A stretch of 64,000 nucleotides of DNA, taken from contig NZ_KI632511.1 in NCBI RefSeq assembly GCF_000504285.1, positions 741,372 through 805,371 on the forward strand, written 5' to 3'. The translations under genes and the position numbers were made by a program. Below, one piece after another: positions 1-64,000 of the stretch. Within the stretch, counting starts at the first letter, position 1. Every line of letters begins with the position of its first letter. Under the pieces are notes generated by a model. The model saw only the letters and a list, made by a program, of their open reading frames with translations, did no database searches and was not told the origin of the DNA. The stretch is from Actinospica robiniae DSM 44927. Lineage in GTDB: Bacteria; Actinomycetota; Actinomycetes; Streptomycetales; Catenulisporaceae.

Positions 1-390
1 CGATGAGGGGCGGATTCAAGCGGTCGTCGCGAGGAACCCCCACCATCGCCACCGCCATCGGTACTGGCATCGCCGATCACGCGGACTACCGGTGACGAGC
101 CCGCGAACACCTACCGCAGAGTTCTGCGAGAACGGCGCCAAGGCCGTCGCCGAGGAAGCCACGACCCGGCGCGTCAGACCGGAATTCTTCGCTGCTCACT
201 CAATCGCTGAGCTACAGGTACGCACTGGCTACTGGCTCGGGTTGCAAGGGTACACAGCACGGCATTCGCTGGCCTGCACCTTCCAGTGCGCCTCGGCGGA
301 GACCTCGCGCTGTTCCAGGCGATCGGCAGTCTGCCGGCCTCCGGCCCTGGCGGGCGCCGGCGCCGGAGGTTATGCGGTGTGGTGGGATGG
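1..390. other. left-edge region without a supported gene
   Basis: No reading frame here has convincing coding character. A short plus-strand frame (about 3-92) contains TIATAIGTGIAD, which resembles a stretch of circularly permuted ATP-grasp proteins, but it is too short to call. The region contains the end of the convergent DUF1269 gene at its right side and otherwise nothing recognisable. Confidence 0.4.
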
Positions 391-900
391 TCAGGTCACC
401 TGGTTGGCGGTGTCTTGGAGGGCCTTGTTGAGGTCGGTCGAGCGCACGTCGAGCTGCTTGGCGGCGTGTTTCGCGGCCTTCAGCTGTGCTTTTTCCACGG
501 CCTCGGCCACTGTGCTCTCGCCGACGATGACCAAGGCGGCTTGTCCTTCGTCGATGATCTCTCCGAAGTCCTTGACGTCTGCTCGGGACATTCCCCGGTG
601 CAGGTGGCCGCTGACTGCGCCGACCGCGGCGCCGACGACGGCCGAGCCGATGAGTGCCGGCGGGAAGAGCACGCCGATGACCCCGCCGATGGCGGCGCCG
701 CCCCACGCCCCGTGGCGGGTGGCGGTCTCGTCCTTGTTGACGTGGACCTTGCCGGTCTCGTCCTTGGTGACGACGGAGGCGTCGTAGGTGCCGATGGCGC
801 CGTGTTTGTGCAGGTCTTTGACGATGTCGTAGTCGTCCCGTGCTGCGGCCTCGTTCGGGTAGGTGCCGATGTACAGGAAGACCGAATCGGGCTTGGTCAT
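391..900 (-). CDS. DUF1269-family glycine-zipper membrane-associated protein
   Basis: A 169-residue protein. Residues 1-60 form a charged N-terminal part that begins FLYIGTYPNEAAARDDYD. Residues 65-95 are a Gly/Ala-rich hydrophobic hairpin (GAWGGAAIGGVIGVLFPPAL, then SAVVGAAVGAVSG). The rest is a soluble tail with an ALVIVGES strand and a coiled helix. This layout matches the DUF1269 family of small membrane proteins of unknown function, often found near universal stress proteins in actinobacteria. The ATG start follows a weak purine-rich stretch. Any stress role is inferred from the Usp and PP2C genes 2-4 kb away, which were probably closer before an IS1182-type element inserted between them. 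Confidence 0.75.
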   Translation of the reverse strand: MTKPDSVFLYIGTYPNEAAARDDYDIVKDLHKHGAIGTYDASVVTKDETGKVHVNKDETATRHGAWGGAAIGGVIGVLFPPALIGSAVVGAAVGAVSGHLHRGMSRADVKDFGEIIDEGQAALVIVGESTVAEAVEKAQLKAAKHAAKQLDVRSTDLNKALQDTANQVT

Positions 901-1144
901 ATCTGATGTCCTGTTCTTTCCCTGCCGCGGCTGGGAGGAGCGCGCGGTGGCCGGCTGGAAGTCTGCAGCGTGGACGCTGTGAGCGGCAGGGTCAGCTCAT
1001 CCGCGTGTGCGCTTCGGATTTCCCTTCGGCTCCAGGATGCGTGCCGTTGGGCGCCCCGGCCTCCCGGCGCCGAGCTAGAAGCGTCATGAAAATCTTCGTG
1101 TTCTGATGTGGTGGCCTGGCGTAGCCGGCCCGCCGCTCGCTTGT

Positions 1145-2725
1145 TCACGCTGGTGTGGGTAGCTGCCAGGCTCCGTCTGTGCGGGTGAGGCCGAGGTTGA
1201 TGAGGGTGCGCAGGTTCAGGGCGGCGGCGCGGGTGTGGATCCAGGTGTTGTTGGGGATGGTGCCGCGGTAGCGCAGGCGGCGGTTGTTCCCGGCGACGAG
1301 CCAGGCGACGGCCCGTTCAACGGGTGGGCGCCAGCGGCGGTAGGCGGCCTGCCAGTCGGGGTCGGTGGTGGCCTGGCGTCGGGCGGCGGTCTGCTGGTCG
1401 TGGTGGGGTCGGATGGTCAGCACCCGGCCGGCCTTCGCTTTCGTGCACTGCTCGCGCAGCGGGCAGGTGGGGCACTGGTCGAAGACCGCTTTGCGCTGAT
1501 GGTGGATTCCACTGGGTGGAGTGAGCGGGATGGTGTGCCCGGCGGGGCAGGTGACCTGTCCGGTGGTGTCGATGGCGAAGTCGTCGAGGCTGAAGCCGCC
1601 GGGTACGGCCGTGGTCAGCGGCGCGGGTTTGAGGAACAGGCGGTGTCCGCGCTCGAGCAGGGCGGCGCTGGCGCTCCCGCTGCTGTAGGCGGTGTCGCCG
1701 TACAGGTCCAGGCCGGTGGCCTGGTCGTCTTCGTTGATCAGGTCGAGGGCGACGGCGGCCTCGTGGTGCTCGGGCCCGGAGCCCGGGCGGATGGCGAGGG
1801 CGGTGTAGATCCCGGTCTCGGGTTCGATGGCGAGGTGGGCTTTGTATCCGTCCTGCTTGTGGGTGCGGGTCTTGTGCACGTGCCGTGATTCGGGATCGAC
1901 GGTGGAGATCACGCGGTTCTCGGCGGTGCCGCGGGTGATGCGCCAGCGCCCGTCGCGCCCGTCGGAGTCCTCCGCGGGTTCGACGTCCTGGCCGGCGACG
2001 AGGGCGAGCAGGCCGAGGGCGTCTGCGGGCTTGGGGCCGTGCTCGCGCTCGGGCAGGGCCACCAGCAGCCGGATCGCGTCGGTCACCAGCGCGTCGACGA
2101 GTTCGGCCCGGGCCTGCGGGTCGTTCCAGGCGATCGCGGGTTTCCCGGGATCGGCGTAGTCGTGCGCGGTGCACACGGCCGCGACCACGTCCGCGGCACC
2201 GGGCACCTCGCGCGCGACGCGCCGGATCGCGGCGATGATCTGGGTGACGGTGTCCTGGGTGGCCACCGCGTCATCCAGCACGGTGGAATCCAGCGCCCGG
2301 CGCACCTTGCCCTTGAGGATCCCGGTCTCGGCCACCACCGCGCGCACGGCGGTGAAGATCCGCTGTGGGTCCGCGGAGCGCGACAGGCGTCGGCGGAAGT
2401 AGGCCAGCAGCGACGGGTCGAACCCGGTGTCATACAGCCCGAGCCCGCACGCGGCCTTCCACCGCAGGTCACAGCGCAGCTCCTGGACAGTGTCGAAGTC
2501 CGAGTGGCCGTTAAGGGCCTGGAGGGTGACGGCCGCGGCCAGGATCGCCGGAGGCATCGAGGGACGTCCGTTGCGCGAGGGGTACATGTCCGCGAACATC
2601 TCCGCCGGAAACAACGCCTCCCGGTGCTCGGCCAGGAACGCGAACACGCTCCCGGCCGGGATCAGCTCCCGGCACGTCGCCCACACATCTGGCCCGACCA
2701 GCTCACCCGTCCACTCACCCTGCAT
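1145..2725 (-). CDS. IS1182-family transposase (DDE)
   Basis: A 526-residue transposase. The N-terminal DUF772-type region (residues about 45-125) contains MYPSRNGRPSMPP. The catalytic core shows candidate acidic residues at LDSTVLDD, in LYGDTAYSS and in the late WRPPVERAVAWLV segment, as expected for D-D-E enzymes. A CPTCPLREQC cysteine cluster near residue 430 is also typical of the IS1182/IS5 superfamily. The length is normal for the family and no frameshift is seen. The start at 2725 lies only five bases from the foot of the upstream hairpin, and no Shine-Dalgarno sequence is visible. Confidence 0.92.
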   Translation of the reverse strand: MQGEWTGELVGPDVWATCRELIPAGSVFAFLAEHREALFPAEMFADMYPSRNGRPSMPPAILAAAVTLQALNGHSDFDTVQELRCDLRWKAACGLGLYDTGFDPSLLAYFRRRLSRSADPQRIFTAVRAVVAETGILKGKVRRALDSTVLDDAVATQDTVTQIIAAIRRVAREVPGAADVVAAVCTAHDYADPGKPAIAWNDPQARAELVDALVTDAIRLLVALPEREHGPKPADALGLLALVAGQDVEPAEDSDGRDGRWRITRGTAENRVISTVDPESRHVHKTRTHKQDGYKAHLAIEPETGIYTALAIRPGSGPEHHEAAVALDLINEDDQATGLDLYGDTAYSSGSASAALLERGHRLFLKPAPLTTAVPGGFSLDDFAIDTTGQVTCPAGHTIPLTPPSGIHHQRKAVFDQCPTCPLREQCTKAKAGRVLTIRPHHDQQTAARRQATTDPDWQAAYRRWRPPVERAVAWLVAGNNRRLRYRGTIPNNTWIHTRAAALNLRTLINLGLTRTDGAWQLPTPA

Positions 2726-2730
2726 GACAG

Positions 2731-2767
2731 CATTCTGGCCCGGCCGCTACGCGGCCGGGCCAGAATG
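2731..2767. repeat. perfect 17-bp hairpin just upstream of the IS1182 transposase
   Basis: Arms 2731-2747 and 2751-2767 are exact inverted copies separated by TAC. The stem begins CATTCTGGCCCGGCC. It lies between the terminal repeat and the transposase start codon. In this place it could end transcription entering from outside, or fold over the start codon and restrain transposase translation. Both roles are inference. Confidence 0.8.
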
Positions 2768-3084
2768 CATGATTTTCATGACGCTTCTAGGGCCCGGTTG
2801 ACAACCGAATGGCCGTGAATCGCCGTTGAGCGCGGTTGCGTCTGCACGGCGTCAAGCGTGCGCCGCATCCGGTCGTCCGTTGTGCCAGCGGCCGTGCCGG
2901 CGTCCGGACGCGCGGCGCTGGCGTGGGCGCGAACGGAGGCGGCGAACACCCCCGCCGCGATCGCGGGAATCGTCTACTGGTCCTGAACCACGCCCGCACC
3001 CGGGACCCACGCGACCCGCCCGTGTGCCTGGGTGACTTACGATCGCGGGCGCGCCACGATGCATTCCCGGCGCGGATCACCTCG

Positions 3085-4314
3085 CTAAAGCCGGATGACG
3101 ACCAGGGCGATGTCGTCCCGGGCGCCGCCGTCGACGCCGAGGTCCGCCAGCAGGGTATCGGCCAGATGCTCGGGGGTGTACCCAGCGTGGCGTCCGAGCG
3201 TACGGGTCAGTCGGGCGAGGCCGGTGTCGATGTCCTCGGTGCGCCGCTCGATCAGGCCGTCGGTGTAGAGCACGAGAGTTTCGCCGGTGTTGTAGTTCAC
3301 GCCGGCTTGAGGCCGGGGTACGTGCGTGGGACGGGCGCCGAGCGGGGGGTCGGTGGCCTGGTCGAGCAGGTCGCAGCGACCGTTGGCGCGCACGAGCACG
3401 GGTGGCGGGTGTCCGGCGCTGCTGTAGATGATCAGGCGGCTGCGTGGGTCGATCATGGCCTGGGCGGCGGTGGTGTTCAGCGCGCCTTCGACCGAGCGGG
3501 CGTAGAGGCCGAGCACTTCCAGGGCTTGGGCCGGGCGTTCGAGAGCACGGATCGCGGCACTCAGCGCGCTGCGGAGCATGCCCATCACGGACGCGGCCTC
3601 CAGGCCGTGGCCGACCACGTCCCCGACTGCGGCGGCAAAACGGCCGTCGGACAGATCCACCAGGTCGTACCAGTCCCCGCACACATTCAGTGATCCGGTC
3701 GCCGGCAGATAGCGGACCGCGACGTTCTCGTGGTGAGGCAGGTCCGGGGCTTGGAGCATCGCCTCCTGCAGGGTCAGCGCGACCTGCTGCTCGCGCGCGT
3801 GGGCCTCGCGCAGGTCCTCGTTGAGTCGCTGCAGCTGGCGGGCCCGCGCGTAGAGCTCGGACTCCAGCGCCTCGCGTTCGACCTCGTTGCGTCTGCGCCG
3901 TTCGGGGCGGTGCTTGACGTACGCGGTGACGTCCTCGACCCGATGGATGATCCACGCCACGGCCCCGTCCGGAGCGAGGATCGGGGTGTTGACCGGCGAC
4001 CACCAGCGTTCCTCGAAGCTACCGGGCTGGGCGGCGTTCGGGATGTCGTACCTCTGCAGCGCCATCGTGTCCGGTGCGCGAGTGATAAGGACCCGGTGCA
4101 GGGAGGCGTTGAGGTTGCGCACCCCGTCCGCCTCGGGGTCGGCGGGGTTGTTAGGGAAGGAGTCGAAGATCCGCCGCCCGAGTAGTTCCGCCCGCGTGCG
4201 ACGGGTGGCGGTCAGGTAGGCCCGGTTGACCTCGACGATCACCAGGTCGCAGTCCAGTACCAGGTAGGGGCTGGGCGTGGCGGCGAACAGTGCGGCGTAG
4301 TCCAGGTCAGTCAT
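3085..4314 (-). CDS. PAS-domain PP2C-type (SpoIIE-like) serine phosphatase
   Basis: A 409-residue protein starting with MTDLDYAALF. An N-terminal PAS sensor domain (about 10-130) begins TPSPYLVLDCDLVIVEVN. A charged helical linker (about 135-185) leads to a C-terminal PPM/SpoIIE phosphatase domain with GDWYDLVDL, VGDVVGHGLEA, SSAGHPPPV, LYTDGLIERR and the final GARDDIALVV, which carry the metal-binding aspartates. Such proteins dephosphorylate anti-anti-sigma factors in stress partner-switching. The ATG at 4314 was preferred over an upstream frame-open extension because the PAS fold starts directly after it. It lies 51 bp downstream of the universal stress gene on the same strand, so the two probably form one transcript. 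Confidence 0.88.
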   Translation of the reverse strand: MTDLDYAALFAATPSPYLVLDCDLVIVEVNRAYLTATRRTRAELLGRRIFDSFPNNPADPEADGVRNLNASLHRVLITRAPDTMALQRYDIPNAAQPGSFEERWWSPVNTPILAPDGAVAWIIHRVEDVTAYVKHRPERRRRNEVEREALESELYARARQLQRLNEDLREAHAREQQVALTLQEAMLQAPDLPHHENVAVRYLPATGSLNVCGDWYDLVDLSDGRFAAAVGDVVGHGLEAASVMGMLRSALSAAIRALERPAQALEVLGLYARSVEGALNTTAAQAMIDPRSRLIIYSSAGHPPPVLVRANGRCDLLDQATDPPLGARPTHVPRPQAGVNYNTGETLVLYTDGLIERRTEDIDTGLARLTRTLGRHAGYTPEHLADTLLADLGVDGGARDDIALVVIRL

Positions 4315-4364
4315 CAGACGCAGCCCCTGTTCCGTTGTCCGCTGTACCCTCGTCCGCTTCCACG

Positions 4365-5012
4365 CTACGAGCAGCGCGCTGTGCACGCCTCTTCGTAGTA
4401 GCCGCCCGTGGGGCCGGAGAACATGGCGGTCGGCGACCACGCCCGCACCGCGTGCAGCGTGGCCCGATAACGCGAGGCGGCCGCGAACGCGAAGCGGAAG
4501 GGCTGATCGGATCGGTCAGGCCCGATGCCGAGCACGACCCCGTCGAACACGGGTTCCGGTACCTCGCCGCGCACGACCACCAGCGGGCAGTGCGCATGCG
4601 CAGCCAGGCTTCGGCTGACCGAACCCAGCAGCATGCCCGCGAAGCCGCCGCGGCCGCGCGTGCCGGTCACCAACAGCGCGGCCTCCGTGCTCAGGGCACT
4701 AAGCGTGCGCGCGGCGGAGAGATCGGACAGTTCCATCTCGATATCCACGCCGATGAAGTGCTCCTGGACGCGTGCTGCAGCCGCTTCGAGCAAACGCTGC
4801 CCCTCTGCGCGGCGATGCTCCGCGTAACCAGGAGGCGCGAGCGGGAGAGCACTCGGCAGTTCGAGCGCGTGCACCAGCATCAGCGGCACGCCACGCGACA
4901 TCGCCGCCAGCGCAGCCCACGCCGCAGCACCCGCGGAGTTCTCCGAAGCGTCCACACCGGCGACCACGGGCCCCGGAAATCTCTCGTCGGCGAGTCCGTC
5001 GGAGGTCCGCAT
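4365..5012 (-). CDS. universal stress protein, second domain truncated
   Basis: A 215-residue protein with one complete Usp domain (about 13-148). It starts VVAGVDASENS and ends with the nucleotide-binding motif GTRGRGGFAGMLLGSVS, as in ATP-binding Usp proteins. A second Usp domain begins at FDGVVLGIGPDRSDQ and breaks off after about 60 residues, so the gene is shorter than the usual tandem form of about 290 residues. Its C-terminus (GGYYEEACTARCS) looks like out-of-family read-through. A GGGAC-N4-GTCCC dyad about 85 bp upstream resembles a DosR/DevR box, the usual control of actinobacterial Usp genes. Confidence 0.8.
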   Translation of the reverse strand: MRTSDGLADERFPGPVVAGVDASENSAGAAAWAALAAMSRGVPLMLVHALELPSALPLAPPGYAEHRRAEGQRLLEAAAARVQEHFIGVDIEMELSDLSAARTLSALSTEAALLVTGTRGRGGFAGMLLGSVSRSLAAHAHCPLVVVRGEVPEPVFDGVVLGIGPDRSDQPFRFAFAAASRYRATLHAVRAWSPTAMFSGPTGGYYEEACTARCS

Positions 5013-5095
5013 CGTTCTGCCCTCCTACCTCCGCTGCTCGGTGTGTTCAGCGGCCCCTTCTTCACCAAGATCGCTCGCTCGCGCGCAGATGCACG

Positions 5096-5109
5096 GGGAC
5101 GAAGGTCCC
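5096..5109. promoter_or_regulatory. candidate DosR/DevR-like box upstream of the Usp gene
   Basis: The dyad GGGACGAAGGTCCC (arms 5096-5100 and 5105-5109) lies about 85 bp before the Usp start at 5012. Its GGGAC/GTCCC half-sites match the core of the dormancy-regulon box known from mycobacteria. No DosR gene lies in the window, so regulation is inferred only from sequence likeness and from the type of gene downstream. Confidence 0.4.
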
Positions 5110-5354
5110 GGATTATCAAGATCACGGCGTGGCTCGCCGGGGGCGAGACTGGCGGCCTCTTGACGGGGTTCGGGAACTTCGCTGGAGGAATTTCGGAAGG
5201 AGTTCAGGGGCGAGTGAGTCCGGCGCTCGCGGACGGGAGCCTCGCGCAGGGTGGAGTCTCGGCACTGCTGCGGCGTTGGTCACGTCCGCTGTGGTGGTGT
5301 CCGGACTCCGCGAGGGCCTGTTCCGCGTTCCAGAATAGGTCTGAGGAGTCGTCT

Positions 5355-5435
5355 CGGCTTCCATCCAGGGCCCGGTATTAGCGCAGGGAATTGCCCTGAA
5401 CTGCGGACCAAGCGTTCTACCGTGGACGGAAGCCG
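5355..5435. repeat. miniature inverted-repeat element, copy A
   Basis: An 81-bp segment with inverted ends: CGGCTTCCATCCA at 5355-5367 and TGGACGGAAGCCG at 5423-5435 (12 of 13 positions pair). Its right half, from CTGAACTGC to the end, is about 85% identical to 32345-32384. The flanks of the two copies are unrelated, which marks the ends of the unit. There is no coding capacity. It cuts into the frame of a secreted-protein remnant on the minus strand. Confidence 0.6.
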
Positions 5436-5617
5436 GGAAGGTCAGGCCGGATCCGGTGTCGAAGGTGTAGGTGGTGGCTGCTGCGGCGGAGTGTGCCGTG
5501 ACGAGCGCGGTGGCGGCCAGGGCCGCGGCCGCGGCCGCGGCGAACAACCCGGACCGGCGCAGGGGGAGCGAGTCGAGCGCCCCGCGGCTGCGTTGGCGCG
5601 CTGCTGTGTTCGGACAT
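5436..5617 (-). pseudogene. N-terminal remnant of a secreted protein (signal peptide only)
   Basis: Minus-strand sequence encodes a classic signal peptide, LPLRRSGLFAAAAAAALAAT followed by ALVTAHSAAAA, and the first mature residues TTYTFDTGSGLTFPAS. The frame then enters miniature element A and loses coherence. The likely ATG (5617, MSEHSS) is in a different frame, so a frameshift near 5560-5580 also separates start and signal peptide. The cargo domain is absent. The remnant is downstream of the mannanase on the same strand and may have belonged to another carbohydrate-active enzyme. Confidence 0.5.
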
Positions 5618-5648
5618 GAGCATGGCTGCCATATTCATTGAGGGCGGG

Positions 5649-5686
5649 GCGGCGGCTTCGGCGGCGTTCACCAGTGAAGCCGCCGC
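5649..5686. terminator. hairpin terminator after the mannanase gene
   Basis: Perfect 11-bp arms, GCGGCGGCTTC (5649-5659) and its complement (5676-5686), stand about 57 bp beyond the mannanase stop on the minus strand. There is no T-run, as is common for actinobacterial terminators. Confidence 0.55.
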
Positions 5687-5742
5687 TTCCGTCTCTCGTG
5701 CACGGGCCGGTCGGGTGGGCGGGTCCGGCGCTTCTGGCCCGG

Positions 5743-6990
5743 TTAGGGGCTGGTGCAGGTGATCGCGGTCGTGGAGGGCGTGCCGCTGGCGAGGAATCCC
5801 ACGGTCGTGGAGCCGCCGGGGGCGATTGCGCCGTTCCAGCTGAGGTTCTTCACCGTCGCCTGGGATCCTGAGGTGGTCAGTGTGCCGTTCCACAGCTGGC
5901 TGATCGTCTGCCCCGGCCCCAGGGTCCACCTGATCGTCCATCCATTGAGCGCCGAGGCACCGGCGTTGACCGTGATCTGGGCCTGGAATCCGCCGGACCA
6001 GGAGTTGACGGTCTGGTAGGTCGCCGTGCACGGGCCGGTGGCCGGCGGAGTGGAACTAGGCGTCGCGGACGGGGTGGGTGACGCCGTGGCGCTGGGCGTC
6101 GGAGACGGAGCCGTGGTGCCCTCGTACTGTGCGGCCACCTTCGCCAGGTCGGTGCCGCTGCCCTTCATGTACGCCTGGTTGACCCAGGCAGTGAAGGCAC
6201 TCTGCGTGGCCGGTGAGGAGGTGCCCGACCACAGTTCCTCCTTGTCCTGGTCGAAGTAGCTGACCAGTTTGAGGTCGGGGTAGCTGCCGGACTGCAGGGC
6301 GGTGGACATGTCGCTGATCCACTGGGCCTTGTTCCCGCCGTCCTCGCTGGACCCGACCTCGGCGAGCATCACCGGTCGTTTCGGTGCGATGGCGCGGGCC
6401 TGGGCGTAGGCGCTGGAGAACAGGGCGTCGAAGGACGTCCAGTGGTTGCCGGTCGGATCCCACGACGGATCCAGCCCCCAGTTGTAGCCGTCGATCGCCA
6501 CCCAGTCGACGTAGGCGTCGCCCGGGTAGGAGAGCGCCAGGTTGTTGTACGCGGCATCCGGGGTGGAGCCGTTGTTGAAGCACCACACCCATTGCACGCT
6601 CGTCGCGCCGGCTGCGACGACGAGGTCGTGTACGTGCTGGTAGGCCTTGATGTAAGGGGTGGGATCGCTGTTGTTGTTGACAATGCCCCAGGGGTACCAG
6701 TTCCCGTTGAACTCGTGCCCCCACCGCACCATGATCGGTGCTTTGACCGAGGCGAACTGCGCCCCCTCGGCTTTGATATAGGCGTCCCACTTGCCGTCGA
6801 TGATGTCCTGGAGATGGATCTGGCCGGCATCGTCGACCCCGAGGTTGGGGTTCCACGGCTCCCAGGTGAAGTCCATCATGATGCCCTGGCTCCACAGGGT
6901 CCTGGCATCGGCCGCGTCGAACGCGTCGCCGCTCGCCCAGTTGTCGAACCACTGGACGCTGGCCGGGGCGACACCGTACCGGCTTAGGAC
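5743..6990 (-). pseudogene. GH26 endo-beta-mannanase with CBM2, 5' end missing
   Basis: The frame encodes most of a GH26 catalytic domain followed by a Thr/Ser/Pro linker (APSPTPSATASPTPSATPSS) and a C-terminal CBM2 cellulose-binding module with its bracketing cysteines (PCTATYQ to ITCTS) and conserved tryptophans. The GH26 acid/base glutamate is visible in WGHEFNGNWYPW and the nucleophile in LAEVGSSEDGG. Homology begins abruptly near RYGVAPASVQWFDNW. No signal peptide or first part of the barrel is present, and the upstream residues look random. The enzyme would normally be exported to cut mannan. As it stands it is a 5'-truncated gene, broken at about position 6985. Confidence 0.8.
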
Positions 6991-7087
6991 TGGAAACAAA
7001 ACAAGCTCGGGGCGCGCGTGCGCTCCGTCGCATGGTGCCACGCCAGCCCTCCGGACCGGCCCTTGGCCGATCTGATAGACAGTACGC

Positions 7088-7711
7088 ATGCAGACTGGGC
7101 GGTTGGCTCTGGATGAGCAGTTGCGCGTCTTGCAGCCCGTGCTGGAGCGCAATCGCACGCTGGTGGAGGTTGCACAGCGGTCGGTTGGCCTCGGGCTGCC
7201 GGATTGGTACCTCGCGGCCGGCTGCGTGTGTCAGACGGTGTGGAACGTTGCGACTGGTCAGGCAGCCGACCGAGGGATCAAGGACTATGACCTGGTCTAC
7301 TTCGATTCGGCCGATCTCTCATGGGAAGCCGAGGATGCCGCGATCCAGGCTGGTATGAGAGTGTTCGGAGACCTTCCGGTTGTGGTGGAGATCCGCAACG
7401 AGGCCAGGGTGCACCTGTGGTACGAGGAGAAGTTCGGGGTCCCATGTGTGCCATACGACTCTACCGAGGCCGCGATCGACACCTTCCCGGCCACGGCTTG
7501 CTGCGTGGGCGTCCGGATCGAGGACGATGGCCGGTGGAGCATGTATGCACCGTACGGTTTATCGGATGTCTTTAACCTCGTCATCAGGCCCAACCCGGTC
7601 CAAGTGACTCGGGAGGTCTACGCAGCTAAAGCCGACCGATGGCGCCGTCAGTGGCCCGAACTGACCGTGACCGCCTGGTCGCCGAACACGCCCGGACTCG
7701 CGACCTCGTAG
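7088..7711 (+). CDS. nucleotidyltransferase family protein (NTP_transf_6 / DUF925 type)
   Basis: A 207-residue protein. Core motifs are AAGCVCQTVWN and KDYDLVYFD (the paired acidic residues expected to bind metal), followed by VEIRNEARVHLWY. These match the nucleotidyltransferase-like family PF06042, whose substrate is unknown. The ATG follows a TAGACA-like box by about seven bases, so the message could be leaderless. It begins directly beside the broken mannanase end and finishes nine bases before an IS5-type remnant on the other strand, so it sits between two recombination scars. Confidence 0.75.
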   Translation: MQTGRLALDEQLRVLQPVLERNRTLVEVAQRSVGLGLPDWYLAAGCVCQTVWNVATGQAADRGIKDYDLVYFDSADLSWEAEDAAIQAGMRVFGDLPVVVEIRNEARVHLWYEEKFGVPCVPYDSTEAAIDTFPATACCVGVRIEDDGRWSMYAPYGLSDVFNLVIRPNPVQVTREVYAAKADRWRRQWPELTVTAWSPNTPGLATS

Positions 7712-7719
7712 CAACGGGG

Positions 7720-7837
7720 TCACCGTGCGTTGCGCAATCGGCGCCAGCAGATGATCGCGCAGCCGAGGGCGAGGAAGGCTTGGTGGATGTCGTCGTAGGG
7801 TCGGACCGGGGCGCGGCGCTGGTGTTCCCACCAGCCC
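7720..7837 (-). pseudogene. C-terminal remnant of an IS5-like transposase
   Basis: Reading the minus strand into the stop at 7720-7722 gives PYDDIHQAFLALGCAIICWR then RLRNAR, the typical tail of IS5-superfamily transposases. Upstream coding sequence is replaced at about 7838-7845 by the 3' end of a group II intron, so only about 38 codons of the transposase remain. Confidence 0.7.
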
Positions 7838-7857
7838 GTTTCCCCGGCCCGCCCTCC

Positions 7858-7891
7858 GAACCGGACGTGCCCGTCACCGAGCATCCGGCTC
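7858..7891 (-). ncRNA. group II intron domain V (3' end of a truncated intron)
   Basis: The 34-nt minus-strand sequence starts GAGCCGGATGC and ends GCACGTCCGGTTC. The two ends pair as GAGCCGGA-TGC/GCA-CGTCCGGTTC, and the hairpin has the length and layout of catalytic domain V of group II introns, including the AGC/CGU-type bulge region. It lies 3' of a group II reverse-transcriptase tail on the same strand, as expected. Domains I-III are missing, so the intron cannot splice. Confidence 0.75.
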
Positions 7892-7923
7892 TCCACAAGC
7901 CCCGTTGGGCGGGATGTCTTCCC

Positions 7924-8312
7924 TTATGCACCTCTGGGCCAGGGAGCGGGGATCTTGGTTCCCCGGTAGAGGTAGCGTCTGGTGCCTACCTTCGCCGGGT
8001 TGAACAAGACCACCTCTCCGTCGGCGGGCCACCAGCCGTCGTTCGTGAAGCGGCGGCGCAGTTCCTTCCAGGTGGTCTTCGGGTGTTTGCGTCGCAGCCA
8101 TCCGAAGACCCGGCGCCACAGGTAGGCCCTCACGTAGGCGAAGGTCTTGCTGGAGCAGCCGTACCGGAAGTAGGCGGTCCAGCCACGCAGCATCGAGTTG
8201 AGCTGACGCAGCAGGGCTTCCAGTGGCAGGTTCTTGCCCTGCCGGCACAGTGCCTTGATCTTGGCCGTAACGGCGGCCAGCGCCTTCTTGGCCGGATAGA
8301 CGTAGACGTAGT
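7924..8312 (-). pseudogene. group II intron reverse transcriptase/maturase, C-terminal fragment
   Basis: About 129 codons remain. The segment starts YVYPAKKALAAVTAKIKALC, continues through LNSMLRGWTAYFRYGCSSKT (the GIIM maturase motif) and ends in VGTRRYLYRGTKIPAPWPRG. These are the maturase X domain and C-terminus of bacterial group II intron proteins. The reverse-transcriptase palm with its YADD box is absent; the break is near 8315. It works with domain V just downstream in intact introns, and here both are relics inside a former IS5-like transposase gene. Confidence 0.8.
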
Positions 8313-8422
8313 GACTTGCACCTCGTCTACCAGGCGCGTCCTACAATCGCTGGTCTAAGCTGGGCCGAAATCGCCACTGTCCTCGCAGGTCAGGGAGGGG
8401 CACTCGATCCGAGCTGCACCCG

Positions 8423-10327
8423 TTACGGTTTGAGCTTCATGTTCCTGATCTTCTCAAGCAGGTTCCTTATCTCGGCGGGAACCTCGTCTGTCACCGTGGC
8501 AGCCGCGTGCCGGTAGGTAAGGGAGTCCTTGCCAGCGAATCCGATCCCCTGGTCCACCAGTTCGCCCTTGCGGACAACGAAGTCGAGCCACCAGGCATCG
8601 AGCTGTGTTTCCAGCATGTCCTCGAAGACGGCGAAGGTATCGTTCACCTGGGTCATCGGCCAGTTTTCCTCGGCCCCGCCGAGGTACCTGAGCAGCAGCT
8701 CATTCAACTTCGCAGCATTGGCGGCTGTGGATTTGGCATCATTCTCGTCTCGACCGCGCTCACGCATGCGGTCTGCGCAGCCCTTGTCGCCATCGAACAG
8801 GACATAGGCGGGAATGCCAGACAGCTCCAGGACGGCATGGGCCAGCATCAGTCCCTGCTTGGAGCCGACCGGTGCGACCGTGATGCCGCTGACCGACAGC
8901 GGGCGGCGGTCGCGCTCCGCGGCTCCCTCAATGACTGCCTGCTCGGTACCGCCCTCAACCAGTGCGACAGCATCGGCGAACAGGGCATCGCTGAGGCTGT
9001 TAAGACAGACTCCGTCGATCTGCCTGCGGATTTTGTCGGGTGTCAGGAATCCACTCAGCCGCTTGCAGACGTCAGCCAGCGTCACGTGCGAGACTGCCAC
9101 CAGCCAGGACTGAGGGCCGGCACCCGTCGTGCGAGTAATCCGCCGCACCTGCTCGAAGCGCCGAGGTTCGATGAAGTACGCGCTGTGAGTCGCGTAGGTG
9201 ACCTGGAGCCCTTGGGCCGGGTCCTCAGCGAGCGCACGCAGGACCGTTGCAAAGGCGCGCGCTTGCACTGGATGCTGGAAAAGTTCTGGCTCCTCGATGG
9301 CCAGGCAGATGATGCCTTTGTTGTCGGCTGCGGCTCCACGCTCGGCGAGGAGCTTGAGGGCGGAGATGAGCAGTGCGCGCTGAAATCCGTGGCCTTGTCG
9401 GTCGACCCGCGTCTCCACGGTGTCGTCGACCACACTGACGCGGAATTGCGCTCGCGCTGGCCGAAAATCAACCTCCCTGGCACTGACGCGCACAGAGCGG
9501 CCGCTGGTAAACGCGCAAACCGCTGCCGACAGCTCTTGAGAGAGCGTGTCGAGTTGCGAGCCAAAGTGCTGAAGCTGGATCGCCTCCTGCGCCTCCTGCA
9601 GTTGGCTGCTCAACTCCGCTAGGGCGCCGTCCGCTGCTGTGCGGTCGATTGCCATCTCGAGCACGCGGCCGATGATGGCATTTTTGGAGTCCTGTGCTTC
9701 CTCGCTGGCTCGCAGATCGGCGGTCACCAACACGAAGTCAAAGATGCCGGACAACTTTCCTTGGCCAGCGAACCCAAAAAAGTTCGTGCCCTCAATTTCA
9801 GCTTCGACGAGCTGGTCGAAATGCTCGCGTTCCCACGCGAACATTGCCTGCTCAACGGCGGCCGCACTTGTGGCGGTTGGCAGGTTGAGCTGCGACTCGG
9901 CCTGCCTTAGCTGGTTGTAGGCGGCCCGCTTTGCCGTCGCGTTAGCTTCACGCCTCACCACCTCAAATGGAGGGTAGGCCAATGCCTTGCCGGTGATTTT
10001 ATCAACCCCGTCGTCCCAATGTCGCCAGATAACAACCGTGTCGAGATTCTCTGGAGCGTATTTTCCGAGCGCTACCCTGTCTTCCGCCGAGAGCTTATGG
10101 AACTCGACCTCGACTGTAATCCTTCGCTGATCTGCCGGCGCGCCAGAGAAGATGTCCTCGTCGGTTAGCTGTGTCGCCTTGTCGCCGTTGAAAAACCAGT
10201 CAAGCGCGCGAAGCACTGATGACTTACCGACGCCATTTGGTCCGATGAACGTCGTGACGTCATCGAACATTACCTCGACATTATGGAGGCAGCGAAAGTT
10301 CTTGATCCTGGCGCGTTTAATCAGCAC
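8423..10327 (-). CDS. OLD-family ATP-dependent nuclease (AAA ATPase plus Toprim), stand-alone
   Basis: A 634-residue protein. The ATPase half has Walker A GPNGVGKSS (residues 29-37), an ABC-type signature-like GHGFQRALLIS (312-322), Walker B CLAIEEPELFQHP (341-353) and the sensor histidine in TYATHSAYF. The C-terminal Toprim domain has LVEGGTEQAVIEG (glutamate near 458) and VLFDGDKG (aspartates near 512 and 514). This order defines overcoming-lysogenization-defect nucleases, several of which act in phage defence. No UvrD-like GajB partner is adjacent, so it is class 1-like. It lies beside an intron/IS scar and 1 kb from a tRNA attachment site, an accessory setting that fits a defence role, which remains inference. 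Confidence 0.88.
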   Translation of the reverse strand: MLIKRARIKNFRCLHNVEVMFDDVTTFIGPNGVGKSSVLRALDWFFNGDKATQLTDEDIFSGAPADQRRITVEVEFHKLSAEDRVALGKYAPENLDTVVIWRHWDDGVDKITGKALAYPPFEVVRREANATAKRAAYNQLRQAESQLNLPTATSAAAVEQAMFAWEREHFDQLVEAEIEGTNFFGFAGQGKLSGIFDFVLVTADLRASEEAQDSKNAIIGRVLEMAIDRTAADGALAELSSQLQEAQEAIQLQHFGSQLDTLSQELSAAVCAFTSGRSVRVSAREVDFRPARAQFRVSVVDDTVETRVDRQGHGFQRALLISALKLLAERGAAADNKGIICLAIEEPELFQHPVQARAFATVLRALAEDPAQGLQVTYATHSAYFIEPRRFEQVRRITRTTGAGPQSWLVAVSHVTLADVCKRLSGFLTPDKIRRQIDGVCLNSLSDALFADAVALVEGGTEQAVIEGAAERDRRPLSVSGITVAPVGSKQGLMLAHAVLELSGIPAYVLFDGDKGCADRMRERGRDENDAKSTAANAAKLNELLLRYLGGAEENWPMTQVNDTFAVFEDMLETQLDAWWLDFVVRKGELVDQGIGFAGKDSLTYRHAAATVTDEVPAEIRNLLEKIRNMKLKP

Positions 10328-10642
10328 TCACATATTCCACTACAAGATCACGAAACCCGCAAGCTACTTACTGAACTCTGGCGTACCTCGACCAAAGATG
10401 GCCCGCCTGCCCGCGCGCATTAGCTACTCCGTATAGTCAGTTGGGACTATGGGGCACGGCCGCTTGGGCATCCCATGCGCGTGAGACTCGGCTACAAACA
10501 GGCGGGCGCGCACGCTTGAGGCGCCAAACGGTGCGGCAGATCGGCGGCACTGTGTGACGTGTTCATCGCGCTGCTGTCGAAGGACAATCCGTACACATCC
10601 GAGCCGGCGATCGACGTGACACCGCGCTATCGACGACCCTCG

Positions 10643-10888
10643 CTACGAGGCTTCGGGGAGCGACGGCCGCCCCGGCCGAACCGTTGGTTTCGAGGCCTGC
10701 GCCCTCAACCGCTGTTGGCGTGCCGCCGCATCGTCAAGCGTCTGCCGATCGGTCGGCTCCTGGGGCTGGTCCGGCGGCTCGTCTACCGCTGTTGCTTGGG
10801 ACGGTCGTGCGGCCTTCACAGGCTGTTCGGCCCAGATGATGCACGTTCGGCGCTCTTGAGCGGCGATGGTTGTGATGGGGTAGGTCGG
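10643..10888 (-). pseudogene. possible coding remnant without a start
   Basis: An 81-codon minus-strand open stretch with coherent codon use and a plausible protein character. It contains ITTIAAQERRTCIIWAEQPV, then a Pro/Gln/Asp-rich part and a basic tail ending PGRPSLPEAS. It is closed upstream by a stop and has no good start codon. It may be the end of a mobile-element gene, but I do not recognise a family. Confidence 0.2.
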
Positions 10889-10952
10889 CTACCGCGTCGG
10901 CGGCTGCATGCAACTGCGGCGAACGAGGTGCAATAGTTGGAGACGGTAAAAG

Positions 10953-10975
10953 CTCTTCGGAGTGACACCGAAGAG
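10953..10975. terminator. short hairpin, possible minus-strand terminator
   Basis: Arms CTCTTCGG (10953-10960) and CCGAAGAG (10968-10975) are perfectly complementary with a 7-nt loop. On the minus strand the stem is followed by GCTTTTACC, a short T-run. Confidence 0.35.
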
Positions 10976-11278
10976 TTCTAACGAGGTTTCAGCGACTTGC
11001 TGTGTGGGTCGGTGGACTGCGCCGGACCGACTTCGAGGCTGCGGTTCCGGTTCTCGCCTGAGCGGGAGAGCCTAACGGGTCGTCGGAACTGATTGGCGAC
11101 GACCCTCGAACTCACTTCCGCCGGCACCGTCCCTCGGGGAGCTCAAGGCTGTTGAGCCGGGCGAGTGCTATCCGGCGGAGTGGAAGCGGGTCAATAGATC
11201 GGTGTGGTTGACGGCAGTCACGGTCGGTTGAATACCGTTCCGTGTTGTTCTCGATGCAGAGCGGGATTCTCCGGGCGC

Positions 11279-11863
11279 TGCTCCCACGGCGCTCCCTGCT
11301 CCCACGATGATGGGAGCAAGTACAAGTAAAGCACATGATTACCTTTCGGTAAAACATGGGCCTGGCCTGCATACTTCGCGGTGGGCGATACTGGGATCGA
11401 ACCAGTGACCTCTTCGGTGTGAACAAAGCAATCACTTAATATCTCTTACAAGAGATTATGGCACGCATTCGATTGACGTGCAGCTTTTCTGATTCCCTGT
11501 CGTGTAGCCCTTCCATTCAGTGCGGTTCGATGCGGTTGAGCGATGTTCGAACGGCCGTTTGCTCCCCGGGTTGCTCCCCGTTCCTGCTCCCAGCTGCTCC
11601 CAAGCGATGCCGGTTGTGTGCGGGGCGCTTGACGTGCTCCCAGAGCGGCTGACGACCCGTTCGTTCTTCTCGCGGAAGGCCTTTGAACTGCGAGTACTTC
11701 TCGGCGGCTGGCGCCATGAGGGGCGTTGCTGGGCTGCCGATGGCTCGCTGGGAGCACCCGGAGGCTGCTCCTGCTCCCAAGCGGAGGTGGTCAGCGCGAA
11801 CTCCTTGAACGGCCGAGCTCGAGCCTGGTCGTCGACCGCGCTGCTCCCAATCCTTGGGAGCAG
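11279..11863. repeat. heptamer cluster 1: TGCTCCC / GGGAGCA
   Basis: I count twelve copies in about 585 bp. Plus-orientation copies are at 11279, 11297, 11560, 11572, 11585, 11595, 11635, 11772 and 11842; inverted copies are at 11312, 11750 and 11856. Two pairs form dyads: TGCTCCCA/TGGGAGCA at 11297-11318 and CTGCTCCCAA/TTGGGAGCAG at 11841-11863. The cluster flanks the tRNA-Val fragment on both sides, as arm-type integrase sites flank an attachment core. No gene is supported between 11429 and 12026. Confidence 0.75.
11382..11428 (-). other. 3' half of a tRNA-Val(CAC) gene, likely attachment site
   Basis: On the minus strand the anticodon stem-loop CTTTG-TTCACAC-CGAAG (anticodon CAC), the variable region, the T arm CTGGTTCGATCCCAG, the 3' acceptor strand ATCGCCC, the discriminator A and CC follow in correct order. 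The acceptor 5' strand and the D arm are missing; upstream sequence is AT-rich and contains the dyad ATCTCTT-AC-AAGAGAT. A 3' tRNA half starting in the anticodon stem is the standard footprint left at one end of an element integrated by a tyrosine recombinase. Confidence 0.75.
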
Positions 11864-12026
11864 GTGAACTCTTCGGGCTCTCCGAGGAGGTAGGGTGCGC
11901 CGGGTTCCGGCCAGGCTTCGGGCTTGGCGCTGCTAGGCATGGAAGGTTTGAACTGCAGCGAAATCAAGAGCCGTGGTTGGATCCCGGCGCGCTTCACCCG
12001 TGTTCTGTTCGGCCGTCAGCCAAAAC

Positions 12027-14606
12027 CTATTCCTCCTCCGCCGCGGGCTGGCCTTCGGCCGTCGGCTGGGGCACTGCCTTGCTCGGCCACCACGTTCGCT
12101 GACCCATTGGAACCGGGCCGCGCCGGATCGGGAAGTGCCAGAGACCGCGCCAGAGTACGTGCTGCCATTCGGCTGGATCGGCTCCCTCGGGTGGTGTCGG
12201 AGACCATTCCTGCAGATCCGTGCTGGTCATGCGCGCGCGGCTCTGCTCAGAATCCGGGAACTCGTGCTCCGCAAGGACCACCTGGCCGATCGGGCGGTAC
12301 TCGACTCCAGCCTGGGTGATGGCCCAGTCTTCTCCGTGCAGTTCGTACATCGCGCCGTGCAGCTTCCAGGGCGCGAATGGATCGCGGCGCTTGTACGCGA
12401 CCGCGAGGACGATCGCTCGATGCAGGTCCCGAAACACCTGCGCCCAGTTGATCGTTCGCGGGCCGTCCCAGCGATCGGTTGCTCGGAGCTTGGCATTGAT
12501 CCGGCCGGCCACCTCGGTCGGCGTCTCGGCCGAGGTCCAGTTCTCCTCGATGACCGGCGTTCCACCGCCGGGTGCGGCGTCAACCCATGCCTTGACGTTC
12601 AGGAACTCGCCGTTCGGCGTGGAAAAACGTCCGTCACCCATGTGGAACTGCCAACTGAAGGTGATGTCGATCCTGGGTTCGAGGCTGGCCCGCAGCGTAA
12701 TCTCCCCCTCGGCAAGGGCATCGAGCTTGTTCGCGGTCCCCATCGAGCCCGCTACCGAGAAGAACGAGACGTCCTCGCCAAGCGTGGCGATGATACGGTC
12801 CTCGTCCTGAACCTCCGAAGCGCTCTGCTCGTCGAGTTGGCTCTGGATCTCATCCCTGCTGTCGCTCGGCCGGGTGGAGTCGTCGCCGGCGTCTGAGTCG
12901 GACAGCAAGTCCAGGATGGCGTCAGCGTCCGCTTCCTTGGATCCTTCCCTTATGGTCGCGTTGAGCTGCCTCCAAAAGAGCAGGAACACGTCAACGGTGT
13001 CCCCGGTCAAGCGGTCTGTGTTGCCGTCTTGATGACGGGTGACCCACCATCGCGGCACTCCGGATTCGTTGGTGCAGTAGAGATTTGCAGTGATCCTGGA
13101 GGCGACATAGACCTCCGCCAGCATGAGAAGAGGGCCGACGGGCAGTGTTACCTTGCTCAGACCACCCAGGTGCACTCTAAGTTCTTGCTCGCCGACCGCG
13201 AGTGAGTACACATCGCCGTCCTCCGAGTGCGTCGCGTCGTAGACTGCGCGCGTCGCGGCCTCGGTTACGCGCCGCCAAAGGCCGGTGAAGGCGTAGCGCG
13301 CCTGGCGCTGGAGGCCGGCGTGCTCAATGGCTTCGGCGGTGGCAGCGCCCGCTTCCAGTTCCTTTTTGATCTGATTCGCTCTGAGTGACTGGAGTCGGCG
13401 CTGTGCGTCGGACATCGCGCCGTCGGGCCGGAGCAACTCGATGATGCGGCGCGCGTCCGTGGGTCTCGCACCAGGGTCCTTCTGCAAGAGCTCGGCGACG
13501 GCCCGGCGGACCATCGGATCGGTCCCCTCTGGGAAGTCCGGGATCAGAGAGGCCTGCGCCTGACGAAGGTTGTCTCCGGTGATCGGCAGAGTGCCGTTGA
13601 GCGCTTCCAATGCCGACAAGCCGAGGGCGTACATGTCGGACATCACCGTCTCCGGGTCGCCGTTGTGCAGTTCCGGAGCCTTGTACTCCGGCGTGCCGCT
13701 GTCCTTCCAACTGACGGATGCGGTTGCCCTGTCCAGAATTTTTGACGTGCCGAAATCGGCAAGGCACCAGCGATCCTGATACCACAGGATGTTGTGCGGC
13801 TTGATGTCGCGGTGCAGCACCCCAGCGACGGTCAGCTCCTGCATCGCGCGTGCTACATCCAACAGCAGGTTCCTGACCTCGTCAGAGCCCAAGGCTCCGG
13901 ATTCGGCAATCCGGCTCGCGAGGCTGTGATCAGCCAGAGGCATGACCAGCAAAAGTTCGCCGTCCCGATGCGCGTAGTCGAGTACGGGCACCAGGTGCTT
14001 TCCCCTGGCTTCGCGGAGCTCACGAGCGATCTCGACCTCGCGCTCAGCCAGTCGGGGCTCCTCCCTGCGCCGCCGGTCGGTGTCTAGCCGAATCGTCACG
14101 TGCTTGACTGCGACCGGGTTTCCCTCGGCATCCTCGCCACGGTAGACGTGCGTGAACAGACTCCCGTGGCCCAGAGTGCTTTCAGTACCGTACCTGTAGA
14201 CCTTTCCCTCGTCACTCGTGAACTGCTGCATGGTGGTCGTAGAAGATGAGGACTCCGGGGCGGAGGGCGCAGTGAGCTGGGTGAGCCGTTCCACCGCCGG
14301 GCGGAGCGTTATTTGCGTGCGCAGAACCTCCGCCTCCACCTCCCGGTACAGCTGCAGCGGGTCGACGACCCCATTAGCAAGGTCTCGGTGCCGGCGCGTG
14401 TCCAAGGCTTCGAATTCCGCCTGCGTACCCTCTGCCTCTCGGAGGAACTGCTCAGCCTGCGCGTGCCAGGCAAGGTACATCCGGCGCCCGTCCTCGGCCC
14501 CGGTCGGTCCGTGGAAGCCGGACGACAAGAGATTCTTCGATGAGAGGTCCTGTGTCTCAAAGAGCCGCAGCGCGTTCGCGGCTTGATCGCGGTTGAGTGG
14601 AGCCAC
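12027..14606 (-). CDS. large serine/threonine protein kinase with unknown flanking domains
   Basis: An 859-residue protein. Residues 1-130 are a helical N-terminal region of unknown type. A complete kinase domain spans about 140-395, with the catalytic lysine in AVKH (168), HRDIKPHN (265-272), DFG (284-286) and APE (310-312). Residues 400-859 form a long C-terminal region with an acidic linker and an aromatic, beta-rich part (FSWQFHMGDGRFS, YKRRDPFAPW). There is no membrane helix or PASTA domain, so it is not a PknB-type receptor. The GTG start at 14606 lies only 11 bp from the end of an IS3 element, so the native promoter and perhaps the true N-terminus may be lost. Function unknown; a role in phage response is possible. 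Confidence 0.8.
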   Translation of the reverse strand: MAPLNRDQAANALRLFETQDLSSKNLLSSGFHGPTGAEDGRRMYLAWHAQAEQFLREAEGTQAEFEALDTRRHRDLANGVVDPLQLYREVEAEVLRTQITLRPAVERLTQLTAPSAPESSSSTTTMQQFTSDEGKVYRYGTESTLGHGSLFTHVYRGEDAEGNPVAVKHVTIRLDTDRRRREEPRLAEREVEIARELREARGKHLVPVLDYAHRDGELLLVMPLADHSLASRIAESGALGSDEVRNLLLDVARAMQELTVAGVLHRDIKPHNILWYQDRWCLADFGTSKILDRATASVSWKDSGTPEYKAPELHNGDPETVMSDMYALGLSALEALNGTLPITGDNLRQAQASLIPDFPEGTDPMVRRAVAELLQKDPGARPTDARRIIELLRPDGAMSDAQRRLQSLRANQIKKELEAGAATAEAIEHAGLQRQARYAFTGLWRRVTEAATRAVYDATHSEDGDVYSLAVGEQELRVHLGGLSKVTLPVGPLLMLAEVYVASRITANLYCTNESGVPRWWVTRHQDGNTDRLTGDTVDVFLLFWRQLNATIREGSKEADADAILDLLSDSDAGDDSTRPSDSRDEIQSQLDEQSASEVQDEDRIIATLGEDVSFFSVAGSMGTANKLDALAEGEITLRASLEPRIDITFSWQFHMGDGRFSTPNGEFLNVKAWVDAAPGGGTPVIEENWTSAETPTEVAGRINAKLRATDRWDGPRTINWAQVFRDLHRAIVLAVAYKRRDPFAPWKLHGAMYELHGEDWAITQAGVEYRPIGQVVLAEHEFPDSEQSRARMTSTDLQEWSPTPPEGADPAEWQHVLWRGLWHFPIRRGPVPMGQRTWWPSKAVPQPTAEGQPAAEEE

Positions 14607-14643
14607 GGCACCATTGTGAACCGCTCCGGGATCGGTCCAGACT

Positions 14644-15567
14644 CTATGGCTGGGGTTCCAACTGCGGTTTTGACTGTGTGAGGTAGAACTCTGTCTCGTA
14701 CTCTACGGGTGGGACGTGACCTATCTCACCGTGCAGCCGGGTGTTGTTGTACCAGTCGATCCACTCGGCGGTGCCCAGTTCGACGTCGGTCAGGGTGCGC
14801 CAGGGGCCGCGCCGGTTGATCAGCTCGGTCTTGTACAGGCCGATGGTCGACTCCATCAGGGCGTTGTCGAGGGCGTCGCCCACCGTGCCGATCGAGGCGG
14901 CGATGTTCTCGCCGGCCAGATGGGCCGCGAGACGGAAACTCGTATATTGAGAACCCGCGTCGCTGTGATGGATCAAACCTTCCCGGTCCTGGCCGGCGCG
15001 GTCGCGCTGCCACAGCCCCATCTCCAGGGCGCCGAGCACGAGCGGTGTCGCCTTCGAGGTCGCGGCGGACCACCCGACGATGCGGCGGGAGAAGGTGTCG
15101 ACGACGAAGGCGACGTAGACGGTCCCACCGTAGGCTTGTACATACGTGAAGTCGGCTACCCAGCAGCGGTTCGGCGCGGGGGCGACGAAGTTGCGCTGGA
15201 CCAGGTCCGGGGCTCGCTCGGCGGACGGGTCGGGCACGGTGGTGCGCACCTTCTTCCCGCGCACCGCGCCAGACAGGCCCAGCTCGCGCATGAGGCGCTC
15301 GACGGTGCACCGGGCCACCTCCTGGCCGCGGCGGTTGATCTCCCGCCAGACCTTGCGGGCGCCGTAGACGCCGAAGTTCTCGCTGTGGACGCGGGCGATC
15401 AGCGCCTTGAGCTCGCCGTCGCGCACGGCGCGCGCCGAGGCCGGGCGCTTCTTGAAGTGGTAGTACGTGCTGGGATCGATACTGCAGCCGTGCGCGGTCA
15501 GCGCGGTGCAGATCGGCTCGACTCCGCCGAAGCGGTCCCGGTGCTCGTCGATGAACGCTACGAGCGT
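14644..15567 (-). CDS. IS3-family transposase OrfB (rve integrase domain)
   Basis: The reading frame is open from the orfA overlap to the stop at 14644, about 307 codons. It begins TLVAFIDEHRDRFGG. It includes the HTH_21-type region (GVYGARKVWREINRRG) and the DDE integrase core: the first aspartate in WVADFTYV, the second in HHSDAGSQYTS and the glutamate in DNALMESTIGLYKTELI. OrfB is most likely made as an OrfAB fusion by -1 frameshifting around 15567-15590, as in other IS3 elements; an internal GTG at 15426 is possible but would lose the N-terminal part. Confidence 0.9.
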   Translation of the reverse strand, partial: TLVAFIDEHRDRFGGVEPICTALTAHGCSIDPSTYYHFKKRPASARAVRDGELKALIARVHSENFGVYGARKVWREINRRGQEVARCTVERLMRELGLSGAVRGKKVRTTVPDPSAERAPDLVQRNFVAPAPNRCWVADFTYVQAYGGTVYVAFVVDTFSRRIVGWSAATSKATPLVLGALEMGLWQRDRAGQDREGLIHHSDAGSQYTSFRLAAHLAGENIAASIGTVGDALDNALMESTIGLYKTELINRRGPWRTLTDVELGTAEWIDWYNNTRLHGEIGHVPPVEYETEFYLTQSKPQLEPQP

Positions 15568-15878
15568 GTGTGTGGCCGGTCGAGCTCGGCCGCGAAGAAA
15601 CTCGCCGCCGCCTTGAGGATCTCGTTTGCTCGCTTGAGCTCCGCGTTCTCCCGCTTGAGCCGCTTGATCTCCTCGGCCTCCGCCGTCGTGACGCCCGGGC
15701 GGGCACCGGCGTCGACCTCGGCCCGGCGCACCCAGTTCGTCAGCGTCTGGGCGGTGCCGATCCCGAGCTTCGCCGCGATCGACTTGATCGCCGCGTGCTC
15801 GGAGGGGTACTGGTCCTTCGTCTCCAGCACCAGGCGCACGGCCCGGTCACGGAGATCTTGTGGGTATGGCTTGCTCAT
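15558..15878 (-). CDS. IS3-family transposase OrfA (helix-turn-helix)
   Basis: A 106-residue protein with an HTH_Tnp_1 domain (YPQDLRDRAVRLVLETKDQY, then IAAKLGIGTAQTLTNWVRR) and a leucine-zipper-like helix (EIKRLKRENAELKRANEILK). It binds the terminal repeats and supplies the N-terminal part of the OrfAB transposase. It overlaps the OrfB frame in the -1 phase. Confidence 0.9.
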   Translation of the reverse strand: MSKPYPQDLRDRAVRLVLETKDQYPSEHAAIKSIAAKLGIGTAQTLTNWVRRAEVDAGARPGVTTAEAEEIKRLKRENAELKRANEILKAAASFFAAELDRPHTRS

Positions 15879-16001
15879 GACGGACTTGATCCTTCCAAAA
15901 GATCAAGCCTGGATCAACTCCGGTACGGTTCATTGTGCCGTGTCGACCGAAGCCATCATCAGACGCCAGCGAATGGCCATTGATCCGGTATAAGCCCCAA
16001 A

Positions 16002-16631
16002 TCAGCGGCCATGTCCTTGTCGCAGCGGTGGCGTCTGTACACCCAGATGTGCGAGAGCCAGCTCGACAAGGCCTTCGCGCTCCTCGTCTGTCAGCACCGG
16101 ACCGGCGGCGCCGTCCGGGGTCCGTGGCGTCGCCGCCGGCTCACTCCAGCCGTAGATCGTCGACAGGCGGCCGAACACCACGGAGCGAATGCCGCCTAGG
16201 GCGAAGGTCGTGCGTAGTTCACGGTCGTGCTCTGGGCCGGGAATGCTGGCGGCCAGCGCGGCCTCGATCCTTTGCGGGGTCGAGGGCAGGCCGTGAGTAC
16301 TGCCGATCGCGGCTCGAGCTCCGGGGTCGGTGAGCAGCGGGTGGAGGCCTGGGATTCCCGGGATCAGGTGGTCGAGGTAGCCCCTGATGATCCGCTCCGG
16401 TGCCATGTCGCCCGGCTCCGCCGCGGCCGCGAATTCGGCGAGGGCCCGCGAGATTGGGCCGACAAGCCCTTCCAGCAGCTCTTCCTTCGACGCGAGGCGG
16501 TAGTAGAGCGCCGACTTCGAGATGCCGAGCCGCTCGGCCACGTCGAGCATTCTGGCACCCGAGCAGCCGTGCTCGGCGAACAGCTCGGCGGCTGAATCCA
16601 GGTTCGGCCGATTCCTCAAGTCCGAAGCCAT
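16002..16631 (-). CDS. TetR-family regulator, N-terminus fused to foreign sequence
   Basis: A 209-residue protein with a TetR DNA-binding domain: DSAAELFAEHGCSGARMLDV, then AERLGISKSALYYRL (recognition helix). The C-terminal ligand domain is full length. The first ten residues (MASDLRNRPN) are encoded by the antisense strand of an aldo/keto reductase fragment, and true TetR similarity begins at LDSAAELF. The original 5' end was therefore replaced at about 16600. The HTH seems complete enough to bind DNA, but the native promoter is gone. Confidence 0.65.
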   Translation of the reverse strand: MASDLRNRPNLDSAAELFAEHGCSGARMLDVAERLGISKSALYYRLASKEELLEGLVGPISRALAEFAAAAEPGDMAPERIIRGYLDHLIPGIPGLHPLLTDPGARAAIGSTHGLPSTPQRIEAALAASIPGPEHDRELRTTFALGGIRSVVFGRLSTIYGWSEPAATPRTPDGAAGPVLTDEEREGLVELALAHLGVQTPPLRQGHGR

Positions 16632-16863
16632 CACCGACAAACTCCTCGCCAAGCCCGCGACCTCAACGCTCTCGCGGCCGGACGCGGGCAGGCGCTCGCG
16701 CAGATGGCCACACAGTGGGTCATCCGCGACCAACGGATGACCTCCGCCCTGATCGGCGCTTCGTCAGTCAGCCAACTAGAGCAGAACAACGCCGCCGTGT
16801 CCGGGCGGGCGTTCACGTCCGACAAGCTTTCGGCGATCGACGTGCTCGCCGTGCTTGCATAGC
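16602..16863 (+). pseudogene. C-terminal fragment of an aldo/keto reductase
   Basis: The plus strand encodes RGQALAQMATQWVIRDQRMT then SALIGASSVSQLEQN and a short tail to the TAG at 16861-16863. This is the conserved end of YghZ/glyceraldehyde-phosphate-reductase-type aldo/keto reductases. Upstream, FLKSEAITDKLLAK and ARDLNALAAG lie in different frames, so one base has been lost near 16652. The first two thirds of the gene are missing; the break coincides with the start of the opposing TetR similarity. Confidence 0.7.
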
Positions 16864-16987
16864 CGACGGCCTGGGCGACAGCCTTGCGACCAGCGAACCG
16901 CAAGGCAGCCGGCAACCTCTGGACACGCTCGACATTCAGGGGCTCTCGCCACTTTGGTCCGGAATCATGTTCGGGCATCATTGCGTC

Positions 16988-18163
16988 ATGAACCACGGCC
17001 TGAACCCGCGCCGGCGTCCGCCGGTACGTGCGCACCGTCCGATCACAGCCAGGTGGAGCGCGCCTCTCGTTGTGATCATGAGTCTCTCGGTGCTGGCTCT
17101 CATCGCAGCACTTGTATATCTGCTGCTCGGTCCGCTCGCTGAGCGATTCATCCAGCCGGCCACCGCGAACCTGTCGACGAAGGATCGGCTAGACGAGCTC
17201 GAGAGCGCGCGAGGTCTCCTCCTCCAGGTGCTAGGCGGTCTCGTCGTGACCGCTGGACTGGTCGCCACCCTTGGGACGCTCCGGTACACAGCGAGAACGT
17301 ATCGCGTGACGGAGCAGGGGCACGTCACTGACCGCTTTTCGAAGGCCGTGGAGCAACTCGGGTCAGACAGGCGTAGCGTTCGGACGGGTGGCGTGTACGC
17401 ACTTGGACGGATCATGAAGGATTCGCCGGAAGACCATGAGACAGTCGTGCACGTTCTGACTGCATTCATTCGCGAACAGGCGCTTCATCCCTCCGAGGAG
17501 GAGAAGGTCAAGTTGATGTCGCTGCCGCCGGCGCAACGGACACACCCACAAGTTGATATAGCAGCGGCTCTCTCGATGTTACGCACTCGAGACCACTACG
17601 ACCTGGACGAGCCGATCGACCTCTCCGGCGCGTACCTGCACGGCGCGAATCTCCGAGGAGCAGACCTCCGCGGCGCGAACCTCGGTGATGTTGACATGTG
17701 GGGAGCCGACCTAAAAGACGCGGTCCTCGACGGCGCCCGCCTGTATCGCGCAAACCTGCGCGGTGCAACACTTAGCGGAGCCACCCTTATATCCGCTCAC
17801 CTCACAGCTGCTAGCCTACCTGCCGCAACGTTCACTCATGCCAATTTGACATCGGCAGATTTGAGTGCAATTGAGGATTTCTCTTCCGCAAGCTTCACTG
17901 ACGCGACTCTTATGCAGGCCGATTTTTCCCTCTCGAAGCTGAAGGGTGCCAGATTCGTGAGGACGAACTTCACAGGTGCGTTTCTCTCTCAAGCCGTTCT
18001 CTGGGGCACTGACCTGAGCAAGGCAGTTGGGCTGAGCGCTGAGGGGTTGGTGAACGCTCCGCGAGACGGCGAGACTGTTCTGCCGGCGTCGGTCCAAGCG
18101 GAGTTGGACTTGCGAGGCGAGTCGAACGCTTCGCAGACTCAGCCTACGCAGGAGAAGAGCTAG
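16988..18163 (+). CDS. membrane-anchored pentapeptide-repeat protein
   Basis: A 391-residue protein. Two hydrophobic segments (about 26-48 and 76-98) anchor it in the membrane. The central region (TDRFSKAVEQLGSDRRSVRTG, then GVYALGRI, DHETVVHVLTAFIREQA) is the conserved N-terminal module of a large actinobacterial pentapeptide family. From about residue 215 there are at least 20 pentapeptide-like repeats (AYLHG ANLRG ADLRG ANLGD), predicted to form a right-handed beta-helix. The biochemical role of this family is unknown. The ATG at 16988 was chosen because the hydrophobic anchor follows it; no strong Shine-Dalgarno is visible. Confidence 0.8.
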   Translation: MNHGLNPRRRPPVRAHRPITARWSAPLVVIMSLSVLALIAALVYLLLGPLAERFIQPATANLSTKDRLDELESARGLLLQVLGGLVVTAGLVATLGTLRYTARTYRVTEQGHVTDRFSKAVEQLGSDRRSVRTGGVYALGRIMKDSPEDHETVVHVLTAFIREQALHPSEEEKVKLMSLPPAQRTHPQVDIAAALSMLRTRDHYDLDEPIDLSGAYLHGANLRGADLRGANLGDVDMWGADLKDAVLDGARLYRANLRGATLSGATLISAHLTAASLPAATFTHANLTSADLSAIEDFSSASFTDATLMQADFSLSKLKGARFVRTNFTGAFLSQAVLWGTDLSKAVGLSAEGLVNAPRDGETVLPASVQAELDLRGESNASQTQPTQEKS

Positions 18164-18316
18164 CGTCTCACCTGCAGGCCTCTACCTTTGTTGGCCGCTC
18201 TGGCGTCAGCCGCAGACGGCGACGTATACGTTTCGGCTCTAGCGTACCTCCGAGAGTACCCGTGTGCGTCGGAGCCGATGGCTTTACAGGCCCTCATCGC
18301 CCACGCTCTCCGGCGG

Positions 18317-18585
18317 CTACAGCCGCACGGGCGTGTCCATGGTGCGGGTGTGGTCGATGATGTGCACCTCGCCTTCGAGGTCTACGTCGGCGGAGCGGCC
18401 CAGGTCGCCGTCCGATTGGGCGACCGTGGGCACGATGTGGCCGGGTTCGACGCGACGGTGCAGGTCGCGCCTGGTGAAGCCGGACAAGTCGGTGTGCACG
18501 TCGAACTCGACGGTGCGGGGTTCTCCCGGATCCAGCTCCAATCGCGCGAAGCTGAGGAGCCGGCGGACCCAGGCAGGCGATAGTG
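18317..18585 (-). pseudogene. C-terminal fragment of a glycoside hydrolase family 3 enzyme
   Basis: About 89 codons encode RRLLSFARLELDPGEPRTVE, FDVHTDLSGFTRRDLHRRVE and PGHIVPTVAQSDGDLGRSAD to the stop at 18317. This is the fibronectin-III-like tail of family 3 beta-glucosidases/xylosidases. Nothing of the catalytic domains remains; the break is near 18585. Confidence 0.65.
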
Positions 18586-18818
18586 ATGCACCCCGGATTT
18601 CGTGGAGGCCTGGGAAACAAGGTTTCGGGGTAGCGGTGAAGTTCGACCCTTATGAGGTCGGCAGTTGCGCACTTCGTCAACGCCGAAGAGCTCGATAGTT
18701 CCCACGACTGCTGCGCGGTGGAATCGAGCGTGAGCTGACGGCCCGACAGGAATCCTCTGAATTGCACTGAACTGCACCCAACGGGCCTCAACTGCACCGA
18801 AATGAGCTCGTAGAACGA

Positions 18819-18839
18819 GACCTTGGGTGTGAACAACGC
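18819..18839. other. tRNA-Val-like core, candidate partner attachment site
   Basis: GACCTTGGGTGTGAACAACGC matches 11407-11429 of the tRNA-Val fragment over GACCT, GGTGTGAACAA and GC with one 2-nt gap. A GAAC (T-loop) stands at a similar distance before it. The match is short, so identity as an attachment site is tentative. Confidence 0.3.
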
Positions 18840-18844
18840 GCTAT

Positions 18845-18872
18845 TGTCATTAGATTCCTGAATCTAATGACA
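18845..18872. repeat. AT-rich 13-bp perfect palindrome
   Basis: Arms TGTCATTAGATTC (18845-18857) and GAATCTAATGACA (18860-18872) are exact complements with a 2-nt centre. It is strikingly AT-rich against the surrounding DNA. It follows the tRNA-Val-like core, much as the dyad ATCTCTT-AC-AAGAGAT follows the tRNA-Val fragment at 11.4 kb. Confidence 0.75.
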
Positions 18873-19271
18873 AAAATAGCCCGTGGGCTGCGATGATGCA
18901 AGTGGCGCGATCAGCCATTTCCGCCATTCGGTGTAGTTGGCGGCCGTTGGCCGGCGGCGTGGGAGCAAGTCTGCTCCCGCCTTGCTCCCAGGGCTTGCTC
19001 CCACGGCTCCCAGCCGGGGCCGATAGCGATGGATCTGCTCCCAGCCGTGATGACAGGCCGTCAGATTCCGCCCCATCACGCTGCTGAACTGCGCAAACTC
19101 ATTCTTCTGGACGCGAAACACTGATTCTTGGGCCACGCATCTGCTCCTACAGGCGGGCATCAGAGTCCGCTGAATCAACGTGAGGCGATCATATCGCCGC
19201 ATATACATGAGCAGTAGAACATCAAGTACCACTGTCACCAGTACGGCGACTCCGAGCAGAGCATGCAGCAT
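18864..19271 (-). CDS. small single-span membrane protein downstream of the RHS gene
   Basis: A 135-residue frame with one N-terminal transmembrane helix (LLGVAVLVTVVLDVLLLMY) followed by a basic MRRYDR stop-transfer and a soluble tail. The ATG at 19271 has AGGGG seven bases upstream and lies 35 bp after the RHS stop on the same strand, the position where immunity genes of RHS toxins are usually found. The tail runs through heptamer cluster 2, so the real protein may be shorter or degenerate beyond about residue 45. No family is recognised. Confidence 0.4.
   Translation of the reverse strand: MLHALLGVAVLVTVVLDVLLLMYMRRYDRLTLIQRTLMPACRSRCVAQESVFRVQKNEFAQFSSVMGRNLTACHHGWEQIHRYRPRLGAVGASPGSKAGADLLPRRRPTAANYTEWRKWLIAPLASSQPTGYFCH
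18961..19042. repeat. heptamer cluster 2: TGCTCCC / GGGAGCA
   Basis: Five copies lie in 82 bp: inverted at 18961, plus-orientation at 18972, 18983, 18996 and 19036, with a one-base variant (GGCTCCC) at about 19005. It is the same heptamer as in the cluster at 11.3-11.9 kb. Nearby GAACTGCG and TTCTTCT...GCGGAA-like words also recur in both clusters, which suggests a common origin. Confidence 0.7.
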
Positions 19272-19306
19272 TCAGAACCCCTGTCCAGACGAGGCTATGG
19301 CGGAGA

Positions 19307-22300
19307 TCAGTAGATCTCCACCATAGCCTGGTGGTCTTTCAACAAGCGATAATAGAATTCCTGCGCGAAATCCATGTTCTGAAGAGCAAGAAACTGCTCC
19401 ATCAGCTGAGCGGGATCTCCGCTCCCGGCCGCTCCCGGTGCGTGATCCAGGTCCTGAAGAAGAGTCTGCTCCATCAGCTCATCGCCATCTCCGCCCCCGG
19501 CCGCTCCCGGGGCGTGGTGCTGCCCGCCGCTACCTCGAACCACACCAGTTTCCGGCCCCAGTGCCTTGATTTCGTCGGGCAAGGCCAGCCCCGCGGTCAA
19601 CCTTCCGATCCCTACGCCACCGAACGAGCCGATGAAGTAGCCGGAACTGGGGGCGCCCATGCCATCATTGGCCCACCTAGCCTGGCTCTGCTGCGCGGCG
19701 ATCTGTTGCTCCTCGTACTTTTCGACGAGTGCTTCTTTCGCTTTGGCGTTGTTGGTGTTGCGGACCGTGCGGGTGATGCAGGCATTGGATGTGCAGTCGT
19801 CGATGGCCTGGTTCTCGGCCTTTTTTGCCTCGCTGTCGTAGTATTCCTGCTGCTCCTCATAAGACTGTTTTTCCTGCGCTTTCGCGTAATCCTGGTCGGC
19901 CTCACTGCCGCAGCTGTCGACGCAGTCACGCTGGCCGGAGGGATCGCTGCGGGTGACGGGATCGTTGCCGGAGTAGTCGTAGCCGGCGATTTGGGTGGGG
20001 TCGTCGGCTTCGAAGATGGGGTCGACGGAGAGGAACCGTCCACTGGCGGCGTTGTAGACGCGTGCACCGAGGGTCTCCAGACTGGTGGTGCTGTCCGCCT
20101 GGCCTCCGACGTACCCCTTGTCTCCGCCAACCCAGGCTGTGGAGCCGCCGCGTGCGCCGCCGAAGGGCAGGTACTGGCGGCGGGTCACGGTCTGGGCCGC
20201 AGTCGTGCTGATGGCGAGTTGGTCGGTGCCCTGGCGGTCCGGGATGAGGCAGTCGACCGCGCCGGCGCTGGTGCGTTCGGCGACGGTGACGCCGCCGACC
20301 GAGTAGTAGCGCGTGCCGGTCACGTTGCCGCTGCCGGTGACGAGGTTGAGTTGGGCGTCGCCGATGGTCAGCGTGGTTGAGGTCGGGTCGCGCATGATGA
20401 TCTGGTTGCCGGCCGTGTCGTAGACGTAGTTCGTGGTGCCGGCGCTGGTAGTGGCGGTTTGGAGTTGGTCCTGGTCGTTCCAGGTGTAGGTCTCGGTGCC
20501 GGGTGTTCCGCCGGTCTGGCCGGTTTCGTTTCCGGCTGCGTCGTAGCTGTAGGACGCGGTGTCGGCGGTGGCGTTGGGCCCGGTGGCGGTGGTGTTGGTC
20601 AGGGTGGTGGGCTGGTCGGTGCTCGAGGGCTGGGTCGGGTAGTGGTAGGTGGTGGTCGTGTCGTTGGCGGTCACGCCGCTGGTGTCGTGGTCGGTTTGGG
20701 TCAGCCGGTCTCCGGCCGCGTCATAGGTCCAGGACTGCCAGTACGGGGCGTCGGTGCCGCCGACGCTGGCGGAGCTGCCTGGGGTCGGAGTGGCGTCACA
20801 GTTGTCGGTCGCGGTCCAGGCCTGGGAGATGCGCTGGGCGTAGTCGTAGGTGAAGCACTGGGTGTCGACCGTGGCTGTGCCGTTCTGCTTGTCGACGACC
20901 TCGGTCAGCAGGCCCGAGCCCTTGGAGACGGTGCCGGAGTTGTCGCCGTAGTAGTAGCTGAGCTGGTCGACCGGGTTGGTACTGGTTGTGTCCGTAGTCT
21001 CGATACTCGTGAGAGCACTGGTTTGGGGGTCGTAGGACAGCGTGGCCAGTACGTGCCCGCTGACGGTGGGCATCGTGTACTGGGTGGGGTGATCGTACTG
21101 GTCGTAGCCGATGGCGGAGACATAATTCCAGTTGACGCTGCCGGTGCCGGCCAGGGAGATCGGCTGGCCGTAGGTGTTGTATCCCGTGGTGACCGTCTCC
21201 GAGGGCAGCCCGCCCATCGCCGGGTCGATCACGGTCTTAGGTAGACCGGTGAAGGTGTAGCCGTAGCCGGTGGTGTACCCCCCTGAGGGGACCAGGGCCG
21301 CGTCCGTGCCGGTGAGCGTGACCTTCGTGGCGGTGGGCAGATCCATCGCGTTGTACCCCGAAATGCTGCTGGTGTACGTGTCCCCGTTCGAGTATGACGT
21401 CGAAGAGGTCAGCATGCCCTGCTTGAGGGTGTCGTAGACCCATGAGCCGGTCTCGTTGGTCGACGAGAGGGTCTGCGTGCTCGTGGTGTCGTACGCAGCA
21501 GTCTTGCGCCCGTCCTTGTCGTAGACGTACGTGCTCTGCTTGCCACGTGCGTCCGTGGAAGTGATCAACTGTCCGGCGTTGTCGTAGGTATCGACGCTGT
21601 GCCCGGCGTCCGGGTCGTAGGCATCGGTCTGTTGGCCGAGCAGGTTGTAGGCCCAGGACCACTTGTTCCCGGCAGCGTCGGTCTCAGTGGCTTTCTGACC
21701 TGCCGGGTCGTAGGTGTAGGTGGTGTCGGTGTAGTCGCCGGCCGGGTCGGTGACGTAGTTGGTCGGCTGGCCGGCGAGGTATTGGATCAGGTCGGTCTGC
21801 TGGCCCAGGGCATTGGTGACCGTGGTGGTCGCGGTGCCTCCGGCCGGGGGGATGGTGGTGGTGAAGTTCCCGCCGTAGCTGTAGCTGGTCCGCCACTTCT
21901 CGACGCTGAGGTTGTAGGAGATCACCGCGGTTTGGCGGCCAACTCCGTCGTAGGTGTATCCGGTCGCCGCGGGAACGTCGCCGGGCTGTGCCTGGGTCTC
22001 CGGTGGGGTCTGGGTCTGAACCAGCGTGGCAGTGACGGGGTTGGCGTTGTAGTACGGGTTCGTGGTCTCCGAGGTCCACCCGTCGGTGTTGTAATACGTG
22101 TCGGTGATGTCCCGGTTGCCGTCGACGGTGCCGGTCTGGACCTCGCGGGCTCGCAACATGCTGTCGTAGATCGTCTCGGACAGCCGGTAGCTCTCGTCGT
22201 CGTTGAGGGTATAGGTATCGACGACCGAGGGGGCGGTACCGGAGACGGTGTAGGTGAACTTCTGGTTCGGCACCTTGGTGGCGGCGGGGAATCCGGGCTC

Positions 22301-25300
22301 GTACACGGCGGTGGGTCGGCCGAGCGCATCGTACTGCTCCGTCGTGATATCGCCGGCAGGGTTGGTGACCGTGGTCGCCAGTTCCCGCAGCGGATCGTAT
22401 GCGGTGGTGGTGATCAGGCCCTTCGGGTCGGTCACCTCGATGCTGGTCGGCTCCGCTCCCGTCGCCGGAGTGTACAGGGTGGCGGTGGTGCGGGAGTCGG
22501 CGTCGGTGGCGGAGGTGGCGCGGCCGTACTCGTCGTAGACGGTGGTCGCCGTGGTCACGTAGTTCGGGGTGGACCCCGTGTAGGACGCAGCCTTCTGCGT
22601 CTTCGTGGCGTCACCTGTGGTAGGCGCGGCGCCCAGTGTCGTGGAGTTGTCGTAGTAGGTCAGGGTGTCGGAGACGGCGTCCGCGGGTAGCGAGGGCGTG
22701 GTGGTGCAGGGCACGGAGACGGTCTTGACCTCGTCCGGCAGATCCAGGATCCACGCGCTGGTGTTGTCCGCGTAGCTGGTGGTGGTGCACGTGTGCTGGG
22801 AGGCCACAGTGACGTCGCCGAGGGCGTTGACCTGGGTGGCCCGGCCGTAGGAGTCGTGGGTGTAGTCGGTCTCCGTCTCACGCGTCGATCCGGACGCGAG
22901 CGGGGTGTATACGCGCTCTTCGGCCTGGCCGGTGATGAACGCCTGCTGGGACGGCACCCCGCCCGTCAAAGCGTGGGTCGCAGTCGCGCTGCTCGTCCAC
23001 GGGGTGTCGATCGTGTCGCTCACCACCGCGGCACCGTTGAACACCTGCGTTTCGTAGGTCGTGCCCGCGTACTGGTTCGAGTCCACGACCGCTGCGTCGC
23101 CGCGCGTGTCCGAGACAGTGACATTCCGGGTGCTGCCTGAGGCCAAATAGTCCCCGTCCATGCCTTGGAAATAAGTGTACTGCGTCTTCGTGACCGGGTC
23201 TGGGGCTGTGCCCGTCGAGACGATCATCCCCGGGTAGCCCCGGAACTCGTTCCAGGTGCGCTGGTTCGCGGGGGTGAGCGGGTTGTCGTCGTAGTGCCAG
23301 GCGGGGTTGCCGACGGGGGTGTAGATGGTCTGGATCGTGTCGTCGCCGACCCCGCCGGTCGGGTCCTGTTCGGTGACCTCGGCCACGATGTACTTGTTGA
23401 AGTAGTCCTTGATCGGGTCGGAGCCGGCGGCGGGGGCCCATTTCACTGGGTAGCACAGCATCGTGTTCGCCGAGTCGTTGGACGGCGTCGCACTGCCGCA
23501 GCCGGGCGCGGAGTATCCGACGCTGATGATCTCGCCGGTCTCGGTGACGATCTTGTTCAGGCGCTGACGGGTGATCCACGGGTATCCGTCGGTCAGATCG
23601 ACCCTGTTCTGCAACAAGGTGCCGGTGAAGGTGATCTGGGGCAGTGGGATGGAGGAAGTGGATCCGCCGGCGGTGATGTCCAGCCCCGTCTGCGTGATCG
23701 TGGAGAGCCAGAGAGAAGGAGTGGAGGAATCCTTGGTGTCGGTGATCGCGGGCAGGGCATAGGTCAGTGCCCACGAGTCCACCTGGGTCAAGCTCGTGCC
23801 GGACAGTACCGAGGTTTTGACCCCCGTCAGCTCATCTTCGGACCAGAAGGTCGGAGACTGCAGGGAGCACGCTGCCTTGGCGGCGCAGTTCAGGTCGTAG
23901 GGGACATCCGGCCAGTCCGATGCGGTCGAACTGCTCAACGTGCTTGTGTCACACCCGGTCGGAGAGGTGGTGCAGCGCCCGCTATAGGACAAGTCCACCT
24001 GGCCCGCGGGCGTCGAGGAGTAGACCGCACCCGCCCGCTGTCCGTACTCGATCTTCGACAGGACACTGTCACGCGTGTACGCCGACGTCGAAGCGGCCGT
24101 CGTGCCCAGATCCTGCGCATAGTAGGCCGTGGTCTTCGTGTACCAGTAGGAGACCGCGTCGGAGTGGGTGTCCACGACGTAGTCGAGATTCCACCGGTAG
24201 GCCTGCTCACAGTACGAACTCGGGAACGATGTCTGGTAGCACGGCTGGCCGGAGGCGGTAGCGTAGACCGGCTCCGTGTCCACGGAGTCGGTCTGCGCGT
24301 CCGTGCCGGCATACCCGGGCAACTCGTTCAGGCCGAAGTAGTACTGCGTGCCATCGGTGCTCGTCACCACCCAGTACTCGCCGTTGTGCGCGCCGTTGAC
24401 CGCGCCGGTCTCGTACTGCACACGCTCGCCTGCGTCTCCGGCCAGATGATACGTGCCAGTGGTGTCGTCCTTGATCAGGATCGAGGTCTGGCCGTTCAGG
24501 TCGATCGTCAGCTGGTTGTCGTTCGACCAGCAGTTGTCGTAGGTCTTGCTCGAGCCGGTGGGGTTCTGGCTGCAGGAAGCGTAGGAGCGCTCGATGAAGG
24601 AGTCGGTCAGGTCCCAGCCGTCGCCGACGACCCCGGCCTGGTTGTTGGTGGCTGAGGTGAGCCCGTCCACGGACTGGGAGTCGTACGACAAGCCGAGCGA
24701 GGGCTCGAGGCCGCCGGGGACCTCAGGTGTCGAGATCGGATACGACCAGGTGAACGCGTCCGCGCTCCCGCCCGACGACCAGGACCCGGAGTCCGGTTTG
24801 AGGCTGGTCGCCGTGTAGTCCCCGCCCCCGGACCCGGCAGAGCTCTCGGTGTCCGAGGTGATGGCCAGGACGAGCGGCGTGGCGATCGAGGCGGAGGACG
24901 CCGACTTGGTTTTCGACGGAGCGCTCTCGGACGCGGCGCCGCTCGTGCCCGCGAGCGTGCCCGAGGACGCGGGCAGCGTGGCTGTGGCGCTCAGCGTCTG
25001 GGTCCTCGTGTTGTTGCTGAACGCCACCGGCTGCTGCACCCGGCATGCCGGAACATCGGGGGTGGTCAGCGCGCAGGCGGGCAGGGAGACCAGGGCCAGC
25101 CGCGCGTTCCAGTCTCCGCCGAATGCGTCCTGGAACTGCTTGTAGGACACGGTGATCGCCACGCTGCCGGGCTTGGACACGCCGTCCGCGCGGGTCACGG
25201 CCAGAAGTACCCCGTTCGCGCCCGCAGCCTGGGCGGCTGCGCGCGGTTCGACCGTGACGGAGGCTTTTGACGGCGAATCTGCGGAAGACGAGGACTTGGG

Positions 25301-25657
25301 CGTGTGCTCATCCCCCGGGGCGAGGGTGACCGGGAGCGACCCGGCCACCTGGGCGCTAGCCGCGCCCGCGAGCGTGACGGTCGCGCTGCCCGAGGGCCAC
25401 ACCGGCGCCACGGTTTTCGCCGAGGTCTCCGGCGTCGGCTTGGTGTAGTGGGAGATGACGGGGGAGACCGGGATCGACTTGGTCGGCGCCACGCTCACCG
25501 AGCCCATGCTGCTCGCGGCGAGTGCCGGGCTCCCGAACAGCACCTGCGCCGCGAGCGCCGCAACCGTCACCGCCGCGAGCGCACCGACGCGTCGCCGACG
25601 GAAAATCCCACCTACCATGTCTATTATCGAATATGCGGCCATGCGTATGCAGTCCAT
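19307..25657 (-). CDS. giant secreted RHS/YD-repeat protein
   Basis: About 2116 residues. The ATG at 25657 was chosen because GGGAGGG lies just upstream; an open extension to 25762 has no such site. A signal peptide (basic FRRRR, then VGALAAVTVAALAAQVLF, cleavage near SPALAA) is followed by a SpvB-like N-terminal module (LEPSLGLSYDSQSVDGLTS). Next come many YD repeats (YDEYGRATSATDAD, YDALGRPTAV, YTYDPAGQKATETDAAGN) and the RHS core (RRQYLPFGGARG to GRFLSVDPIFEAD and YDYSGNDPVTRSDPSG). Beyond the core is a variable 190-residue tail with a charged helix and two tandem 24-residue units, each starting HAPGAAG. The shell would enclose and release the tail, probably in contact-dependent competition; the tail matches no toxin I know. 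Confidence 0.88.
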   Translation of the reverse strand: MDCIRMAAYSIIDMVGGIFRRRRVGALAAVTVAALAAQVLFGSPALAASSMGSVSVAPTKSIPVSPVISHYTKPTPETSAKTVAPVWPSGSATVTLAGAASAQVAGSLPVTLAPGDEHTPKSSSSADSPSKASVTVEPRAAAQAAGANGVLLAVTRADGVSKPGSVAITVSYKQFQDAFGGDWNARLALVSLPACALTTPDVPACRVQQPVAFSNNTRTQTLSATATLPASSGTLAGTSGAASESAPSKTKSASSASIATPLVLAITSDTESSAGSGGGDYTATSLKPDSGSWSSGGSADAFTWSYPISTPEVPGGLEPSLGLSYDSQSVDGLTSATNNQAGVVGDGWDLTDSFIERSYASCSQNPTGSSKTYDNCWSNDNQLTIDLNGQTSILIKDDTTGTYHLAGDAGERVQYETGAVNGAHNGEYWVVTSTDGTQYYFGLNELPGYAGTDAQTDSVDTEPVYATASGQPCYQTSFPSSYCEQAYRWNLDYVVDTHSDAVSYWYTKTTAYYAQDLGTTAASTSAYTRDSVLSKIEYGQRAGAVYSSTPAGQVDLSYSGRCTTSPTGCDTSTLSSSTASDWPDVPYDLNCAAKAACSLQSPTFWSEDELTGVKTSVLSGTSLTQVDSWALTYALPAITDTKDSSTPSLWLSTITQTGLDITAGGSTSSIPLPQITFTGTLLQNRVDLTDGYPWITRQRLNKIVTETGEIISVGYSAPGCGSATPSNDSANTMLCYPVKWAPAAGSDPIKDYFNKYIVAEVTEQDPTGGVGDDTIQTIYTPVGNPAWHYDDNPLTPANQRTWNEFRGYPGMIVSTGTAPDPVTKTQYTYFQGMDGDYLASGSTRNVTVSDTRGDAAVVDSNQYAGTTYETQVFNGAAVVSDTIDTPWTSSATATHALTGGVPSQQAFITGQAEERVYTPLASGSTRETETDYTHDSYGRATQVNALGDVTVASQHTCTTTSYADNTSAWILDLPDEVKTVSVPCTTTPSLPADAVSDTLTYYDNSTTLGAAPTTGDATKTQKAASYTGSTPNYVTTATTVYDEYGRATSATDADSRTTATLYTPATGAEPTSIEVTDPKGLITTTAYDPLRELATTVTNPAGDITTEQYDALGRPTAVYEPGFPAATKVPNQKFTYTVSGTAPSVVDTYTLNDDESYRLSETIYDSMLRAREVQTGTVDGNRDITDTYYNTDGWTSETTNPYYNANPVTATLVQTQTPPETQAQPGDVPAATGYTYDGVGRQTAVISYNLSVEKWRTSYSYGGNFTTTIPPAGGTATTTVTNALGQQTDLIQYLAGQPTNYVTDPAGDYTDTTYTYDPAGQKATETDAAGNKWSWAYNLLGQQTDAYDPDAGHSVDTYDNAGQLITSTDARGKQSTYVYDKDGRKTAAYDTTSTQTLSSTNETGSWVYDTLKQGMLTSSTSYSNGDTYTSSISGYNAMDLPTATKVTLTGTDAALVPSGGYTTGYGYTFTGLPKTVIDPAMGGLPSETVTTGYNTYGQPISLAGTGSVNWNYVSAIGYDQYDHPTQYTMPTVSGHVLATLSYDPQTSALTSIETTDTTSTNPVDQLSYYYGDNSGTVSKGSGLLTEVVDKQNGTATVDTQCFTYDYAQRISQAWTATDNCDATPTPGSSASVGGTDAPYWQSWTYDAAGDRLTQTDHDTSGVTANDTTTTYHYPTQPSSTDQPTTLTNTTATGPNATADTASYSYDAAGNETGQTGGTPGTETYTWNDQDQLQTATTSAGTTNYVYDTAGNQIIMRDPTSTTLTIGDAQLNLVTGSGNVTGTRYYSVGGVTVAERTSAGAVDCLIPDRQGTDQLAISTTAAQTVTRRQYLPFGGARGGSTAWVGGDKGYVGGQADSTTSLETLGARVYNAASGRFLSVDPIFEADDPTQIAGYDYSGNDPVTRSDPSGQRDCVDSCGSEADQDYAKAQEKQSYEEQQEYYDSEAKKAENQAIDDCTSNACITRTVRNTNNAKAKEALVEKYEEQQIAAQQSQARWANDGMGAPSSGYFIGSFGGVGIGRLTAGLALPDEIKALGPETGVVRGSGGQHHAPGAAGGGDGDELMEQTLLQDLDHAPGAAGSGDPAQLMEQFLALQNMDFAQEFYYRLLKDHQAMVEIY
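19370..19516 (-). repeat. tandem duplication in the RHS C-terminal tail
   Basis: Two adjacent units (19445-19516 and about 19370-19444) encode HAPGAAGGGDGDELMEQTLL and HAPGAAGSGDPAQLMEQFLA with matching continuations (QDLD, LQNMD). DNA similarity is high, pointing to a recent internal duplication. Confidence 0.75.
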
Positions 25658-25719
25658 CTGACACCCTCCCGATCGCCCGCAGCCCGAGCGCACAGTATGC
25701 CAATGCCCGAATCTCGTGA

Positions 25720-25770
25720 AAGATAGCAGTGGGCCGCCGCTTGCCGTCAAGAGTCTAATCACTCTTAATT
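25720..25770 (-). promoter_or_regulatory. candidate RHS promoter region with a small dyad
   Basis: On the minus strand TTGACG (25745-25750) and TATCTT (25720-25725) could serve as -35 and -10 boxes, although the 19-bp gap is long. A dyad AAGAGT-N6-ACTCTT (25749-25766) overlaps the -35 box and could be an operator shared with the divergent gene. Confidence 0.35.
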
Positions 25771-25877
25771 GGCCTGTTTTTCGAGCAAGCCAGAGGCCTT
25801 ATCATGGCATCCGACCACGGATCGCAGGTAGGGACGCCGAAGACGTGAGACGCTCGCCCCAGTGATGGCACTCACAA

Positions 25878-25906
25878 TAGACAAAAACTTCGACATCTGA
25901 TACAGA
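25878..25906 (+). promoter_or_regulatory. promoter of the SGNH-LamG gene, probably leaderless
   Basis: TAGACA (25878-25883), a 17-bp spacer and TACAGA (25901-25906) form a good sigma-70-type promoter. The GTG start at 25915 comes eight bases after the -10 box and no Shine-Dalgarno fits between, so translation likely begins at the transcript end. Confidence 0.55.
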
Positions 25907-25914
25907 ATGACAGC

Positions 25915-28900
25915 GTGAATACACGCATACATCGAAACTCGCATCGCGCGGCTGCTGCCGCCCTGGCGGTCGTAGTGACGGTGGCCGGCGCCGGCTTGCT
26001 CGTCCCCGCTGCTTCGGCGCAGACCGGCGCACAGGCACCGGCGGCCGCGACCGGCAGTCCCGCGCCGGTCGCCTCGTCGGCGGGCACGCCGGCCGGCACG
26101 CAGTCCCTGGCGGACGGCTACGGGCTGAGCGCCGCGCAGCAGAAGGCCGTCGACCAGGCTGCGACGCAAGCCCGGAAGACGGGACGGCCGGTGCCGATCA
26201 GCGCCCTGACCAGCGAGACCTGGCAGGTCTCCGCCGAACCCGGCGGAGGGCTGGAGTTGGCGGACAACCCCGCTCCCGCGCGTACTCTGCAGCACGGCGC
26301 GTGGGTACCGGTGGATACCACCTTGCACGAGAACTCGGACGGCACCTACACGCCGGCTGCCACCGCCTATGCGACCGCGCGCCTGTCCGGCGGGGGCAGC
26401 GGCCCGCTGGTGACCACGACCACCTCGAGCGGCGCGAGCTACCAGCTGTCCTGGCCGACCGCGCTCCCCGCCCCCTCGGTCTCCGGCTCCAGCGCGACCT
26501 ACAGCAACGTGATCGCAGGGGTCGACCTCCAGGTCGATGCGAACTCCACCGGCGGCTTCTCCGAAGTCCTGATCGTGCACAACGCCAAGGCCGCCGCCGA
26601 TCCGCGGCTTGCGAAGCTCGCGCTCGCCGTGCACTCCTCCGGCACCAGCCCGGGCACCGGAACCACGCTCGCAACCGCCCCCGACGGCCTGCAGTTAGCC
26701 CTGTCCGACGCCATGATGTGGGACTCCGAGACCACTCCCACTGCAGCCGACAGTGCCGCGGCGAAGAGCGCTGCCGGCACCTCCGGCGCCAAGGCGCCGA
26801 GCCCGGCTCAGATCGCCGCCTCCGACCCTTCCGACGCGACCCACCCGGGCTACGCCGCGCACCAGGCCCCGCTCCAGGTCTCCTCGTCCGGCAGTTCGCT
26901 GACACTGAGCCCGGACAAGGCCATGCTCACAGGCAAGGAGACGGTCTTCCCCGTCTACATCGACCCGAGCCTGAGCTGGCACCCCAGCTCGCCCAGCGCC
27001 TGGGCGTACGACGAGACGAAGCAGGGATCGCCGTGTAACGGCCAGTCCTACTACAACGACACCGCCGAAGACGACAACTCGCTCGGCGTCGGCTGGACCA
27101 ACACCTACTGCGGCGGATACCAGCGCACCTTCTACCAGTGGAAGCTGCCCCCGGCCATCGCCAATGCGACCATCCACCTCGCGACCGTGAAGGCCACCGA
27201 GAACTGGCAGGCGTCCTTCTCCTGCAGCGAGTCACGCACCGTGGACCTTCACCTGGCCGTCGGCATCGGCGCAGGCACCGACTACAACAACACCAACCCT
27301 GGCTACATCACCGGCTCCAGCGCCTACTCGACCTCGGCGAGCGTCGGCGCGGCGTACAACCCGTCGGGCTGCCAGAGCCCCATCACCTCCCCGGCCTCCT
27401 TCACCGTCACCACCCCGGTGCAGGCGGCCGCCACCAGCAGCGCCAGCCAGATCACCTTCGTCATGGACCAGGGCTCGAACACCGACTACGCGGACTTCGA
27501 CCGGTTCACCGACAACCCCACGCTCAACATCTCCTTCGACCACGCCCCCACCACCCCGACCGCCGCCCAGCTCTCCGCCGCGGTCGGCGGCTCCGACACG
27601 GCCGCGTGCGCCACCGCCGCCCCGTACCCGTACATCGGCAAGGCGATCGCGACCAACAATGTCACCCTGACCGCGACGAACATCACCAGTCCGGACAGCG
27701 ACGAACTTCAGGCCACCTTCAAATACTGGATCACCGGGTCCTCCACCACCAGTACCGGGGAATCGGCCGACAACCTCGCCTCCGGCGGCAGCGCCAGCTA
27801 CACGCTGCCCGCCGCCTTCACCCAGGGCCTGACCGACGGGCAGTCGGTGTCCTGGCAGGTGCAGACCACCAACGGCACCCTGACCTCCGGCTGGTCGCCG
27901 ACCTGCACCTACACCGCCGAACCCACAGGCCCGGACGAGCCGGCCATCACCGCGAACACCACCTACCCCGACAACACCACCGGCGCCGCGGCAGGCACCA
28001 CGGCGACCTTCACCGTGACCGGTAACACCGACGGCACCGCGGCGACGGAGTTCTACTACCGGCTCGACGCCGCCCCGGTGACCACCGGCACCATCCCCGC
28101 CACCCAGATCGCCACCGCCACCAACAACTCCGGCACCTTCACCATCACCCCCGCCTGGGCCGGGCTCCACACTCTCTACGTCGAGTCCGTCGACGCCGCC
28201 GGCGACGTCTCTGGCGCCAACTCCTACATCGTCATCGCCGCAGCCCACGCCCCGAGCACCTGCGCCAGCCTCGCGGCCTGCTTCAACAACACCGCGATCA
28301 GCGCCGACGCCACCCCCTCCCAGGCCAACGCGGACGGCAACGGGTACAGCTTCTCCGCCACCAACCTCACCGCCGCCGGATGGAACAGCGCCGGCGGGCA
28401 CATGAGCATCGACGGCACGAACCTCGCGCTGCCCGCGTACGGCTCCGGGCAGAAAGACAACGTCCTGGCCGCGAACCAGACCATCACCTGCACGACCACG
28501 GCTTCTATGAACTGCGCCACCAATGCGACCGGTGCCAGTGCCCTGACGTTCCTGACCACCGCCACCTACGGCGGGATGGCCGAGCCCGGCTCGATCTCCG
28601 GAGACACCACCGCCCCCTACATCCCCGCGGGCTCCCTGGTCGCCGGGTCCTACGTCAATGACGGCTCCCTTCAAGACGCCATCGGCGCCCCCACCGGCAC
28701 CGTCAACTACGCCGACGGCACCTCGGACACCTACACTCTGACGGTCCCGGACTGGTCGAGCGGCCCGAGCAACCTCGCCGCGTTCACCATGCCCTCCTTC
28801 AACAACCCGGCCGGGAAGAAGACCTCCACGGCGAAGATCTACGCGTTCAGCGTCCCGCTGAGACCCGGCGCGACCATCTCCTCGATCACCCTGCCCGACG

Positions 28901-31023
28901 TGTCCGGCACCCCCGGCCCCGGCATTCCGGCCGTGCACATCTTCTCCATCGGCACCCGCAACACCACGACCGGCACGGTCAAGGCCGACGGCACCACCGC
29001 GACCCTGGCCAGCCCCAACACCTGGACCGGGGCATGGGCCTCCGACAACGAGGCCAACTACAACTACGAATCAGGCAACTTCAACAACCAGTCCTTCCGC
29101 GTCCTGCTCCAGCCCACCGTCACCGGCACCGCCATCCGGGTCAAACTGGACAACGCGCTCGGCACCAGCCCCCTCGACGTCGGCCACGCCACCGTCGCAC
29201 TGACCAACGGCACCGCCATCACCCCCACCGCAGCCACCAGCGCCGCACCAGTGAACCTCACCTTCGCTGGCTCGACCAGCACCGTGATCCCCGAGGGCGC
29301 CATGGTCTACTCCGACCCGCTGCCGTTCAACGTCACCGCAGGACACTGGCTCGCCGTCTCCTTCCAGCTCACCAACTCCATCCCCTACCTGGTCGAACAC
29401 TCCTGGGTCACCGACTCCTACGAATACACCGCCCCCATCGGCTCCGGTGACCACACCGCAGACACCGCCGCCACCACCTACACCGCTTCCGGCTCCCTCA
29501 ACGGCGCCTACACCAACCTGGTCACCGGCCTCGACGTACAGACTGCGGGCATGCCCACCCAGATCGTGCTCGGCGACAATCTCATCGACGCGTTCGAACC
29601 GAACACCGCACCCCTCTCCCCCAACAACGGCGCGGCGCTGCGCCTGTCCGACGACATCGCGGCGGCCTCCGCCACCGCCCTGGCCCCGTACGGCACCATC
29701 AACGCAGGCATCGAATCCAACCAACTCGTCACCGACTACCCCGAGACCCGCAACGGCACCACCAACGGCGGCGCAGTCGGCGGACCCGCCGCCCTCACCC
29801 GCGTCGACCGCGACCTGCTCGACGAACCGGGCCTGAACACCGTCATCCTCGACGAAGGCCTCGAAGACGCCCTCGCCGGCACCAACGCCGCCACCATCGA
29901 GGACGGCTACAGCAACCTGCTCGGCTACCTCCAGGCCACCGGCATCAACACCCAAGGCGGCACCGGCGGCACCGAAGCGTTCCCCAGCATCGTCGACGTC
30001 GGCCTGACCCCGTGCGACACCTACAACGGTGACGGCGCCGCCACCCACAACGACCCGTGCAACAGCAGCGTCGATGCCACCCGCACCGTGATCAACGGTT
30101 GGCTCTCCAGCTACCCCGATGGACTGTGGTCCTGGACCCAGCCGGCCTACTACTACATCGACCCCGACAAGACGATCGGCGTGACTGACGCGAGCGACGG
30201 CGCCACCAAACTCAACCCGCTCGCCATGGTCGGCACCAGCCGCAGCAACACCCCCTCAGACCCGGTCAACCTCACCAACGCCGGCACCGGCGCGCTGGCC
30301 AACGCCATCCTCGCCGCCACCGACACCTGGGCCCTGAACGACGGCGCCGGCTCCACCACCGCAGGCGACGGTGCTCTGAATGACGGCTCCAACAGTTACC
30401 TCACCCAAACCGACCCCATCAACGCCGGAAACAACCCCCTGACCCTGACCGGCGGATACACCTGGCCCACCGCCACCGTCGGCGCCAACACTGGCACCAC
30501 CGTCCTCGGCCTCGGCGGCACCAGCGGCTACGGCGCAACCAGCGGACCACTCATCGACACCACCAGAAGCTTCTCCATCAGCGCCTGGGCCGAACCGTCA
30601 GTCAGCAGCGCCGGAGTGATCGCCAGCCAGGACGGCACCAGCATCAGCGGATTCGTCCTCTACGCCACCGCCACGGGCGGATGGGCCTTCGCCATGTCCC
30701 CGACCGACAGCGCCACCTCGACCGCAGACAAGGCCAGTACCGCAAGCTCGACCGACAACCCTGGAAAGTGGACCTACCTCACCGCCACCTACAACGCTGC
30801 AAACGGCACCATGAGCCTCTACGTCAACGGCGCACTAGCCGCCACCGGAACGCACACCACTACGTGGAACGCCACCGGATCCTTCGTTATCGGCCGCGAC
30901 TTCGTCAGCGCCCCCGACGGCTTCTTCAACGGAGATATCAGCAATGTCCAAGCATTCAACTACGCATTGAGCGCACCGCAGATCACCGCGCTCTACGACC
31001 AGATCACTCCGCTCAACCACTAG
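25915..31023 (+). CDS. giant secreted protein with SGNH-like and LamG domains
   Basis: 1702 residues. A signal peptide (basic start, then AAAAALAVVVTVAGAGLLVP, cleavage at ASA-QT) is followed by a Ser/Thr/Ala-rich N-terminal half with DNRLRE/beta-sandwich-like repeats, then an SGNH-hydrolase-like region (about 1010-1440) and a C-terminal LamG/concanavalin-like domain (about 1535-1700: SFSISAWAEPSVSSAGVIAS, GKWTYLTATYN, LYVNGALAA, DISNVQAFNYAL). In the SGNH part the block-I motif reads VLGDNLIDAF. Asparagine replaces the nucleophile serine, so it may bind rather than cut its ligand. It is divergent from the RHS gene across 257 bp; the two very large secreted genes probably belong together. Confidence 0.85.
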   Translation: MNTRIHRNSHRAAAAALAVVVTVAGAGLLVPAASAQTGAQAPAAATGSPAPVASSAGTPAGTQSLADGYGLSAAQQKAVDQAATQARKTGRPVPISALTSETWQVSAEPGGGLELADNPAPARTLQHGAWVPVDTTLHENSDGTYTPAATAYATARLSGGGSGPLVTTTTSSGASYQLSWPTALPAPSVSGSSATYSNVIAGVDLQVDANSTGGFSEVLIVHNAKAAADPRLAKLALAVHSSGTSPGTGTTLATAPDGLQLALSDAMMWDSETTPTAADSAAAKSAAGTSGAKAPSPAQIAASDPSDATHPGYAAHQAPLQVSSSGSSLTLSPDKAMLTGKETVFPVYIDPSLSWHPSSPSAWAYDETKQGSPCNGQSYYNDTAEDDNSLGVGWTNTYCGGYQRTFYQWKLPPAIANATIHLATVKATENWQASFSCSESRTVDLHLAVGIGAGTDYNNTNPGYITGSSAYSTSASVGAAYNPSGCQSPITSPASFTVTTPVQAAATSSASQITFVMDQGSNTDYADFDRFTDNPTLNISFDHAPTTPTAAQLSAAVGGSDTAACATAAPYPYIGKAIATNNVTLTATNITSPDSDELQATFKYWITGSSTTSTGESADNLASGGSASYTLPAAFTQGLTDGQSVSWQVQTTNGTLTSGWSPTCTYTAEPTGPDEPAITANTTYPDNTTGAAAGTTATFTVTGNTDGTAATEFYYRLDAAPVTTGTIPATQIATATNNSGTFTITPAWAGLHTLYVESVDAAGDVSGANSYIVIAAAHAPSTCASLAACFNNTAISADATPSQANADGNGYSFSATNLTAAGWNSAGGHMSIDGTNLALPAYGSGQKDNVLAANQTITCTTTASMNCATNATGASALTFLTTATYGGMAEPGSISGDTTAPYIPAGSLVAGSYVNDGSLQDAIGAPTGTVNYADGTSDTYTLTVPDWSSGPSNLAAFTMPSFNNPAGKKTSTAKIYAFSVPLRPGATISSITLPDVSGTPGPGIPAVHIFSIGTRNTTTGTVKADGTTATLASPNTWTGAWASDNEANYNYESGNFNNQSFRVLLQPTVTGTAIRVKLDNALGTSPLDVGHATVALTNGTAITPTAATSAAPVNLTFAGSTSTVIPEGAMVYSDPLPFNVTAGHWLAVSFQLTNSIPYLVEHSWVTDSYEYTAPIGSGDHTADTAATTYTASGSLNGAYTNLVTGLDVQTAGMPTQIVLGDNLIDAFEPNTAPLSPNNGAALRLSDDIAAASATALAPYGTINAGIESNQLVTDYPETRNGTTNGGAVGGPAALTRVDRDLLDEPGLNTVILDEGLEDALAGTNAATIEDGYSNLLGYLQATGINTQGGTGGTEAFPSIVDVGLTPCDTYNGDGAATHNDPCNSSVDATRTVINGWLSSYPDGLWSWTQPAYYYIDPDKTIGVTDASDGATKLNPLAMVGTSRSNTPSDPVNLTNAGTGALANAILAATDTWALNDGAGSTTAGDGALNDGSNSYLTQTDPINAGNNPLTLTGGYTWPTATVGANTGTTVLGLGGTSGYGATSGPLIDTTRSFSISAWAEPSVSSAGVIASQDGTSISGFVLYATATGGWAFAMSPTDSATSTADKASTASSTDNPGKWTYLTATYNAANGTMSLYVNGALAATGTHTTTWNATGSFVIGRDFVSAPDGFFNGDISNVQAFNYALSAPQITALYDQITPLNH

Positions 31024-31087
31024 ATCGACTAACGACCCGACACTAACGATGCATACGCGGGGTCCCGAGCCCGGACAGCTCCACACC

Positions 31088-31112
31088 GGCCTGGGGCCCC
31101 GCGCCCCAGGCC
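31088..31112. terminator. GC-rich hairpin after the SGNH-LamG gene
   Basis: Arms GGCCTGGGGC (31088-31097) and GCCCCAGGCC (31103-31112) pair perfectly with a 5-nt loop, 65 bp after the stop. The rest of 31024-31304 holds nothing else I can name. Confidence 0.6.
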
Positions 31113-31304
31113 GACCGCGCGTAGTACGCGCATGCATCAGCAACCAATTCACGCATCGCTTCGCCCCGCGTTTGCTCCCTCCGGCGCTCCCCGCGCGGGA
31201 CGGGCAGATCGTGGGCGCCTCTCCTGATGAGGATCGGTGAAATCGGCCAGGGTTGCTCTGGATACGCCTCGGTTTGTTGAGGGTTGGAGTGCTCGCTCCG
31301 CGGC

Positions 31305-32156
31305 TTAGGCGGTTTGGTGTCGTTCGATCCAGGCTTGCATGATTTCTGCGGCGAGCCAGTGGCCGCATCGTTGTGCCTCGGCGAGGGCTGTGACGCCGTT
31401 GCGTGCGCGAAGTGGGTCGGCTCCTCGGGCGAGGAGGAGAGCGGTGGTGTCCGCGTGGAGTGGCTTGCCGGTTTGGACGTGTCCGTCGTGTTCGGCGTCC
31501 AGGGCGTGGTGGAGCAGGGTCCAGCCGGTCCCGTCGTCGTCCTCGACGTCGGCGCCGGCGTCGAGCAGGTCGCGCAGCAGGGGCAGGTCTTCGAGTTCGA
31601 CGGCGTTGTGTGCGGGTGAGGATGTGGTGTAGAGCCTCAGCCGGCGGTAGCGGGGGTCGGGTGGGGTGTAGGACAGGCCGTTCTCGTCGAGTGCGTTGTA
31701 GATGGTGAGCTGCTGTGCGGCGAGGGTGAAGGTGAGTGCGACGGTGCCGCGGGCGAGGTCGGCGGAGGTCCACTCGAGAAGCTCGACGGTGTCGAGGCGC
31801 TGTCCATGCAGCCCGGCCTGTAGGCCGTCATGCCAGCGGAGGTTGAGGTCCGTGCCGGGCCACCGCACGGGTGTAGCGGTGTTGATGGTGTTCCAGGTCA
31901 CTGAGACCGCGTCGAGTCTTTGGTGGTTGATCTCGAGCTGCTCGCCGTCGAAGTCGAGCAGCACGGGCCCGTCGGGGAACCAGCGGTCGGCGTCGTTGTC
32001 CCAGACCAGCCAGGTGTGGGTGAGGGTGCGCCCGGCGAGGTGTGCAAGGCGGGTGCCGTGGGTGACGGCGACCTGGGCGAGGCTGTGGTGCCATTGGGGC
32101 TGGTAGCCGTTGATTCCGAAGTCGAACACGGGACCATTGTCGGTAGAGGCGGGCAT
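31305..32156 (-). CDS. ankyrin-repeat protein
   Basis: A 283-residue protein. The N-terminal 175 residues are a beta-rich domain of unknown type (HTWLVWDNDADRWFPDGPVL). The C-terminal part has ankyrin repeats: LEDLPLLRDLLDAGADVEDD, GWTLLHHALDAEHDG, TTALLLARGADPLRARNGVT and ALAEAQRCG. The start at 32156 (MPASTDNGPVF) was preferred to an upstream in-frame start, which would lie inside miniature element B. Probably a cytoplasmic protein-binding protein; no partner is evident. Confidence 0.7.
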   Translation of the reverse strand: MPASTDNGPVFDFGINGYQPQWHHSLAQVAVTHGTRLAHLAGRTLTHTWLVWDNDADRWFPDGPVLLDFDGEQLEINHQRLDAVSVTWNTINTATPVRWPGTDLNLRWHDGLQAGLHGQRLDTVELLEWTSADLARGTVALTFTLAAQQLTIYNALDENGLSYTPPDPRYRRLRLYTTSSPAHNAVELEDLPLLRDLLDAGADVEDDDGTGWTLLHHALDAEHDGHVQTGKPLHADTTALLLARGADPLRARNGVTALAEAQRCGHWLAAEIMQAWIERHQTA

Positions 32157-32170
32157 CGTTCGCCACTTGA

Positions 32171-33109
32171 TTATGGCCGCCTCCCGCGGCAGGTCAACGT
32201 CGTTCGGCCGCGGTGCGCTCGGGCGCTCCACGTTGGCTGTACCGGAGTTGGCTCTTCCAAGATTTTCGTGGTGGGCTGGGCTTCGTCTAGTCGTTCCGGC
32301 TTCCATCCACGGCTCCGTTCTCGATGCAGGTCTGCGAGCCGCTCTGAACTGCAGGCCAAACGCTCTACCGTGGACGGAAGCCGGTGCGATTCACATCCCG
32401 GTCTACCGCGCACCCGGCAGACACTCCCGAACCCACCCGGCACGACGGCAAACCCCCACCATAACCAAGCAAGAACAGCAAACACCTGATGAAACGTTAG
32501 CGCCGCGAGTCGATCCCGCCTACCTAAAATCTCAGGCTGAATCTGCTTGGCGAACTCGGTGATGGACCCGTCCCACGGGATCTCGTAGCCGACAGCGGGC
32601 AGCAGGAGCAGTACGGCCAAAACTGCGTGGTCGCCCGGCCACTCCGGGTCCAGCGGCACGCCGACTTCCGCGAGGTGATGGGCGGTGGCGAGGACGACTC
32701 GCTGGTGAAAGAGAGCAACGAGGTGGCCTGCGAGCTCCCGCTCCTGTGCAGTCAGCATCCACGGATCGGCGCTGTCGCTGCGGAACGGCCCGTGATCCTC
32801 TCGCCCGTCGGGCAGCAGGGTTCCGATCCGACACACCCACCAGCAGAACCGCGTCGTCTGGATCTGGTTGTGCATGAACCGCAGCAAGAAGTCGCAGGCC
32901 GTTACCGCGGAGGGTCGGGCTTCGTCTAGCACCTCATGCACCCGCGGATCGCCGATCCAGGACGCCGCGGCCGCGCGAGCGTACGTCGCCTCCGCCTTGA
33001 ACCAGGTGCGCAGCTTCTCATCCGACACCTTGCGATTGTCCCGCGCGACGCCGACGACTTCGGCCGCAAAGACCTGCGCGATCTCATGTGAGCTTCGTGC
33101 CGCGTACAC
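32171..33109 (-). CDS. hypothetical protein, C-terminus altered by a miniature element
   Basis: A 312-codon frame starting with GTG (YAARSSHEIAQVFAAEV). The N-terminal 200 residues have consistent coding character and helical predictions (WFKAEATYARAAAASWIG; LVALFHQRVVLATAHHLAEV; LAVLLLLPAVGYEIPWDG). No family is recognised. The last 70 or so codons run through miniature element B (32296-32384) and beyond, and look like read-through (LPSTVERLACSSERLAD). The native end was probably displaced by the insertion. Confidence 0.5.
   Translation of the reverse strand: MYAARSSHEIAQVFAAEVVGVARDNRKVSDEKLRTWFKAEATYARAAAASWIGDPRVHEVLDEARPSAVTACDFLLRFMHNQIQTTRFCWWVCRIGTLLPDGREDHGPFRSDSADPWMLTAQERELAGHLVALFHQRVVLATAHHLAEVGVPLDPEWPGDHAVLAVLLLLPAVGYEIPWDGSITEFAKQIQPEILGRRDRLAALTFHQVFAVLAWLWWGFAVVPGGFGSVCRVRGRPGCESHRLPSTVERLACSSERLADLHRERSRGWKPERLDEAQPTTKILEEPTPVQPTWSARAHRGRTTLTCRGRRP
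32296..32384. repeat. miniature inverted-repeat element, copy B
   Basis: An 89-bp unit with 17-bp inverted ends: CCGGCTTCCATCCACGG (32296-32312) and CCGTGGACGGAAGCCGG (32368-32384), 16 of 17 positions complementary. Its right 40 bp match copy A at 5395-5436 with about five differences, while outer flanks differ. Confidence 0.65.
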
Positions 33110-33153
33110 CTCGGTATGTCCGAGTCGGTTGTCCGTTGCGCTAACGTGGCGGG

Positions 33154-33891
33154 ATGATTCTGGCAGCGTGGGGTGAGCCGATCGGCCAGGGCTGGGGGCA
33201 GTTGGGTGAGCTCGCGTTGGCGTTCGCGCTGTCCGCCGCGATCGGTCTGGAGCGCGAGCTTCGGCAGAAGAGCGCGGGGCTGCGCACGCACACGCTGGTC
33301 GGATTCGGTGCCGCGCTGATCATGCTGGTGTCGAAATACGGGTTCACCGACGTGCTCGGCCCGCAGGTGGTGCTCGATCCCTCGCGGGTGGCGGCGCAGA
33401 TCGTCTCCGGGATCGGCTTCATCGGCGGCGGTCTGATCTTCGTGCGCCGCGACGCGGTGCGCGGGCTGACCACGGCCGCGGCCGTCTGGTTGACTGCCGC
33501 GATCGGGATGGCTGCGGGTGGCGGGCTGCCGGTGCTCGCGATCGTGGCCACCGCCGGGTACTTGCTGGTCATACTGTGCTTCGCGCCGCTGGCGGCACGC
33601 CTGCCCGGATCCACCCGGCTCCCGGTCGGGTTGAAGGTGGACTACGTCGATGGACGCGGGGTCCTGCGCGAGGTGCTCACCCGGTGCACCGGCATGGGCT
33701 ATGTCGTGCTCGAACTCGCCACCGACCAACACCACGATCCGCGCGATGACGAAGAAGAGCTAGGCCATCATGGGGTCGTCGCCGTCCGTCTGCTGGTTCA
33801 AGGCCAGCAGCCGGTCGCCCAACTGGCTGCCGCGCTGTCCGAGCTCGACGGCGTGCAAGGTGTCAGTGCCATGCGCGAGACGGTCGACTGA
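33154..33891 (+). CDS. MgtC/SapB-family membrane protein
   Basis: A 245-residue protein. The N-terminal MgtC domain (about 15-150) has several membrane helices and the family signatures LALAFALSAAIGLERELRQK, SAGLRTHTLVGFGAALIMLV, SGIGFIGGGLIF and RGLTTAAAVWLTAAIG. A cytoplasmic ACT-like C-terminal domain follows (LKVDYVDGRGVLREVLTRC, ending SELDGVQGVSAM). Family members help growth at low magnesium or modulate membrane ATPases. The ATG lies six bases after a TAACGT box, so it may be leaderless. Confidence 0.85.
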   Translation: MILAAWGEPIGQGWGQLGELALAFALSAAIGLERELRQKSAGLRTHTLVGFGAALIMLVSKYGFTDVLGPQVVLDPSRVAAQIVSGIGFIGGGLIFVRRDAVRGLTTAAAVWLTAAIGMAAGGGLPVLAIVATAGYLLVILCFAPLAARLPGSTRLPVGLKVDYVDGRGVLREVLTRCTGMGYVVLELATDQHHDPRDDEEELGHHGVVAVRLLVQGQQPVAQLAAALSELDGVQGVSAMRETVD

Positions 33892-33959
33892 TCGGCGGTG
33901 CCCGGGACGAAGCAGATGCCGCGCATCGTCGGCGGGACGCCGGATCTCAGGCTTCGAAG

Positions 33960-34031
33960 AGGCGGAGGCGGGAATCGAACCCACGTGCGAGGCTTTGCAG
34001 GCCACGTCCTAAACCACTCGGACACTCCGCC
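33960..34031 (-). tRNA. tRNA-Cys (anticodon GCA)
   Basis: Acceptor strands GGCGGAG (34025-34031) and CTCCGCC (33961-33967) pair perfectly. The D stem GTCC/GGAC, anticodon loop CTGCAAA and T arm GTGGG-TTCGATT-CCCGC are in place, with a short variable loop. The anticodon stem GTGGC/GCCTC holds one T-T mismatch, which is unusual. No CCA is encoded. Confidence 0.85.
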
Positions 34032-34283
34032 AAGGAGGTGCCGACACGGCGTCAGGCGCAGCCGCGCGGCGGGGGAGGGGCTGTGCAGCGCGGCAGTCTT
34101 CGTCAGACGCGCGTGAGCCCGAGCGGACCGCGACACAGAGCACTGGCCTGCCGTCGGAGATCGACGTGCAGGCGCGTGAAGAAGCGCTCGTGGGTGGTCA
34201 TGCAGATCACAGTGGCATGACGGTCTCGGTCCGTCAATCTGTGTCCACGATGCGGCGGAGCCGGTGGCCGGCCACCAGCGGTG

Positions 34284-35012
34284 TCAGGGCTCGTTGCCGT
34301 GCGCCTCGGGCACGATTCGCAGGCAGGCGTAGGCGCGCAGGCGGTCGGGGGCATGGTCGTCGCGGTGAACACGCAGCGCGCAGTACGGAGTGGTCAGGTC
34401 GGTCAGGCGCGGGACATGACGGAGCAGCAGTCGATCGCCCGGCTGGAGCGTGCCGGTCAACGCGGCCTCGGCGAGGGTGTGGTTGAGGTGTACGAGGTAG
34501 TCGGTTGTGGAGACGCCTGCCGTGGCCATGAGGAGCTCGAACCTCCGGCCGTGTGCCCCCGTGATGTCAATCGTCTGGTTCGATGGCGGCCGAAGCTCCG
34601 CCGTGCCGATGAACGCTTTCAGCAGCCGGCGCAGGCCGGTGCCCTCGGCTGAGGAGCCGGGGCCGAACCAGGCGATCGAGGCGTCCGCCGATACCTGGTT
34701 GAACCGGAAGCGATGGGCGAGGTTCGCCGGGTTGCCGGTCAGGAACAGGGTGCGGGTGAACGCCCGGAGCCAGTTCTCGGCCTGCCCGCCGTCCAGGCTG
34801 AACGCGAACCGCAGGCTGGAGTGGGCGAAGGCGACCGGGTCGAAGCGGCTCAGCACCACGAGCGCGGCGACGTCGGGGGCGTCGGCCTCGGCCGCCGCGA
34901 GGCGCGACAGATCCGGCGCCGCATCCGAGGCCGGATCCGGCTGCGGGCAACCGGTCGCGGCCCGCACCCGCCGGGCGAGTTCGCGGCGCAACAGTTCCTG
35001 AACTCCTGACAT
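34284..35012 (-). CDS. operon protein of unknown function (DUF6182-like)
   Basis: A 242-residue soluble protein, last gene of the five-gene operon. Features are a central FDPVAFAHSSLRFAFSLDGG, LFLTGNPANLAHRFRFNQV, and a C-terminal YLVHLNHTLAEAALTG-TLQPGDRLLLRHVPRL. I believe it belongs to DUF6182, a family seen beside adenylating enzymes in streptomycete clusters, but I cannot confirm this. The start ATG overlaps the preceding stop by one base (TGATG), so translation is coupled to the upstream gene. Confidence 0.6.
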   Translation of the reverse strand: MSGVQELLRRELARRVRAATGCPQPDPASDAAPDLSRLAAAEADAPDVAALVVLSRFDPVAFAHSSLRFAFSLDGGQAENWLRAFTRTLFLTGNPANLAHRFRFNQVSADASIAWFGPGSSAEGTGLRRLLKAFIGTAELRPPSNQTIDITGAHGRRFELLMATAGVSTTDYLVHLNHTLAEAALTGTLQPGDRLLLRHVPRLTDLTTPYCALRVHRDDHAPDRLRAYACLRIVPEAHGNEP

Positions 35013-36124
35013 CAGCAGTAGACCTGCTCGATCAGATCGCGTACGGGCGGGTTGCGATGGCGAGTGAGCATCTCGGCAGTCAGCCGGTACGGGTCGACGT
35101 GTTGCTTCGCACCGGTATACCTGCCCACGTATTTCGCCAGCTCGGCGCCGGACGGCGCGGCGTCGTACTCGGTCGCCGCAAGCAGCCGCCCGGCCCGATC
35201 CACGGTCCGGCGCAGCACCTCTGCGCGGAACGATTCGCTACTGCCCTTGCCCAGTACGGCGATGAAGTGCATGCGCATTCCCAGTTTCAGTGCCTCCGCG
35301 CCAGAACCGTCGCATGCCGCGAGCATCGCAGGCAGCGTGTGCCCCTGCCAGCCGCCGTGCCGACTCGCTTTGACCACGCCGTCGATCGGTACCCGGTCCA
35401 GCGAAACCCTCACCGCGTTCGCGCCGAGGGCGCCGAGTACTCGCTGCAACAACACGTAGTCCTCTGTCAGCTCCCGATCGTGTACCAGCACGATCTCTTC
35501 ATAGCGCGCCGCCGACGGCACCAACTCCCGCAGCGTCCCCGCGAGATAGTTCGGCTGGCCTTCGGGCGAGACGATCTGACGCAGCGGCAGGCCATACCTC
35601 GTCCCGTCCAGATAGACCGGGCCGCCGTGATTCCGGCCGTCCAGACACAGGTATTGGCCCGCGAGCGTGTCGAGGAGTTCGGGCAGGTCGATCCCGGGCG
35701 GCTGGATCCGGGTCAGTCCGGGGTCGTGCATGCCGAGCTGCGCGTAGTATCCCGTCCACAGCCTCAGCAGCCGGGCGCTGGCCGGGTGCACCCATCCGCT
35801 CTCCTCGACGGCGCGCAGGTAGGGCTTGAGCGCAGCGAAGGGCACCCGGCCGGGTTCCGCCTGGTAGCGGATGTAGAGCTCTCCAAGCTGCTCTTCGCCG
35901 TATGCGGCGTAGTCGAGGTCACCGAAGGTGCGGTCCAGGTACTCCCAGAAGCCGAGTGTCTGCCGAGTCGTGCTGGACGTCGTGATGCTGTAGTGGTAAT
36001 CCACTTCGGCGACGAGGGCGGTGGCGCGGCGCATCACGTCCACCCACAACAGGCCCTTGATGTGACTGGGAGTCAGGGCTTTGGTCGGCGACACGGTGAC
36101 CGGCGCTATCAGGACCCTGGTCAT
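35012..36124 (-). CDS. operon protein of unknown function (DUF6002-like)
   Basis: A 370-residue soluble protein beginning MTRVLIAPVTVSPTKALTPS. Notable stretches are HIKGLLWVDVMRRATALVAE, FWEYLDRTFGDLDYAAYGEE, YLCLDGRNHGGPVYLDGTRY and RYEEIVLVHDRELTEDYVLL. It lacks nucleotide-binding or membrane motifs. It resembles what is called DUF6002 in actinobacteria; enzymatic activity is not known. The start at 36124 is 46 bp after the methyltransferase stop, and its end overlaps the next start by one base. Confidence 0.6.
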   Translation of the reverse strand: MTRVLIAPVTVSPTKALTPSHIKGLLWVDVMRRATALVAEVDYHYSITTSSTTRQTLGFWEYLDRTFGDLDYAAYGEEQLGELYIRYQAEPGRVPFAALKPYLRAVEESGWVHPASARLLRLWTGYYAQLGMHDPGLTRIQPPGIDLPELLDTLAGQYLCLDGRNHGGPVYLDGTRYGLPLRQIVSPEGQPNYLAGTLRELVPSAARYEEIVLVHDRELTEDYVLLQRVLGALGANAVRVSLDRVPIDGVVKASRHGGWQGHTLPAMLAACDGSGAEALKLGMRMHFIAVLGKGSSESFRAEVLRRTVDRAGRLLAATEYDAAPSGAELAKYVGRYTGAKQHVDPYRLTAEMLTRHRNPPVRDLIEQVYC

Positions 36125-36170
36125 CGAGGCACTCCTGTTCTCCCGTTCGCCGTGGCCTGCCGCATCTCCG

Positions 36171-37052
36171 TCAGGCCCGGATTCCGTGGACGTAGAAGAC
36201 GCGGGGGACTCCGGGCGCGTCCCTGGGCGGCACCTCGTCTCGCCACCGGCCGTAGTGCGCACCGGGCTCGCCGGGTTGGGCCGCGACCGCGTCGAATCCG
36301 GCCGCCCGCAGCAGCTTCTCCGGTTCGTCGCAGCCCGAGATCCAGGGTGATCCCCACGCGGCGAACAGCTCGAGCAGTCGGGCGGTCGACGGCGCGGTGA
36401 GCGCAGCCTCGTTGACCAGGTCGCAGGCGAGTTCGCTGCCGGCCGCGCAGAGCTCGCCGATCTCGCCGAGCAGCCGGCGCACCTCCTGCTCGGCAAGGTA
36501 GTAGAGCAGGCCTTCGAGGATCCAAACGCTGGGCCGGTCGGGGTCGAAGCCGGCATCGACCAGGCCCGTGGGCCAGCCGGCGTCGACCAAATCGGCATGC
36601 ACGGTCACGCGGGCGACGCCCGAGGCGGCGTCCTGCCCGGCGAGTGCGGCTTCTTTGTGCGCGAGCACCTCCGCACGGTCGAGCTCGAAGATCCGCACGG
36701 GACGAGGCCACGCCAGCCGGTAGGCCCTGGTGTCCATTCCGGCCGCCGCGATTACCACCTGCTCGACCTCGCCTCGCCCGACGGCCGCGATGGCCCAGTC
36801 GTCGATGAACCGAGTGCGAATCGCGTTGTAGTCGGCGGTGTTCGGCAGCCGCAGCCCGTCGGGTTGCGGTGTTTGCCGCTGTGCCGCGGTGGTCGCGGCC
36901 ACCTCGTCGAACAGAGCGAAACCGGCCTCGCCCGCCAGCGATTTCGCATACGGGTCGTGATACAGCCGGTCCGGGCGGGAGCTTTCCACGGCCCGGAGGG
37001 CGGTGGTGAGCAACGCCGTTCGGGCGACCGCGTCGAACCCTGACGGGCTCAT
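36171..37052 (-). CDS. SAM-dependent methyltransferase, LCM/PPM family
   Basis: A 293-residue class I methyltransferase. SAM-binding motif VVIAAAGMDTRAYRLAWP carries the GxDTR signature of leucine-carboxyl-methyltransferase relatives. Acidic FELDRAEVLAHKE and VWILEGLLYYLAEQEV are further family motifs. Members methylate carboxylates or hydroxyls of small molecules. The ATG at 37052 overlaps the GH3 stop by four bases (ATGA). In this operon it could esterify the acid handled by the GH3 enzyme, or its conjugate. Confidence 0.85.
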   Translation of the reverse strand: MSPSGFDAVARTALLTTALRAVESSRPDRLYHDPYAKSLAGEAGFALFDEVAATTAAQRQTPQPDGLRLPNTADYNAIRTRFIDDWAIAAVGRGEVEQVVIAAAGMDTRAYRLAWPRPVRIFELDRAEVLAHKEAALAGQDAASGVARVTVHADLVDAGWPTGLVDAGFDPDRPSVWILEGLLYYLAEQEVRRLLGEIGELCAAGSELACDLVNEAALTAPSTARLLELFAAWGSPWISGCDEPEKLLRAAGFDAVAAQPGEPGAHYGRWRDEVPPRDAPGVPRVFYVHGIRA

Positions 37053-38734
37053 GCTCGCGCCTCGCTGCCCAGGGTGAGTAGCCGTGCCCACGCCGCATCA
37101 TCGCGCTCGAACACCCTGTCTTTGACCTGCGCGGGCCGAGTGCCGGCTTCGACCCGGGCCTGCCATTGCACGTCGAAGGCATCTCGGGCGAGCACATGCA
37201 GCGCCGGCGGATCCAAACGCCCGGCGGTTCTGGCCGACGCGTAGCCCGAAGCCACATCGCGCAGCGCGGCGTCCACCGACGACGCCAGCTCCCTGACTTC
37301 GACGGCGCCGAACGGGCTGTGCGGCGCCAACGCGAACTCGTAACGCGGCCTCGTCTCCCCGGGCGGCGATACGGCCCTGCAGGAGGCGTTGCGGACCTCG
37401 AGGCCCTGCGCGCCGAGCGCGGTCTGCAGCGCGCGTACCACGTGAGACTCGCGCAGCCGTTCGCCGGCCACGTCGGAGCGATTGCCCCGTCCGGCGTACG
37501 AGATCCGCGGCATCGCGCCCACCCGGTCGACGACGCGAACGACGTCGCCGAGCGCGTATCGGTACAGCCCGCCGATGTGGCTGAGTACCACGTGGTACTC
37601 GCGGCCCACCTCCAGCTCGTCGAACAACAGCGTCGTGGAGTCCGGCCGCACGTCTTCGTCCGCGTCGACGAACTCGTGGAACGCCGCGGTGATCGCCGCC
37701 GAGCCTGCCGTGAGGTGCCGGTCGAGCGCGACCCCGACGAAGCCCTCCGACGCGGCGACCGGGGCGGGAAGTACGGTCACGCCCGGTCCGAAACTCTCCT
37801 TGAGCCGCGGCAGGTACAGCGAGGCCAGCCCGGTGGTCCAGCAGAACAGAAGCTTGAAGTTCGGCCAGACGTGCGCCGGACGCAGAGTGCCGGAGTACTC
37901 TGCCATCCGCTCCAGCTGTGCGGCGCGTTCCGGGTTCGGTGTCCCGTGGCGGTGGCCGCCGAGCGTGCCGTCGTGCAGCTCTCGTACGATGCGCGGCCAC
38001 CACTGCTCGAGCTGGTAGGGGACTGCTGCGACCATCGCCGGATTGATCCCGATGACGCAACGTACGTCGTGCTCGACCGCCAGGCGCAGCCGCAGGTAGG
38101 CCTTCTCCAGATAGTCGCCCTCGTCGACGGGGACCGGCAGCACGCCCCACGGTGCTCGCGAACCGGGCTCGGCGGAGAGCGGCTCGCCGAAGGCCTGGCC
38201 GAAGTCGACCTGGCTGGCGCCCAGATGCGGCCGCCCGGAGGCGGTGGTCCCGGTGCGGCTGACCGGATCGTGCTTGAGGTTGAGGGTGCTCTCGTCGCGC
38301 GAGACGACTTCGGGGAAGTGCTCGACGATGTTGGCCCATGCCGCGTAGTACGGTGGAAAGAACCCGGTGCGCATGAACTCGCGGGTGATCGGGATCTTCT
38401 TGCTGTCACCGGTGCTGCCGCTGCTCTTGAAATACACGACCGGGTCGTCCGCCGAAAGGACCCCGGCTTCGCCCCCGGCGGCCCGATCGATCCACGGCGC
38501 GAGCGCGTCGTAGTCGCGGATCGGGACCGCGGCACGGTAGCTCTTCCAGTCGCGGATGTTCTTGAAGCCGTGTTTCAGCCCGAAGGCCGTCTCGGCGTTC
38601 GCGGTCAGCAGTCCGGTCAGCACCCGCCGTTGGGCCTCGTGCGGCGAACGGAGTGCGCACTGCAGCGCATCGCGTTCGGCCAGCACCCGTTGCCGATAGG
38701 GCTCGAAGTGCTCAGCCGACGACTTCGACGACAT
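37049..38734 (-). CDS. GH3-family acyl-adenylating / amino-acid conjugating enzyme
   Basis: A 561-residue member of the GH3 auxin-responsive-promoter family (not a glycosidase). It has the ATP-binding SSGSTGDSKKIPIT, a mid-domain GPGVTVLPAPVAASEGFVG and the C-terminal HIGGLYRYALGDVVRVVDRV motif typical of plant JAR1/GH3 synthetases, which link carboxylic acids to amino acids through acyl adenylates. The start at 38734 is set by GAGGAGGG four bases upstream. It overlaps the kinase-like gene by 23 bp and the methyltransferase by 4 bp. Bacterial homologues are little studied; substrate unknown. Confidence 0.85.
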   Translation of the reverse strand: MSSKSSAEHFEPYRQRVLAERDALQCALRSPHEAQRRVLTGLLTANAETAFGLKHGFKNIRDWKSYRAAVPIRDYDALAPWIDRAAGGEAGVLSADDPVVYFKSSGSTGDSKKIPITREFMRTGFFPPYYAAWANIVEHFPEVVSRDESTLNLKHDPVSRTGTTASGRPHLGASQVDFGQAFGEPLSAEPGSRAPWGVLPVPVDEGDYLEKAYLRLRLAVEHDVRCVIGINPAMVAAVPYQLEQWWPRIVRELHDGTLGGHRHGTPNPERAAQLERMAEYSGTLRPAHVWPNFKLLFCWTTGLASLYLPRLKESFGPGVTVLPAPVAASEGFVGVALDRHLTAGSAAITAAFHEFVDADEDVRPDSTTLLFDELEVGREYHVVLSHIGGLYRYALGDVVRVVDRVGAMPRISYAGRGNRSDVAGERLRESHVVRALQTALGAQGLEVRNASCRAVSPPGETRPRYEFALAPHSPFGAVEVRELASSVDAALRDVASGYASARTAGRLDPPALHVLARDAFDVQWQARVEAGTRPAQVKDRVFERDDAAWARLLTLGSEARA

Positions 38735-39359
38735 GGTCCCTCCTCGTGATCCGTCGTATCGCTTCCACCGTGGGACCGACACCCTGCGTCGGCGCGGGCA
38801 TGTCCACGGCGACGGCCCCGACCTCCCGCAGCATCAGCTCGCGCAGGTCGGTCTGGAACCGGCGGAAGCCCTCCCAGGTGGGGGCCGCGCCGTAGTACTC
38901 GAAGGGATTGAGCCGTGAGCCCTGGCCGCTGCGCTTCCAGGCGGTCTCCGGGGGCACGTCGAGGTAGATCACCCGGCTCGGCTGCGGAAACGAGCGCCAC
39001 CAGGCGAACAGCTGCTCGTTGACCATGCCCTTGAGCAGGCACTTGGCCAGGATCTTGTAGTAGTAGGAATCGGTGACGACCGGCCGGCCCGGCGACGCCC
39101 GGACGGTTCGATCCCGCAGGTAGACCACAGAGGCCTGCAACAGCGTCACCAGGAAGTCCGGCGAGTAGGCGGTTTCGATCCCCGGCAGCCCTCGGCCGAC
39201 GAATCCATCCCGGAGATCGTCGACCAGCGAGCACTCCGGCTCGACGAACTCGCGATCGTAGGAGACGCACTGCCAGCCGTCCGCCGACAAGGCGGCGAGT
39301 ACCGAGGACTTCCCCGCGTAGTCGGGGCCGAGCAGGACTATGAAATCCGGGGACGGCAT
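38712..39359 (-). CDS. P-loop kinase-like protein (thymidylate-kinase fold)
   Basis: A 215-residue protein with Walker A LLGPDYAGKSS, a DRE motif (VSYDREFVEPE), VVTDSYYYKILAKC, and the lid-like WKRSGQGSRLNPFEYYG. The fold resembles thymidylate kinases, but the substrate-site residues differ and a small-molecule substrate is likely. It is the first gene of the operon. A GTG at 39371 would add four residues; the ATG at 39359 is preferred because it gives better spacing to upstream purines. It may phosphorylate the substrate or product of the GH3 enzyme. Confidence 0.75.
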   Translation of the reverse strand: MPSPDFIVLLGPDYAGKSSVLAALSADGWQCVSYDREFVEPECSLVDDLRDGFVGRGLPGIETAYSPDFLVTLLQASVVYLRDRTVRASPGRPVVTDSYYYKILAKCLLKGMVNEQLFAWWRSFPQPSRVIYLDVPPETAWKRSGQGSRLNPFEYYGAAPTWEGFRRFQTDLRELMLREVGAVAVDMPAPTQGVGPTVEAIRRITRRDHVVEVVG

Positions 39360-39477
39360 CGCCCTCGCCACCTTCCTCCCACGGACCGCCGGTCTTGGTC
39401 ACAGATGAGTCAACGTAGCCGAGCCGCCGAAGAAAGTGCTCTGATTCACGGAAACCCCGGACCTCGCGGCGGCGCTT

Positions 39478-39493
39478 CCGGTCCCGGGACCGG
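39478..39493. terminator. self-complementary hairpin after the TetR gene
   Basis: The 16-bp sequence CCGGTCCCGGGACCGG is a perfect palindrome 15 bp beyond the TetR stop on the minus strand. It lies between that gene and the GH3 operon and could end transcription. With no loop bases it would need to open its centre to fold. Confidence 0.35.
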
Positions 39494-39507
39494 GTTTCCC
39501 CCTGGAC

Positions 39508-40095
39508 CTAGGGCGAGGGGTCCGGATCGGCCTCGAAGGCGCGGATGGCGAGAGCGGCGAAGCGGCGGGACGCTTTGAGCCGGACGGCCGTCGACTTCGC
39601 CTCGATGCCGCTGTGCGCCGTGAGCATGAGGATCAGGTCGTCTACGGCGAAGTCGTCGCGCAGGCGGCCGGTCCGCTTGGCGCGAAGGGTGAGCTCGGCG
39701 ACCGAGGCGAGCGCGAACTCCCGTTCCGCGGCGAAGTCCACCGCGACCGGATAGGCCGAGAGGAACGCCGCCGTGAAACCGCGGTCCCGGGCGTGCAACT
39801 CGCAGATCCGCTCGAACAGGAGGCGAAAGCCGCGCCACGGGTCCGGGTCCGCGAGGGCCTCCTCGACCAGGGCGTGACACGCGTGGAACTGGTCCCGGAA
39901 GGCCTCGAGTGCCAGCGCCTCCTTCGTCGGGAAGTGCCGGTAGAGCGTGGCGGGCCCGACCCCGGCCCGCCGTGCGATCTCGCGCATCGGCACCTTCAGG
40001 CCGTCGTCGGCGAACACCGCACGAGCCGCCTCCAGAATGCGGCGGCGGTTGTCCTGCGCGTCGGACCGGGGAGTTCGAGGCAAAAGGTCGCTCAC
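39508..40095 (-). CDS. TetR-family repressor of the adjacent oxidoreductase
   Basis: A 195-residue protein. HTH domain: NRRRILEAARAVFADDGLKV, then MREIARRAGVGPATLYRHFP. The C-terminal domain is SBP-type (HARDRGFTAAFLSAYP). Possible GTG starts are 40104 and 40095; the 40095 start is preferred because purines precede it and the TTG at 40113 would place the start inside the operator. It is divergent from the quinone-oxidoreductase-like gene with a perfect dyad between them. Confidence 0.82.
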   Translation of the reverse strand: MSDLLPRTPRSDAQDNRRRILEAARAVFADDGLKVPMREIARRAGVGPATLYRHFPTKEALALEAFRDQFHACHALVEEALADPDPWRGFRLLFERICELHARDRGFTAAFLSAYPVAVDFAAEREFALASVAELTLRAKRTGRLRDDFAVDDLILMLTAHSGIEAKSTAVRLKASRRFAALAIRAFEADPDPSP

Positions 40096-40112
40096 CTGTC
40101 TCACTTTAGCCA

Positions 40113-40132
40113 AACGGACGGGGGCGTCCGTT
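40113..40132. promoter_or_regulatory. operator between TetR and the oxidoreductase
   Basis: AACGGACG (40113-40120) and CGTCCGTT (40125-40132) are perfect inverted arms with four bases between. Another CGTCCG follows at 40135-40140. Size and place fit a TetR dimer site. Confidence 0.65.
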
Positions 40133-40192
40133 AGCGTCCGGGGGTGTGGACGGGTTCCGTGCCAAGGCGCGGCTCAACGTAAGGGGACGAGG

Positions 40193-41155
40193 ATGAAGGC
40201 AGTCACGATCGAATCTTTCGGAACCGCCGACGGGATGGCGCTGATCGAGCTTCCCGTCCCGGCGCCGGCCGAAGGAGAGGTGTTGATCGCCGCGACCGCG
40301 ATAGGAGTCGGCGGGGTCGATGCCGTGATCCGCCGCGGCTTGCTCGCCGGTTACGGATTCAAACCCGGCCATATCCTCGGCAGCGAAGTGGCCGGCACGG
40401 TGACGGCTGTCGGCCCCGGTGTCGACACAGCGTGGATCGGCCGGCGGGTGTGGGCGTTCACCGGATTGGGGGGCGGGTACGCCGAATGCGCGCTCGCTCA
40501 GGTGACCGAGATCCTTCCGCTCCCGGTGGAACTATCCGACGTCGCCGCCGTAACGTTGGGTGGTTCCGGCGTGGTGGCGCACTTCGGGCTCGCCCACGCA
40601 CGCTTCGCACCGGGCGAGTCCGTACTCGTTCGCGGTGCGGCCGGCAGCATCGGGATCTCCACGGTCGAGCTCGCGATTCGTGGCGGCGCCGGTGTGGTCG
40701 CCGTGACGACCTCGTCGGAGGAGCGCGGTGCTCGCCTTCGTGCGCTCGGCGCGACGCACGTCCTGGACCGAGACGGGTCGTCGAGAGATGGCGCGCCAGA
40801 CGCTTTCGACGTCATCATCGACGTCGTCGCGGGCTCGGCGCTGCCCGCGTTCCTCGACCGGCTCAAGCCGAACGGCCGCCTGGTGGTCGTCGGCGTCGTC
40901 GCGGGCATGCCGCCGGCCGACTTCGGGATAACGCTGATGACGGCGTTTCGCAAGTCCCTGTCGTTCGCCACCTTCAGCGCCGACACCGTAGCCACAGCCG
41001 ACCGGCATGCCGTGCGATCGGCGCAGTTCGCGGCCGCGGTGCGCGGCGAGCTGCACGCGGTGGTCCACGAGGTGCTCCCGCTGGCGCAGGCGGCGCGGGC
41101 GCACCAGGCGATGGACGCGGGTGCGGTGTTCGGCCGGATCGTGCTGACACCGTAG
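40193..41155 (+). CDS. zinc-independent MDR-family NADPH oxidoreductase (quinone-reductase type)
   Basis: A 320-residue medium-chain reductase. N-terminal GroES-like domain with GHILGSEVAGTVTAVGPG. The Rossmann domain has VRGAAGSIGISTVELAIRGG and VTTSSEERGARLRALGATHV. The cysteine/histidine zinc ligands of alcohol dehydrogenases are missing, as in quinone/enone reductases. AAGGGGACGAGG before the ATG sets the start. Probably induced when the TetR partner binds an electrophilic or quinone-like ligand. Confidence 0.87.
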   Translation: MKAVTIESFGTADGMALIELPVPAPAEGEVLIAATAIGVGGVDAVIRRGLLAGYGFKPGHILGSEVAGTVTAVGPGVDTAWIGRRVWAFTGLGGGYAECALAQVTEILPLPVELSDVAAVTLGGSGVVAHFGLAHARFAPGESVLVRGAAGSIGISTVELAIRGGAGVVAVTTSSEERGARLRALGATHVLDRDGSSRDGAPDAFDVIIDVVAGSALPAFLDRLKPNGRLVVVGVVAGMPPADFGITLMTAFRKSLSFATFSADTVATADRHAVRSAQFAAAVRGELHAVVHEVLPLAQAARAHQAMDAGAVFGRIVLTP

Positions 41156-41163
41156 CCGCCAGG

Positions 41164-41718
41164 CTACGCGGCCAGCCCCGCCATCGCGATCTCGAGGAAT
41201 TTGTCCATCAGCTCGGGCTGCGCTGCCCGCTCGCCCGCCCAGGCGAGGCCCGCCACCAGCGCGAGGAGTTCCTGGCCGGTCACATCCCTCCTGATCTGGC
41301 CGGCATCCTGTGCCCGGGTCAGCAGCCGTGCTCCGGCGGTGCGCATCGTCGCACACGAGGTGTGCAGACGGGAATCGGGGTCCTGCAGAGCCGCCATGAC
41401 TTCTTCCGGAAGGCCGCGGTAGGTGGCGGAGCCGACGGCGACTTCCCGGAGCCAGGTTCTGAGCGCATCGGCGGGCGGCGCCTGCGTCGCCAGTTCCTCG
41501 GCGCGTCGGCGCAGCCGGTCGAAGCGGTCATCGAGCACTGCCTCGAGGAGGGCCTCGCGGGTCGGGAAGTGACGATAGAGGGTGCCGATGCCGACGCCCG
41601 CCCGGCGTGCCACGTCGCGCAGGGAGGTCTGGATCCCGTTCTCGGCGAAGCATTGCGCGGCGACCGCGAGTAAGCGGTCGTAGTTCCGCCGCGCGTCTGA
41701 GCGCACCTGTCCGGGCAT
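41164..41718 (-). CDS. TetR-family repressor of the NmrA-like gene
   Basis: A 184-residue protein. HTH region: LLAVAAQCFAENGIQTSLRD, then VARRAGVGIGTLYRHFPTRE. The C-terminal domain matches the group that regulates NAD(P)-binding detoxification genes (ALRTWLREVAVGSATYRGLP). Start ATG 41718 has AAAGGA upstream. It ends only 8 bp from the convergent oxidoreductase and is divergent from the NmrA-like gene. Confidence 0.85.
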   Translation of the reverse strand: MPGQVRSDARRNYDRLLAVAAQCFAENGIQTSLRDVARRAGVGIGTLYRHFPTREALLEAVLDDRFDRLRRRAEELATQAPPADALRTWLREVAVGSATYRGLPEEVMAALQDPDSRLHTSCATMRTAGARLLTRAQDAGQIRRDVTGQELLALVAGLAWAGERAAQPELMDKFLEIAMAGLAA

Positions 41719-41744
41719 GCCGATCCTTTCCGGTCCGCGTGCGG

Positions 41745-41789
41745 TTGACAACCGGAGCGGTACTCCGTATGTTTCGGAGCGGCGCTCCG
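41745..41789 (+). promoter_or_regulatory. NmrA-gene promoter overlapped by two TetR operators
   Basis: TTGACA (41745-41750), 17 bp and TATGTT (41768-41773) form a near-consensus promoter. Two dyads overlap it: CGGAGCGGTACTCCG at 41753-41767 fills the spacer, and CGGAGCGGCGCTCCG at 41775-41789 covers the transcription start. They are 22 bp apart, two helix turns, which suggests cooperative binding of two repressor dimers. Confidence 0.8.
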
Positions 41790-41862
41790 GTTGCTCCGCG
41801 CCGATGCTAGCAGCCGTCCGGATCTCCGCGCGCGTGCACGTACGCCGACCCCTGGAGGATTC

Positions 41863-42792
41863 ATGGCCACCACTGATCCCGTGTTCGTCCCCCTCGATCA
41901 GTCCGCCTACGCTTCGCCCGGCGCCGGCCGGATCGTGCTGGTTACCGGCGCCACCGGCAATCAGGGCGGGGCGGCCGCGCGCCACCTGCTCGGCGGCGGA
42001 TGGCAGGTCCGTGCGCTCGTGCGGGATCCCGATACCGCCGCAGCCCGGGTGCTCGCAGAACTCGGGGCTCACCTCGTCGTCGGCGACATGTCCGATCTCG
42101 GCTCCCTCGCTCGGGCGGCCGAGGGCGCCTACGGCGTCTTCAGCGTCCAGCCGGTGTTCCCCGCCGATCCGGATGAGGCCGCTGCGAAAGAGGTGGCGAT
42201 GGGCGTCAACGTCGCGCAAGCGGCGCGGACGGCCGGGGTCCGGCATTTCGTCTACGCCTCGGTGGGCGGCGCCGACCGCGAACCCGAGCCCTGGCACTGG
42301 AAGACGAAGGCCCGCATCGAAGCGCGCATACGCGGTCTCGGCCTGCCCAACACGATTCTGCGGCCGGTCATGTTCATGGAGAACCACGCGAGCCGCGGCC
42401 CGTACGGGGCGACGGTCGAGGCGGCGCTCATCCGAGCCATCGCGCCCGGTGCCCGTGTACAACTCATCGCGGTCACCGACATCGGCGCGTTCGCCGCACT
42501 CGCCTTCGCCGACCCGGACCGCTTCCTCGGCCGGGAACTCGAACTGGCCGGGGCGGAACCGACGCGGGAACGGCTGGCCGCCGCGATCGGCAGCGCGCTC
42601 GGACGTCCGCTCGACCTCTCGCCGCTCGAGCCCGCGATCGCCCGGCGATACGGCATCGACCTGGACCGGGTCGGTTCCGCCGAGTTCGGCGGCTGGCAGG
42701 CGGACATCCCCGCGCTGCGCGCGCTGCATCCGGGTCTGCTCGACTTCGAGTCCTGGCTCGCCGCCGGCGGGTCGGCCAAGTTCAGGGCCTGA
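41863..42792 (+). CDS. NmrA-like NAD(P)-binding protein
   Basis: A 309-residue atypical short-chain dehydrogenase. Nucleotide-binding GATGNQGGAAARHLL; then GDMSDLGSLARAAEGAYGVF, HFVYASVGGAD and RPVMFMENHA. The tyrosine of the usual YxxxK pair is not evident, as in NmrA/HSCARG redox-sensor proteins. GGAGGA seven bases before the ATG sets the start. Repression by the divergent TetR protein is likely from the double operator. Confidence 0.87.
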   Translation: MATTDPVFVPLDQSAYASPGAGRIVLVTGATGNQGGAAARHLLGGGWQVRALVRDPDTAAARVLAELGAHLVVGDMSDLGSLARAAEGAYGVFSVQPVFPADPDEAAAKEVAMGVNVAQAARTAGVRHFVYASVGGADREPEPWHWKTKARIEARIRGLGLPNTILRPVMFMENHASRGPYGATVEAALIRAIAPGARVQLIAVTDIGAFAALAFADPDRFLGRELELAGAEPTRERLAAAIGSALGRPLDLSPLEPAIARRYGIDLDRVGSAEFGGWQADIPALRALHPGLLDFESWLAAGGSAKFRA

Positions 42793-42899
42793 CGGGACCA
42801 TCTCGGATTGATGGTCACCTCTTTGTTCCCGGGGTGTGGTGGTGGGGTTCGGGAGCCTGGTCTCGCTGGAGTTGCTCCTAGATCCTCTTCCGGCCTGCA

Positions 42900-42955
42900 A
42901 GGGGCAGTCTCAGTGAGATAAAGGTGGTCTTGTGTGTCTCGCTGAGACTGCCCCT
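42900..42955. terminator. 19-bp inverted repeat between convergent genes
   Basis: Arms 42900-42918 (AGGGGCAGTCTCAGTGAGA) and 42937-42955 are complementary except for one G-T pair, with an 18-nt loop. It separates the NmrA-like gene and the nucleotidyltransferase gene and can serve both strands as terminator. Confidence 0.7.
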
Positions 42956-42969
42956 CACCAGGTGTCTGC

Positions 42970-43743
42970 TCAGCGGGCGAATGACTCCGCGTAGGCCGCG
43001 AACGCGTAGGTGGTCTCGAGGCTGCCGGGCCGCGGCGGTTCGGCGGGGACCCAGCCGAGCGCTCGGTCTTCGATCACTTGGGTGAGCAGCGGGCGCCACG
43101 TCGGGTCGAGGTGTTCCCGGGCCCACTCCAGCGCGCCGCGTTTGGAGGCGACCCGCCCGGTGTGCAGGGTGTAGAGGACCCGGCAGTATTCGGTGACGGT
43201 GTAGCGCTGGGTCCAGGCCATCTCGAAGCGCGCCCATGTGCGCAGGTCCGCCATCACGTTGGGCAGCGCGGTACGCATCGACTCGCGCATGGCCTCGGGG
43301 TCGACCGCGTCGACGAGGTCGGTGATCGGGGGCCCGGCGAGGGTGATGCCGTGGTGGTGCAGGATCCAGCGGGTGTGCAGGGTGTTGCAGTGGGTGTCCC
43401 AGACCAGATCGCGGGAGCCGTGATTGCTGAACAGCCACGGCGTGCCGAGCCCGGCGGCGCTGCGCAACGAAGTGGTATCTGCGTACGAACCCTCCAGGTC
43501 CTTGGGCCAGTGACCCGGACGCGTCGGGATCTCGTCGTGCAGCCGGCGCAGGTCCGCCTCGACCACCCCGGTGGGCAGGACGTTGGTCGCGATGATGAAG
43601 TCGCAGTCGCTTAGCAGGTCGGCGGCGCCCAGGGCGAAGGAGCCCTGGAGGTAGGCGCCGACGAAAGTGTCGCCGAGGATTTCGCGCGCCGACCCGATCA
43701 GGTCCGCGAGGAGGATATCAAGGTCTTCAAACGGGGTGAACAT
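42970..43743 (-). CDS. aminoglycoside-adenylyltransferase-like nucleotidyltransferase
   Basis: A 257-residue protein. The nucleotidyltransferase motif YLQGSFALGAADLLSDCDFI gives the GS-x9-DxD pattern. A helical C-terminal domain (MAWTQRYTVTEYCRVLYTLH, RGALEWAREHLD) matches DUF4111-type adenylyltransferase partners of ANT(3'')/ANT(9). Many such chromosomal genes do not confer resistance, so the substrate is open. GGAG lies eight bases before the ATG. Confidence 0.78.
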   Translation of the reverse strand: MFTPFEDLDILLADLIGSAREILGDTFVGAYLQGSFALGAADLLSDCDFIIATNVLPTGVVEADLRRLHDEIPTRPGHWPKDLEGSYADTTSLRSAAGLGTPWLFSNHGSRDLVWDTHCNTLHTRWILHHHGITLAGPPITDLVDAVDPEAMRESMRTALPNVMADLRTWARFEMAWTQRYTVTEYCRVLYTLHTGRVASKRGALEWAREHLDPTWRPLLTQVIEDRALGWVPAEPPRPGSLETTYAFAAYAESFAR

Positions 43744-43928
43744 GCGGATTCTCCGTACCCGTGGATGAGATGAGGACTCACAGGCGCGGCGAACGGAAAC
43801 GAATCGTCGCCGCGCTCAGGCGCGGCGCATCCGCATGGCGGAAAAGCAGCAGCAGTTCACGCGAGCATGGTAGCTGGGTGGGTCGGCCGGGCTCAACCGA
43901 TGGTGACCACCGCCCCTTCTCGCCCGGC

Positions 43929-43934
43929 TATAGT
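43929..43934 (+). promoter_or_regulatory. -10 box of a leaderless transcript
   Basis: TATAGT lies six bases before the ATG at 43941, so transcription should begin at or next to the start codon. No strong -35 box is visible at 17 bp. Confidence 0.5.
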
Positions 43935-43940
43935 GAAGGC

Positions 43941-43979
43941 ATGTGCTGCTGCGCCATGAACATCCGGACCGCCGCCTAG
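43941..43979 (+). CDS. leaderless polycysteine leader peptide
   Basis: A 12-residue ORF, MCCCAMNIRTAA, with three consecutive TGC codons directly after the start. Mycobacteria and relatives use leaderless polycysteine mini-ORFs to sense cysteinyl-tRNA supply by ribosome pausing upstream of sulfur-metabolism genes. Here the next plus-strand gene is a damaged P-loop kinase 147 bp away, not a known cysteine gene. It is either a displaced sensor or controls that gene. Confidence 0.5.
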   Translation: MCCCAMNIRTAA

Positions 43980-44125
43980 CGGTGGTACCGAGGCTGCCCT
44001 CACTGCGGCCTCATCGCCTGCCCCCGTCGGGGGCGGTGCCAGGACGTACCGCCGGATCAGTGTCCTGCCGGCAGTCACGCGCGTATTCCCGTGCTGCCGG
44101 GCCATCCTGCCTGATCAGGGGAATC

Positions 44126-44747
44126 ATGTCTCAGCCACAGCATTCCGTTTCACCGTGCCCATACCCGTCTGCCCGCCCGCCCGTGCCCGGACCGGCCGCC
44201 GCGCAGGACCCGGGTGCCGGCACCCTGTACCTGATGGTCGGCCTTCCCGGCGCCGGGAAGACCACCCGGGCCAAAGAGATCGCCACAACGCACCGGGCGC
44301 TGCGGCTCACCCCGGATCACTGGATGAACCCGCTGTTCGGCGATTCGATGGCCGACGGTAAACGCTGGGTGCTCGAAGGCCGGCTCATTTCGCTCGCCCT
44401 GCAAGCGCTGGCCCTGGGCGTCAACGTCGTGCTCGACTACGGGCTCTGGGCCCGCGATGAACGCTCTGCGTTGCGCTACCTGGCCCGGTCGGTCGGCGCC
44501 ACCTGCCGCGTGGTCTACCTGCCTGTGGACAAAGACGACCAACTCGCCCGCATCGCGCAGCGCCAGGCGTCCACACCGCACCTGACCTTCCCGATGAGCG
44601 AGGCCGACGTGGACGCGTGGGCGCGAGCAGTTCCAGGAGCCCGACGCCGGCGAACTCGCGGGCGGTCAGATCCCCGCCCCGCCGGCCGGATGGCCCGGCT
44701 GGCCGGAATGGACGGCAGCTCAATGGCCGACGTACACCGACGCCTGA
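44126..44747 (+). pseudogene. P-loop ATP-binding kinase-like protein, one-base frameshift
   Basis: The frame begins MSQPQHSVSPCPY and carries Walker A VGLPGAGKTTRAKEI, LTPDHWMNPLFG, and VNVVLDYGLWARDERSALRY, a family of small AAA-type kinases that includes chloramphenicol-phosphotransferase-like and polynucleotide-kinase-like proteins. At 44619-44621 a GGG run shifts the frame after SEADVDAW. Removing one G restores REQFQEPDAGELAGGQ and ends at PTYTDA (TGA 44745-44747). It is a recent frameshift, or a sequencing error in a homopolymer. Confidence 0.75.
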
Positions 44748-44877
44748 CCAGCCATCCGCGCGACGCCGGTAACGACCGGCGCGGCCGCCGGCGCGCCGTG
44801 CGGACGGCCCGATGTGTTCTGGTCGAGTTCGATGACCGGAAGCCCGGTGGCCGTGCCGAGGGCGGCTGTCAGGATCA

Positions 44878-45915
44878 TCAATCCGAGATGGACTGCACGG
44901 CGGACGCTAGAGCCTCGGCCATGCGGTCGGCGAGTACGAGTTCGCCGACCGCGCTGGGGTGTAGGCCGTCCATCAGCAGGCCTGCGTCGGATCCGCTGAT
45001 CAGTCCGGCGCCGTCGATCAGGTGCAGATCGCCGTCGCCGGCCGCGCGCAGCCGCGTGACCGACCAGTTCACCAGCTCACGCACCTGACGTAACGTCATG
45101 CTGCTCGAGTTCTGCTTCTCTTCGCGCTCCACTGAGACGAACGGACCCCACACGATGATCGGGGTGCGCGGATGGCCGTCCCGGATCGTGGCGACGAACC
45201 CGCCGATGGCGGAGGCGAGGGTGCGGTCGGTCAGGCTGGCGAGGATGTAGACGTTCACCCCGAGCTCGAGGGTGATCAAGTCTGCGGGCGCGTCGCGGAT
45301 CGCTCGTGCCACCGCGAGGTCCAGGTGAGCCTGGGAGGACAGGCCGAGATTGCGCAGCCGCCAGCCGTTGCGCCGCGCCACGATGGCACTCCAGGTCTCG
45401 CTCGGTCCGGCGGCTGCCAGCGATTGCGTCAGGGAACTGCCGTAGGCGACCCAGTCCGGCCGGTCCGCTACCTCCCGCTCGACGACGCTCGCGCCATGCA
45501 GTGTGATCGCGTCGACGCGCACGCCCGTGTTGTGGGGAAGCCAGACCTCGATGTCGGTGGGCGCGCCCGTCGCGGCGGGAAGATCGACCCGTACCTCGTT
45601 CTCGCCGGGCCGAGTCGGGGTCCGCACGAGCCGGGAGTCTCGGGGCGGTCCGATCAGGACGTCGAGCGGCTTGCTCCGGCCGCCGTCGACGTGCAGGCGG
45701 ATCGTCACGGCTCGCGCGTCGGTGCGCAGGGAGAAGCGGACGCCGGCGGCCTGTTCCGCGGCGGCTTCGAGAGCGAAGGAGAGCGCGCAGGCCAGCCTTT
45801 CGGGCGGTAGCCGTAGCGGTCGTCTTCCAGGGCCGTCCGGCTCGAGGCGATCGATGCCGTCCCACCTGACGCGGGGATCGGTCGGAGCCAGCCGGACATC
45901 GTCGTGCTCGGACAC
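44878..45915 (-). CDS. SGNH/GDSL hydrolase with N-terminal beta-sandwich
   Basis: A 345-residue protein. The N-terminal 150 residues form a GDSL-associated jelly-roll (VTIRLHVDGGRSKPLDVLIG). The hydrolase domain has block I WVAYGSSLTQSL (nucleophile serine), the ELGVNVY block with the conserved Asn, and the C-terminal DGLHPS with the catalytic histidine. No signal peptide is present. AGGAG five bases before the GTG at 45915 sets the start. It is divergent from the acyltransferase gene with operator 45934-45957 near its start. In this cluster it could add or remove an acyl group. Confidence 0.82.
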   Translation of the reverse strand: MSEHDDVRLAPTDPRVRWDGIDRLEPDGPGRRPLRLPPERLACALSFALEAAAEQAAGVRFSLRTDARAVTIRLHVDGGRSKPLDVLIGPPRDSRLVRTPTRPGENEVRVDLPAATGAPTDIEVWLPHNTGVRVDAITLHGASVVEREVADRPDWVAYGSSLTQSLAAAGPSETWSAIVARRNGWRLRNLGLSSQAHLDLAVARAIRDAPADLITLELGVNVYILASLTDRTLASAIGGFVATIRDGHPRTPIIVWGPFVSVEREEKQNSSSMTLRQVRELVNWSVTRLRAAGDGDLHLIDGAGLISGSDAGLLMDGLHPSAVGELVLADRMAEALASAVQSISD

Positions 45916-45933
45916 GCGCGCTCCTCTCGGCCA

Positions 45934-45957
45934 ATAGTTCAACGCTTCGCAAACTAT
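45934..45957. promoter_or_regulatory. cluster operator copy 1 (ATAGTT-N12-AACTAT)
   Basis: A perfect 6+6 dyad with 12 bases between, 18 bp upstream of the SGNH hydrolase start and in the divergent region with the acyltransferase. Same spacing as the copies at 56050, 57124 and 62398. Confidence 0.7.
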
Positions 45958-46138
45958 CAGACTTCTGCTGGGCGGGTGCGGCGGGCCGGACGCCCGGCGA
46001 GTGCGCACGGCCGGTGCCACCGTCTCCGGACCGGTCCACGGCACGGTCCGCGAGCCGAAGCGCCGCGGCGGTGGGGAGCAGACACTGGCGCGCACAGCCC
46101 GCGCACGTCCTCGCGCGGGGGAAGCGGAGGCCTCGCCC

Positions 46139-47347
46139 ATGTCCACCGAACCCGCACTCGTCCCGCCCGGCGCGTCGTCCGCCGCCGAGGCTCCACCGGA
46201 CGCCCGCGCGCGACCCGCCTCCTCCCGCCGAGGCGGCGTGCGGCTGGATTCGTTGACCGGCCTGCGGTTCCTCGCGGCCCTACTCGTGTTCTTCTCGCAC
46301 ATCTCGCTCTCCGGCCTGTTCTCCGATCCGCGCGCCGCCACCGACGCGTTCCAGGTCGCCGCCAGAGCCGGCTGGATCGGCGTCGGATTCTTCTTCGTGC
46401 TCAGCGGCTTCGTGCTCACCTACTCGGCACGCTCCGATGACACGGCCCGGTACTTCTGGCGCCGCCGTTTCGCCAAGATCTATCCGAACCACGCGGTCAC
46501 CTGGGCTGTCACCCTGCTGCTGATGGCGTGGGTCGGCCAACGGGTGACCACGGCCCAGGCCGGCGCCAACCTCCTGCTGCTGCACGCGTGGATCCCCGAC
46601 TTCACCTACTTCGACAGCGTCAATCCCGTCAGCTGGTCGCTGTGCTGCGAAGCGCTGTTCTACGCACTCTTCCCCTGGCTGCTGCGGGCCGTCCGGCGTA
46701 TCCCGGCGAACCGGTTGTGGCACGCGGCCACCGCCGCCGTCGCCTTGATCTTCGCCGTGCCGCTGATCGCCGAGCTCCTGCCGTCCACGCCTGTGCTGCC
46801 GTTCGCGCCGGTCTCCGACTGGCAGTTCTGGTTCGTCTACCTGTGCCCGCCGGTGCGCGTGCTCGACTTCGTCCTCGGCATCGTGCTCGCGCGGATCGTG
46901 CTGGAAGGCCGATGGATCCGGTTCGGCCTGCTGCCGGCGAGCGCGTTGGCGATCGTCGGGTACGTCGTCATGCTGAAGGTGCCGCCGCTGTTCGCGATGA
47001 CGGCGACGACCACCATTCCGCTCGCGCTGCTGATCGCGGCCGCGGCGGCGGCAGACCGGGACGGGCGCCGGTCGGTGCTGCGTTCCCGCACGATGGTGTG
47101 GCTCGGCGAGATCTCCTTCGCCTTCTACATGACCCACTTCCTGGTCATCTACTACGGGCACTACCTGCTGGGCGCGACCCGCAGTTGGAGCGACGGCGGC
47201 GCGATCGGCGTCACCGTGCTCTTCCTCGCCGGCGCCGTGGTGGCCGCGGCGTTGCTGCACCGGTTCGTCGAGGTGCCGCTGATGCGGCTGATCGGCCGGC
47301 CGCCGCGCGTCGCCCCGGCGGCGGACGCCGGGGCGACGACGGGCTGA
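46139..47347 (+). CDS. membrane acyltransferase (acyltransferase-3 family)
   Basis: A 402-residue integral membrane protein with about ten helices. The N-terminal motif RLDSLTGLRFLAALLVFFSH contains the catalytic-type RFLAA-x-H pattern. FFFVLSGFVLTYS and FWRRRFAKIYPNHAV follow, and VSWSLCCEALFYALFPWLL closes the signature. Family members O-acylate sugars, lipids or antibiotics at the membrane. GGAGG eight bases before the ATG sets the start. The divergent SGNH hydrolase could act on the same ester. Confidence 0.88.
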   Translation: MSTEPALVPPGASSAAEAPPDARARPASSRRGGVRLDSLTGLRFLAALLVFFSHISLSGLFSDPRAATDAFQVAARAGWIGVGFFFVLSGFVLTYSARSDDTARYFWRRRFAKIYPNHAVTWAVTLLLMAWVGQRVTTAQAGANLLLLHAWIPDFTYFDSVNPVSWSLCCEALFYALFPWLLRAVRRIPANRLWHAATAAVALIFAVPLIAELLPSTPVLPFAPVSDWQFWFVYLCPPVRVLDFVLGIVLARIVLEGRWIRFGLLPASALAIVGYVVMLKVPPLFAMTATTTIPLALLIAAAAAADRDGRRSVLRSRTMVWLGEISFAFYMTHFLVIYYGHYLLGATRSWSDGGAIGVTVLFLAGAVVAAALLHRFVEVPLMRLIGRPPRVAPAADAGATTG

Positions 47348-47362
47348 GCGGGCGCCGGCAGG

Positions 47363-48226
47363 TCAGACGAACGCCAGGACGCGCGCGGGGCCGCCGGTTC
47401 CCGCGCGCATCTTCGGCGCACCGACCACCAGCACCGCACCGGAGTCCGGCACCTGGTCGAGGTCTGCGAGGCATTCGACCCCGTAGAGTCCGGCGGGCAG
47501 GATCGTCTGGTGCGCCAGCGGGATCTCCCGTGTGCCGGTGTCGAGGCTGGTGGTGTCGACGCCCGCGCCGACCACGTCGCGGTCGCCGACGAGGAACGCG
47601 GCGGCCTCCGGCGAGATCCCCGGCCAGAGGTAGGCGCCGGTGTCCGCGTCGTAGTTGAGGAACGCGCCCGGAATCGAGACCCGCTGCGACCAGCCGGAGT
47701 CCATGGCGACGAACGCCCCGTCGGGGATCCGGCCGTAGCGCCGCTCCCACGCCAGGATGTCGTCGACCTCGAGTTCGGTGGTCGGGTCCTGGGCCGCGCG
47801 CTGCGCGATGCGCACCACGACCAGGGGCGCCACCAGCGATTCGGCCGGAAGCTGCGCGACGGACAGGCCGGAGTCGTCGAAGTGCAGCGGCGCGTCGATG
47901 TGGGTGCCGGTGTGCTCGTTGATCGTGTTGATCTTGTCGTTGTATCCGTCCGCGGCGAGCGTGGCCGCCTGGCGTGTGACGGGCTCCTCGGTGAAGCGGA
48001 GCCAGACCGGGAAGTCCGTGCTCAGTTCGTGCGTCAGGTCGACGACCCGGCCGCGCACTGCGGGCGCGGGGTCGGGCGGGGGCGTGGCGGCGGACGCCGA
48101 CGGGCTCGGCGCCCCGACGAGCGCCGGCACCGCGCCGAGCACGGCGGCCGAACGCAGCAGGGCGCGGCGGCCGAGGGTCGGCGCGTGCGGGTGGCAGAGG
48201 CTTTCGATAAGGCCGGGACTGCACAT
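47363..48226 (-). CDS. exported cyclase-family protein (kynurenine-formamidase-like)
   Basis: A 287-residue protein with a Tat-type signal (LGRRALLRSAAVLGAVPALV). The cyclase/formamidase domain includes VVDLTHELSTDFPVW, metal-binding HTGTHIDAPLHF and the late VDTTSLDTGTREIPLAHQTI. Relatives hydrolyse N-formylkynurenine or related amides outside or inside the cell. It is convergent with the acyltransferase (15-bp gap) and divergent from DAHP synthase. No cluster operator dyad is seen in 48227-48511. Confidence 0.83.
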   Translation of the reverse strand: MCSPGLIESLCHPHAPTLGRRALLRSAAVLGAVPALVGAPSPSASAATPPPDPAPAVRGRVVDLTHELSTDFPVWLRFTEEPVTRQAATLAADGYNDKINTINEHTGTHIDAPLHFDDSGLSVAQLPAESLVAPLVVVRIAQRAAQDPTTELEVDDILAWERRYGRIPDGAFVAMDSGWSQRVSIPGAFLNYDADTGAYLWPGISPEAAAFLVGDRDVVGAGVDTTSLDTGTREIPLAHQTILPAGLYGVECLADLDQVPDSGAVLVVGAPKMRAGTGGPARVLAFV

Positions 48227-48511
48227 GGGATCAGGCCCTTTCGGTGGGGAGAGAAACAGGCTTCTTCGATGCTTGCGCCCATTCCATCGTCGGACCACGG
48301 CGCCGCCGCCGGGATCGTGACGCCGCGGTTTCGATCACTCGTCGGGCCCGGCGCGCCCGAGCCCGGACCGGGGACCGGCATCGCGCCCCGGTCCACGGTC
48401 CGAAGACGCCGGGCGGGGCCGCTGGGCAGACTCTGCCGTGCAGCGCGTGCCGCCGTCGCCATGCGCCGGCCCGAGAAGCCTCCCCGCCTTCGACGCAAAG
48501 GAGTACGACCC
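48227..48511. promoter_or_regulatory. divergent promoter region of cyclase and DAHP synthase genes
   Basis: A 285-bp GC-rich gap. It contains CCCGGACCGGGGACCG followed by CGCGCCCCG (48362-48390), nearly identical to 57211-57238 before the ammonia-lyase gene. No clear -10/-35 pair stands out. Confidence 0.4.
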
Positions 48512-49576
48512 ATGGCCACGCTGCTCGCCTTCGCCGCGGACGGCGCCCGCCTGAGCAATCTGCGCGGGCTCACCGACCGACTCGCCGCGCTCGGCGCCCG
48601 TACCACCACCCGCTCGTTCCGCGGCCGGGTCCTGCTGGTGGTGGACGGTCCGCGATCCGAGCCGCTGGGTGCCGAACTCGCCGCCAGCGACCAGATCACC
48701 CAGGTCCTCGACACCGCCGCGCCGCATCCGCTCGCCTCCCGCGCGGCCTGGCCGCAAGACTCGGTGGTGCGGATTGGCGACGCCGAGTTCGGCGGCAGTC
48801 GGCCGGTGCTGATCGCCGGACCCTGCTCCGCGGAGAACCCCGACGTCCTTCTCGAGACGGCCGCGGCCGTCAAGGCGGCGGGCGCGAGCATGCTGCGGGT
48901 CGGCATCTTCAAGCCGCGTACCTCACCCTATTCCTTCCAGGGTTTGGGGCGCGCGGGGATCTCGGCGCTCTCCGCGGTGCGCGCCGAGCACGGACTGCCG
49001 GTGGTGAGCGAACTGATCAGCGTCCGCGACCTGGATGTGCTTCCCGGGGTCGCCGACCTGATCCAGATCGGCGCCCGCAACATGCAGAACTATCCGCTGC
49101 TCGCCGAGGTGGCCCGGGCGGGCCGGCCGCTGCTGCTCAAGCGCGGGTTCGCCGCGACGGTCGGGGAGTGGCTCAACGCGGCCGAGTACCTGCTGGCGCA
49201 CGGGGCGAGCGAGGTCGTGCTCTGCGAACGCGGCATCCGCACCTTCGAGCCGGCCACCCGCTTCACCCTGGACCTCGGCGCCGTGCCGGTGGTCAAGGAG
49301 CTCTCCCACCTCCCGGTCATCGTCGACCCGAGCCACGCGGCCGGTTCCGCCCGGCTGGTGCCCGCCCTCGCCGCCGCGGGCCTCGCGGCGGGCGCGGACG
49401 GGCTGATCATCGAGGTCCACCCGCGCCCGCACGAGGCGCTGAGCGACGGGGAGCAATCCCTCGACCTGCCCGGATTCGCCGCGCTGGCCGACCGCCTGCG
49501 GGCGCTGGGCACCGCGCTCGGACGCCCGCTCACCGCGGCCGAGGCGTCCGAGCCCCAACTCGTATCCGTCCCTTGA
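48512..49576 (+). CDS. 3-deoxy-7-phosphoheptulonate (DAHP) synthase, class I, AroA-beta type
   Basis: A 354-residue enzyme that condenses phosphoenolpyruvate and erythrose-4-phosphate, the first shikimate step. Motifs: LIAGPCSAENPDVLLETAAA, GIFKPRTSPYSFQGLG, IGARNMQNYPLL, LLLKRGFAATVGEW and VIVDPSHAAGSARLVPALA. An N-terminal ferredoxin-like extension (1-85) resembles the regulatory domain of this subtype. Actinobacterial primary metabolism mostly uses class II DAHP synthase, so a class I copy here points to dedicated precursor supply for tyrosine. AAAGGAG before the ATG fits. Its stop overlaps a possible upstream start of the next gene. Confidence 0.92.
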   Translation: MATLLAFAADGARLSNLRGLTDRLAALGARTTTRSFRGRVLLVVDGPRSEPLGAELAASDQITQVLDTAAPHPLASRAAWPQDSVVRIGDAEFGGSRPVLIAGPCSAENPDVLLETAAAVKAAGASMLRVGIFKPRTSPYSFQGLGRAGISALSAVRAEHGLPVVSELISVRDLDVLPGVADLIQIGARNMQNYPLLAEVARAGRPLLLKRGFAATVGEWLNAAEYLLAHGASEVVLCERGIRTFEPATRFTLDLGAVPVVKELSHLPVIVDPSHAAGSARLVPALAAAGLAAGADGLIIEVHPRPHEALSDGEQSLDLPGFAALADRLRALGTALGRPLTAAEASEPQLVSVP

Positions 49577-49632
49577 TGGATAGCGCACCTCAACATCCCG
49601 GCCCTTCACCAGAAACCCGAGGTACCTCAGCC

Positions 49633-51288
49633 ATGGTCCAGCGCACACACCCAAGACTCCTCCCAGCCGCTGCGGCGATACTTCTCGGTGCGGGCGTGTT
49701 GGCGGGATGTAGCGGAACCGCGAACGACTCCAAAGCGGACGCCGCCGGGCCGGTATCGGGCGGGAAGCTGAGCTTCGCCGTCAACCAGGAGCCGTCCTGC
49801 TTCGATCCCCACGTGAGCCCCGCCGACGTCACCGCCGTCATCCAGCGCGGGGTGTACGACTCGCTCGTGTACCAGGACTCCTCCGGTGCCTTCCATCCGT
49901 GGCTCGCCACGTCGTGGAAGGTCTCCAAGGACGGCAAGACATATACATTCCAGTTGCGCCACGACGTGAAGTTCACCGACGGAACCGCGTTCGACGCTCA
50001 GGCGGTCAAGGCGAACTTCGACTCGATCAACGCCCCCGCCACCAAGTCGGAATACGCCTCGGCCCTGTTCGGCCAGTATTACCAGGGGACGAAGGTGGAC
50101 GACGCCTACACCGTGGAGGTCGACTTCTCCCGCGCCTTCACCCCCTTCCTGCAGGCCGTGAGCACCACCTACCTGGGCATCGCCTCTCCGGCCTCGCTCA
50201 CCCACGACGCCTCGCATCTGTGCGCGGGCGGCAGCTACTCGGTCGGATCAGGGCCCTTCGTCGAGAGTGCCCGTGTGCCCGGCCAGAGCGTCAGCTTCAC
50301 CCGCAACCCCGCCTACAAGTGGGGTCCGCAGGGTGTCGGAAACAGCGGGCCCGCCTACCTGTCCGGCTACACGATCGACTTCCTGCCCGACGACTCGACC
50401 CGCGTCGGCTCCCTCACCAGTGGCCAGGTGGACGCCGCGACCGTCCCGGTGACGGCGGTCAAGACGGTGAAGGCCGACACGCAGCTGACCTACGTCGCAC
50501 ACCAGTCGCCCGGCATCGTCTACAGCCTCCAGCTCAACCAGGCGCACGCCCCGCTCAACGACGAACGGGTGCGCCAGGCCGTGCTCGACGCCGCGGACGT
50601 GCCGACGCTGATCAAGTCGGTCTACTTCGGCCTCTACCAGCCGGCCTGGAGCGTGCTGAGCCCCTCGACCCCGGGCGGCACTTATGACAGCACGCTGGCG
50701 AACTCCTGGGGGAACGATCCGGCCAAGGCGATCGAACTCCTCGAGCAGGCCAGCTACACCGGCGTGGACGCCCAGGGCTACCGGACGAAGGACGGCAAGC
50801 GGCTGACACTGCGTTGGATCTACATCGCCGAGAGCCAGAGCGACCAGCGCGACACCCTGGGCCAGGCGCTGGTCGCCCAGTTCAAGAAGGTCGGCATCGA
50901 CCTCGAACGCGACACGGTGGCCGAGGGCGCGTACTTCACCGACATCGAGAAGAGCGACTACGACGTCCTCGACCTGAGCTGGGCCCGCGGTGACGCCGAC
51001 ATCCTCCGCGGTTTCTACCACAGCGCCTCCGCGGCGGTGCAGGGCAGTGAGGACGCCTCCAACACCCGCGATCCGCAGGTCGACGCGTGGCTCGACGACG
51101 CCGACGGGAACGTCTCGCCCGCGCAGTCGGCCGCGGACTACCGCGACGTGCAGAACTGGACGATCCAGCACGCCGTCGTGCTGCCGCTGTATGTGACCGA
51201 ATATCAGCTCGGCGTCTCCACGAAGGTCCACGGCCTGCGTTACGACGTGAGCGGCGGCCCCGAGTTCTACACCGCGTGGGTCGCGTAG
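49633..51288 (+). CDS. ABC transporter substrate-binding lipoprotein (SBP family 5)
   Basis: A 551-residue lipoprotein. The signal MVQRTHPRLLPAAAAILLGA ends at lipobox LAGC. The SBP_bac_5 (peptide/nickel-type) fold begins LSFAVNQEPSCFDPHVSPAD and includes DGKTYTFQLRHDVKFTDGTA. The start at 49633 is preferred over ATG 49576, which overlaps the DAHP synthase stop but would put 19 residues before the signal. It captures a peptide-like ligand outside the cell for the two permeases and the fused ATPase downstream. Confidence 0.9.
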   Translation: MVQRTHPRLLPAAAAILLGAGVLAGCSGTANDSKADAAGPVSGGKLSFAVNQEPSCFDPHVSPADVTAVIQRGVYDSLVYQDSSGAFHPWLATSWKVSKDGKTYTFQLRHDVKFTDGTAFDAQAVKANFDSINAPATKSEYASALFGQYYQGTKVDDAYTVEVDFSRAFTPFLQAVSTTYLGIASPASLTHDASHLCAGGSYSVGSGPFVESARVPGQSVSFTRNPAYKWGPQGVGNSGPAYLSGYTIDFLPDDSTRVGSLTSGQVDAATVPVTAVKTVKADTQLTYVAHQSPGIVYSLQLNQAHAPLNDERVRQAVLDAADVPTLIKSVYFGLYQPAWSVLSPSTPGGTYDSTLANSWGNDPAKAIELLEQASYTGVDAQGYRTKDGKRLTLRWIYIAESQSDQRDTLGQALVAQFKKVGIDLERDTVAEGAYFTDIEKSDYDVLDLSWARGDADILRGFYHSASAAVQGSEDASNTRDPQVDAWLDDADGNVSPAQSAADYRDVQNWTIQHAVVLPLYVTEYQLGVSTKVHGLRYDVSGGPEFYTAWVA

Positions 51289-52274
51289 TGGCCGAGGGAT
51301 CCTCCCGGCCGGGCCGGGCGTCTCAGGCGCTCGGCCCGGTGGCCCGCTTCCTGCTCGGCCGCGCCGCGCAGGCCGTCGTGGTGCTCTGGGGCGCGGCCAC
51401 GCTCTCCTTCGCCGCACTCCACCTGCTGCCGGGCGATCCGGTCTCCACGCTGCTCGGGCCGATGGTGACGGTCACCCCGCAGGTGCGCGCGCGCATCGTG
51501 GCGGACTATCAGCTGGACCGGCCCCTGGCGGTCCAGTACGCCGGCTATCTCAGGCGTCTGTTCACCGGCGATCTCGGCACCTCGTACCAGCAGCAGCTGC
51601 CGGTGCGCGCCGTCATCGGCCAGCAGCTCGGCGCGACGGTCCAACTCGCGCTCGCCGCGGCCCTGCTCGGCGGCGCCCTCGCCCTCGCGGCCGCGCTGCT
51701 GACGTCCGGACACGACGGGCCGGTGCGCCGGCTCGTGGAATCTGCCGAGCTGCTGGCCGTCTCCACGCCCACCTTCTGGCTGGGAATCCTGCTTCTGACG
51801 CTCTTCTCCTTCCACTGGAAGCTCTTCCCCGTCGCCGGCGCCGACGGACCGGCGGCCCTGGTGCTGCCGGCGGCGACGCTCGCGGTGCCGATGGCCGGGC
51901 TGCTCTCCCAGGTGCTGCGCTCCGGTCTCGACGCGGCGCTCGAGGAACCCTTCGTGCTCGCGGCCCGGGCGCGCGGCCTCGGCGGCTTCGCGGTGCGGGC
52001 GCGCCACGCTCTGCGGCACGCGCTGATCCCGGCGATCACGCTGGGCGGCTGGCTCTTCGGCGGCCTGCTCGGCGGCACCGTCTTAGTCGAGACGGTCTTC
52101 GCCCGCCCCGGGCTCGGCCGGATCGCCGTCACGGCGATCGATGCCAAGGACATGCCCGTCGTCCTAGGGGTCGTGCTGCTCTCGGCCGCCGGATTCGTCG
52201 TCGTGAACACCGCGGTCGATCTGCTCTACGCCGCGGTGGATCCGCGGCTGCGCGCGGGTTCGGTGAGGTCGTGA
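51288..52274 (+). CDS. peptide-type ABC transporter permease (DppB-like)
   Basis: A 328-residue membrane protein. N-terminal LLGRAAQAVVVLWGAATLSF and LLPGDPVSTLLGP are DppB hallmarks. The EAA loop (EEPFVLAARARGLGGFAVRA) couples to the ATPase. The GTG at 51288 shares its first base with the preceding TAG, so translation is coupled. Confidence 0.9.
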   Translation: MAEGSSRPGRASQALGPVARFLLGRAAQAVVVLWGAATLSFAALHLLPGDPVSTLLGPMVTVTPQVRARIVADYQLDRPLAVQYAGYLRRLFTGDLGTSYQQQLPVRAVIGQQLGATVQLALAAALLGGALALAAALLTSGHDGPVRRLVESAELLAVSTPTFWLGILLLTLFSFHWKLFPVAGADGPAALVLPAATLAVPMAGLLSQVLRSGLDAALEEPFVLAARARGLGGFAVRARHALRHALIPAITLGGWLFGGLLGGTVLVETVFARPGLGRIAVTAIDAKDMPVVLGVVLLSAAGFVVVNTAVDLLYAAVDPRLRAGSVRS

Positions 52275-53086
52275 AGGCGGGCCGGCCTCGTGGCTCCACC
52301 GTGATCGCCGCGGTCGGGCTCGCGCTCGTCGTCCTGGCCGCGCTGCGGCCGTCGGTGCTCGCCTCGGGCGACCCCGACGCCGTGAACGTGCTGCAGGCCT
52401 TCCGCGGCCCCGGGTTCGCGCACTGGTTCGGCACGGACCAGCTCGGCCGGGACGAGTACACGCGCGTCGTCTACGGCGCGCGGCTTTCGCTGACCGTGGG
52501 ACTCGGCGCGACGGTGCTGGCCACCGCTGCCGCGACGCTGCTCGGGCTGGCCGCCGGCCTCGGCGGGCGCGTCGTCGGCGCCGCGTTGGGACGCGTGTTC
52601 GACGTCTTCCTCGCGTTCCCGGGACTGCTCCTCGCTTTGCTCGTCCTGGCCGTGCTCGGCTCCGGAACCGGCCAGGAGATCCTCGCGATCGCCCTGGCCG
52701 CCACGCCGGGCCTGGCTCGGCTGGTGCGCGCCCGGGTGCTCGAGGTACGCGGCGCGGGTTACATCGACGCGGCCGTCATCCTGGGCCTCGGCCGCGGTGC
52801 GATCCTGCGCCGCCACCTGCTCCCGGCGGCGCTGCGGCCGCTGCTGGTGCTGGTGACGGTCGGCATCGCCGAGTCGATCCTGGCCGGCGCCGCCCTGAGC
52901 TTCCTGGGCCTGGGCCCGGCGGAGCCCGCCGCCGAGTGGGGCTCGATGCTCGCCCAGGGCCGCGACTACCTGGCGCTGGCCTGGTGGACCGGGATCATCC
53001 CGGGCCTCGCCATCGCCGCGACCGTCGTGGCCGCCACCGTGCTGGGCAGAGCCGCCCAGCGAGCCGCACGCAGGAGGACCGGATGA
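52271..53086 (+). CDS. peptide-type ABC transporter permease (DppC-like)
   Basis: A 271-residue membrane protein with GTDQLGRDEYTRVVYGARLS, the DppC signature, and EAA-loop sequence RGAGYIDAAVILGLGRGAIL. The GTG start overlaps the DppB-like stop by four bases, and its end overlaps the ATPase start by four bases. Confidence 0.9.
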   Translation: MKAGRPRGSTVIAAVGLALVVLAALRPSVLASGDPDAVNVLQAFRGPGFAHWFGTDQLGRDEYTRVVYGARLSLTVGLGATVLATAAATLLGLAAGLGGRVVGAALGRVFDVFLAFPGLLLALLVLAVLGSGTGQEILAIALAATPGLARLVRARVLEVRGAGYIDAAVILGLGRGAILRRHLLPAALRPLLVLVTVGIAESILAGAALSFLGLGPAEPAAEWGSMLAQGRDYLALAWWTGIIPGLAIAATVVAATVLGRAAQRAARRRTG

Positions 53087-54747
53087 CCGCACTCTCATCG
53101 GCCGAACCCCTCGTCGAGATCTCCGGGCTGCGGGTGACCTACCGGACCGAGACGGGCGCCGAGGTCGCGGCCGTGCGCGGGGTGGATCTGACCCTCGAGG
53201 CCGGGCAGTGCGTGGCGCTGGTCGGCGAATCCGGCTCCGGCAAGAGCTCCGTCGGCCGGTCCTTGCTCGGATTGGCGGGTCGGCGGGCCCGGGTGGAGGC
53301 CGAGCGCTTCCGGCTGCTCGGACGCGACGCCGCAGGGTTCGACGAGCGCGACTGGCGCGGCGTGCGCGGCCGGCAGGTGGGCCTGGTTCCGCAGGACCCG
53401 CTCACCGCGCTGGACCCGCTGCGCCGGATCGGTGACGAGATCGGCGAAGCCGTGCGGCTGCACCACGACCTCAGCCGCGGCCGGGTACGCGAACGCGTGC
53501 ACGAACTGCTCGAGCGGGTGCACATGCCGGACCCGGAGATGCGGGCGCGTCAGTATCCGCATGAGCTTTCCGGCGGCCAGCGCCAGCGGGCCCTGATCGC
53601 GGCGACGCTCGCCGGGGATCCGCGGATCCTGGTGGCCGACGAGCCGACCGCCTCTCTCGACGTCACCGTCCAGGCCGCACTGCTCGACCTGTTGGCCGAG
53701 CTGAAGGCACGCGGTACCCCGATCCTGCTCATCAGCCACGATCTCGGCGTGGTGGCCCGGCTCGCCGACCATGTCAGCGTCCTGCAGAACGGCGCGGTCG
53801 TGGAGAGCGGCCCGATCGAGCGGCTCCTGGCCGAACCGCGCCATCCTTATGCCAGGACCCTGATCGAGGCCGTCCCGCGGATCGACGCGCCGACCCGGGA
53901 GCACCCCGCGGCCGCAAACGCCGGGAACACCGAGGGCGCCGAGCCGATCCTCGCCGCGGCCGGACTGACCAAGAGCTTCCGCGCCCCCGACGGCACGCCG
54001 CGGCGCGCGTTGCGCGCGGTGGATTTCGCCGTCCGGCCGGGGGAGAGCGTGGGCGTGGCGGGGGAGTCGGGCTCGGGCAAGACGACCCTGGTGCGGCTGT
54101 TGCTCGGCCTGACCGAGCCCGACGGCGGACCCGAGGGCGGCAGAGTGCTGATCGACGGGCGCGGCTGGCGCGAACTGGATCGGCGCGAGCGTCTCGAGGT
54201 GCGCTCCGGAGTCCAGTGGGTGCCGCAGGATCCGCTCGGCTCCTTCGATCCCGGCCACACCGTCGGGCGCGTCCTGAGCGAGGCCCTCACCGTCGCCTGG
54301 GTGCCCCGGCGCGAGCGGCCGGACCGGGTGGCCGGGCTGCTCGCCGAGGTCGGCCTGAGCGCTGAACTGCGCCGGCGGCGGCCGATCGAGCTGTCCGGCG
54401 GGCAACGTCAGCGGGTCGCGATCGCCCGCGCCCTCGCCCCCGGGCCGCGGGTGCTGCTGTGCGACGAGCCGGTCTCGGCCCTCGACGTCACCGTGCAGGC
54501 CCAGGTGCTCGACCTGCTCGAGGGGCTGCGCCGGGATCTCGGTCTCGCGCTCGTGTTCGTCTCGCACGACCTGGCCGTCATCCGCCGGCTGTGCGAACGG
54601 GTGGTGATCCTCGCCGATGGCCGGGTGGTGGAGGAGGGGCCGACCGCCCGGGTGCTCGACGCGCCGGCCCACTGCGTCACCCGCGCCCTGGTGGACGCGG
54701 TGCCGCGGCTCACCACACGACGGGGAGCTCCCGAGGCCGCAGCGTGA
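53083..54747 (+). CDS. fused ABC transporter ATPase (DppD-DppF type)
   Basis: A 554-residue protein with two ABC domains. The first has Walker A GESGSGKSS, signature LSGGQRQRALIAATLAGDPR and Walker B ILVADEPTASLD. The second has GESGSGKTT, LSGGQRQRVAIARALAP and VLLCDEPVSALD. Both H-loops (SHDLGVV, SHDLAVI) are present. AGGAGG before the ATG sets the start. With the preceding genes it forms a complete importer; its last 38 bp overlap the convergent P450 gene. Confidence 0.93.
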   Translation: MTALSSAEPLVEISGLRVTYRTETGAEVAAVRGVDLTLEAGQCVALVGESGSGKSSVGRSLLGLAGRRARVEAERFRLLGRDAAGFDERDWRGVRGRQVGLVPQDPLTALDPLRRIGDEIGEAVRLHHDLSRGRVRERVHELLERVHMPDPEMRARQYPHELSGGQRQRALIAATLAGDPRILVADEPTASLDVTVQAALLDLLAELKARGTPILLISHDLGVVARLADHVSVLQNGAVVESGPIERLLAEPRHPYARTLIEAVPRIDAPTREHPAAANAGNTEGAEPILAAAGLTKSFRAPDGTPRRALRAVDFAVRPGESVGVAGESGSGKTTLVRLLLGLTEPDGGPEGGRVLIDGRGWRELDRRERLEVRSGVQWVPQDPLGSFDPGHTVGRVLSEALTVAWVPRRERPDRVAGLLAEVGLSAELRRRRPIELSGGQRQRVAIARALAPGPRVLLCDEPVSALDVTVQAQVLDLLEGLRRDLGLALVFVSHDLAVIRRLCERVVILADGRVVEEGPTARVLDAPAHCVTRALVDAVPRLTTRRGAPEAAA

Positions 54748-55918
54748 GCAGCCCGCCGATCCACTCGACCTGCTCCGGCGGCACGGCCAGGGTGAGCTTC
54801 GGCAGCCGCCGGGCCAGCTGGCCGAACGCCACCTGCAGTTCCATCCTGGCCACGCCCGCACCCGGGCAGTAGTGCGGGCCGTGGCCGAAGGCGAGGTGGC
54901 GCCCGGCCTCCTCGCGCGGGCGGGTCAGGTCGAGCACGTCCGGGTCCCCGAGCTCACGGTGGTCCCGGCCGGCCGCGTGCATGACCGGGATGACCCCCTC
55001 GCCCTTGGCCACCGGGCAGCCGCCGATCTCGGTGTCCTCGGTGGCTATCCGCAGGAAGCCGATCTCCGAGGGCGGGGCGTAGCGCAGCAGCTCCTCGGTC
55101 GCGTGCGCGAGCAGTTCCGGGCGGTCCACCAGCTGCCGCCACTGCTCGGGATGGCCGAGCAGCATGAACAGCCCGCGGCTGATCGCGCTGACGGTCGTGT
55201 CGTGGCCGGCCACCAGGATGTTGATACCGAGCCAGACCAGTTCGCGCTCGTCCAGGCGGTCCTGATCGTCGCGCGCGGTGATCAGGGCACTGAGCAAGTC
55301 CTCGCCGGGCCGAGCCCGTCGCTCGGCCACCAGGGCGGCGATGTAGGCCGCGGACTCCTCGCGCGCCTGGAGCCGCTCGGCGTCGGTGTGCGCGGTGATG
55401 CTCACCAGCCGGTCGGTCCACTCCTGGAGCTTGCCGAGTTCGGCGGCGCGGGCGCCGAGCATCTCCGCGATCACCCGCACCGGGAGTTCGACCGCGTAAT
55501 CGCGGTGCAGATCCGCGCGCTCCCGATCGGCGGTCAGCTCGTCGATGAGCTCGTTCGCGATCTGCGCCACCCGGGCGCGCAGGGCCTCGGCCTTGCGCGG
55601 CGTGAAGGCGGGGCTGATCAGCCTTCTGAGGCGCTGGTGGTCGGGGCCCTCCTGGCTGAGCAGGTTGTAGGGGTTGTCGCCGAAGTCCGGCCCGGGGATG
55701 ACGCGCGGCGCGCCGGGCTCGCGCAGGGCCGCGCGGGAGAGCCGCGGGTCGCCGAGGGCCTGTTCGACCTCGGCGTAGCCGGTGACGTACCAGGCGGTAT
55801 CGCCGCTCGGCATCCGCACCTGGGAGACGGGCCGGTGGCCGCGCAGCCGCGCGTAGGCCTCGGGCGGCTCGCCCACCGGGCCGAGCGGGAACGGGTAGGT
55901 GTCGGGGGATGCGGTCAC
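54710..55918 (-). CDS. cytochrome P450
   Basis: A 402-residue soluble bacterial P450. I-helix VAGHDTT (236-242), K-helix EELLR (275-279) and heme-binding FGHGPHYCPGAGVAR with ligand Cys351. The PXVXR-type element before the C-helix (HQRLRRLISPAFTPRKAE) is normal. It probably hydroxylates or couples the aromatic intermediate of the cluster. It is divergent from the nitroreductase gene, with operator 56050-56073 about 130 bp upstream of its start. Confidence 0.92.
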   Translation of the reverse strand: MTASPDTYPFPLGPVGEPPEAYARLRGHRPVSQVRMPSGDTAWYVTGYAEVEQALGDPRLSRAALREPGAPRVIPGPDFGDNPYNLLSQEGPDHQRLRRLISPAFTPRKAEALRARVAQIANELIDELTADRERADLHRDYAVELPVRVIAEMLGARAAELGKLQEWTDRLVSITAHTDAERLQAREESAAYIAALVAERRARPGEDLLSALITARDDQDRLDERELVWLGINILVAGHDTTVSAISRGLFMLLGHPEQWRQLVDRPELLAHATEELLRYAPPSEIGFLRIATEDTEIGGCPVAKGEGVIPVMHAAGRDHRELGDPDVLDLTRPREEAGRHLAFGHGPHYCPGAGVARMELQVAFGQLARRLPKLTLAVPPEQVEWIGGLLTLRPRELPVVW

Positions 55919-56049
55919 GGATCGGGCCTTTCGCTCGGACGGCAGTCTGCTGCGACGGTAGGGCGCGCCCCGCCGCCCGGACCACGGCCGGGCGATGGGG
56001 CCGCGACCCGTTCGCCGGGCGGGGCGCCTCCCGTCCGGAAGTTTGTTTT

Positions 56050-56073
56050 ATAGTTTGCGTACCTTCAAACTAA
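56050..56073. promoter_or_regulatory. cluster operator copy 2 (ATAGTT-N12-AACTAA)
   Basis: The inner arms TAGTTTG and CAAACTA are perfectly inverted. It ends at the AAGGAG ribosome site of the nitroreductase gene, so a bound repressor would block the start of that transcript directly. Confidence 0.7.
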
Positions 56074-56082
56074 GGAGCGGCC

Positions 56083-56733
56083 GTGCTTCCCCGCACCCCC
56101 GACGAACTGCTCTCCACCACCCGCGCCGTGCGCCGCCGGCTCGACTTCGACCGGCCGGTGGAACGCCGGCTGATCGAGGAGTGCCTCGAACTCGCGCTCC
56201 AGGCGCCCTCCGGGAAGAACCGGCAGCACTGGGAGTTCGTGGTCGTCTCCGACCCGGAGCGCAAGCTCGCGCTCGCCCAGTTGTACCTGCTGGGACTGCG
56301 GCACGGCGCGGACCTGGTCTCCCCGCCCGGCTCGCTCGACCGGGTGCCCGACACCCCCGAGCGCTGGGCCCGGGTGCGCGAGGGCTCGGGGCACCTCGCG
56401 GCGAACCTGCACCGGGTGCCGTACCTGGTGATCCCGTGCGTGCACGCGCCGCGGAGGGAGTATCTGACCACGACGACGGCGCAGGCGAACATCTGGGGAT
56501 CGGTGCTCCCGGCCGCCTGGAGCTTCATGCTCGCCGCCCGGGCCCGCGGGCTCGGGACGGTGTTCACCACGCCGCACCTGAACTTCGAGAAGGAGGCCGC
56601 GGCCATGCTCGGCATCCCCTACCCGGAGGTGATGCAGACCTGCCTGATCCCTGTCGCGCACACCCTCGGGCTGGACTTCCGCCCGGCCCGGCGCGCCCCG
56701 CTCGACGAGGTCGCGCACTGGGACGCCTGGTAG
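56083..56733 (+). CDS. nitroreductase-family flavoprotein
   Basis: A 216-residue protein. FMN-binding TTRAVRRRLDFDRPV, ALQAPSGKNRQHWEFVVVSD and the C-terminal GLGTVFTTPHLNFEKEAAAM with the loop LGIPYPEVMQTCLIPVAHTL match nitroreductase/dehydrogenase folds used in natural-product pathways for oxidations as well as reductions. The GTG start has AAGGAG six bases upstream. It is followed by the convergent ArsR gene. Confidence 0.87.
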   Translation: MLPRTPDELLSTTRAVRRRLDFDRPVERRLIEECLELALQAPSGKNRQHWEFVVVSDPERKLALAQLYLLGLRHGADLVSPPGSLDRVPDTPERWARVREGSGHLAANLHRVPYLVIPCVHAPRREYLTTTTAQANIWGSVLPAAWSFMLAARARGLGTVFTTPHLNFEKEAAAMLGIPYPEVMQTCLIPVAHTLGLDFRPARRAPLDEVAHWDAW

Positions 56734-56760
56734 CCGTGCGGCGCCGGGCGCGATGCGGCG

Positions 56761-57078
56761 CTACGCCCGGGCGGGCGTGCGCGCGGAGGTGGCGATCGCG
56801 TCCAACAGCCCGGGGAAACGGGCGTCCAGATCCGCCCGGCGCAGCGACATGTAGCGGTGCGTGCCCTCGATCCGGGTGAAGGTCACCCCGGCTTCCCGCA
56901 GCACCTTGAGATGGTGCGAGAGGCTCGACTTGTTCAGCGGCACGTCGAGCCCGCCGCACGACTCCTCGTTGCCGCCGAGCAGGTCCACCACGATGCCGAG
57001 GCGGATCGGGTCGCTCAAGGCGTGGAAGACCGCGGTCAGCTCGATGTCCTCGCGGCCCGGATGCGCCAGCAGTCGCAC
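56761..57078 (-). CDS. ArsR-family repressor, likely controller of the cluster
   Basis: A 105-residue winged-helix protein: AVFHALSDPIRLGIVVDLLG, LNKSSLSHHLKVLREAGVTF (recognition helix) and the wing RIEGTHRYMSLRRADL. It has CGG and one Cys but no classic metal-site ELCVC motif, so it may sense an organic ligand. The GTG at 57078 has AGGGTGGA upstream. It is divergent from the ammonia-lyase operon with operator copy 3 in between. Four matching dyads in the cluster make it the best candidate for their binding protein. Confidence 0.8.
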   Translation of the reverse strand: MRLLAHPGREDIELTAVFHALSDPIRLGIVVDLLGGNEESCGGLDVPLNKSSLSHHLKVLREAGVTFTRIEGTHRYMSLRRADLDARFPGLLDAIATSARTPARA

Positions 57079-57123
57079 GCTTCCACCCTTCGCCCCACCG
57101 GTCCCGGCCCGGTGGATGGTTCG

Positions 57124-57147
57124 AATGTTCGTCTCTTCTCTAACATA
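57124..57147. promoter_or_regulatory. cluster operator copy 3 (AATGTT-N12-AACATA)
   Basis: A dyad with the same 12-bp spacing, 46 bp upstream of the ArsR start and 150 bp before the ammonia-lyase start. Its place suggests autoregulation and joint control of the main biosynthetic operon. Confidence 0.6.
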
Positions 57148-57297
57148 ACAGGGCTCCGCGCGACCCCGTCCCGCGTCCGGATCCGCCGGGCCCGCGGACC
57201 GGGTGCCGGGCCCGGTCCGGGGACCGAAGCGCGCCCCGCCCGCCATGCCGCAGGCTCGAACCGTCCCGCCAAACGGTACGAGAAGCGGAGCACCGCC

Positions 57298-59007
57298 ATG
57301 ACGGAAATCATCACCCAGAGCCCCGGGAAGCCGAGCCCGGGCGCCGGCGAGGGCGAGCCCATCGAGCTCGTGCTCGACGGCGCCACCCTCGCCGCCCGGC
57401 GCACCGCGTACGCGGCCCGCCAGGGCACCGGGGCGCTGCGGGCAAGGCTGGCCGGCGAGTCGGCCGCCCGGATGCGCGCCTCGGTCGAGTTGAAGAACAC
57501 GCTGCTCGGCGAGCAGATCCCGATCTACGGGGTGACCACCGGATTCGGCGACAGCTGCATCCGGCAGATCTCCCCGGACAAGGCACACGACCTGCAGCGC
57601 AACCTCGTCCTCTACCACCTCAACGGGACCGGGCCGGCCGCCGCGCCGGCCGTCGCCCGGGCCGCGATCCTGATCCGGGCCAACTCAGTCTCCCGCGGCC
57701 CCTCGGCCATCCGGCCCGAGGTGGTCGAGACGCTGCTCGAGCACCTGCACCGCGGCATCCTGCCGCTGATCCCCGAGCGCGGCTCGCTCGGCGCCAGCGG
57801 GGACCTGGTCCCGCTGTGCTACCTGGCCGCGGCGCTGATCGGCGAGGGGGAGGTCTGGCACGACGGCCGGATCAGGCCGGCCCTCGACGCCCTGCTCGAC
57901 GAGGGCCTCGACCCCGTGCTGCTCGAGCCGAAGGAGGGCCTCGCACTGATCAACGGCACCTCCTTCACCGCGGCGTACGGCGTGCACGCCGCCTGGGACG
58001 CGCGCGAACTCGCCTTCGTCGCAGACCTCGCCACCGCCCTGACCCTCGAAGCCCTGCACGGCAACGCGTCCGCGTTCCACCCCTTCGTACACGGCAACAA
58101 GCCGCACCCCGGCCAGGTGACCAGCGCCGCCAACGTCAGGGCCCTGCTTCAGGGCTCCCGGCTCGCCACGGATTTCGAGGAGATCCTCATCCGCCGCGAA
58201 CGCCTCGACGGACGCGGCTACGTCCGGCTGACCGAGGCCGACCGGATCCAGGACAAGTACTCGGTGCGCTGCGCCCCGCAGATCGTCGGCGTGCTGCGCG
58301 ACACCCTCGGCTGGGTCGAGCAGTGGCTCGGCATCGAGATCAACTCCTCCAGCGACAACCCGCTGTTCGACGCGGAGGACGGCGGCCTGCACCTCGGCGG
58401 CAACTTCTACGCCGGACACGTCGGCCAGGCGATGGACAGCCTCAAGATCGCCGTGGCGAGCGTCGCCGACCTGCTCGACCGTCAGCTCGAGCTGGTGGTG
58501 GACGAGAAGTTCAACGAGGGACTGCCGCCGAACCTCATCGTCGCCCGGGACGAGTCGGACCCGCAGGCCGGCCTGCACCATGGATTCAAGGGCATGCAGA
58601 TCGCCGCGTCCGCGATCACCGCCGAGGCGCTCAAGCAGGCGAACCCCGCCTCGGTCTTCTCGCGCTCCACCGAGGCGCACAACCAGGACAAGGTCAGCAT
58701 GGGCACTATCGCCGCCCGCGACGCGCGCACCATCAACGGCCTGGTTCGCGAGGTCGCCGCCATCCACCTGCTCGCCCTCGCCCAGGCCGTGGACCTGCGC
58801 GGGGTGGAGAAGGCCTCGCCCGCGGTCCGCGCCGCGCACGCGCTGTTGCGCGAGCACTCGGAGTTCGTCGAGCGCGACCGCCGGCTCGATCGCGACGTCA
58901 ACGCCGTCATCGACCTCATCGAAACCGGCGCCCTACGCCGTGCGGTGGGGCTCGGCGACGAGGACTTCCTGGCCGGAAAGGAGTTCGCCGATGTTGTTGC
59001 TGCGTGA
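57298..59007 (+). CDS. MIO-dependent aromatic amino acid ammonia-lyase / aminomutase (tyrosine-type residues)
   Basis: A 569-residue member of the histidine/phenylalanine/tyrosine ammonia-lyase family. The MIO-forming triad is Ala166-Ser167-Gly168 (GSLGASGDLVPL). Catalytic Tyr77 lies in YGVTTGFG; GNFYAGHVGQAMD and EINSSSDNPLFD are further active-site motifs. The selectivity pair is His107-Leu108 (LYHLNG), as in tyrosine ammonia-lyases, not Phe-Leu (phenylalanine) or the histidase pair. It should turn L-tyrosine into p-coumarate, or into beta-tyrosine if it is an aminomutase; sequence alone cannot separate these. GGAG before the ATG sets the start. It overlaps the ligase gene by 17 bp. Confidence 0.88.
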   Translation: MTEIITQSPGKPSPGAGEGEPIELVLDGATLAARRTAYAARQGTGALRARLAGESAARMRASVELKNTLLGEQIPIYGVTTGFGDSCIRQISPDKAHDLQRNLVLYHLNGTGPAAAPAVARAAILIRANSVSRGPSAIRPEVVETLLEHLHRGILPLIPERGSLGASGDLVPLCYLAAALIGEGEVWHDGRIRPALDALLDEGLDPVLLEPKEGLALINGTSFTAAYGVHAAWDARELAFVADLATALTLEALHGNASAFHPFVHGNKPHPGQVTSAANVRALLQGSRLATDFEEILIRRERLDGRGYVRLTEADRIQDKYSVRCAPQIVGVLRDTLGWVEQWLGIEINSSSDNPLFDAEDGGLHLGGNFYAGHVGQAMDSLKIAVASVADLLDRQLELVVDEKFNEGLPPNLIVARDESDPQAGLHHGFKGMQIAASAITAEALKQANPASVFSRSTEAHNQDKVSMGTIAARDARTINGLVREVAAIHLLALAQAVDLRGVEKASPAVRAAHALLREHSEFVERDRRLDRDVNAVIDLIETGALRRAVGLGDEDFLAGKEFADVVAA

Positions 59008-60439
59008 TGAGAACGAGCGCGCCGCGGCCGCCGAACTCGCCGACGCCCACCTCAAGCTCGTGCGCGAGACCCAGGAGGGCACGGTCGACCTCGAGGCCGT
59101 CCACGCCGTCAAACTGGTGACGACGCTGGAGGCGGCGACCCGTTCGGCCCTCTACCGCCACACGGTCGGGGCCGCCGCGCTGGCCGACTGGCTGCTGGCC
59201 ACCCCCGAGGACGCGCACGAGGTCTTCGGCCGGGTCCCGTTGCTGGCCAAGAAGGACCTCGCCGCCCTCGGCGACCAGGCGTTCACCCGGCCCCTGGCCG
59301 AATTCGTGCACTACTACGAATCCTCCGGCACCACCGGCAACCCGGTCGCCGCGCCCAAGGCGCTCGACGACCTGCTGATCAACACCGTGAACATCGGCGA
59401 GCTGTGGGCGCAGATCCTCCAGCCCGGCGACGTCGCGCTGATCCTGATCAACGCGCCCTTCGCGCCGGCCGCGTACCAGTTCGAGAAAGTACTCGAATAC
59501 CTCGGCATCATGTCGCTCAGGCCCTGGGTGGACAACATCACCGGCGACTACACCAGGGTGCTGCGGCTGATCGCGGAGCTCGGCGCCAACGTCTTCGTCG
59601 GCCCGCCCTCCCGGCTGCTCGAGCTGATCCAGTTCGCCCACCGCAACGATCTGCCCGCGCCCCGGTTCGACCGGCTGCTGCTGATGGCCGAGCAGACCGG
59701 CCCCAGCTTCGTCGCGCACCTCGAGCGGCTCACCGGCGCCACCGCCTACGTCGGCTCGTACGGCTCCTCCGAGACCGGGACCACCGCGGTCACCTGCCGG
59801 GAGCGCAACCTCCACCTGCAGACGCACAGCTACCTGCTCGAACTCTTCGACGACGAGGGGCTGCGTCCGATCGACGGCAAGGCCGACCGCGGCGAGCTCG
59901 TGGTGACCAGCCTCGACCTGCCGGCCCGGCCGCTGCTGCGCTACCGCACCGGCGACCGCGTCGAGATCACCGGCGAGACCTGCGCCTGCGGCGTGCGCAC
60001 ACCGATCCTGCGCACGCTCGGCCGCGAACAGGACGTGGTCACGCTGGCCGGCAACGGCGTGCGGCAGAACGACCTGGAAGCAGCGCTCTGGTCGAGCGAA
60101 CTGCCGGGCCACATCGTCTTCAACTACATGCTGGTGCTGCGGTCGAACGGCGTCGTGCTGCTGGTGACCACGGACGGCGCGCCGGACGAAGCCTGGAGCG
60201 CCCGGCTCGGCGAGCGCGTCGCGCCGCTGTTCGAGGGCTACGAGGTGACGGTGCGTCCGGTCGAGAAGCTGCCGCCGCTCGCCTCACTCGGCCAGTACCT
60301 CGGCTGGAAGCTCTCGCGCGTGCTCGATCTGAACGAGGAGGCCAACTGGGGCCGGCTGCCCGAGCCGATCGGCGGCCTGGTCGCCGAGTCGCTGCGGCAG
60401 CTGGGGGTCGGCCCCGCGGCCACGGAAGGAGAAGTCTGA
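58991..60439 (+). CDS. phenylacetate-CoA-ligase-like adenylate-forming enzyme
   Basis: A 482-residue member of the ANL superfamily. P-loop YYESSGTTGNP (109-118), A5-type YGSSETG and A7-type RYRTGDR are clear; GREQDVVTLAGNGVRQNDLE resembles the PaaK C-terminal domain. It would activate the lyase product (p-coumarate or beta-tyrosine) as an acyl adenylate, possibly on to CoA. AAGGAG before the ATG and a 17-bp overlap with the lyase show coupled translation. No carrier-protein gene is visible, so transfer may go straight to an amine by the next enzyme. Confidence 0.85.
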   Translation: MLLLRDENERAAAAELADAHLKLVRETQEGTVDLEAVHAVKLVTTLEAATRSALYRHTVGAAALADWLLATPEDAHEVFGRVPLLAKKDLAALGDQAFTRPLAEFVHYYESSGTTGNPVAAPKALDDLLINTVNIGELWAQILQPGDVALILINAPFAPAAYQFEKVLEYLGIMSLRPWVDNITGDYTRVLRLIAELGANVFVGPPSRLLELIQFAHRNDLPAPRFDRLLLMAEQTGPSFVAHLERLTGATAYVGSYGSSETGTTAVTCRERNLHLQTHSYLLELFDDEGLRPIDGKADRGELVVTSLDLPARPLLRYRTGDRVEITGETCACGVRTPILRTLGREQDVVTLAGNGVRQNDLEAALWSSELPGHIVFNYMLVLRSNGVVLLVTTDGAPDEAWSARLGERVAPLFEGYEVTVRPVEKLPPLASLGQYLGWKLSRVLDLNEEANWGRLPEPIGGLVAESLRQLGVGPAATEGEV

Positions 60440-62289
60440 TGTGCGGAATCACCGGCTGGGCGTACTGGCGTGAGCCGGAGCAGGTCCGCGCGCACGCGGT
60501 GCTGGCCGCGATGACCGCGCAGCTGGCCGAGCGCGGCCCGGACGCGTCCGGGGTCTGGCTCGGGGAGCACGCCGCGCTGGGCCACCGGCGGCTGGCCGTC
60601 ATCGATCCGAGAGGCGGCGCACAGCCGATGGCCGCGCCCCGCGGCGATCTCGGACCGTTGGCCGAGCCGCCGGCCGTGCTCTCCTTCAGCGGCGAGGTCT
60701 ACAACTTCCGGGAGCTGCGGACCGAGCTGGCCGGACTCGGCCACCGATTCCGGACGTCCTCGGACACCGAAGTCGTGCTGCACGCCTACCTGGAGTGGGG
60801 TGCGGCGCTGGTGGACCGGCTGGTGGGCATGTACGCGTTCGCCATCTGGGACAGCCGGTCGCGCGAGCTGCTGCTGGTGCGCGACCGGCTCGGTATCAAG
60901 CCCCTGTACTGGACACGCACCGCCGGGGGGGCGGTGCTCTTCGGCTCCGAACCCAAGGCCGTCCTCGCGCACCCCGATTTCCCGGCGGAGGTCGACCCGG
61001 AAGGCCTGGCGGCGCTGTTCACCGTCGCCATCAAGCCGCCGGGCGCCGGGATCTACCGCAATCTGCGCGAAGTCAAGCCCGGCCACCTCGTCCGAGTCAC
61101 CAGGTCGGGGGCGAAGGAACAGCGGTACTGGGCGCTGCGCAGCGCCCCGCACACCGACGACCTGCCCACCACCATCGCCACGGTCCGCGAGCTGCTGCGC
61201 GGGGCCGTCGCCGAACAACTGGTCTCCGACGTCCCGCTGGTCGCGCTGCTCTCCGGCGGCATCGATTCCAGCGCGATCGTCGGACTGGCCGGGGTGGAGC
61301 TCGCGCGGACCGGTTCCGGCAAGCTCGCCACCTATTCGCTGGACTTCGCCGGCAGCGAAGAGCACTTCAAAGCCGACGCCCTGCACCTGAGCCGGGACGC
61401 GCCGTTCGTCCGCGCGGTGGCCGACCACGTCGGCACGGATCACACCGAGATCATCGTGCAGACGCCGTCGCTGGTCGACGAGCTCGGCGCGACCCTGCGC
61501 GCCCGCGACTTCCTAGGAGTCGGAGACCTCGACGTCTCGCTGCTGCTGTTGTTCCGCGAGGTGCGCAAGCACGCGACGGTGGCGCTCTCCGGCGAGGGTG
61601 CGGACGACTTCCTCGGCGGATACCCCTGGTTCCTGGCGGAGGCCGAGACGCCCACGGCGAACTTCCCGTGGTCGGCGGGGGTGACCGACCGCAACGCGCA
61701 GCTCTCGCCCGACCTGCGCGCAGCCCTCGACCTCGACGGTTACGTCGCCGACGCCTACCGTGACGCGCTGGCCGAGGTGCCGCACCTCGACGGGGAGCAG
61801 GGCCCTGATCGCCGCCTGCGCGAGGTCTACCACCTGCAGCTGACCCGCTTCCTGCCGTTCCTGCTGGACCGCAAGGACCGGATGAGCATGGCCAACGGAC
61901 TCGAGGTGCGGGTGCCGTTCTGCGACCACCGGCTGGTGGAGTACCTGTGGAACGTGCCCTGGCAGTACAAGCGCTCCGGCGGCCAGGAGAAGGGCGTGCT
62001 GCGCGACGCGGTGGCGGATCTGCTGCCCGAGCAGGTCACCCGGCGTCCCAAGAGCGGCTTCCCGTTCGGCCACAGTCCGGAGTATCTCGGCGCGGTGCGG
62101 TCCCGGGTCCTGGGCATCCTCGACGATCCGGGTTCGCCGGTGCTCGATCTGGTGGACCGGGCGTCGCTGCGCGGCATGGCCGAGTCGGACGCCTGGTTCG
62201 CCGGGAACTACACCCCGCCGCCGTGGCTGCCCCGGGTCATCCAGCTCGATCAGTGGCTGCGCGAGTACCGCGTGCGCGTCGTGCTCTGA
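60439..62289 (+). CDS. asparagine-synthetase-like glutamine amidotransferase
   Basis: A 616-residue protein. The class II glutaminase domain has the nucleophile Cys2 (MCGITGW), RLAVID and GEVYNFRELR. The synthetase domain has the PP-loop LLSGGIDSS (271-278) and SGEGADDFLGGY. All catalytic residues are kept. In specialised metabolism such enzymes form amides on substrates other than aspartate. Its ATG overlaps the ligase stop by one base. Together the lyase, ligase and this enzyme suggest formation of an aromatic amide. Confidence 0.88.
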   Translation: MCGITGWAYWREPEQVRAHAVLAAMTAQLAERGPDASGVWLGEHAALGHRRLAVIDPRGGAQPMAAPRGDLGPLAEPPAVLSFSGEVYNFRELRTELAGLGHRFRTSSDTEVVLHAYLEWGAALVDRLVGMYAFAIWDSRSRELLLVRDRLGIKPLYWTRTAGGAVLFGSEPKAVLAHPDFPAEVDPEGLAALFTVAIKPPGAGIYRNLREVKPGHLVRVTRSGAKEQRYWALRSAPHTDDLPTTIATVRELLRGAVAEQLVSDVPLVALLSGGIDSSAIVGLAGVELARTGSGKLATYSLDFAGSEEHFKADALHLSRDAPFVRAVADHVGTDHTEIIVQTPSLVDELGATLRARDFLGVGDLDVSLLLLFREVRKHATVALSGEGADDFLGGYPWFLAEAETPTANFPWSAGVTDRNAQLSPDLRAALDLDGYVADAYRDALAEVPHLDGEQGPDRRLREVYHLQLTRFLPFLLDRKDRMSMANGLEVRVPFCDHRLVEYLWNVPWQYKRSGGQEKGVLRDAVADLLPEQVTRRPKSGFPFGHSPEYLGAVRSRVLGILDDPGSPVLDLVDRASLRGMAESDAWFAGNYTPPPWLPRVIQLDQWLREYRVRVVL

Positions 62290-62301
62290 TACCCGGCTCT
62301 T

Positions 62302-62381
62302 CCCGGCGACGCGGCGGACACGCCGGTGTCGCAAAGCCGCGATCCGGCCGTGGGCGCCGGCGTGTCCGCCGCGTCGCCGGG
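62302..62381. terminator. 25-bp perfect stem terminator of the lyase operon
   Basis: Arms 62302-62326 (starting CCCGGCGACGCGGCGGAC) and 62357-62381 are exact complements with a 30-nt loop, 13 bp after the amidotransferase stop. Such a long GC stem without T-run should stop transcription before the MFS gene. Confidence 0.8.
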
Positions 62382-62397
62382 GGTAGTCGAAGGTTCT

Positions 62398-62421
62398 AAT
62401 GTTTGATAGTTTTTGAACTAT
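62398..62421. promoter_or_regulatory. cluster operator copy 4 (AATGTT-N12-AACTAT)
   Basis: The same half-sites and 12-bp spacing, 72 bp before the MFS start and directly after the long terminator. An inner ATAGTT-N4-AACTAT dyad is also present, so binding could be doubled. Confidence 0.65.
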
Positions 62422-62493
62422 TGAAGCTTGCCGCCGGGCGCGGCGCCGCCCGCTTCGTCCCGCGCCCCCGACGTCTAAGGAATCGTCCATCCG

Positions 62494-63747
62494 ATGAGCG
62501 CACCCGTACCCGCCGCACCCGCGAACCCGGCGACCGGCCGGCTGATCGCCGTCCTGGCCGCCGCGGCCGGCCTGGTCGGCCTCGACTCCCTGGTGGTCTC
62601 GCCGCTGATCCCGCAGATCACCGCCCACACCCACACCGCGCTGGGGCTCGGCGGCTTCCTGGTCACCGTGTACGCGGCCGTATACGCCGTCTTCGGCCCC
62701 TTGTTCGGCCCGGTCTCCGACCGCTGGGGCCGGAAGAAGACCCTGCTGACCGGCCTGGTCGTCTTCCTCGTCGGCACGGCGCTGACCGGCACCGGCTCGA
62801 GCTTCGCGGCGCTGCTCGGCTTTCGGGCCGTGGCCGGGCTCGGCGCGGCGATCCTGATGCCGAGCGTGTTCGCACTCGTATCCGACTCGGTGCCGCCGCA
62901 GCGGCGCGGCGCGGCCATCGGCCTGGTCGTCGGAACGCTGATGGGCACGTCCGTGATCGGCGTGCCGCTCGGCGCGTTCGCCGCGAACGGGCTCTCCTGG
63001 CGGGTGCCGTTCTTCGCCATCGCCGCGCTCGCGCTGATCGAGCTCGCGGTGGTGCGCCTGGCCGTGCCGAGCGCGCCGCCGACCCGGCAGATCCCGGTCG
63101 GTCCGTTCACGGCCTTCCGCGGCCAGTTCAAGGCGGCCTTCGCCGAGCGCTCGGTCGCCTTCGTGCTCTTCTCCAGCCTGCTGTGGTGGGCCGGCAACCA
63201 GGGTCTGTTCGCCAACACCGGCGTCTTCTACGGCGGGATCTACCGGCTCTCGACCGCCGAGATCGGCTGGATCGTGCTGCTGACCGGCGCTGCCGGATTC
63301 GCCGGGAACACCCTCGGCGGCCGGCTGGCCGATCGTCTGGGCAAGCGGCCGGTGATCGCCACGGCCGCGGGCGGCGCGGCCGTGACCATGGTGGTCTTCT
63401 CCTCGCTCACCGGGACGCTGGCCGCGGCGATCGCGGTCCAGGTGCTGTGGAGCCTGTTCTTCGGACTCGGCCAGGCCTCGCTCACGACCTTGGTCAGCGA
63501 GCTGAGTCCGAAGGCCCGCGGCACCGCGCTCTCGCTCAACGGATCCGCGCAGTACAGCGGCATGATGCTGGGCACCGCGATCGCCGCGCTGATCCTCGAC
63601 CACGGCGGCCGCTTCGTGTGGATCGGCTCGGTCAGCGCCCTGTTCTGCGCACTGATCTTCCCGATCGTGCTGTGGCTGGTGCGCGAGCGCCGCGAGGAAC
63701 CGGCGGCGGCCGCGCCGGCCCCGCAGCCCGAGCCCTCGGCGCCGTGA
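62494..63747 (+). CDS. MFS drug-efflux-type transporter
   Basis: A 417-residue protein with 12 predicted helices. Motif A FGPVSDRWGRKKTLL in loop 2-3, a related NTLGGRLADRLGKRPVIATA in loop 8-9, and LGFRAVAGLGAAILMPSVFA in helix 4. This is the pattern of DHA1-type exporters. As the cluster's only exporter, under the same operator, it probably removes the product and so gives self-resistance. Confidence 0.87.
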   Translation: MSAPVPAAPANPATGRLIAVLAAAAGLVGLDSLVVSPLIPQITAHTHTALGLGGFLVTVYAAVYAVFGPLFGPVSDRWGRKKTLLTGLVVFLVGTALTGTGSSFAALLGFRAVAGLGAAILMPSVFALVSDSVPPQRRGAAIGLVVGTLMGTSVIGVPLGAFAANGLSWRVPFFAIAALALIELAVVRLAVPSAPPTRQIPVGPFTAFRGQFKAAFAERSVAFVLFSSLLWWAGNQGLFANTGVFYGGIYRLSTAEIGWIVLLTGAAGFAGNTLGGRLADRLGKRPVIATAAGGAAVTMVVFSSLTGTLAAAIAVQVLWSLFFGLGQASLTTLVSELSPKARGTALSLNGSAQYSGMMLGTAIAALILDHGGRFVWIGSVSALFCALIFPIVLWLVRERREEPAAAAPAPQPEPSAP

Positions 63748-63755
63748 GCCCGGGC

Positions 63756-63791
63756 CGCCCGATCGCCGCCGCCCGCGGCGGCGATCGGGCG
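63756..63791. terminator. 16-bp stem bidirectional terminator
   Basis: Arms CGCCCGATCGCCGCCG (63756-63771) and its complement (63776-63791) pair perfectly around a 4-nt loop, between the MFS gene and the convergent LuxR-type gene. Confidence 0.8.
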
Positions 63792-63799
63792 GGCCGGTG

Positions 63800-64000
63800 T
63801 CAACCGGGCAGCGGTACGCCGCTGTCCCGGGCGTAGACGATCGCCTGCGAGCGGTTTCGCAGCCCGAGTTTCCCCAGGAGGTTCGAGACGTGGAACTTCA
63901 CCGTCTTCTCGCTCAGGAACAGCGTCTTGGCGATCTCCTGGTTGGACAGACCGGAGGCGATCAGGCCGAGGGTCTCCTGCTCGCGCGGAGTAAGCGAGGA
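63800..64000 (-). CDS. LuxR-type response regulator, C-terminal part (runs off the window)
   Basis: The visible 66 codons encode the LuxR helix-turn-helix: LTPREQETLGLIASGLSNQE, IAKTLFLSEKTVKFHVSNLL and GKLGLRNRSQAIVYARDSG. The receiver domain or large N-terminal region lies beyond the right edge. Its place next to the cluster allows a regulatory role, but it could equally be an unrelated two-component regulator. Confidence 0.85.
   Translation of the reverse strand, partial: SSLTPREQETLGLIASGLSNQEIAKTLFLSEKTVKFHVSNLLGKLGLRNRSQAIVYARDSGVPLPG

Follow-up and report, generated by a model that had tools for sequence, protein, structure and literature searches.

The closest described counterpart of the locus analyzed here is found in the rubiginone cluster of Streptomyces sp. 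CB02414, in which the genes rubM2-rubP4 represent a nine-gene form of the same cassette (PMC8487521). This 8.8-kb region is organized as in S. hundungensis, where the counterpart lies outside any recognizable cluster; the authors propose insertion by transfer or transposition and, in the accessible part of their report, give the region no role (PMC8487521). OlsH, a bacterial GH3 protein, makes lyso-ornithine lipid according to the accessible part of its description (PMC12493201). The initial annotation, which saw no assigned products among bacterial GH3 relatives, is thus no longer up to date on this point. Aminoacyl-tRNA-synthetase-like proteins, AcmF and SbzA, take part in ascamycin and SB-203208 synthesis in Streptomyces. 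The former is AlaRS-like and the latter IleRS-like, whereas the protein P2 described below is predicted to be ArgRS-like, and the accessible part of the review on these proteins names no GH3 (PMC12945691). The alkyloxazole signal cluster was also considered and, as far as its accessible description goes, is different and of the NRPS type (PMC13367870).

The window, a stretch of 64,000 nucleotides of Actinospica robiniae DSM 44927 (contig NZ_KI632511.1; genome of 9.92 Mb in a single contig), carries the following features, given in window positions:

39508 to 40113, minus strand: TetR-type regulator, PF00440 (5.3e-17)
38712 to 39359, minus strand: KIN, P-loop kinase, 215 aa, most similar to thymidylate kinases, with scores under the cut-offs for these
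37049 to 38734, minus strand: GH3, acyl-acid amido synthetase homologue, 561 aa, PF03321, PF23571 and PF23572
38408 to 38425, minus strand: GH3 nucleotide-binding motif SSGSTG, read from the translation
36171 to 37052, minus strand: MT, LCM-type SAM methyltransferase, 293 aa, PF04072 and TIGR00027
35012 to 36124, minus strand: P2, 370 aa, model with pLDDT 94.9, Foldseek 2e-10, Z 23.6
36053 to 36091, minus strand: HIGH-like loop of P2 (residues 12-24, with K15 and H21), from the alignment
35348 to 35380, minus strand: KMSK-like loop of P2 (residues 249-259, with R255 and G257), from the alignment
34284 to 35012, minus strand: DUF6182 protein, 242 aa, PF19680 (1.2e-75)

The five genes are transcribed in the order KIN, GH3, MT, P2, DUF6182 from 39359 to 34284, all on the minus strand. 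With the chosen starts, the spacing that led the initial annotation to a five-gene operon (overlaps of 23, 4 and 1 bp, a single gap of 46 bp) was found to be exact. These starts are uncertain, since longer in-frame starts are present for KIN, GH3, MT and P2, and for DUF6182 the gene caller, a simple GC-bias script, favored a shorter one. Scans for consensus promoters and for terminators gave no hits. In the rubiginone region (L020) all five genes recur in unchanged order, with RubP4 corresponding to KIN, RubP3 to GH3, RubM3 to MT, RubP2 to P2 and RubP1 to DUF6182, a correspondence based on strain, gene order and sizes. RubB4 (an oxidoreductase), RubA3, RubO and RubM2 are additional there and are missing from the window (PMC8487521, as far as accessible).

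The family assignments proposed earlier hold for GH3 and the LCM-type methyltransferase, both above cut-offs, whereas the kinase has no more than a weak likeness to thymidylate kinases. The two proteins annotated as unknown turned out to be a DUF6182 member and P2, for which no Pfam or NCBIfam family was matched. GH3 matched the N-terminal, central and C-terminal Pfam GH3 domains with 163.6, 60.8 and 35.8 bits (the cut-off being 23.6 for all three) and solved plant GH3 chains with E-values down to 4.9e-23. Its nucleotide-binding motif SSG[ST]TG was present in 70 out of 70 GH3 proteins including that of the window, ASEG in 65 out of 70 (missing in 5 HMG-CoA-reductase-type loci), and the strict YR-Y-GD pattern (motif III) in 57 out of 70 (missing in 13). 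The window protein has all three. MT scored 172.8 bits against PF04072 (9.5e-51, cut-off 22.3) and 227.4 bits against TIGR00027 (1.9e-67, cut-off 93.55). KIN remained below the dTMP kinase cut-offs (PF02223, 18.3 vs 27; TIGR00041, 23.3 vs 83.25), and a profile of 37 rows placed thymidylate kinases on top (1e9f, E 0.0056). In these 37 rows the Walker-type GxDxxGK residues G11, D13, G16 and K17 as well as D97, S98, Y99, Y100 and K102 of the DSYYYK segment are invariant. Among the 63 KIN proteins with a length of 180 aa or more, 8 escaped the Walker pattern, which may be due to shortened starts.

An AlphaFold2 model of P2 from 60 aligned homologues (pLDDT 94.9, pTM 0.93) has arginyl-tRNA synthetases as the closest solved structures (Foldseek E 2e-10; Z 23.6, rmsd 3.9, 344 residues aligned, 12% identity), followed by CysRS (Z 20.9), MshC (20.2), MetRS (18.4) and PyrN (16.4). 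This confident model predicts an ArgRS-like class I synthetase fold for P2. The mycothiol cysteine ligase MshC has the class I synthetase fold in common with the P2 model and uses it on a small acceptor, with cysteine; in the scans made, however, no sequence family was common to both. Comparison of the P2 and ArgRS profiles gave 279 collinear columns with E 0.0043, but a probability of just 8%; six control comparisons involving the other cassette proteins gave 9-51 columns. A PDB profile search placed the ArgRS of P. horikoshii on top, in the HIGH region (E 0.15), and none of 60 P2 members matched the ArgRS Pfam families at E up to 1.

P2 has neither a full HIGH nor a full KMSK motif: in place of HIGH most rows read T-P-S-H, with Thr usually replacing the first His, and the position of the first KMSK lysine is variable. 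The degenerate motifs and the weak sequence link to ArgRS are observations that speak against the metabolite-cassette reading favored below. Many true ArgRS also have no KMSK, and these enzymes depend on the lysine of the HIGH loop. The corresponding residue K15 and the second histidine H21 are invariant in the 57 out of 57 rows reaching them, as are R244, V245, P246, R255 and G257 in 60 out of 60. Column 197, which a weak profile match aligns to yeast Asp351, which we take to be an arginine-binding residue of ArgRS, holds Ala in 47, Ile in 5, Thr in 3, Leu in 2 and Met in 2 of the 60 rows, and the acids presumed to bind arginine are mostly not kept. We infer that P2 is an adenylating enzyme for a substrate other than arginine. 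As to a complete anticodon-binding domain, P2 continues for about 110 residues past its KMSK-like loop, a stretch that is within the structural alignment with ArgRS. A literature search by titles, with most subscription journals outside its range, returned no ArgRS-like enzyme of this sort.

The model of the DUF6182 protein (pLDDT 92.6) had no Foldseek match under 1e-3. In a second structure search residues ~47-134 matched six Pth2-type entries with Z 9.8-8.5 (next entry 2.8). The tool warns that Z values of 7 to 8 are usual for models that have no clear match. The Foldseek match to Pth2-type structures alone had E 0.49, and PF01981 (peptidyl-tRNA hydrolase 2) was not matched by 53 DUF6182 members at E up to 5. 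A resemblance of this predicted domain to peptidyl-tRNA hydrolase 2 is thus a fold hint only. Two other candidates were rejected: neither structure search bore out a hotdog protein, and a relation to mitoribosomal mL65 (profile match E 0.003) was unsupported by PF07147 over 10 genomes. Nothing on DUF6182 was found in the literature searched, to which most subscription journals did not belong.

Relatives of P2 were collected from 84,980 species, each represented by one genome, in a scan with two peptide patterns that started from an alignment of three P2 rows. The best 80 of the 110 relatives obtained were retained as loci, and 66 of these were eligible after removal of 14 with cut flanks. Among these 66, drawn from the best 80 of 110 and searched by tblastn, all five genes were found on one strand within 9 kb in 55 loci. 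DUF6182 was detected in 65, GH3 in 63, MT in 58 and KIN in 60 loci, or a kinase in 65 if the related KIN2 of five loci is counted. Since L082 (flanks cut), L083 and L090, which carry P2, DUF6182 and a HIT-like gene, show no GH3, this gene is not universal. The most constant core consists of P2, DUF6182 and a kinase, and GH3 is almost as constant. Pairwise distances of the five proteins were correlated (Mantel r 0.67-0.90) over the 57 loci in which all five genes were called by script, L053 and L077 being excluded by name; none of 999 permutations was as high for any of the ten protein pairs. From an order-wide sample 22 further regions were read, of which 11 lie on contigs equal in length to contigs among the 80 loci and are not independent. 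In the 11 regions whose contigs were new by this measure P2 and DUF6182 were adjacent and GH3 nearby in 11 out of 11, a kinase was present in 10 and all five genes in 7. The counts in both sets and the correlated distances indicate that the five genes travel together. Hence, the first refuting result named in the initial annotation, that the five genes never co-occur elsewhere, did not arise, and the earlier idea of a compact pathway gains support from a co-inherited unit.

The window is an example of a short form, KIN-GH3-MT-P2-DUF6182, although "short" is a leftover class of 27 rows with the window, which includes rearranged loci. In the long form (42 loci) a flavoprotein gene is placed between MT and P2, and DUF6182 is usually followed by genes for a LysR-substrate-domain protein, an alpha/beta hydrolase and a second methyltransferase. 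Further variants were labeled by scanning one member of each gene against Pfam. L084-L087, L089 and L173 show P2-DUF6182-GH3, an HMG-CoA reductase extended at its C terminus, and then KIN2. L083, L090 and G023 combine PPDK-like, UbiA-like, KIN, DUF6182, HIT-like and P2 genes without GH3; here the UbiA-like protein scored 33.5 bits, just under the cut-off of 34.2, and the HIT-like label is our own reading, with no Pfam match. P2-DUF6182-KIN-GH3 plus a TauD-type oxygenase occurs in L174 and L175, with P450 and NRPS genes next door, and P2-DUF6182-GH3 plus a polyprenyl synthetase in L172, where no kinase was seen.

All 80 retained loci (best 80 of 110) belong, judged by their titles, to Actinomycetota, mostly to Streptomyces. 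Other hosts in this set were Wenjunlia, Kitasatospora, Virgisporangium, Couchioplanes, Phytohabitans, Actinomadura, Saccharothrix, Actinosynnema, Actinophytocola, the plant-associated genus Frankia, Protofrankia, Planotetraspora, Streptosporangium and Sphaerisporangium. The occurrence is patchy: P2 was found in 25 out of 391 sampled genomes of the order, including that of the window, and in none of 13 other searched genomes of the window's family. In phylum samples of 296 genomes, to which that of the window belonged, DUF6182 was present in 2 and GH3 in 4. P2 was found in 1 out of 72,556 plasmid records. On a quick P2 tree with many weak forks, the six families together need 13 changes vs 12.9 with shuffled labels, and Streptomycetaceae alone are clustered (9 vs 12.2 changes). 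For four of the five window proteins the nearest relative is from Virgisporangium ochraceum, a member of another family (47-62%); for GH3, two Streptomyces proteins at 68% are followed closely by that of V. ochraceum at 67%. Lateral transfer is the simplest reading of this distribution, which falls short of proof.

The surroundings of 81 loci were scanned with regular expressions for PKS and NRPS genes, which gave adenylation-type matches in 7, type I/II KS in 0, KSIII in 1 and P450 in 14. In this crude scan most loci were without other metabolite genes, an observation that speaks against a metabolite reading. The scan was also short-sighted, since L020 is located in a 44-kb type II PKS cluster (PMC8487521) and no KS was seen within its 21 kb. 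Candidates outside metabolism were rejected as well: none of the five proteins matched PADLOC models of anti-phage defence at E up to 0.01, and of three proteins scanned against phage proteins only KIN matched a PHROG, a thymidylate kinase.

We favor, as just on the probable side, a co-inherited and probably laterally mobile specialized-metabolite cassette which itself carries no NRPS or PKS modules and makes a small molecule by means of two independent carboxylate activators. The directly shown basis comprises gene content, co-inheritance and the family membership of GH3 and MT, together with the predicted synthetase-like fold of P2. GH3 would adenylate one acid and join it to an amine. The ArgRS-like P2, without arginine recognition, may adenylate another substrate, a neutral amino or carboxylic acid, and then transfer this to a small acceptor in the way MshC handles cysteine. 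KIN would phosphorylate a pathway intermediate and the LCM-type MT methylate a carboxylate, while DUF6182 may act as a partner of P2, perhaps a subunit that binds the acceptor or derives from a hydrolase. In other loci this core would be decorated by the flavoprotein, hydrolase and second methyltransferase, or by HMG-CoA reductase, polyprenyl synthetase, UbiA-like or TauD proteins. Against this reading count the loci without GH3, as well as the GH3 proteins that lack the strict motif III pattern (13 out of 70) or ASEG (those of the 5 HMG-CoA-reductase-type loci).

The variants found across Actinomycetota can also be read as different tailoring sets (GH3 and methyltransferase; HMG-CoA reductase; UbiA, PPDK-like and HIT-like; TauD) around a P2/DUF6182/kinase core. 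Such a core would be a new biosynthetic module that combines an ArgRS-like ligase, a Pth2-fold partner and a P-loop kinase, all derived from translation-type or nucleotide machinery, and in which an amino acid is activated, phosphorylated and transferred off the ribosome; we hold this for possible but doubtful. Unlikely, in our estimate, is a tRNA-linked pathway that begins with the charging of a tRNA, or of a mimic of the acceptor stem, by P2; the aminoacyl group would then be phosphorylated by KIN, in the manner of PSTK, and released or transferred by a Pth2-like DUF6182 protein, after which GH3 would use the product. The predicted folds of P2 and DUF6182 and the near-constant set of these two genes and the kinase are consistent with it. 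However, P2 has 370 aa compared with 449-659 for the ArgRS chains among the Foldseek matches listed, and therefore seems short of tRNA-binding parts; DUF6182 has no PF01981 match and a Z of 9.8 barely above the chance level of 7 to 8, and KIN is closest to thymidylate kinases.

Very unlikely is an amino-lipid pathway akin to that of OlsH, in which GH3 would supply membranes with an N-acyl amino acid. Among bacterial GH3 proteins, only OlsH was found with a published product (PMC12493201, accessible part); it has the SSG-type nucleotide motif as well, and its model NF052613 matches residues 290-543 of the window GH3. This match reaches only 79.9 bits against a cut-off of 620, hence the window protein is not an OlsH. 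Moreover, the gene partners differ, the OlsH/OlsI pathway including neither a synthetase-like protein nor a kinase in the accessible part of its description (PMC12493201), and the patchy occurrence is ill-suited to a membrane lipid. We give as little credit to a non-catalytic or resistance-type P2 serving as decoy or regulator, with GH3, MT and KIN as the only enzymes: the degenerate HIGH and KMSK motifs would fit, but the invariant residues (K15 and H21 in 57/57; R244, V245, P246, R255 and G257 in 60/60) have the look of an active site. Scarcely probable is the plant-hormone-like signal of the initial annotation, with GH3 coupling a hormone-like acid to an amino acid; although solved GH3 relatives are plant hormone-conjugating enzymes and a few hosts come from plant-associated genera such as Frankia, the proposal is without support, as no known-hormone gene was seen within the cassette, the hosts are mostly Streptomyces from many sources, and the OlsH substrates are fatty acids and ornithine (PMC12493201, accessible part).

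The cassette recurs in at least 80 actinobacterial loci, with many soil actinobacteria among the hosts. Since the copy of S. hundungensis lies outside recognized clusters (PMC8487521, accessible part), it may mark metabolites missed by genome mining. It also brings to light a family of synthetase-like proteins for which Pfam has no model, and a fold hint for DUF6182, and the five genes of the window represent a minimal set which can be expressed and tested together.

The window also contains a tRNA-Cys gene, at a distance of about 250 bp past the operon. The idea that tRNA genes recur as partners or mark an insertion site was rejected, tRNA-like genes being found in 6 out of 60 scanned loci and differing in type and place. 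On the same strand, 148 bp upstream of the operon, the TetR-type gene encodes a protein whose sequence cluster is represented in only 3 out of 81 loci and which is possibly a local regulator outside the conserved cassette.

The profile of DUF6182, the last cassette gene (window 34284-35012), matched the mitoribosomal protein mL65/MRPS30 with an E-value of 0.003. The match lies at residues ~81-95 of DUF6182, across the stretch W-x5-[RK]T-x-FL-x-G-x-P, which contains the majority of its invariant residues. When PF07147 was searched in the opposite direction against 10 genomes, DUF6182 was not among its matches.

Downstream of the operon, a tRNA gene is encoded on the same strand, ~250 bp past the operon end:

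window 33959-34031, minus strand, tRNA-Cys

Among 60 related loci scanned, 6 carried a tRNA-like gene of any kind, and in none of these was the arrangement of the window's tRNA-Cys repeated.

P2, the 370-aa protein with a predicted ArgRS-like class I fold, is additional to two ArgRS-type genes of the window's genome, whose PF00750 scores differ greatly:

G000:C1:7399768-7400853, ArgRS-type gene, PF00750
G000:C1:5257306-5258154, ArgRS-type gene, PF00750

An extra synthetase can signify self-resistance.

P2 loci occurred in pairs on separate contigs in Streptomyces sp. NK08204 (L012 and L053) and S. melanogenes (L070 and L072); therefore, two cassettes are possible per genome.

Two groups of related loci in other Actinomycetota carry further genes, represented by:

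L050:3638-4492, AfsA-type gene, PF03756 match
L084:10231-12576, HMG-CoA reductase, PF00368 (9.6e-106)

In the L050 group, AfsA-type and HAD genes are located immediately upstream of the long cassette, the form with a flavoprotein between MT and P2; L028, L032, L041, L043, L067, and L155-L159 share this position. Putative AfsA-like and KSIII-like genes were read downstream in G023, a variant locus without GH3. The AfsA-type neighbours may indicate a connection to butyrolactone-type signals. The HMG-CoA reductase gene, with equivalents in L085-L087, L089, and L173, adjoins GH3 and a kinase; the L084-type protein has ~390 extra residues, which we read as a putative aminoglycoside-phosphotransferase-like part.

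The window also holds two adjacent, divergent, very large open frames:

window 19307-25570, minus strand, 2087 aa
window 25915-31023, plus strand, 1702 aa
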